From a virus: DNA of 22,926 nucleotides. Location of the stretch: positions 1-22,926 of the IMG/VR virus record IMGVR_UViG_3300010300_000120; one strand, 5' to 3'. Made by a program: the position numbers and the translations under genes. Shown one piece after another: positions 1 to 22,926 of the stretch. The notes beneath the pieces were generated by a model. That model saw nothing but the letters and a program-made list of their open reading frames with translations, did no database searches and was not told where the DNA came from. Numbering within the stretch: the stretch's first letter is position 1; each line of letters starts with the position of its first letter.

Positions 1-1
1 C

Positions 2-1045
2 AAACGTGGAATGGTGATTGGTGATGCTCCTGTAAAAACTGCTGCTGAGAAAGAAACCGAGAAGCAAATAGTAGCGGATATGAAGGCGGGTGCAACGCCA
101 GAAGAAGCTGTCGAAAAAGCAATGAAAGTCCGCAAAGAAGGTCTTGCTGACGGTACTATAAAAGGAACTGGAAAACCTATTAAGACTGCAGGACCAAAAA
201 GAGTAACTGCGAGAGAAGGTGCTGCTGCTCTAGAACAAGCAGAAAAACTGCAATCAGAGATAGATGCATTGAAAGCGCAGATGAAATCTGAAATGGGCAG
301 CGTATTTGATCCTGAAAATGTTGCTAAGTTCAAAGAAGGTCTAGATCTTACTACTGACGAGGGCAAAGCAGAAGCAAAAGCAAGAAGAGATAAATTTTTA
401 GAAGATCAAAGCGTATTTACTAAAAAAATAGATGCATTAAAAGAACAGAAAGATAAAGTAATGCAAACTGTTGATGCAGGATTAGGTGGTCCTGATGATT
501 TTGAAGATACTGGATCTGACGACGACTTTTATAGTACAAGAGAAACAGGAGCAAAACCAACTAAAGTCACAGGTGGTACTGTTGTTACAGGTGGTGGGTT
601 TACTGTTAAGACTGAAAGTGCTGAGGCAAAAGCAGCAAGAGAGAGCGCAGTAGACAAAGAAAAGCAAATGCTCGAAGCAAAGAAAAAGGCATTTGCATTA
701 TTAGAGCAACAGGGTGTTATCGGTAGTGACGAGTTTCTGGAAAGAGACGATCCAAGGATGCAGCAAGTTAATGAACTTGCTCAAAAGATTGTTGCTGGCG
801 ATTTGAAACCTACTGCTGTTGGCGGTGCGCAAGAAATGGAAAATTTGAGTAATAATATGTCCAGTGCTAACACGAAGATGATGGACGATAAAGCAGAATC
901 TTCAACAGCATCGGTTAATGCTGTCAATGTATCAGATAGTTCTACAACAGTGAATAGTACGACAGTTAATACAGCACCGATGCCATCACCAATGGACAAA
1001 TCAGACAGAAGTACACAGGGAGCGTATAGAGGTCGTAAAATTTAA
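2..1045 (+). CDS. C-terminal part of a large structural protein, possibly tail tape measure (partial)
   Basis: The frame is open to the left edge (Lys-Arg-Gly precede the first Met at 11), so this is most likely the 3' end of a longer gene. The visible part is hydrophilic and rich in Ala, Lys and Glu. Heptad-like helical stretches lie at about residues 70-105, 130-152 and 205-235 counted from Met 11. Between them is a Gly/Thr/Val-rich linker (about 180-200). The tail is Ser/Thr/Asn-rich (about 280-330) and ends in a basic YRGRKI. Long helices, a low-complexity Asn/Thr tail and a position just before the gp48-like tube cap (T4 order is 29-48-54) suggest a tape-measure protein, but no diagnostic motif is visible. 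It could be another tail or scaffold protein, or a shorter gene starting at 11. Its stop shares bases with the stop of the opposite-strand gene. Confidence 0.45.
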   Translation, partial: KRGMVIGDAPVKTAAEKETEKQIVADMKAGATPEEAVEKAMKVRKEGLADGTIKGTGKPIKTAGPKRVTAREGAAALEQAEKLQSEIDALKAQMKSEMGSVFDPENVAKFKEGLDLTTDEGKAEAKARRDKFLEDQSVFTKKIDALKEQKDKVMQTVDAGLGGPDDFEDTGSDDDFYSTRETGAKPTKVTGGTVVTGGGFTVKTESAEAKAARESAVDKEKQMLEAKKKAFALLEQQGVIGSDEFLERDDPRMQQVNELAQKIVAGDLKPTAVGGAQEMENLSNNMSSANTKMMDDKAESSTASVNAVNVSDSSTTVNSTTVNTAPMPSPMDKSDRSTQGAYRGRKI

Positions 1046-1551
1046 GACTTCTTCTTTGGTTTGCGATAAGGTTTCAATGGTTTCAGTTTCTTTAAATTGC
1101 CAGGAGTTTTGTTAAGTATTTTCATCTTGGTTAATTCATCTTCAGTCCATATAGCAAACTTGTAACCATTGTCTTTCGCAATCTGCTCTGCTGCTTCCCA
1201 TTTATTACGATTTTTAATATAGGTGAATGCTTCATTGAGCGATTTTTTGGTGCGAGGGTTCTTTGATTTTGGCGGTTGAGTTTGTTTTTTCGGTTTAACT
1301 TCCACCAATAACACATTACCACTCTTAAACTTTATCCAGAAATCCATGTGGTATTTGTGCCACTTTTTGTCTACGTCATAGTAATATGGGATAATGAAAT
1401 CTTCACTGTTCCATTTTTCAACCTCTGAGTTGTTATCTAACCACTGCATAACAGATTTCTCCCAATGAGATCTGTAAACAACTTCTTCGGGGTTGCCTTT
1501 GTACTTGCTCCGGTGCTTTACTGTGTATTTGCCTTTATAAGTTTTCGACAT
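1042..1551 (-). CDS. 4: gp4-like head completion protein with PD-(D/E)XK (TnsA-like) nuclease motif
   Basis: A 169-residue basic protein. A PD-(D/E)XK nuclease signature can be read: Glu31 in HWEK, Asp70 in HMDFW, then Glu84-Val-Lys86 in LVEVKPK, followed by helices and a Lys/Pro-rich basic C-terminus. This arrangement resembles TnsA-type endonuclease domains and fits the T4 gp4 (gp50/65) head-completion family, which is about 150 residues long. In T4, genes 4 and 53 are adjacent; here gp4 lies next to the gp48-gp53 pair but on the opposite strand. The family acts in finishing the DNA-filled head before tail joining; a role in trimming DNA ends is inferred from the fold. The start is the Met at 1551, preceded on the minus strand by a CTAAATAG late-promoter-like motif. 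It is the only minus-strand gene in the window. Confidence 0.8.
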   Translation of the reverse strand: MSKTYKGKYTVKHRSKYKGNPEEVVYRSHWEKSVMQWLDNNSEVEKWNSEDFIIPYYYDVDKKWHKYHMDFWIKFKSGNVLLVEVKPKKQTQPPKSKNPRTKKSLNEAFTYIKNRNKWEAAEQIAKDNGYKFAIWTEDELTKMKILNKTPGNLKKLKPLKPYRKPKKKS

Positions 1552-1555
1552 CGCA

Positions 1556-1563
1556 TATAAATA
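1556..1563 (+). promoter_or_regulatory. T4-type late promoter (TATAAATA)
   Basis: A perfect TATAAATA followed by AC lies in the short region between the divergent gp4 and gp48 genes, 33 nt before the gp48 ATG at 1597. It matches the -10-only late promoter recognised by the T4 gp55-type sigma factor. The same string with the same flank recurs at 14125, also ahead of a gene start. It probably drives the gene run 1597-10299. Confidence 0.75.
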
Positions 1564-1578
1564 ACTGAACAGATAAAC

Positions 1579-1586
1579 CTATTTAG
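1579..1586 (-). promoter_or_regulatory. Late-promoter-like CTAAATAG facing gp4
   Basis: Read on the minus strand, CTAAATAG lies about 28 nt before the gp4 start codon at 1551. The identical octamer is found on the plus strand at 10296, about 27 nt before gp25. The matching sequence and spacing support a variant late promoter, giving a divergent promoter pair in 45 nt. It is less certain than the TATAAATA sites. Confidence 0.5.
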
Positions 1587-1596
1587 CAGGACCAAT

Positions 1597-2331
1597 ATGG
1601 CACTAGAGTTTCCCAGCGATAGAAGAACGTATGAAGGCGTCATACGATTTACAATTATTCGGACCAATACAGATGGAAGCGAGTCAGATGGAGAAACCTG
1701 TGACTTGTATTTGCCTGTCGGTGTTCAAATAGCAGACCGAGTAGAATATGAAAATATTGGATTGGGTGCACTTGGACTTCTGGCCGGAGAAGGCGGCACA
1801 AACGTAGATTTCGCGCCATCAGATGTTGTACAAGATCAGCAAACTAGAGGATTAATTCTTAGTGAAATTACTAAAAAATTCAGCGATAGAGCAGGTGCGG
1901 TAGCAAGAGCAAGAACTAAAACTGCTCCAAACCCAAATACACGTGCATTATTTAAACAAGTAAGTCTACGTTCTTTTCAATTTTCTTTTAAATTTATTCC
2001 GACTAGTGAATCAGAAGCAAATACAATACCGCAAATTATTAGATTTTTTAGGACCGAAATGTATCCACTTAGCATAGCAGGTGGCGAGCAAGGTTCTTTA
2101 GGATACAAATTCCCAAATAAATTTAAAATACAATTTTTCTATGACAACATAGAACTTGCTACTAAAATTGCCCCTGCATACCTAGAAGCATTTGTTACAA
2201 ACTATAACCCAACACAACAAGCATTCTTTAAATCAGGAAATGGTAATCCACATTTCTCAGAAACTGATATTAATATGACATTAACTGAAGCGCAGGCATT
2301 GGATCAAGCAAAAATTCTGGAAGGATTCTAA
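1597..2331 (+). CDS. 48: Baseplate tail-tube cap/junction protein, gp48-like
   Basis: A 244-residue protein that would sit at the baseplate-tube junction and nucleate tube polymerisation. It has the pattern of the T4 gp48 tube-cap family: a central NTRALFKQVSLRSFQFSFKF (about residues 113-132) and then a stretch pairing a helix with FFRTEMYP (about 149-156). It is shorter than T4 gp48 (364 residues). T4 has two related proteins, gp48 and gp54; only one is seen here, so assignment to gp48 rather than gp54 is by resemblance and position. The ATG at 1597 has AGGA just upstream (1588-1591) and a TATAAATA late promoter 33 nt upstream. Its stop overlaps the start of gp53 (TAATG). Confidence 0.75.
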   Translation: MALEFPSDRRTYEGVIRFTIIRTNTDGSESDGETCDLYLPVGVQIADRVEYENIGLGALGLLAGEGGTNVDFAPSDVVQDQQTRGLILSEITKKFSDRAGAVARARTKTAPNPNTRALFKQVSLRSFQFSFKFIPTSESEANTIPQIIRFFRTEMYPLSIAGGEQGSLGYKFPNKFKIQFFYDNIELATKIAPAYLEAFVTNYNPTQQAFFKSGNGNPHFSETDINMTLTEAQALDQAKILEGF

Positions 2332-3173
2332 TGAGTACCTATTTCAAAAAGTTTCCAAAAGTCGATTATAAATTTGGAGATGAAGAATCTCCAGTACAAT
2401 TTCAAAATTTATCTGTCTATATTGATATATTGGATCAATTAAAAGAATACTCTTCATTTTATCAAAACTATCAAATACAGAATAACGAGAGACCAGAACA
2501 TATTTCATATAAACTTTATGAAAATGTAAACTATGGTTGGACCTTTTGGTTATTGAACGATCATATTCGTCAACAAGGTTGGCCGTTGAATAACTCACAG
2601 TTGTATACTAAGGCACAACAGTATTATCCAAATGTGGTTGTCAGGTCAAATGGTGTTGCGAGCAATACTACAACAGGAGTAAATAATCCACTAGTGCAAG
2701 CAGCATTCTTAAGAGAAGGCAACTATGTCTGGTTTAATTTAGACAACAAAGTCGGTAAAATTTTAAGAATAGATAATGATTACGGTTTGATCCACGTTGG
2801 TGTGTCAGGCAGACCAACAAACAGCGGAGTTCTTACTGCTATTGATACTGCATCAGCACTAGAGATGATTGCTGGGACAAGATCCACACCCATAGAACAA
2901 AGAGAAACGACATCTATTGTCGAAACATACGATCAATGGGACGCGCCTCACCACTATGTTGATGCTAATGGTGAGTGGATTAAACCAACTTATTCAAGTG
3001 TTGACCCCTATCCTTTTGATTGGACTAGTGTAACAACAGAACAGTCGGTATCATATTTTCAACGATTAAGAGAAGAAAATACAAAATTACGTTCAATCAA
3101 AGTTTTAACCCTTGATACCTTGACAACTGTCATTAATGAATATAATAAACTTCTTATAAACAGAATAGAATAA
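2331..3173 (+). CDS. 53: Baseplate wedge subunit, gp53-like
   Basis: A 280-residue protein of the T4 gp53 family, which clamps wedges together around the baseplate hub. Family marks are the N-terminal YFKKFPKVDYKF (residues 4-15) and the aromatic block around residues 65-90 with YGWTFWLLNDHIRQQGWPL. T4 gp53 is 196 residues; the extra length here is after about residue 110 and contains a small beta-rich insert (VWFNLDNKVGKILRI) and a Trp/Pro-rich segment. The start overlaps the previous stop by one base (TAATG) and the stop overlaps the next start in the same way, so translation is probably coupled. Confidence 0.85.
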   Translation: MSTYFKKFPKVDYKFGDEESPVQFQNLSVYIDILDQLKEYSSFYQNYQIQNNERPEHISYKLYENVNYGWTFWLLNDHIRQQGWPLNNSQLYTKAQQYYPNVVVRSNGVASNTTTGVNNPLVQAAFLREGNYVWFNLDNKVGKILRIDNDYGLIHVGVSGRPTNSGVLTAIDTASALEMIAGTRSTPIEQRETTSIVETYDQWDAPHHYVDANGEWIKPTYSSVDPYPFDWTSVTTEQSVSYFQRLREENTKLRSIKVLTLDTLTTVINEYNKLLINRIE

Positions 3174-4573
3174 TGGCACAAAATCTAGGGCAAGAATTTA
3201 AAATAACCAAAGCAGAAATTACTGCTGAACGGTTAAACAATTCATATGACATGAAGCAAATGATTGGAGAAATTTCTTTCTTTGAAGATCTCCAAAAACC
3301 ATATGTTTCTGCTCAATTAGTCATTATGGATGACGCAGGTGTATTTGATCTTATTAAGATCAAGGGAACTGAGCAGATTGAGATAGTAATTGAAGCAGTT
3401 GAAGATAGTCTTGCTGGAGCAAAATTAGAAATTAAACTCAATATTGTTTCTATTGTCCAAGTTGTGAAAGGAGGCGACAGATCTGAAATTTATCATATGA
3501 ATTGCATATCTCCTCATGCTTATAGAGATCAAGGAATAAAAATTTCTAGGTCATATAAAGGAAAACTAGAAGATATCACAGAAGCAATACTTAAGAATCA
3601 TTTAAATGTTCGGACTGATAGGACATATCTTGGCGGTACTCCCTCGGTGCAACAACCAGTGAAAATTATCACACCATATATTAGTCCTCTAGAATCAGCA
3701 GAATGGTTGGTAGACAGAGCAACGAGCGACATTGGTGCACCATTTTATATTTGGAGCACTTTATACGACCAACAGGAAAATGGCGGCGATGATGTCGTTC
3801 GTATTGGTAATTTAGAATATATGATAAATTCTAAAGAACCGTTCAATGCGGGACTTCCTCTTCTCTACTCATCTGCTCGCGGACAAGAAGTTGCTGGTCA
3901 AGGACTCGCTCAACAAGCAAGGATCGTAAAAGAACTCAGCATTGAAAATATACAAAACCAGTTTAAGGTGATGCAAGAAGGCGCAGTTGGTTCTCTTTTA
4001 AGTAGTTTCGACACCTATACAAGTCAGACATATGAAAGGCACTTTAGTGTTGGAGAACTGCTTCAGAGCATGGAAGACAGAGGAATGCTAAAAGAAGGCA
4101 AGCAAAATGTCTTTGATGATAAACAGAATTTAGAGTATGAAGATGAAATTAAACCTGCGGATCAATGGAATCACAGATATTTAAATACTGTAAGTTCTTT
4201 CGGAACATATCGTTATGATAATAGTTATCATGATGTATTTAATCAAGCGCAGGCACTTAGTAAAATAAAAAGTTCTGCTATGAAGTCTCTTTATAATAAG
4301 AATATGATTACTCTAAAAGTTCCTGGGGTAATATTTTTCGCTCCATTAGCACTGGGAACATCAGGTGCTACTGTTGGTGATATTATTGACATACATTTCA
4401 AAAATACGAATGTAGAGGGAGAGGGAGACGAAGAACTTAATAAAGAACTTTCCGGAACATACTTGATACATATGTGTAGAAATGTATTTACCAGCACTAG
4501 ACATGACGTTATAATTTCCGTCAGCAAAGTTGCTGATTTTGATGGTGCTGTCGCTGCTGGAGACAATCCTTGA
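3173..4573 (+). CDS. 27: Baseplate hub protein, gp27-like
   Basis: A 466-residue protein. The N-terminal half shows the pattern of hub proteins: MIGEISFFEDLQKPYVSAQL, a DDAG turn, an IKGTEQIEI strand, then a YHMNCISPHAYRDQGIKIS strand and KGKLEDITEAILKNHL. This matches the tube-like repeat domains of T4 gp27 (391 residues). gp27 forms the trimeric central torus that joins the tail tube to the gp5 spike. A His- and Tyr-rich region around 340-365 is not in the core pattern. The next gene encodes the gp5-like partner, as in other T4-like phages. It starts by a TAATG overlap with gp53. Similarity to gp27 is by pattern, not alignment, so a divergent hub protein of the same role is possible. Confidence 0.7.
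   Translation: MAQNLGQEFKITKAEITAERLNNSYDMKQMIGEISFFEDLQKPYVSAQLVIMDDAGVFDLIKIKGTEQIEIVIEAVEDSLAGAKLEIKLNIVSIVQVVKGGDRSEIYHMNCISPHAYRDQGIKISRSYKGKLEDITEAILKNHLNVRTDRTYLGGTPSVQQPVKIITPYISPLESAEWLVDRATSDIGAPFYIWSTLYDQQENGGDDVVRIGNLEYMINSKEPFNAGLPLLYSSARGQEVAGQGLAQQARIVKELSIENIQNQFKVMQEGAVGSLLSSFDTYTSQTYERHFSVGELLQSMEDRGMLKEGKQNVFDDKQNLEYEDEIKPADQWNHRYLNTVSSFGTYRYDNSYHDVFNQAQALSKIKSSAMKSLYNKNMITLKVPGVIFFAPLALGTSGATVGDIIDIHFKNTNVEGEGDEELNKELSGTYLIHMCRNVFTSTRHDVIISVSKVADFDGAVAAGDNP
4559..4563 (+). promoter_or_regulatory. Ribosome-binding site deciding a TTG start
   Basis: GGAGA lies six bases before the TTG at 4570. In this frame the nearest upstream stop is at 4540-4542, no ATG or GTG falls between it and 4570, and the next in-frame Met is near residue 96 inside the OB fold. 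The TTG is therefore the only start that keeps the N-terminal domain whole. Confidence 0.6.
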
Positions 4574-5463
4574 AAACGATCAATCACGAATACTACGGTG
4601 ATGATGTCCGGTGGTTTATTGGCACTGCGATCGACAACACTCCTCCTTATGGACTTGAAGGAAGAGTTCAGGTTCGAATTCACGGCATACATTCTGATAA
4701 CGTAAACGATATTCCTCAAAGAGATCTCCCATGGGCGCAGGTTTTAAATCCAGGAAACACGTATGGCGTCTCTGGATTTGGTACATCTGCTCAGATACTT
4801 CCAGGTGCATTAGTGTTTGGATTTTTTCTCGATGGGGTGACTTCTCAATTACCTATGATTATCGGATCAATGCCTAGAATTGAGTTTCCTTCTTCAGTCC
4901 AAGCAAATTTTAGGGACGATCCTGCCAGTAATCCATTTTCATATTATTTTAATCAAACAAACTCTCAAGTTAATGATCCAATATTGACGGTTGCTGCCAA
5001 ACCTGAGGGAGATATTGTAAGATATTTTATAGATAATGGATTCAATGCAAAACAAGCGTGTTCTATTACTGGAGTTCTCAGCGATATTAGTGGATTGGAT
5101 CCAAATAATGTGAGCAATGGCATTGGCATTGCAGGATTACCTCCATTTTCGCCTAGATTGGCGAACTTTTATGCATACGTTGCGAGGTTACAACCTGCAA
5201 AGGCACCAGAAGATATTGAGGGGCAACTTCTTTTCGTTCTTCACGAACTTAGGACTTCTCGTGCATCTGCGTTTTCTAAAATGCTACGAGCAAAAGAAAT
5301 CACTGGGCAATTAAATGGGGAAAAAATAGACGGTATCATAACCAAGGGAAACGGTATGGTAGCTGCTCTTGTTAAATACTATGTTCATCCTTTAACTTCA
5401 ATTTCTCAGTCCGCAGCAGAGGGTAAAGCAGAGTCTCTATTTTCTGGATTGGGAGCAAGATAA
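4570..5463 (+). CDS. 5: Short gp5-like hub protein: OB fold plus degenerate tail-lysozyme-like domain
   Basis: A 297-residue protein. Residues 1-108 match the T4 gp5 N-terminal OB fold (YYGDDVRWFIG, GRVQVRIHGIHS, DLPWAQV, GALVFGFFLDG, QLPMIIGSMPRIEFPS), the part that docks on gp27. Residues 148-275 look like a phage tail lysozyme (Phage_lysozyme2-type) domain: DIVRYFIDNGF, then the ITGVLSDISGLDP stretch at 166-178, a GIAGL turn, and a QLLFVLHEL helix. The usual family motif is GN(x)nESGxxP with a catalytic Glu; here that position is Ile173, so activity is doubtful, although Asp172 is adjacent. The C-terminal beta-helix of T4 gp5 (575 residues) is absent and appears to be encoded at 7942-10299. 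The start is TTG, overlapping the hub stop as TTGA, which may keep its level low. Confidence 0.75.
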   Translation: MKTINHEYYGDDVRWFIGTAIDNTPPYGLEGRVQVRIHGIHSDNVNDIPQRDLPWAQVLNPGNTYGVSGFGTSAQILPGALVFGFFLDGVTSQLPMIIGSMPRIEFPSSVQANFRDDPASNPFSYYFNQTNSQVNDPILTVAAKPEGDIVRYFIDNGFNAKQACSITGVLSDISGLDPNNVSNGIGIAGLPPFSPRLANFYAYVARLQPAKAPEDIEGQLLFVLHELRTSRASAFSKMLRAKEITGQLNGEKIDGIITKGNGMVAALVKYYVHPLTSISQSAAEGKAESLFSGLGAR

Positions 5464-6449
5464 TGGCAAGATTAAATCTTTCGGAACTCAATACCTTTGT
5501 AAACAACTTTTTTGATAAAGTTGGTGTTCGCGATCTTACAGCAATACATGCTGAAAGGATCAAACAATGGTTGATTGAAAACCTTTCAAAAATTGGAAGA
5601 TATGCCACTAGAGATTTTGAGCGATTTGGTACTCTTGAGTCTCACGGGCAGTCTAAGAATGATGGAAGAAAGTTTCATATGGATCGCGCCGATGGTTGGG
5701 TTTCGCTAACAGAAGAAGTTCCTGACCTAGATCATTTTACATATGGAACTGGTATCTTGTGGATACACGGTGAGTTTGAATTACCTGCTTGGTGGGAAGC
5801 ACTAGGAAAAGGTAGAAAAATGGGCGACCATATCTATGGTGATGAGTATGCCCAGACCACATTTGACGGTAAACAAAAACATTTATTTCAAAGAACTACT
5901 GGAGAAACTTACACTTTTTGGTACGAACCTACAACCAAATCAGGGTCACCTGCTGGCGGCACTGATTGGGGAGACCAAGGGTGGGAATATGGTTATCTTT
6001 GGCACGATACTCCAGACGTTACTGCTCAGATAAACCAAGGTACAAAGGTGCCAAAAGACGGAGTTGCAGCTTCAGAGAGTGACGAGATAGCATGGTTTAT
6101 GGAAACTATAACGTATAACACAGGATCAGATATCGTCAAGGAGAAAGCGGATCCTTCGGTGGTCCCTGACACAGAGAACGATGATGATCTGTACCATCTA
6201 GATAACGAAAGAAACCATTATCCATATCGTATTATCCATTCTACTTCTCCCAAGAGCGTTAAGTGGTTGCTTGAAAATATTATTGTTGCTGGAGGAAATG
6301 GTATGTATGATAATAATATTCCTGCTATCGCAACTAGCGTTGGAACTTGGCCGCCAGCAAGCGGGCATAGTTTCGCAAAACAAGGAGTGGATGGAATAGT
6401 CAACTTTATTTCGCCAATAGAAGAAGTTCCGACTTCTGGTAGAGAATAA
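5463..6449 (+). CDS. Uncharacterised 328-residue protein of the hub/spike module
   Basis: Not recognised. It is strongly aromatic, with many Trp in residues 75-210 (for example WIHGEFELPAWWEALG and TDWGDQGWEYGYLWHD), which suggests a compact beta-rich domain that might bind sugar or cell-wall material. Residues 1-60 are predicted-looking helix with heptad character. An acidic linker follows at about 228-247 (contains TENDDDLYHLDNE), then a C-terminal domain of about 80 residues. There is no signal peptide or membrane segment. It sits between the OB/lysozyme-like half and the amidase in a run with one-base TAATG overlaps at both ends, so co-assembly in the central spike or hub is inferred. No T4 counterpart is known to me at this position. 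Confidence 0.7.
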   Translation: MARLNLSELNTFVNNFFDKVGVRDLTAIHAERIKQWLIENLSKIGRYATRDFERFGTLESHGQSKNDGRKFHMDRADGWVSLTEEVPDLDHFTYGTGILWIHGEFELPAWWEALGKGRKMGDHIYGDEYAQTTFDGKQKHLFQRTTGETYTFWYEPTTKSGSPAGGTDWGDQGWEYGYLWHDTPDVTAQINQGTKVPKDGVAASESDEIAWFMETITYNTGSDIVKEKADPSVVPDTENDDDLYHLDNERNHYPYRIIHSTSPKSVKWLLENIIVAGGNGMYDNNIPAIATSVGTWPPASGHSFAKQGVDGIVNFISPIEEVPTSGRE

Positions 6450-7942
6450 TGTCAATAATTGATACTTCAAATTACAATGCCATGATTGCGCAGACTGTCG
6501 CAAATTCAAAGGGCAGAGCATCTGACTTGAAAGTTTTGTCAGGTGGTGTGTTGTCTGACAATCAGGTTTCGCTTATTGAACAGACTGTAAAAAATACAAT
6601 TGATGATGCGATAGGGTTCGAAGTTCCTCAAGAAGTTTACAGTCAGGTCACTGACCTCATGCTCGGCACTTCTCCAGGATTAACTCAACAAAATTTAAAT
6701 TCTATACTCCAGTCAACTGGTGTTATGGGTCAAATAACTAACAAAATCCCTGGCGTCAATATAGGAAATCAACTTTCTTCTATTACAGCACAATATGAGC
6801 AGAAACTTCGTCAAATCACTGGATCTATAGATGGACAGTTGCGTAGTCTTGGACTTCCAGGATTTGCCCAGAATGCAGCAAACAGTGTTATCAATGATGC
6901 TAATAATGTTATTAATAATGTTTTGAAAGGTAATGGAATAACAAACGCTTTTGGTAACCAAGCATCAGTTGGTGGTGCTACTACAAATCTTCTCTCTAAA
7001 GTTATTAGCGGAAATGGATTCGCTAGTCTTGACCAGATTGGATCTAATCTTCCTCCTTCTATAACATCTCTTGCAGATGGTAATGGTATTATTGATCTCG
7101 GCAAATTAACTAAAGCAGATAAAAATTCTCTGACAGGACAAATTTTAAAAAGTGCAACTGGATCTGAAAGTTCAGCGAGAGATCTCGGTTCTCTGGCAGA
7201 TGTGCTTGAGGCGACAATGTTGGGTCTAACTGAAGAAACTGTGTTAGAAGTAGTTGGTCCTGCTCCGTATGAGATTGGATTCCAAGACTTACTTCCTGGA
7301 GGGCAATATATTTCCTCTATTGAAGAACTTGAAGCAGAGATGGGTGGGTTGACTAGAGATATATCTGAGATTATAGTGCATTGGTCAGAAACATTCACTA
7401 ATTCTAATTTAACTGCAAATCAATTGACAACAATTACTGGTTCTGGAGATAATGCATACCACCTTATTGTAAAAAGAGATGGTTCGATTGAAAGAGGAGT
7501 TCCTTTAAACAGCGTTGGGTCTCATTGCCCAGACAATAATCATAATGCATTTTCTATAGGAGTGTGCTTGGTTGGCGGTGTCAACGTTTCAACAGGGACA
7601 ACGGATATCGTACAAACCACATCTCCAAGAAGCATCACACGATCTCAATACAACACTTTGTATCAAATATTTCGAACATTCTTTAATCAATATCCAGGTG
7701 GACAAGCACTAGGGCATATGGACATAGATCCTTCTCAAGAGGATCCAGGGTTTGATGTAAGAGACTATGTGTATAACAATTTCAATAAACAAAGTCTTTA
7801 TAGAGATCCATCAACTGAACCTGCCCTTTCTCCTGATGACATAATTTCTAAACAAGCGGGTCAACAGATTGGGGTAACACCTCAAGATTTAGAATCATTT
7901 GAACTTACAAAAGACCCTGACGTTTTGGAGAAAAACTTTTAA
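6449..7942 (+). CDS. Tail-associated N-acetylmuramoyl-L-alanine amidase (PGRP/T7-lysozyme type) with long N-terminal domain
   Basis: A 497-residue protein. Residues about 305-445 are an Amidase_2/PGRP domain that aligns by eye with T7 lysozyme: IVHWSE (His311), AYHLIVKRDGSIERG (Tyr337), SVGSHC, FSIGVCLVGG, and GHMDIDPSQEDPGFDV (His423, Asp432). Predicted Zn ligands are His311, His423 and Asp432; Asp in place of the T7 Cys is as in AmpD. The Lys two residues before the third ligand in T7 lysozyme (Lys128) is Gln430 here. The enzyme would cut the amide between N-acetylmuramic acid and L-Ala. Residues 1-300 are not recognised: Gln/Asn/Ser-rich, helical, with INDANNVINNVLKG, probably for anchoring in the hub. 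No signal peptide or holin is nearby, and the location in the baseplate run points to a virion-borne enzyme for infection rather than a lysis enzyme. Confidence 0.85.
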   Translation: MSIIDTSNYNAMIAQTVANSKGRASDLKVLSGGVLSDNQVSLIEQTVKNTIDDAIGFEVPQEVYSQVTDLMLGTSPGLTQQNLNSILQSTGVMGQITNKIPGVNIGNQLSSITAQYEQKLRQITGSIDGQLRSLGLPGFAQNAANSVINDANNVINNVLKGNGITNAFGNQASVGGATTNLLSKVISGNGFASLDQIGSNLPPSITSLADGNGIIDLGKLTKADKNSLTGQILKSATGSESSARDLGSLADVLEATMLGLTEETVLEVVGPAPYEIGFQDLLPGGQYISSIEELEAEMGGLTRDISEIIVHWSETFTNSNLTANQLTTITGSGDNAYHLIVKRDGSIERGVPLNSVGSHCPDNNHNAFSIGVCLVGGVNVSTGTTDIVQTTSPRSITRSQYNTLYQIFRTFFNQYPGGQALGHMDIDPSQEDPGFDVRDYVYNNFNKQSLYRDPSTEPALSPDDIISKQAGQQIGVTPQDLESFELTKDPDVLEKNF

Positions 7943-10299
7943 TGACTACAGGAAATAACAAATTAACTGATCGGATTAATGATCCGACAAAGATTAGTCC
8001 AGAACTTACTACTGGTGTTCCAATCGACGGGACTGTAGACCCAACTGGTGAGTACCCGAATCGATACAACTGGTTTCAATCAAATACTAGTGCAGCAAGT
8101 CGCGGTGTTAAAATAAATGATCTTTGGATTGGTGGTAGTACAATGGGTGTCAGTTTTGATGTTCCATTTGGTTCTACTTCTATCTTTCCATTTAATCAAG
8201 CAAATGAGACTCCTTCTGGACACTCATTTGAAATAGACGACACCCCAGGAAATGAGCGCATATTGATAAAGCATCATACTGGTGCTGGTGTAGAACTCAA
8301 GCAGGATGGATCAGTTGCTGTTGTATCTCGAACGCACCAAATACAGGTTGCTGGAGGAGATCACGAACTAGTCGTCGCTGGTCAAGGCAACATCACTTAT
8401 GACGGAGATTTAACTCTGACGGTCAACGGCAACTATAACCTTGTCGTTGGAGGAACATTTAATGTTGATATTGGTGCAAATCATAATCACTCAGTTCATG
8501 GAACATATATTACAGAAACAGGAGACACTCATCAGACTATCGTTCGCGGCAACAAAGACGTGAAAGTCTGGGGAGATCGCCTTGATTATACCTCAAGCGA
8601 ACATAAGATCGTAACCAAAAAAGATGTTCGCATTATTTCTGGAAGAGATATTTTACCGAATGCTAAGAGAGGTATTCGTATATCAGCAGAGGATCATGTA
8701 ACTACTGCCTCTGGTAAGTTTACTACATTGTCTGCACCTGATATGAGGATTATAGGGAACAAAGGTAAAATTGGTGGACCAAATTTTCACTATTTTGGTG
8801 CTCTTTATACAGGAAGTGAAGACGGTCAAGGCAAAGACACTGTGTTCCATGGTAATCTAGTTGGGCGCGCATTAGAAGCATGGACCGCCAAATATTCTAA
8901 ATTTGCAGAACACTCTCATTCTGCCATTGCTGCTGATTGGGCAGAAGAGACAGCGACAGCTGGGGGCACAGGAGCAGTTACCCCTATACCATTTACAGCA
9001 TCACCTATGGATTCAAAACCAAATTACAAGTTTGAATGGGGTTGGACGGCAAAGGATAACCATGTTGTATTTGCTTCTGTTGATAACTGGGGCGATGGTT
9101 GGGTTAATAAAGATCCTGATACTGGATCAGGTCTCATGGCAAATTGGCCAGACGCAGAAAATGCACATGAACCTTTATACGATTACTATGCAAATCCAAC
9201 TAACTGGTGGGAACTTTGGAACAAAGCATCGCCATATGCTGTCCGAAAAGTTTATGTGGATGAAGATGGAGCGATCGAAGCAAAGATTGCAAAAACCGAT
9301 ACTTATAGTCATTATTTTAACTGGACGCCAAAAACTCCAGAAATACGTTCTAAATTGAGAACTATGGATGGTGCTAATGATGCAGCAACATCACCAGAAA
9401 AACAAACTAATGGTCCTCTATGCATAGCATCATTGCTTGACGAGAATCGTCTGTCACCTTTATATTCTACAGAAGCACCAATTCTTCCATATCAAATAAA
9501 AAGGACTGGAACTAGTATTCCTCAAGCAAGATTTGGATATAGTTTATTAGGAAATCCAGTAGAGAGGGCATCAAAATCTTTCTTACCAAAAAATGTTGGT
9601 GCAGTGAATAGAACTATAGTTGCTGACCCTGTGTACAACCCAGATAATCAACGAGCACCTATTAACAGTCAGACTCGTTTATCTAAATCTAGCACGTTGT
9701 CAAAATTCTTTGGTGCTCCTGGATCTAGATCTTCTTTAGACTATGTGCCAACCCTAAAACAAAGACAAGATCTTGCGCGACAATATTATCTTCACGCATG
9801 GTTTATGGAGGGTGTCGCCTCTGCTAAAGAATTTAAGAACTATAGATTACAGGTGACTGAAGGATATTATAATCCCGCCAACGGAATTCGCGAGAAATTT
9901 AACGGAAAGACTGAACCAGCAGAATCATATTACTGGAGAGAACCATATCGTTTAGACGATGGTGGTGGAACTCAGAAATCTATTATTCTTTCTGGAGAAC
10001 CGATCAATCAGTTGAAGTACGAGGGACGAGCAGTAGTCTATACTCTCTACAATACCAGAGGTAAAATTGAGTATCCTGCGACATTTGATTTGGCGCTTTA
10101 CATTCGTGATACGTTTTTCTTTGATCAGTTGAGTCTTGATTATGATATGACTCGCCCAGATAATATAATGACTCAACAATTAATTGTGGTTATGCCAAAA
10201 GTTGACGTAGATTTCAAGGTTACATTTCAACAGAAAGTCAGCACTTACTTCAATCGTAAAACGTTGTCTGGATCTGATTTAATCGAAGTAACCGACTAA
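7942..10299 (+). CDS. Central spike protein: gp5-like beta-helix with large C-terminal region ending in a Hedgehog/M15-like domain
   Basis: A 785-residue protein. Residues about 95-275 carry the repeating short strands of a triple-stranded gp5-type beta-helix (HELVVAGQGNITYDGDLTL, TVNGNYNLVVGGTFNVD, then ITETGDTHQTIVRGNKDVKV). His-x-His pairs occur at 181/183 and 324/326. Unlike T4 gp5, where the helix ends the protein, about 500 residues follow: a Trp-rich region (about 360-445), a Ser/Pro-rich linker (about 540-600), and a C-terminal domain (about 610-765). That last domain contains YRLQVTEGYY (634-643), KYEGRAVVY (692-700) and VVMPKVDVDFKV (749-760), resembling the Hedgehog/M15 peptidase fold (VTEGW..., HYEGRAVDI, AHIHCSV), but with the three metal ligands replaced. 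The protein supplies the needle missing from the gp5-like gene at 4570. The domain call at the C-terminus is from memory of motifs. Confidence 0.75.
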   Translation: MTTGNNKLTDRINDPTKISPELTTGVPIDGTVDPTGEYPNRYNWFQSNTSAASRGVKINDLWIGGSTMGVSFDVPFGSTSIFPFNQANETPSGHSFEIDDTPGNERILIKHHTGAGVELKQDGSVAVVSRTHQIQVAGGDHELVVAGQGNITYDGDLTLTVNGNYNLVVGGTFNVDIGANHNHSVHGTYITETGDTHQTIVRGNKDVKVWGDRLDYTSSEHKIVTKKDVRIISGRDILPNAKRGIRISAEDHVTTASGKFTTLSAPDMRIIGNKGKIGGPNFHYFGALYTGSEDGQGKDTVFHGNLVGRALEAWTAKYSKFAEHSHSAIAADWAEETATAGGTGAVTPIPFTASPMDSKPNYKFEWGWTAKDNHVVFASVDNWGDGWVNKDPDTGSGLMANWPDAENAHEPLYDYYANPTNWWELWNKASPYAVRKVYVDEDGAIEAKIAKTDTYSHYFNWTPKTPEIRSKLRTMDGANDAATSPEKQTNGPLCIASLLDENRLSPLYSTEAPILPYQIKRTGTSIPQARFGYSLLGNPVERASKSFLPKNVGAVNRTIVADPVYNPDNQRAPINSQTRLSKSSTLSKFFGAPGSRSSLDYVPTLKQRQDLARQYYLHAWFMEGVASAKEFKNYRLQVTEGYYNPANGIREKFNGKTEPAESYYWREPYRLDDGGGTQKSIILSGEPINQLKYEGRAVVYTLYNTRGKIEYPATFDLALYIRDTFFFDQLSLDYDMTRPDNIMTQQLIVVMPKVDVDFKVTFQQKVSTYFNRKTLSGSDLIEVTD

Positions 10300-10303
10300 A
10301 TAG
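10296..10303 (+). promoter_or_regulatory. Late-promoter-like CTAAATAG before gp25
   Basis: CTAAATAG overlaps the stop codon of the spike gene and lies about 27 nt before the gp25 ATG. The identical octamer faces gp4 on the minus strand at 1579-1586 with nearly the same spacing. It probably starts the gp25-gp6 unit. Confidence 0.6.
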
Positions 10304-10329
10304 ATTGATACAAGAAACCCAGCATAGAT

Positions 10330-10830
10330 ATGGCACTCAAAAGAATAACACCAGGATTAACAGATAAGACTCTTGTCACGAGTAAACAAAAATTTTATTC
10401 TGACATAGATCTTAGTTTTAAAGTAAAATCCGGATCCTTGAATGAGGAGGGCGTTAGGCAGGGAGATGTTTTTAAAAAAACAGACGCTGCAGCAGTAATA
10501 CAATCTGTTGAAACTATATTGTTGACGAACCATTTAGAAAAACCATACCGCCCATTTTTTGGTGCCAATATTAGATCAATGTTATTTGAATTGGATGCAA
10601 ATTATTCTGAATCCACTATCCGAGAACAAATTACAAAAGCAGTAGAAAAAGACGAACCAAGAGCAAAAATAACAGAAGTTAGATTTTATTCTGGTAATGA
10701 ACAGATACCAAGAGGTGCACAAAATATCAGATCATTTGCTGATAATTCTGTTTACATTCAAGTAGAGTTTAGAATACTTAACTCTGAAGAAACATTCACA
10801 GCAGCAGTCAACATGAATAGGTTACGCTAA
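10330..10830 (+). CDS. 25: Baseplate wedge subunit, gp25-like
   Basis: A 166-residue member of the GPW/gp25 family, part of the inner baseplate wedge that binds gp6 and gp53 and helps start the sheath. It shows the core of the family: a helix with AVIQSVETILLTNHLEKPYRP (about 54-75), FFGANIRSMLFE, and the conserved EPR triplet at residues 109-111 followed by ITEVRF. T4 gp25 is 132 residues; the extra length is in the N-terminus and the loop after the EPR motif. It is the first gene after a CTAAATAG motif, with only a weak Shine-Dalgarno sequence, and is followed one base later by gp6, the same order as T4 genes 25-6. Confidence 0.92.
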   Translation: MALKRITPGLTDKTLVTSKQKFYSDIDLSFKVKSGSLNEEGVRQGDVFKKTDAAAVIQSVETILLTNHLEKPYRPFFGANIRSMLFELDANYSESTIREQITKAVEKDEPRAKITEVRFYSGNEQIPRGAQNIRSFADNSVYIQVEFRILNSEETFTAAVNMNRLR

Positions 10831-10831
10831 C

Positions 10832-12754
10832 ATGGCAACTACAATCAAATCGACTGAGTTAGACTTTAATAGTATTAAAGAAAATCTCAAAAATTTCCTA
10901 AAAGAATCAGGGGAATTTAATGACTATGATTTCGAAGGTTCTGGTTTATCTAACCTCCTTGATGTCTTGTCATACAATACACACTATAATGGTCTAATCA
11001 CAAATTTTGCTCTTAATGAATCGTTTCTTAAAACAGCACAACTCAGACCATCTGTTGTTTCCTTAGCAGAATCTATTGGATATGTTCCAAATTCAAGAAA
11101 ATCTTCTGAATGCCAGATTACTTTGACATTGTCTCTCAGCGGTGTGCCTAATCTTCTACAAACACAAACTTTGCAGGCAGGATCATTAGTTTTACGAGGA
11201 AGCAAAGACGGAATTGATTATACATTCACAAATAGAGAATCTATAACTGCATCTGCTTCTTCTGGTGTCTACACATTCGCACCAACTGCTGATCCAGAAC
11301 TTCCTGTAAAAGTTTTTGAAGGAGTTGTCAAGACTGAAAACTTTTTAGTAGGAGCGCAGACAGAAGCAATTTATGTTATACCTGATTTGAATATGGACAT
11401 TCGAACTGCTATAGTTAAAGTTTTTGAGAATCAACTTTCTGCAAATGTTGACGGTGGTAGTGGGTTTACCATTTATACTGACCTAATAGATGCAACGACG
11501 ATCCGAGAGGATTCTAGATTATATGTACTTCAAGAATCTCCTAATGGATATTATGAGTTATCATTTGGTAATGGTAACTCTTTAGGTGTCGCTCCTACTC
11601 CTGGACAAGTGGTTAGTGTTAATTATCTTAGAACCAATGGAAAGGATGCAGACAATATTCCTTCGTTACAACTAGCATCATCAATTATTTTGTCTGATAT
11701 TAACGGATTAGATTATACTGTTGATCCTTCAAATGTTACTTTATCTGTTATTTCAAGATCTAGTGGAGGTGCAGATAAAGAAGGAATAGAATCTATCCGA
11801 CAGAATGCGCCGTTCCAATATGCTTCTCAGAATCGAATGGTTACTGCTAACGATTATTCTGCACTAATACTAAAAAAATATAACACCTTTATTGACGATA
11901 TAAAGTCTTGGGGTGGAGAAGATGATCCAAAACCTGCTTATGGTTCTGTTTTTACTTCTATTGTATTTAAACCTGAATTAAGTAATTCTACTATATCTCA
12001 AGTTCGTCAAGGAATCCTTGACCTCGTAGATGAATATTCTATTGCATCTTTTGATTTGAGGTTTACTGATCCAGAAACAACATATATTGGTACACAAACC
12101 TTTTTTCAATGGAATCGCTCTTTGACTGGATTAAGTGAATCTACTGTTCGAGCAAATGTTTCAAGTGCAATTGATCAATATTTTCTAGAAAATACAGGGA
12201 AGTTTGACCAAGTATTTCGAAGGTCAAATATGTTAACTCGAATAGATGCTGTTGATCCTTCGGTGTTGTCTTCAAGGGCAAATGTTTTTGCACACCAAAG
12301 AATATTTCCGACTTTAACGTTACCTCTAAATTACGATATAACCTTTCCTTTTTCAATTAGACCTGCAACTGATTCATTAGAACCTTCAGTCTATTCTTCT
12401 ATCTTCACATATAAGAACCAGCAATGTTTTATCCGCAATAAAATTAATGAAAGGGTTAAGGTATCTGCAGAAGGTGCTAATCCAGTAATTTTTAATACTA
12501 CACCTTCAAGTACATTAGAGTTGGTGACTGTGGGAGGAAAGGTGTTGGTGAGTAGTATTGGAGAATATTTTTCTCCCACAGGAAGGGTAGTTATAACTAA
12601 CCTTACGATACAATCTATAACAGCTGGTAGAAATTTTGTAAAAATATTTGCTGTTCCTGCAAATCAATCTGTAGTTGAAGCGAAACTTAATACGATTATC
12701 AAATACGATCCAGAAGAGTCTTTCGTACAAACAGTCGCGGTAGATACAAGGTAA
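10832..12754 (+). CDS. 6: Baseplate wedge subunit, gp6-like (baseplate J-like)
   Basis: A 640-residue protein close to the length of T4 gp6 (660 residues), whose dimers form the inner ring of the baseplate. The N-terminus has the family pattern: STELDFNSIKENLKNFLK, then YDFEGSGLSNLLDVLSYN, THYNGLITNFALNESFLKTA, and RPSVVSLAESIGYVP (about residues 7-92). Two mid-protein marks are YYELSFGNGNSLGVAP and QNRMVTANDYSALILKKY, the latter typical of baseplate J/gp6 proteins. The C-terminal 150 residues are beta-rich. ATG is at 10832, one base after the gp25 stop. It is followed four bases after its stop by the next gene. Confidence 0.92.
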   Translation: MATTIKSTELDFNSIKENLKNFLKESGEFNDYDFEGSGLSNLLDVLSYNTHYNGLITNFALNESFLKTAQLRPSVVSLAESIGYVPNSRKSSECQITLTLSLSGVPNLLQTQTLQAGSLVLRGSKDGIDYTFTNRESITASASSGVYTFAPTADPELPVKVFEGVVKTENFLVGAQTEAIYVIPDLNMDIRTAIVKVFENQLSANVDGGSGFTIYTDLIDATTIREDSRLYVLQESPNGYYELSFGNGNSLGVAPTPGQVVSVNYLRTNGKDADNIPSLQLASSIILSDINGLDYTVDPSNVTLSVISRSSGGADKEGIESIRQNAPFQYASQNRMVTANDYSALILKKYNTFIDDIKSWGGEDDPKPAYGSVFTSIVFKPELSNSTISQVRQGILDLVDEYSIASFDLRFTDPETTYIGTQTFFQWNRSLTGLSESTVRANVSSAIDQYFLENTGKFDQVFRRSNMLTRIDAVDPSVLSSRANVFAHQRIFPTLTLPLNYDITFPFSIRPATDSLEPSVYSSIFTYKNQQCFIRNKINERVKVSAEGANPVIFNTTPSSTLELVTVGGKVLVSSIGEYFSPTGRVVITNLTIQSITAGRNFVKIFAVPANQSVVEAKLNTIIKYDPEESFVQTVAVDTR

Positions 12755-12758
12755 TCTA

Positions 12759-14114
12759 ATGTCTATTGATAAGACCTTAACAGATAAGTATCGGCGCGAT
12801 CTAACTGTAGACAAAATTGGCATTGTGTATGATGCCTTGCCTGCTCACTTTGACAGCAAATATCCAAACCTAATTAAATTTCTTGAAGAATATTTTAAAT
12901 CATTTGAAGAGAATAATAATCCAGCAGAAAAGGTAAATGATCTTCTTACTTCAAGAGATGTTCAAGGTGCGAAAGTTGAGTTATTGGATTTTATTGCCAC
13001 CGAACTTTTGCTAGGCAAACCATACTATGAGGGATTTGAAGATAAAAGGACTTCGCTTCAATTCTCAAACCTACTATATCGTTCAAAGGGAACAGAGTTC
13101 TCAATTAAGCAGTTTTTTCGTGTTTTCTTTGGTCTTGATATTGATGTTCGTTATGGTAAAGATGAAGTTTTTTATGTGGGCGATCCAGAAAATGATACAC
13201 AAGTTTTTTCAGGATTAGGTGCTATAGGAACAAGCAATTATCCTTATACATTCAAAGGTTCTACCCATATTGTATCAATGACAGATAGTGATGGCGAATA
13301 TGTTCAATTAAGGCAAGACACAGATTACTTAGTCAATTTTTCTCAACAACTTATTGAACTCCAAAAACTTGATAGTGCTGGACTTGGATTAGATCCTTCT
13401 GATAGTAAGTTATCAGAACTTGCCACAACAGGATTAGTCCCAACAGGTAGCAATTTAAAGATATTCTCAACAACTAGAACGCAAACTCTTATCGGATCAG
13501 ACATAACCTTTAAAAAATTAACTAATGCTGGATTTTTCCAGTTGTATGGATTATTGATATCTGCTCCTATTGGCGTTCCGACTTGGAGAGACGCATATAA
13601 AACGTTTGTTCACCCAGCAGGTATGTTCCTTGCTGGTGAGGTTTCAATCCTTGATGTATTTGACTTAGGCATTAAAGGAGCAACTATCATTGAACCACCT
13701 CCTCCTGTCGAGATTGTTACTCGTGCACCTATCAACAACAAGCGTGGTGGTCTTGGAATCTACACAACATCTATAACAGAGATTGGTCCTGGACCATATG
13801 GAGACAGGATTAGGACTCGAGTCAATGATATGTTTAATCCTAGAAACATAGATAATTGGCATACTCAATATGGATCAATTGCAGATGCAGATGATATTAA
13901 CGGACGCACACTAGATGATACTTATGCTGATCTGTCAAATGTAATTAATCGCCTTGATGAAGGAAGATGGTATGGATATGACAGTGATGGGTCGTATCAT
14001 TCAAATGACAGTGATGGACTAGGGAACCAAACTTCATTGCTAGGAGATAATACACAAAATTTAATCCAATATGTAGAGTACCCTAATTTAATTGTGGGCG
14101 ATCCAGGAGATTGA
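12759..14114 (+). CDS. Baseplate wedge-region structural protein, possible gp7 counterpart
   Basis: A 451-residue protein lying where T4 carries gene 7 (order 25-6-7-8). The N-terminal half is helical and conserved-looking: IVYDALPAHFDSKYPNLIKFLEEYF (residues 23-47), a RDVQGAKVELLDFIATELL segment, and KGTEFSIKQFFRVFFGLDIDVRYGKDEVFY (about 110-140). This style is shared with tail proteins that link baseplate to fibres (P2 gpI-like helical cores), but I cannot assign a family firmly. A beta-rich middle, a PPPPVE linker (about 309-314) and a Gly/Asp-rich tail follow. T4 gp7 is 1,032 residues, so this would be a much reduced version if it is one. A 13-base direct repeat sits in the C-terminal coding part (13978 and 14005). 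Confidence 0.6.
   Translation: MSIDKTLTDKYRRDLTVDKIGIVYDALPAHFDSKYPNLIKFLEEYFKSFEENNNPAEKVNDLLTSRDVQGAKVELLDFIATELLLGKPYYEGFEDKRTSLQFSNLLYRSKGTEFSIKQFFRVFFGLDIDVRYGKDEVFYVGDPENDTQVFSGLGAIGTSNYPYTFKGSTHIVSMTDSDGEYVQLRQDTDYLVNFSQQLIELQKLDSAGLGLDPSDSKLSELATTGLVPTGSNLKIFSTTRTQTLIGSDITFKKLTNAGFFQLYGLLISAPIGVPTWRDAYKTFVHPAGMFLAGEVSILDVFDLGIKGATIIEPPPPVEIVTRAPINNKRGGLGIYTTSITEIGPGPYGDRIRTRVNDMFNPRNIDNWHTQYGSIADADDINGRTLDDTYADLSNVINRLDEGRWYGYDSDGSYHSNDSDGLGNQTSLLGDNTQNLIQYVEYPNLIVGDPGD
13978..14017 (+). repeat. Short direct repeat, ATGACAGTGATGG twice, 27 bp apart
   Basis: The 13-base string occurs at 13978-13990 and 14005-14017 in the 451-residue protein gene. The period of 27 bases equals nine codons and gives two Asp-Ser-Asp-Gly tetrads (YDSDGSYHS, NDSDGLGNQ). 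It is probably a small in-frame duplication in a surface loop. Confidence 0.7.
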
Positions 14115-14124
14115 TTCGTCCTAC

Positions 14125-14132
14125 TATAAATA
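14125..14132 (+). promoter_or_regulatory. T4-type late promoter (TATAAATA)
   Basis: TATAAATA followed by AC lies in the 46-base gap between the 451-residue protein gene and the fibre gene, 28 nt before the ATG at 14161. Sequence and flank are the same as the site at 1556. It would drive the fibre-gp8-1,911-residue gene unit. Confidence 0.75.
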
Positions 14133-14160
14133 ACAGTTAGAATCAAACGGAACTTTAGAA

Positions 14161-14970
14161 ATGGCAACAAAAACCCGAGAGGTATTACAAAACGGCACTA
14201 TTGCGAACGATGGGACTGGCGATACCCTGCGTGATGCTGCAGATAAAATTAATACAAATTTTACCTATGTGTGGAATCGACTTGGCGGTAAGGACTCTTA
14301 TTTTACTGACAATCTGACTGCTGATAGTGACGGAAATCTTATTTTCACTAATGGAGTCTACAATAGCACATTTGGAACTTCAACGCTCTCTGGTAATCGT
14401 GATATAGACTTGCCTAATGCATCTGGAACTGTAGTATTAAAAACTACAACAGACGTGTTAACAAATAAAACTCTCACAACTCCTGTTATAAGTACGGTTC
14501 ATGATAGTAATGGAAACACAGTATTAAATTTAGATGGTGTCTCTTCTAGTGCTAATTATGTCAATATCACTAACGGAGATTCTAGTACTGCTCCTGTAAT
14601 AAAAATTGATGGAGATTCTGCTGATGTTGATCTTCATATACAAGCAAAGAATAATGGATATATAAAATTCCAATCTCCAGTGGTCTTAAACACGCAGACT
14701 ATAACCACTAATGGCGCCGCATCAACAACTATTGTGACGACTTTTTGTAACAAGTCCAGTGCTCTAGCATTGACTCTGGCAAACGGAAGTAATTTGGGAG
14801 ACCAGAAAACTTTTGTAAATATAAACACAGGAAATGCTACTATTACTCCTGCTACTTTTGCGTCAGGCACTTCAATTACTGTCGCGCAAGGACATGCAGT
14901 GAGTTTAGTTTGGCATACCACTGGATGGGTTGCAGTTGGCATCTCATCTGGAATAACGCTTACACCATAA
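14161..14970 (+). CDS. Baseplate/tail fibre-like structural protein
   Basis: A 269-residue protein. Residues about 6-36 (REVLQNGTIANDG, then TGDTLRDAADKINTNF) are a motif seen at the start of many phage fibre and baseplate-attached proteins. The middle is Thr/Ser/Asn/Asp-rich with short beta repeats (DLPNASGTVVLKTTTDVLTN, then KTLTTPVI), a typical fibre-shaft composition. The C-terminal 80 residues (GDQKTFVNINTGNATITP and VSLVWHTTGWVAVG) look like a small beta module common in marine phage structural proteins. It lies between the wedge genes and gp8, so attachment to the outer baseplate is inferred. No T4 gene number can be given. A late promoter lies 28 nt upstream. Confidence 0.65.
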   Translation: MATKTREVLQNGTIANDGTGDTLRDAADKINTNFTYVWNRLGGKDSYFTDNLTADSDGNLIFTNGVYNSTFGTSTLSGNRDIDLPNASGTVVLKTTTDVLTNKTLTTPVISTVHDSNGNTVLNLDGVSSSANYVNITNGDSSTAPVIKIDGDSADVDLHIQAKNNGYIKFQSPVVLNTQTITTNGAASTTIVTTFCNKSSALALTLANGSNLGDQKTFVNINTGNATITPATFASGTSITVAQGHAVSLVWHTTGWVAVGISSGITLTP

Positions 14971-14973
14971 GAG

Positions 14974-14979
14974 TAGGGA
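14974..14979 (+). promoter_or_regulatory. Ribosome-binding site deciding the gp8 start
   Basis: TAGGGA ends two bases before the ATG at 14982. A longer frame could begin at 14910, but that would overlap the previous gene by 61 bases and add 24 residues (rich in Trp and His) unlike the start of a gp8 protein. Confidence 0.6.
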
Positions 14980-14981
14980 CA

Positions 14982-16493
14982 ATGGCAACTACAGTAACTG
15001 ATATTACAAAAAGGATCCTTTTAGAACAACTTTTTTCATCTACACAAAATATCGGAGTTTCTCCTGGTGACTCAGATCGATATTATTTGGGTATCGGTAG
15101 AGCAGAAGAATGGGATTCGGATAACGCTCCTCCTGTTCCAAATTCTGGAGTAAATGAGCAATTAAGGTTCCAAGAGTCTCTACAATCTATCCAAATTATT
15201 AATAATATAAGTTATGTTGTTCCAAGGTATAACTGGACTGCTGGTAATGTCTATTCAGCATGGAGTAATGACTATGGTTCAGACCTTGGATTTATCAGTA
15301 GTAGCACCAGAATAGAACACCCATATTATGTTATAACTGATGATCTACAGGTGTTCGTTTGTATACAACAAGGAAAGACAGCACAAGGTGTTTCTCGTAA
15401 CTCTTTATACAAACCAACTGATACTTCTGGAGTTCCTTTTGCAGCAGGTGATGATGGATATATTTGGCAATTTTTATTTGCGGTCGACGCAAATCGAGCA
15501 AGAAATTTTTTGACCTCCTCTTATATTCCAGTTGAGAAAATACTTGACTCGAGTGAAGGCGGTCCTCTTGCATCAGACTTATCTGTTGCAAGAACACAAC
15601 AACTTGCTCTACAAAAAGCAGCAAAAACAGGACAGATTCTGGGTGTTGCCGTTGATTCAGGTGGTACTGGATACACTTCTGCCCCGACTGTTACAATAAC
15701 TCCTATTCCACGTATTGGTTCTACAACTATTGTAGAAGCAGCACAAGCAATCGCAAATGTCAATAGTAATGGACAAGTTTACGAAATAGTTATGAAAGAT
15801 TCTGCGAATGCACCGTATTTTACTTTTGGAGAAGGGTATAAACATGCCCATGTTTCTGTTACTGGCGGTGGTGGATCCGGAGCAGTATTGAGACCGCTTA
15901 TCACTTTTGATTCAGGATTACAAGGAAATCATATCTCTAGTTTGAGTTCTTCTGGAATCATGTTTTCAAATACATTAACTGGTAATGTTTCTGGAGACTT
16001 TAATGTAGTAAACGATTTCAGACAGATAGGTATTATCAAGAATCCACTTAAAGACTCCGCTGATTTTGGATCTTTTACTGGCGTTATCGGTGATTCTGCT
16101 GTATCTTCTGCTACAGCACAAGCATACCATAAACTTTATGTTTCTGGTTCTGCTGGATTTGCTGCCAATATCACAGGAGACCAAACGTTGCAGCAAAGCA
16201 CGTCTGGCGCAAAAGCAATTTTAGATTACTTTGATGCGGCAAATGAAATAGCGTATGTTCACCAAACCAGAGTAACAGGTTTTACTGCTTTTGACTCAAC
16301 CAATAATATTTCTTTTCTACAGTCTGGTTCCTCGATTGGAACATGTGCAATAGTAGCAAATACAACTGGTCCTAATTTGCGTCCAGCAGAAGTGAATAAT
16401 TTTTCTGGAGAGGTTATATACATAGATAACAGATCTCCAATTACTCGTGACGACGAACAAACAGAAGATATTAAGATCGTCATAGACCTGTAA
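14982..16493 (+). CDS. 8: Baseplate wedge subunit, gp8-like
   Basis: A 503-residue protein. The N-terminal pattern is that of gp8-type wedge proteins: ITKRILLEQLFSSTQN, DSDRYYLGIGRAEEW, then YNWTAGNVYSAWSNDY, YYVITDDLQVFVCIQQG, and DDGYIWQFLFAVDANRARNF (residues about 7-185). gp8 dimers form the outer part of the T4 wedge. T4 gp8 is 334 residues; the extra part here is a beta-rich C-terminus starting with GGTGYTSAPTVTITPIP (about residue 226), a repeat type found in phage structural proteins. The start was put at 14982 by its Shine-Dalgarno sequence and by lack of overlap with the upstream gene. The following gene starts 12 bases downstream behind a strong GGAAGG. Confidence 0.88.
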   Translation: MATTVTDITKRILLEQLFSSTQNIGVSPGDSDRYYLGIGRAEEWDSDNAPPVPNSGVNEQLRFQESLQSIQIINNISYVVPRYNWTAGNVYSAWSNDYGSDLGFISSSTRIEHPYYVITDDLQVFVCIQQGKTAQGVSRNSLYKPTDTSGVPFAAGDDGYIWQFLFAVDANRARNFLTSSYIPVEKILDSSEGGPLASDLSVARTQQLALQKAAKTGQILGVAVDSGGTGYTSAPTVTITPIPRIGSTTIVEAAQAIANVNSNGQVYEIVMKDSANAPYFTFGEGYKHAHVSVTGGGGSGAVLRPLITFDSGLQGNHISSLSSSGIMFSNTLTGNVSGDFNVVNDFRQIGIIKNPLKDSADFGSFTGVIGDSAVSSATAQAYHKLYVSGSAGFAANITGDQTLQQSTSGAKAILDYFDAANEIAYVHQTRVTGFTAFDSTNNISFLQSGSSIGTCAIVANTTGPNLRPAEVNNFSGEVIYIDNRSPITRDDEQTEDIKIVIDL

Positions 16494-16499
16494 GGAAGG
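16494..16499 (+). promoter_or_regulatory. Strong ribosome-binding site (GGAAGG) of the 1,911-residue protein
   Basis: GGAAGG follows directly after the gp8 stop and lies six bases before the ATG at 16506. It is the strongest Shine-Dalgarno sequence noted in the window, which suits a very long structural protein. Confidence 0.6.
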
Positions 16500-16505
16500 T
16501 AACAA

Positions 16506-19500
16506 ATGCCACAGCAGTTCAACGCATCTACGTTTGCATCAACATACAAGGACGATTTTCTTGATAGTGCGGGATACCACAAAGTTTTATTTAACAGTGG
16601 TCGAGCATTGCAAGCAAGAGAACTTACTCAACTACAGACTATCCTGCAGACTCAGATAACTCGTTTTGCTAGAAATATATTTTTAGACGGAGCAGCAGTT
16701 AATCCAAAAAGTTCTGGTGCTGGTGTTTCTAACATGCAGTACGTTATCCTTGAGGATTTGCCCAATGATGCAGATTTGTATCCTGGAACAACTTGGACAG
16801 GTAGCGCAAAAACTGGGACAGGCGGTCTTAAGTTTGTTATCCAACACGTAGAACAAGCAAGTGGCGGTGATTTTCCTACTATTTACGGAAGATACATTGA
16901 TGCAGGGCAGAGTGGTACGTCAACAGATGTTCAAACGGACTATCTTACGTTTGATGAAGCAGAAGTTCTAACCTCGCCTGGACTTGGTGACATAACAGTT
17001 AGAACCAAACTTCCAGGAGAACCTGATGTTACGGGAGAGGGCACCTTATTTTATTTACAGGGTGCTGATTTTTTTGTGCAAGGGCACTTTGTATTTGCAC
17101 CAAAACAACAGATCGCTATAGCAAAATATACTCCGTTTGCTGATGCAGATGTTGGTTTTGAAGTAGTACAGGATATTGTAACGGTTGCTGACGATGAGGC
17201 ATTGTATGATAACCAAGGTGCTCGTCCTAACCTTTCCTCTCCTGGTGCTGATCGATACCGTATTCGTTTGTTACTAACAACTAGAAGTTCTATTGCAAAT
17301 GAATTAGATTTTCTTCCATTTGCAACAGTTCGTGACGGTATTATTATTCAAATTAAAGAGGGCACTGATAGTTTCAATCAAGTCGAAAAGAGATTGGCAA
17401 GAAGGCAACAAGAAACTACAGGACGCTTTGTTGTTAATCCTTTTGAAATTGAAATTAATGAAAAAGATTCTGCAACTCTCACTTATATAATTCCTGGGAA
17501 AAATCAATTTGGACAGAATCCATTAGCATATTTGGACGGATATAGACTAGAGCATCAAATTCCTGCTGAGATTGATGTTGCAAAACCTGTTTCATTCACT
17601 GCTGATTCAGGTATGCTCACACCAATTTCATATAAAAATTATGTATCAGTAAGAGCAGATTCAGCAGGTGCATCTTTCTTGGGTGCTTATGCTGGCGGTG
17701 ACATGGATGCTCAGAAAAAGCATCGCCTCAGTAAAGCAGATGGAACTATTTTGGGTGATGCTAGAATTAAAAGCATTAGAAATACTGGATTTGCTGATTC
17801 AGACAGATATAGAATTCACCTTTATGATATCAGAATGTTGTCCGGACAGAACTTTAGAAATGTGAACTTCATAGGAGAACATGATTCTGCGACTGGTAAA
17901 GGAATAAGAGTCCACCAAGAAGATAATCAGACATATGTTGTTGATCCAAACAACAATACTTCTTTATTTGAAATTCCAGGGTATAGAACAAAAGCAGTGA
18001 GCGACGTTCGATACACTGTTCAACGGCAATTTAATGCAACTACAAACGGTTCTGGTGTCCTTAGCATCAATACTGGTAACGATGAGAATTTTTCTGATGA
18101 GGGTCAATGGACTTTTATAAACCTTGACACTGACACAGTTGATGAGATCGCAGCAGGTTCTATCACAATCACTGGTGGTTCTGGTGGATCTCCCGCAAAT
18201 GCTTCAATTGCTACGACTGGTGGCGCTTCAGCAAACTATGTTGTATATGCTTATGTAGAAAAGGGACTTGGTGCAGGCGGTCTTGCTGCTAAAACAAAGA
18301 CTTATCGTGAAGACTGGTTCACAGCAACTAGAGTTAACGACTCTGTGGGCGATAGATTTTTATTTACCTTGAAAGGTGGAACTGCACTGAGTAACATGTA
18401 TGACGGCGTTGAACTATTAGAGGCATATGATTCCGACTCTACTGGTCCAAGTGTTAAGTTTAGTTTAGAATTTGATGGTGGACAAAGAGACAATTACTAT
18501 GGTCCTGCTAATCTTATTCCAGCTGGTGTCAGTTCAACAACTACAACAGTTAGAGCAAAAGTAGGATACTTTGAGTGGGGTGCTTCCGGACATTATTTTT
18601 CTGCGAATTCCTACAACCTAGCAGATTCAACTTGGTTTGATTACGGTGATATTCCAACTTATGTTTCAAAGACAACAGGAACATCATACGCTCTGCATAA
18701 CTACTTTGACTTCCGCTCAAAACTAGATCCATTGAGCGATACCATGGCGACGACTAACTGGTTTGAGGTTCCTAGAGATGGAGATCAAATCTCTCATGGT
18801 GTACAATACTATAATCAAAGGATAGATTCAATTGTTCTCTCATATAACGCAGAAAAACTTCTGCCAGTTATTCGAGTTAATCAAGGCGTAGAGCATGTCC
18901 AACCAACTGTTCCTTCAGAAAGACCAAATGAGATGGTTCTTTACAGCACTATGCTCGGCGGTAATACTAAAAATGTCGGCGATATAGACATTCGAAGAAA
19001 CCGATATCCAAGATTCACAATGAGAGACATTGATGATCTTCGTGCTCGAGTTGAGAGAGTAGAGGAAACCGTCGCGTTATCGTTTATTGAGCAAGAAGCA
19101 CAAAATCTAGTTGAAGTTAATAGTTCTGGTCAAGTAAGATCAAAAACAGGATTTTTTGTAGATGATTTTACAAAGGGTCTGGCAATGACTGCTTCTGTTG
19201 TTGGTCCAACTTTTATTGACGATGCTACTTTTATAACTCAAACTTTAGACGCCAGGATATCGACTGTTCAACCTAAATCTACATCAGAATGGGTAGAACT
19301 ATTATACGATTCAGATAATCTTTATAGTGCTCGTGCTGGAGGAGCAAACAGCAACATTGTCCGCAAGGGCGATTTGTTGATGCTAGATTACACTGAAGTT
19401 CTAGATTCAACTTTGTCACAACCAGTTATTTCTTGGTTGTCTGATGGTAGAAGTTATGAGGAACGCGGTTATTACAACGTCAACCCATTTAATGTCTTCA

Positions 19501-22241
19501 GAGGAGAAGGATTCCTTAAAATTAATCCATCTGTAGACGCATGGACAGACACAAAGAGATTGCCTGACAAATATATTTCAGGCGAACCAAGAACAGTGTT
19601 TAGAAACACTATTCGACCTCTCGCTCCAATAACAACTTCTGCAACTAGAACCCATGCAAGGTACGCTGGGGAATGGACTGCTACTGGTAATTGGAGAGAA
19701 AGAAGTATTTGGACAGGAACTTCATGGGTTAAGCATGGAAGGATTAGTGAATTCACTAATACTGTAAATGAAGTTTGGCGAGTTGATTTTATTAGGCAAA
19801 AGAGAACAGAAACTGTTGTAGATAACTTCACAGAAATATCTTCTGAAACTGATCGTAAACTTTCAGTTGTTAGTATTCCATGGATGCGTCAAAAGAGAAT
19901 ATTTGGTAGGGCACAAGGTTTAAGACCAAATACTCGATATTGGCCATTTTTTGCAGACATACCAGTCTCGCAATGGGTTCTTTCTATGACAGAAACAGAG
20001 TATAAATCTGCAATTGGTAGTGGTTTACATCATGTAAATCATCCTTCAGCAGATGTTACTTTGAAAAAACACCCAGCGACTTCTGGTGTGACAACAAATA
20101 CATTAATAAGCGATGCTCGCGGAGATCTGTGGTTTGATTTTTGGTTACCGAATACAGCACCAGTTCCTATTCCTAATTCTGCCACATTTGATTTCCAAAA
20201 AGAAATAAGATCTTATCAAGCAAAAGTAAGAAAGGGTGTTCAACTTCACGGCACTAATCAAGCAGCAGTTTATGACTATGCAGGTTGGAAGTTCAGAACT
20301 GGACTAAGAGAAATGAAACTCTTAGACATTTCAGCAAATAACGAAGAAGATGCGCTTTCTGTTGCTAGAACTTTATTTAATTCTACAGGAAAGTTAGAGA
20401 TTAAACAAAGAGAAATTATTACTTCTCGTGTCACTGTTATGGAGCATGGAACAGAAGATGTAATAACCAGTCATACGACTGCAAAAACAAGAACAGTAAC
20501 AAGATGGAGAGCACACGATCCACTTGCCCAGACTTTCTCAGTAGATGCTCAATTAAACGTCCCTGGAGTATTTGTAACAAAGGTTGACGTGTTTCTTAGA
20601 AGCGCCCCAGCGCCAAGTAAACCACAAATACCTATCCAATTGCAGATTCGAGGTGTTCGCGATGGAACGCCTATGAATTCTCCTGCAAGCGAGCAACATC
20701 GTGTTTATGTTTCTGCTCCAGATGCATATGCAATTGTAAATGGTATTACTGATAAAGAGGATTATGAAGAAGTTCTTGCAAATCCTGTACCTTTTGTGTT
20801 TGAAGAACCTGTTTTCTTACCTTCGGGTCAAGAGTTTGCAATAGTTCTGCTTGCTGAATGTGACGATTACCAAGCATTTGTTGGAACAACATACGACTTG
20901 ATTCTTGGAAGGACAGATAAGAGAGTTGCAAAGCAACCAGCAAACGGATCTCTTTTCTTGTCACAGAACGGTTCGACTTGGACTCCAAAACAAAACCAAG
21001 ATTTGGCATATAGAATTCACACCGCCAAATTTAAGAGTTCAGGGAAAGCGAATTTCTTCAATCAAATTCCTGAGAGGCATCAACATAACTTCAACACAAG
21101 TTTGTCAGTTGATTCTGACGATTTAACTAGATTTAGAGTGACTCATCCGAATCATAATTTGGGAGTTGGTGACGTTGTTCGAATGACAGGACTTGATTCT
21201 GCTGCTTCGTATTTGGGCGTTACTGGTGCAAACATTATGAATTCTGCAAACGTGGTAGATTCTGCTGATGTTAATGGATACTATGTTTCTTTACCATCCG
21301 GCACGTTTACAAGCAGAGGATCTTTTGGCGCTGATTCTGTAAGAACAAACAAAGCATTTAATATAGATCGATTTACACTTGTTGCTACAGATATTCTATT
21401 GACTGAAACTGATCTAAACTATGAAGGTTCTTTTGTGTCTGGCGTTTCGCATTCAAGAATAGGAGCAACTGCTACTGCTGATCCAAGATTTAATGTTGAC
21501 GATGCTGCAACACCATTAACGAATTCTAGTGGCATGATTCCATTAAGTAATAAAGAAATGTTTTTCTTTAATACGCCAAGATATTATGCTAACTCTGATC
21601 AACAAGTCAATTCTCTTTCTGGTGCACCTTCTATTGTTATTAGTGCAAATATGTCATCTGCGCAATCTTCTTTGTTTGGTGGACCAAAAGCAGCTGCTGC
21701 GGTTTCGTCTGGATATGTTTCTGACATTACTCCAATCATTGACATACAGCAGGTCGGTGCAGAAACTATAAATTATATTATTGATAACCAGGCAGTTGAT
21801 TCTGCTTCCAGGAATGATCTAGTTAACAATGCTCCTTCTGACTTTGTCCCAGAAACTCACCCAATTCTTGGAACAACGCCATCTAAGCATTTGACGAAAC
21901 CAATAACACTGACTCAAGCAGCAAATGGATTGAAAGTTATATTGAATATGCATAAACCACCATCAGCTGATTTTGAATTATACTACAGAGTTGTGTCTGG
22001 ATCCGACGAAGACATCTACAACGCTTCTTTTATTAGGGTAGATGCTGATAATAATCCTCCTGATGCTAATTATGGGTTCGATGATTTGGATGTTTCTTTC
22101 CAAGAATACCAATACTTGATTGGTGGACTCGACGGATCTCTTAATGATTTCATACAATTCCAGTTGAAGATTGTGTTTAAATCAACAAATACTTGTGAAA
22201 TTCCGATTCTTCGTGACATTAAGGCAATTGCTCTTATCTAA
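16506..22241 (+). CDS. Giant baseplate/fibre structural protein (DUF4815-like N-terminus)
   Basis: A 1,911-residue protein, the longest in the window. The N-terminus has HKVLFNSGRALQARELTQLQ and then TRFARNIFLDGAAVNPKSSG (residues about 25-72), which I recognise as the DUF4815 type found in large structural proteins of marine T4-like phages. Residues about 830-1,300 contain a coiled-coil-like stretch (DIDDLRARVERVEETVAL, about 840) and basic Trp-rich beta segments. From about 1335 there is a conserved-looking module: DPLAQTFSVD, VPGVFVTKVDVFLRSAP, then FVFEEPVFLPSGQEFAIVL, GSLFLSQNGSTWTPKQNQDL and AYRIHTAKF (to about 1508). The end is RDIKAIALI. Position after gp8 suggests a baseplate-periphery role, replacing T4 gp9-gp12-type proteins, but this is inferred. 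No enzyme motif is seen. Confidence 0.75.
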   Translation: MPQQFNASTFASTYKDDFLDSAGYHKVLFNSGRALQARELTQLQTILQTQITRFARNIFLDGAAVNPKSSGAGVSNMQYVILEDLPNDADLYPGTTWTGSAKTGTGGLKFVIQHVEQASGGDFPTIYGRYIDAGQSGTSTDVQTDYLTFDEAEVLTSPGLGDITVRTKLPGEPDVTGEGTLFYLQGADFFVQGHFVFAPKQQIAIAKYTPFADADVGFEVVQDIVTVADDEALYDNQGARPNLSSPGADRYRIRLLLTTRSSIANELDFLPFATVRDGIIIQIKEGTDSFNQVEKRLARRQQETTGRFVVNPFEIEINEKDSATLTYIIPGKNQFGQNPLAYLDGYRLEHQIPAEIDVAKPVSFTADSGMLTPISYKNYVSVRADSAGASFLGAYAGGDMDAQKKHRLSKADGTILGDARIKSIRNTGFADSDRYRIHLYDIRMLSGQNFRNVNFIGEHDSATGKGIRVHQEDNQTYVVDPNNNTSLFEIPGYRTKAVSDVRYTVQRQFNATTNGSGVLSINTGNDENFSDEGQWTFINLDTDTVDEIAAGSITITGGSGGSPANASIATTGGASANYVVYAYVEKGLGAGGLAAKTKTYREDWFTATRVNDSVGDRFLFTLKGGTALSNMYDGVELLEAYDSDSTGPSVKFSLEFDGGQRDNYYGPANLIPAGVSSTTTTVRAKVGYFEWGASGHYFSANSYNLADSTWFDYGDIPTYVSKTTGTSYALHNYFDFRSKLDPLSDTMATTNWFEVPRDGDQISHGVQYYNQRIDSIVLSYNAEKLLPVIRVNQGVEHVQPTVPSERPNEMVLYSTMLGGNTKNVGDIDIRRNRYPRFTMRDIDDLRARVERVEETVALSFIEQEAQNLVEVNSSGQVRSKTGFFVDDFTKGLAMTASVVGPTFIDDATFITQTLDARISTVQPKSTSEWVELLYDSDNLYSARAGGANSNIVRKGDLLMLDYTEVLDSTLSQPVISWLSDGRSYEERGYYNVNPFNVFRGEGFLKINPSVDAWTDTKRLPDKYISGEPRTVFRNTIRPLAPITTSATRTHARYAGEWTATGNWRERSIWTGTSWVKHGRISEFTNTVNEVWRVDFIRQKRTETVVDNFTEISSETDRKLSVVSIPWMRQKRIFGRAQGLRPNTRYWPFFADIPVSQWVLSMTETEYKSAIGSGLHHVNHPSADVTLKKHPATSGVTTNTLISDARGDLWFDFWLPNTAPVPIPNSATFDFQKEIRSYQAKVRKGVQLHGTNQAAVYDYAGWKFRTGLREMKLLDISANNEEDALSVARTLFNSTGKLEIKQREIITSRVTVMEHGTEDVITSHTTAKTRTVTRWRAHDPLAQTFSVDAQLNVPGVFVTKVDVFLRSAPAPSKPQIPIQLQIRGVRDGTPMNSPASEQHRVYVSAPDAYAIVNGITDKEDYEEVLANPVPFVFEEPVFLPSGQEFAIVLLAECDDYQAFVGTTYDLILGRTDKRVAKQPANGSLFLSQNGSTWTPKQNQDLAYRIHTAKFKSSGKANFFNQIPERHQHNFNTSLSVDSDDLTRFRVTHPNHNLGVGDVVRMTGLDSAASYLGVTGANIMNSANVVDSADVNGYYVSLPSGTFTSRGSFGADSVRTNKAFNIDRFTLVATDILLTETDLNYEGSFVSGVSHSRIGATATADPRFNVDDAATPLTNSSGMIPLSNKEMFFFNTPRYYANSDQQVNSLSGAPSIVISANMSSAQSSLFGGPKAAAAVSSGYVSDITPIIDIQQVGAETINYIIDNQAVDSASRNDLVNNAPSDFVPETHPILGTTPSKHLTKPITLTQAANGLKVILNMHKPPSADFELYYRVVSGSDEDIYNASFIRVDADNNPPDANYGFDDLDVSFQEYQYLIGGLDGSLNDFIQFQLKIVFKSTNTCEIPILRDIKAIALI

Positions 22242-22462
22242 TGTATATAAAAGTAGAAGGATCACCTAGTTTGTATCGCGACATGACTACTGGAGCGATT
22301 ATAAATACAAGCGAAGAAGAGATAAAAAGAGCAAGGGAAACAAAAAAACTTCACTTGCAGAATAAAAAAGAGCAACAAGAAGTGTATTCTGAGGTCGCTT
22401 CTTTAAAGAATGAAATAACTCAACTGAAACAAATGGTTAAAGAATTACTAGAGAACAAGTAA
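22241..22462 (+). CDS. Small coiled-coil structural protein
   Basis: A 73-residue protein. It opens with YIKVEGSPSLYRD and AIINTSEEE, then forms one continuous Lys/Glu-rich helix (residues about 24-72) with heptad spacing of Val, Leu and Ile, including SEVASLKNEITQLKQMVKEL, so a coiled coil is likely. The pattern (KVEG ... RD ... AIINT) resembles a small protein family found next to fibre genes in marine T4-like phages, as far as I recall. The ATG overlaps the stop of the giant protein by one base (TAATG). A TATAAATA string lies within its codons (22300). Its role is unknown; a trimerisation or bracing role in fibre assembly is possible. Confidence 0.65.
   Translation: MYIKVEGSPSLYRDMTTGAIINTSEEEIKRARETKKLHLQNKKEQQEVYSEVASLKNEITQLKQMVKELLENK
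22300..22307 (+). promoter_or_regulatory. Possible internal late promoter (TATAAATA)
   Basis: A perfect TATAAATA falls inside the 73-residue protein gene, 156 nt before the fibre gene start at 22464. The distance is larger than for the other late promoters (27-33 nt) and the bases encode Ile-Ile-Asn-Thr, which may be conserved as protein. It is a candidate only. Confidence 0.3.
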
Positions 22463-22463
22463 A

Positions 22464-22926
22464 ATGACAGTAAGATTCCACGACAGCGCTCATCCTTTGT
22501 TCCAAACTACGGATACTTTTCAGCAGTTAATCCAAGACCTGAATCATTTTGGCGATATCCATGATTCAGATATGAAATATTTGGATTCTGCTATTGGTCC
22601 AGGCGGAACTCTTTCACTAAATGGGTTGGGCGATTTTACTGCTAATACCATAGTTGATGCTCTCAATGAATTAGACAGCGACCTTCATGGAGTCGGTGGC
22701 GGTAATTTTAAGGCAGATACCAATACAGCATATAAGACTGTAACTGACGCTATCAACGAGATTGAACGAGTGTTCGATGCTTCCTCTGGTGAGATTTTGT
22801 ATCCTACTGGCGATCCTACTGAAACTCAAAATCGTTTATTGATTAGCACTGCGCAATCTGGAGGTCAAAGAATTGAACTCAGAGCAGGGCATAATATCTT
22901 TTTAGACGCAGTAAATGATGTTATCA
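22464..22926 (+). CDS. N-terminal part of a tail-fibre-like protein (partial)
   Basis: A frame opening at ATG 22464, one base after the previous stop, stays open for 154 codons to the window edge. It begins MTVRFHDSAHPLFQTTDTF and continues with QLIQDLNHFGDIHDSD. Two similar helical segments follow, TIVDALNELDSDLHG (about residues 71-85) and TVTDAINEIERVFDAS (about 101-116), which look like repeats of a fibre adaptor segment. A beta-strand region (RLLISTAQSGGQRIEL) follows. No stop is seen, so its length is unknown. Position after the giant protein and the coiled-coil protein suits a tail fibre, but no receptor-binding part is within the window. Confidence 0.6.
   Translation, partial: MTVRFHDSAHPLFQTTDTFQQLIQDLNHFGDIHDSDMKYLDSAIGPGGTLSLNGLGDFTANTIVDALNELDSDLHGVGGGNFKADTNTAYKTVTDAINEIERVFDASSGEILYPTGDPTETQNRLLISTAQSGGQRIELRAGHNIFLDAVNDVI

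Follow-up and report, generated by a model that had tools for sequence, protein, structure and literature searches.

We describe a viral locus at which the central spike protein gp5 of T4-like phages is encoded by separate genes. The locus lies in a 22,926-nucleotide stretch of DNA (the window). One gene carries the OB fold and a lysozyme-like domain, another the beta-helix needle, and genes for an amidase and a 328-aa protein lie between them. We consider it likely that the products form a T4-like central spike, with gp5 made as separate chains. The amidase would do the cutting, and the lysozyme-like domain would be a remnant with a structural or wall-binding role. Among phage puncturing devices, T4 gp5 is the textbook case, and it also serves as the model for the spikes of type VI secretion systems.

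Organisation of the spike genes

The gene run spans positions 3173 to 10830, with all genes on the plus strand. The order is hub, OB chain, 328-aa protein, amidase, needle and gp25. The gp27-like baseplate hub protein (466 aa; 3173 to 4573) matches the tail protein family phrog_350 (8.5e-39). It is directly upstream of the OB chain and keeps this position in relatives. The gp25 sheath initiator (10330 to 10830; GPW_gp25, 38.8 bits) ends the run. Hub and OB chain genes overlap by 4 nt (TTGA), the OB chain having a TTG start. Overlaps of 1 nt (TAATG) occur at the 3' ends of the OB chain, 328-aa and amidase genes. A first-pass annotation had given the same coordinates for the part of this run from OB chain to needle (4570 to 10299) and called it fully overlapping. 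The coordinates were confirmed and the junctions do overlap, but only by 1 to 4 nt. Matches to Pfam, PHROG and PDB profiles also bore out its main claim, that the OB and lysozyme-like gene is separate from the needle gene, with two genes between. Megablast found no near phage for the whole window.

Split gp5 is widespread among relatives

The contig is metagenomic and has no isolate, which speaks for a sequencing, frameshift or contig-assembly artefact. However, roughly 100 viral contigs have the same split; they come from different samples, with identities of 35-100%. In about 100 contigs there are separate starts, junctions of 1-4 nt and whole genes between the halves. Hence, neither a frameshift nor faulty assembly accounts for the split; we rejected the artefact explanation and give it negligible probability.

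The phages with split gp5 form a large, mostly marine, T4-like group. The gene set and order go beyond chance, since dozens of sister contigs share them with tens of contigs from the window's own clade. The order hub-OB/lysozyme-(328-aa protein)-amidase-needle recurs in tens of contigs. Thus, the gene-order comparison proposed at first pass revealed the split arrangement in relatives, more widely than had been stated. No second full gp5 was present in 12 long contigs of relatives (42-154 kb). We found no description of a split gp5 in the open-access literature searched. One study records gp5 as divergent in pelagimyophages and says nothing further on gp5 (PMC7029224).

The N-terminal chain has lost a catalytic glutamate

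The N-terminal chain (4570 to 5463) is 297 aa long and its TTG start is conserved in relatives. The OB domain occupies about residues 1-115 (4570 to 4914). Here, Gp5_OB matches residues 44-114 with 29.4 bits (Pfam cut-off 25). The protein also matches gp5 PHROGs 430, 1922 and 694 (4e-23 to 1e-22) and T4 gp5 structures (6e-10 by profile), residues 8-98 corresponding to T4 gp5 3-97. Relatedness of this protein to gp5 had been named beforehand as a point on which the proposal could fail; it was upheld by the Gp5_OB, PHROG and T4 gp5 matches.

Downstream is a domain like Phage_lysozyme2 (PF18013; 4987 to 5349). It scores 31.7 bits (curated cut-off 28.2), and relatives score 34-37 bits. We aligned it with phi29 gp13 and with the phage OC domain, which is intact. 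Glu45 has been proposed as the catalytic residue of phi29 gp13, and the equivalent residue is essential in the related GH184 fold (PMC10394673). In the window, Ile173 occupies this position (codon 5086-5088). All 15 close relatives have isoleucine, valine or alanine there, never glutamate, and the residue is not glutamate in 70 of 107 distinct sequences. The column was scored on a MAFFT alignment; an HMM-based alignment misplaced the site in one clade, L126. Because the catalytic glutamate is lost, the domain is probably dead as an enzyme. Some residual activity may persist, since some members have D or E at position -1 to the lost glutamate and E226 is invariant. The description "lysozyme-like" is therefore apt for the fold family, with Phage_lysozyme2 above its cut-off, but the catalytic glutamate is absent and the family is not GH24 (T4L-type).

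The needle chain begins with the T4 linker motif

The C-terminal chain (7942 to 10299; 785 aa) comprises a linker, a beta-helix needle and an extra C-terminal domain. It aligns with positions 334-475 of the PHROG_430 profile (1.7e-19) and residues 387-520 of T4 gp5 (2e-9 by profile). The needle, of triple-beta-helix type, occupies about residues 82-290 (8185 to 8811). Gp5_trimer_C was detected in the needle proteins of 14 of 14 relatives and is below cut-off in the window protein. A complete OB fold in this chain was the second point named beforehand as able to overturn the proposal; the Pfam search found no OB domain.

The start of the needle chain carries the motif GxxDPTGEYPxR (residues 28-42; 8023 to 8067). 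This equates to T4 gp5 111-125, where the motif GFSDPTGQYPRR follows the OB fold. Similarly, in 3 other contigs the linker end of Gp5_OB (Pfam positions 62-119) matches the needle gene while its front matches the OB gene.

The motif bears on whether the split is an organisational variant only, encoding the cleaved gp5*/gp5C form of mature T4 gp5 and changing nothing in function. T4 gp5 is cleaved at Ser351/Ala352, between lysozyme and beta-helix, and all chains stay in the complex (PMC3004832). Hence, T4 gp5 is one chain, as first annotated, only at the level of the gene; the mature protein is two. The gene break in the window falls between the same two domains. However, it leaves the T4 OB-lysozyme linker on the needle side, and extra genes separate the gp5 halves. 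The parts have also decayed or gained domains independently. We consider a mere organisational variant possible but rather unlikely.

The domain at the C-terminus of the needle chain covers about residues 599-760 (9736 to 10221). In most sister-clade contigs it is a separate gene of ~200 aa. The 785-residue protein, first annotated as the beta-helix, thus does contain the needle but is not needle throughout. AlphaFold2 modelled the C-terminus with pLDDT 45.6 overall, the last 180 residues being better. For this low-confidence model, VIA gave Hedgehog/M15 folds with Z of 4.8-7.4, the best being Hedgehog (7.4 over 103 residues). All of the best 20 matches were in this fold group and the next unrelated one scored 4.6. 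Foldseek against the PDB placed M15 endolysins at the top (E 0.12), while BFVD structure searching returned no match. Pfam gave no support for M15 or Hedgehog. We keep this assignment as tentative because comparing profiles with two phage M15 domains gave no better result than reversed sequences did. The domain may thus be an M15/Hedgehog-like (LAS) fold lacking zinc ligands; at positions taken from structural analogy to this tentative fold, His-Asp-His ligands are absent in all relatives.

Two genes separate the halves of gp5

Searches of Pfam, PHROGs, the PDB and cultured phage genomes gave no match for the 328-aa protein (5463 to 6449), and its homologues are found only in the window's clade. 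They range from 272 to 590 aa, and one contig, L010, has a duplication. AlphaFold2 gave no usable fold (pLDDT 34). Tentatively, we suggest that it is an accessory protein of the spike or baseplate whose C-terminus is variable and can expand.

The amidase protein (6449 to 7942; 497 aa) has a variable N-terminal part and a C-terminal Amidase_2 domain (about 7355 to 7762). Amidase_2 scores 49.4 bits (Pfam cut-off 26) and T7 lysozyme was matched at 5.6e-13 by profile. The zinc ligands H311, H423 and D432 are invariant in 67 of 67 aligned amidase sequences. The position of T7 lysozyme Lys128 is Gln430 in the window, glutamine or variable in the window's clade, and lysine only in some relatives. For this reason, amidase activity is not certain. 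Both intervening genes had been described as new insertions. This is true of the 328-aa gene, which is specific to the window's subclade and the sole gene of the run so restricted. The amidase, however, occurs almost throughout the split group.

Active sites appear to be lost in alternation

We scored the lysozyme glutamate and amidase zinc ligands together. None of 94 distinct scorable sequences has lost both active sites. The zinc triad is intact in every scorable sequence lacking the glutamate (63/63). Conversely, the L126-L152 clade keeps the lysozyme glutamate but has other residues in place of amidase ligands H/H/D, G/D/G in most members. Contig L180, elsewhere on the tree, also has replaced ligands and a retained glutamate. 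In other clades both sites are intact. Hence, the wall-cutting enzymes appear to have decayed in alternation, with at least one intact site in every contig scorable for both. The inference is limited by the few events, 2 glutamate and 2 amidase changes by parsimony, and by moderate tree support (0.75-0.95) on some deep branches. The suggestion that each part can evolve separately agrees with these comparative data, in which parts decay or gain domains independently.

Alternation also bears on the place of the amidase. Amidase_2 proteins of phages, T7 lysozyme among them, serve in lysis. The amidase and the 328-aa protein might not be spike parts, the amidase being instead a co-transcribed endolysin or assembly enzyme. 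Yet tens of divergent contigs have the amidase between the gp5 halves, and its catalytic domain sits behind a long variable N-terminal part. Amidase_2 is fused into gp5 in Vibrio phage VP-1. Furthermore, amidase decay alternates with that of the spike lysozyme, and the L126 clade retains a version without zinc ligands. We therefore regard a lysis or assembly role as improbable.

A model for the multi-chain spike

We infer the assembly, stoichiometry and enzyme activity of the proposed multi-chain spike as follows. The gp27-like hub would bear the OB chain. The needle chain, whose start is the former linker between OB and needle, probably forms a trimer. This trimer probably docks non-covalently under the OB trimer, as for T4 gp5*/gp5C after cleavage. 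The amidase, probably located on or at the spike, would cut peptidoglycan during entry. More broadly, gp5 could be a multi-chain platform. Wall-cutting domains (lysozyme, amidase, possibly M15-type and SleB-type) would be added, fused, split off and inactivated separately, with at least one working site always kept and dead domains staying as structural or wall-binding parts. We judge the case for this to be evenly balanced.

Separation of gp5 at the gene level, with alternating enzyme loss, indicates that the parts need not be covalently linked. Lineages with both enzymes intact, and those with one, are ready comparisons for which wall bond must be cut at entry. In addition, a "tail lysozyme" annotation in these phages can name the wrong enzyme as the active one.

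Comparison with known systems

T4 gp5 (1K28, 5IV5) and the window share an OB fold next to a gp27-type hub, a lysozyme-type domain, the linker motif and a triple-beta-helix needle. In both, the mature spike protein is in two chains. T4 uses one gene, a GH24 lysozyme and cleavage after synthesis, whereas the window has separate genes, a PF18013-type domain without the catalytic glutamate, and the amidase and 328-aa genes between the gp5 halves. The phi29 gp13 N-terminal tail lysozyme (3CT5) is of the same PF18013-type family but has Glu45 where the window has isoleucine.

Pelagibacter phage HTVC008M and phage C48C1 (related T4-like phages, Kyanoviridae records) share the region of hub, OB and needle, gp25 and gp6. 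Their gp5 proteins are unsplit, consisting of a short fused OB and needle (350 and 196 aa), and have no lysozyme-domain match though annotated "tail lysozyme". Vibrio phage VP-1 gp5 (AWY10192.1) combines a gp5-type OB and beta-helix with Amidase_2. There, the amidase domain is within the gp5 chain and there is no separate needle gene, unlike the window.

Ochrobactrum phage vB_OspM_OC gp5 (QIG65729.1) shares the order OB, PF18013 lysozyme, DPT linker and needle. Unlike in the window, one chain of 808 aa holds all parts, an extra M15 peptidase is present and the lysozyme glutamate is intact (KQES). Its full order is OB, M15, Phage_lysozyme2, linker (GFQDPTNSLPYNEYRG) and needle. Hence, a stop and start between lysozyme and linker of such a chain would yield the split form.

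Gp5 is encoded as separate chains

Gene calls, with Pfam and PHROGs searches, identified a T4-like baseplate operon on the 22.9-kb virus contig. Tail tube cap-like (1597-2331), gp53-like (2331-3173) and gp27-like hub (3173-4573) genes precede a four-gene run with overlaps of 4 or 1 nt at its junctions. The run encodes a chain with Gp5_OB and Phage_lysozyme2 domains, each above cut-off (4570-5463), a 328-residue protein with no Pfam or PHROGs domain or family match (5463-6449), an Amidase_2 protein (6449-7942) and a needle chain, for which only gp5 beta-helix similarity was found (7942-10299). These matches confirm the domains named in the first-pass annotation. Genes for gp25 (10330-10830), gp6 (10832-12754) and additional wedge proteins follow. 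For one wedge subunit ORF (14910-16493; phrog_438), the TTG start as listed gives a 61-nt overlap with the preceding gene. Since the alignment of relatives begins around residue 24, the true start is probably downstream. A gp4-like head closure protein (1042-1551; phrog_218, 5e-53) is encoded on the minus strand at the operon start. A 1911-residue protein (16506-22241) has matches among large PHROGs without an assigned function (phrog_358, 4e-234). This protein occupies the place of the VrlC protein in HTVC008M and is possibly its counterpart.

In profile searches, the OB chain aligned to T4 gp5 residues 3-97 and the needle chain to residues 387-520. The earlier proposal that gp5 is split between these chains is thus borne out. 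A second, short match paired needle residues 28-42 (the DPTGEYPNR region) with T4 gp5 111-125, the linker directly after the OB fold. Pfam Gp5_OB matched twice in 3 of 12 long contigs of relatives; the front of the model fell in the OB gene and positions 62-119, its linker end, in the needle gene. No further gp5-type OB gene was found in any of the 12, nor a second needle in the long contigs of relatives searched. Ochrobactrum phage OC gp5 is a single chain with the order OB, M15, lysozyme, 'GFQDPTNSLPYNEYRG', needle. Because this order is colinear with the split form, we infer that the simplest origin is a stop and start between the lysozyme and linker of an OC-like gp5. Genes would have come between later.

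Gene order and accessory proteins in relatives

IMG/VR searches found about 100 contigs with the same split arrangement. The clade that includes the window (OB-chain identity of about 50% or more) has the gene order OB/lysozyme, 328-residue-type protein, amidase, needle. The sister clade lacks the 328-residue-type gene and has a longer amidase protein. Hence, of the two genes previously described as new insertions, the 328-residue protein gene is one but the amidase is not. The sister-clade needle is encoded by two genes, of about 480 (needle) and about 200 residues. The latter product equates to the domain at the end of the window's 785-residue protein; either the window's protein is a fusion or the sister-clade genes are a fission.

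Among relatives, the 328-residue protein has a conserved N-terminal part and a variable C-terminus, sometimes duplicated and extended, which suggests an exposed accessory protein. In contig L010 (5208-8414) the gene is in tandem duplicate (590 and 469 residues), with C-terminal extensions on both copies. Contig L011 has an extra gene (7106-8479) whose 457-residue product has no Pfam match.

The needle C-terminal domain may adopt an M15/Hedgehog fold. In a structure comparison from a poor model, the first 20 rows all belonged to this group. They scored Z 4.8-7.4, below the decisive level of 8, and unrelated rows appear from 4.6. Sequence profiles did not confirm the fold, and zinc ligands at the expected places were found in no relative. 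Separately, in contig L060 (11725-13062) the needle C-terminal protein is encoded by its own gene, in fusion with a SleB-type Hydrolase_2 domain (PF07486; 37.6 bits, cut-off 27). The L180 needle protein (5299-7818) carries an M15-type peptidase domain (SxHxxGxAxD; SQHWTGQAIDI) beyond the usual C-terminal domain. Needle proteins of L153 (8627-11113) and L155 (8630-11155) have an additional C-terminal domain of about 160 residues with no Pfam match.

Apparent alternating loss of lysozyme and amidase sites

At the lysozyme catalytic site, alignment places LSDISGLDP of the window against MQSESTINP of phi29 gp13 and IKQESGFNS of OC. The window's domain has thus lost the catalytic glutamate. The gp13 counterpart, Glu45, is proposed to be catalytic, and mutation showed that its equivalent in a GH184 muramidase, Glu41, is essential (PMC10394673). 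In 15 close relatives, I, V or A stands at this site; across 107 distinct sequences, glutamate is absent in 70 and kept in 37.

The amidase zinc ligands H311, H423 and D432 were invariant in the first sets (67/67 aligned amidases). Residue roles, for zinc ligands and Lys128, are those of T7 lysozyme. In the L126-L152 clade of contigs, the lysozyme glutamate is kept and the amidase ligands are replaced; L126 has VIGWTAK for IVHWSET, FGDYEYD for LGHMDID and GPGIDV for DPGFDV. L180, which lies on another part of the tree, likewise retains the glutamate, and its amidase is broken (EIIVNFIPV). Both sites are retained in a basal group (L117, L122, L125, L153-L172), most of whose members also have the T7 Lys128 equivalent. 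Among distinct sequences with both sites scorable (the L180 amidase by eye), 63 have lost the lysozyme with the amidase intact, 17 show the reverse, 14 retain both and 0 have lost both. A tree from OB and needle columns requires about two glutamate changes and two amidase changes. The pattern fits a device that carries two redundant wall-cutting enzymes, of which either may decay. Because events are so few, alternating decay is suggestive, not statistically proven.

A predicted multi-chain spike and known systems

The best supported model is that the OB and needle chains would form the central spike, joined non-covalently. This parallels mature T4, in which gp5* and gp5C remain together after Ser351/Ala352 cleavage (PMC3004832). 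The amidase, with a putative location and activity, would be the working wall enzyme of the window's lineage. Spike assembly and stoichiometry are likewise predicted.

Gp5 is fused in cultured relatives. It is a single chain in cyanophages and P-SSM2, and a fused short OB and needle in HTVC008M and C48C1. In these two phages the genes concerned (L046:22847-23899 and L047:8839-9429, respectively) bear the annotation 'baseplate hub subunit and tail lysozyme' but matched only OB and short needle, with no lysozyme domain match by the profile used. The central spike is of the known T4 type; in the open-access literature searched, we found no published description of a split gp5.

Follow-up and report, generated by a model that had tools for sequence, protein, structure and literature searches.

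A conserved M15-like domain without zinc ligands at the C-terminus of a T4-like phage central spike

The baseplate cassette and its spike protein

The window, i.e., the whole stretch of DNA analysed here, is a 22.9-kb metagenome-derived virus record (22,926 nucleotides; IMG/VR identifier IMGVR_UViG_3300010300_000120) that carries the baseplate cassette of a T4-like marine phage in the order gp48, gp53, hub, OB and tail lysozyme, a 328-aa protein, Amidase_2, spike, gp25 and gp6 (Table 1). By gp6, its closest isolates are phage C48C1 (37% identity) and Pelagibacter phage HTVC008M (31% identity). The spike matches PHROG 430 'baseplate hub subunit and tail lysozyme' with an E-value of 1.7e-19 and Gp5_trimer_C with an E-value of 0.0011, and the C-terminal β-helical trimerisation region together with the baseplate neighbourhood (gp48-gp53-hub-OB-spike-gp25-gp6) identifies it as a gp5-type central spike protein, in which a middle region lies between the β-helix and the C-terminal domain. 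The 328-aa protein has no Pfam or PHROG match below an E-value of 0.1; at another locus (L005:3190-6411), it is matched by each of two adjacent ORFs (596 aa and 477 aa), which suggests a tandem duplication.

Table 1. Features of the baseplate cassette and of the spike C-terminus, with positions in the window
Feature	Position	Strand	Basis or remark
gp5 OB domain and tail-lysozyme (PF18013) gene	4570..5463	+	Pfam; Ile173 (5086-5088) in place of the presumed catalytic Glu
328-aa protein between the lysozyme and amidase genes	5463..6449	+	Function unassigned
Amidase_2 baseplate protein	6449..7942	+	Pfam E-value 7.3e-13; zinc triad intact: His311 (7379), His423 (7715), Asp432 (7742)
gp5-type central spike protein, 785 aa (β-helix, middle region, C-terminal M15-like domain)	7942..10299	+	PHROG 430, Gp5_trimer_C
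β-helical needle, ~residues 82-290	8185..8811	+	PHROG 430/27932, Gp5_trimer_C, Gp5_C repeats
M15-like (LAS-fold) domain, predicted catalytically dead, residues 552-785, ~230 aa	9595..10296	+	AF2, BFVD, hhalign
RLQVTEGYY strand, residues 635-643	9844..9870	+	Counterpart of MVTSAFR in pf16 and LRVTEGW in Sonic hedgehog
KYEGRAVVY, residues 692-700, former HX6D motif	10015..10041	+	His replaced by Lys692, Asp by Val699; aligned to QHLKGEAVD of pf16
Helix plus strand, FDLALYIRDTFFFDQLSLDYD	10084..10146	+	Counterpart in pf16: FEVAKWIKDNLPYDQFLLEYK
Region expected to hold the third zinc ligand, residues 745-760	10174..10221	+	No His by any placement
gp25 baseplate wedge gene	10330..10830	+	Synteny: adjoins the M15-like domain on its downstream side in every locus examined

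An earlier note, made from the sequence, had proposed that positions 9841-10260 of the window (spike residues 634-773) hold a degenerate domain of the Hedgehog/M15-peptidase (LAS) fold, whose blocks YRLQVTEG (residues 634-641), KYEGRAVVY (residues 692-700) and VVMPKVDVDFKV (residues 749-760) line up with those of the Hedgehog signalling domain, and all three blocks lie where they had been placed. Aligned pairwise with one Sonic hedgehog sequence, the blocks match weakly (Smith-Waterman score 40; mean of shuffles 29.9; p ~0.04), but as a family they exceed chance, as seen from hhalign comparisons of a 52-sequence alignment with shuffling and reversal controls.

Relatives of the C-terminal domain and its link to M15A peptidases

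Relatives of the domain were collected by profile searches of viral contigs, which gave 63 loci, after which the best 80 of 227 matches were kept. In the databases searched, the family is found only in metagenome-derived contigs and in three MAG contigs, and a tblastn search with the domain found no relative among isolated phages. The labels of the MAG contigs (L207, L208 and L209) are Euryarchaeota, Bacteroidetes and Opitutia; all three contain this same phage baseplate cassette, and the archaeal label, at least, is probably a binning error. The family falls into two clades, which the tree separates with full support. In clade 1, which includes the window, the domain is fused to the spike in all members long enough to judge, and the loop that joins the first two motifs is longer by an insertion of ~30-40 residues. 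Members of clade 2 mostly encode the domain as a separate protein of 206-319 aa, directly between the spike and gp25, with fused domains in L109, a nested re-fusion, and in L139; the tree requires at least two switches between the fused and split forms. Some split forms (L056, L058, L064, L069 and L070) carry an additional C-terminal module of ~90 aa (YFYPLY...HIHTF...FYMP...HAK), possibly a metal-binding tip.

The AlphaFold2 model of the C-terminal domain (residues 552-785), built with 52 relatives, has a pLDDT of 90 and a pTM of 0.87. Its elements follow the order long helix, strand, short helix, strand, helix, strand and strand, which is the order of M15 peptidases and Hedgehog in the LAS family (described in PMC4102407 and PMC6027127). 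Foldseek searches against viral models (BFVD) found gp5-type spike proteins and M15A peptidases as best matches, viz., gp5 of Pseudomonas phage pf16 (E-value 1.8e-8), a 701-aa protein of the same length as Cr30 gp5 (E-value 1.3e-7) and, among others, proteins annotated 'Peptidase M15A' (E-values 2.3e-6 and 7.1e-5), with moderate TM-scores (0.35-0.53, by query). The Foldseek check proposed in the earlier note thus bore out the fold among viral models but not against the PDB, where the long form of the domain gave only noise (E-values above 0.1), for which the 30-40 residue insertion may be responsible. With the short form, the PDB matches of highest probability are Desert, Sonic and Indian hedgehog, Ply500 and LysB4, every one with an E-value above 0.1.

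HMMER scans of the domain against Pfam, PHROGs and PDB sequences found nothing: neither the window nor any of 33 family members reached the Pfam gathering cut-off for M15 (PF08291/PF02557/PF13539), and HH_signal (PF01085), whose zinc ligands the domain lacks, gave no HMMER match. The earlier note had named such an outcome as a refutation of its proposal, but the missing match reflects a limit of sensitivity, since Pfam M15_3 scores even the intact domain of pf16 below its cut-off. Profile-profile comparison, on the other hand, recovers the relationship. Using hhalign, the 52-sequence alignment of the window family matches a profile of 32 catalytic phage-spike M15 domains with an E-value of 6.3e-6, and the two clades do so separately (5.8e-5 for clade 1 alone and 1.3e-4 for clade 2 alone), while among 100 column shuffles the lowest E-value is 0.0068, the reversed alignment gives 0.19, and nine baseplate families of the same loci, unrelated to the domain, reach 0.049 at best. 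Against one Sonic hedgehog sequence, the E-value is 5.3e-4 for the window family and 1.2e-5 for the catalytic M15 domains. The nearest relatives of the domain are the M15A domains of phage spikes, rather than Hedgehog itself.

The phage homologues with intact His/Asp/His that the earlier note had suggested looking for do exist: the zinc ligands are intact in 32/32 spike M15 domains, and spikes with active M15 domains can already be seen in deposited genomes. For example, in gp5 of pf16, OB and β-helix are accompanied by an M15 domain at the C-terminus that has HX6D and WIH, Caulobacter phage Cr30 has OB, tail lysozyme, β-helix and intact M15 all within one gp5, and in Methylophilales phage Melnitz an OB protein is followed by a spike with an intact C-terminal M15 domain and then by gp25 and gp6. 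The domain of the window occupies the same slot as the intact M15 of Cr30 and Melnitz (the spike C-terminus, before gp25/gp6), and its position thus supports homology. The claimed LAS relationship is therefore upheld by predicted structure, by profile-profile comparison with controls and by gene position. The Melnitz OB-domain protein (L206:4364-5404) has a VanY-like domain (E-value 1.1e-4) in place of the tail lysozyme, so that its hub contains two M15-type domains.

Loss of the zinc site and decay of the neighbouring hydrolases

Among 95 distinct relatives, the column of the first zinc-binding His holds K/M/L/S/C/A and that of the Asp V/A/I, with His in 0/95 and Asp in 0/95 at these positions. 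Of the ligand positions named in the earlier note, Lys692 and Val699 stand, and Asp757 is rejected as the third, the residue being Pro in 65/95 relatives. The placement of the third ligand differs by method (hhalign points to Asp755, the predicted secondary structure to the strand 744-750), and among the residues listed for the 95 relatives no candidate column has His; because no placement gives His, the conclusion that the His/Asp/His site of M15A/LAS enzymes is lost does not depend on this choice. From residue 601 onward, the domain of the window has only one His (His618), upstream of the motifs, and the Arg of the TSxFR motif is also lost in the window family. On the aligned sequences, the loss of the metal site, which had been claimed for the window, is family-wide and old, and from this ligand loss the domain is predicted not to cleave peptidoglycan peptides. 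It is nevertheless under strong purifying selection (dN/dS of 0.016-0.087 in eight close pairs), so that it has been kept, as the note had supposed, and is not a recent pseudogene; the structural or binding role that was also supposed is a likely interpretation of this conservation.

The neighbouring hydrolases show a reciprocal pattern of decay. All loci that extend far enough upstream (85/85) have an amidase-like gene ahead of the domain. Clade 1 retains the H/H/D triad of the amidase in 41/41 loci but has I/V/A, in 26/26, in the column of the lysozyme Glu, which we take to be catalytic from what is known of the phage tail lysozyme family. Clade 2 shows the reverse: 47/47 loci have the lysozyme Glu, and almost all have a broken amidase zinc triad, the exceptions being L062, which keeps both the lysozyme Glu and the amidase triad, and L138, also with an intact triad. 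This pattern amounts to few independent events, since it largely follows one split on the tree. The decayed hydrolases are also under selection, with a median dN/dS of 0.034 for the lysozyme and 0.117 for the amidase, as estimated from close pairs. The catalytic M15 loci were covered with 3 kb flanks only, and amidase absence at those loci was left out of the argument. A tentative generalization would be a 'one live hydrolase' rule for marine T4-like spikes, whereby lysozyme, amidase and M15 are all selected, usually only one of them keeps its active site, which one varies by lineage, and the dead ones serve as structural or recognition modules.

These loci also bear on an alternative role, drawn by analogy from bacteria, where the dead LAS-type (LytM) domains of EnvC and NlpD control amidases through a deactivated cleft (PMC8416486): the dead M15 domain could likewise activate the neighbouring baseplate amidase, in keeping with an amidase-like gene just upstream at all 85 loci and a triad that is intact in the window clade. 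However, clade 2 keeps the domain although the amidase triad is nearly always lost, and because the domain persists in most of this clade where the amidase is dead, EnvC-type activation is disfavoured as a general role and appears unlikely. It is more improbable still that the domain is a new enzyme, in which His618, Arg635, Glu640, Tyr643, Tyr734 and Asp735 would form another active or metal site. These six residues, none of which is part of the old zinc site, are invariant or nearly so (93-95/95) across two deeply separated clades, and the invariant His618, Glu640 and Asp735 may leave room for different chemistry, but all are on structural elements and could belong to the core or to an interface. 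Fold convergence or chance, i.e., an unrelated α/β domain with coincidental Hedgehog-like motif words, would agree with the lack of a HMMER match to any family and the insignificant PDB Foldseek E-values, but is very hard to reconcile with the profile-profile matches of the whole family and of each clade with clean controls, the BFVD matches to M15 spike proteins and the identical gene position.

Proposed role and comparison with known systems

We favour, with a probability of about 0.8, the reading that the C-terminal domain of the spike is a conserved pseudoenzyme derived from M15A, likely a non-cutting distal module beside one live hydrolase of the cassette. The ancestor would have been an M15A (LAS-fold) zinc peptidase such as occupies the same place in other T4-like phages, and the lineage of the window has lost every zinc ligand and the TSxFR Arg. 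A location at the distal end of the spike is probable, because the domain follows the β-helix and intact M15 occurs on spike and 'PAAR motif' proteins. There, the pseudoenzyme probably acts as a cap for the needle or, during puncture, docks to a component of the envelope, the candidate partners being a peptidoglycan peptide or a periplasmic protein, and wall cutting would be left to the cassette hydrolase with a surviving active site, which in the window would be the amidase.

In those parts of the literature that were available to our search, no description was found of a dead form of the spike M15 domain or of the reciprocal loss of hydrolases. The 95 distinct sequences define a conserved domain family, previously unnamed and unmatched in Pfam and PHROG, at a key site of a contractile injection machine. 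How much wall hydrolysis a phage spike needs could be tested in the natural experiment that the reciprocal decay of lysozyme and amidase offers.

The closest known systems are the spikes of pf16, Cr30 and Melnitz, which are likewise T4-like and have M15A C-terminal to the β-helix, with colinear motifs and a profile E-value of 6e-6; in Cr30 and Melnitz, the M15 domain also lies upstream of gp25/gp6, as in the window. They differ in keeping the HX6D and WxH ligands and the TSxFR Arg, none of which is present in the window family. T4 gp5.4 and PAAR proteins are spike-tip proteins, and the split form of the window family resembles them in being a small gene that directly follows that of the spike. 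The PAAR sequence signature is not found in the spike of the window, though 'PAAR motif' proteins of other phages carry an intact M15 domain. The degenerate LytM domains of EnvC and NlpD are also LAS-type wall-peptidase domains that have lost their catalytic residues yet are conserved (PMC8416486), but they are of M23 rather than M15 and act as regulators of the bacterial divisome, outside phage virions.

The N-terminal signalling domain of Hedgehog (PF01085) shares with the domain of the window the LAS topology and the VTEG(W/Y) and YEGRAV motifs, with an hhalign E-value of 5e-4. Whether Hedgehog uses its zinc-peptidase fold as an enzyme or as a ligand is under debate. Unlike the window domain, this animal protein, a more distant relative than the phage M15 domains, retains its zinc ligands (His141/Asp148/His183; PMC6027127). 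The spike domain would provide, in the same superfamily as Hedgehog, an example of a wall-cutting enzyme that has become a non-enzymatic component.
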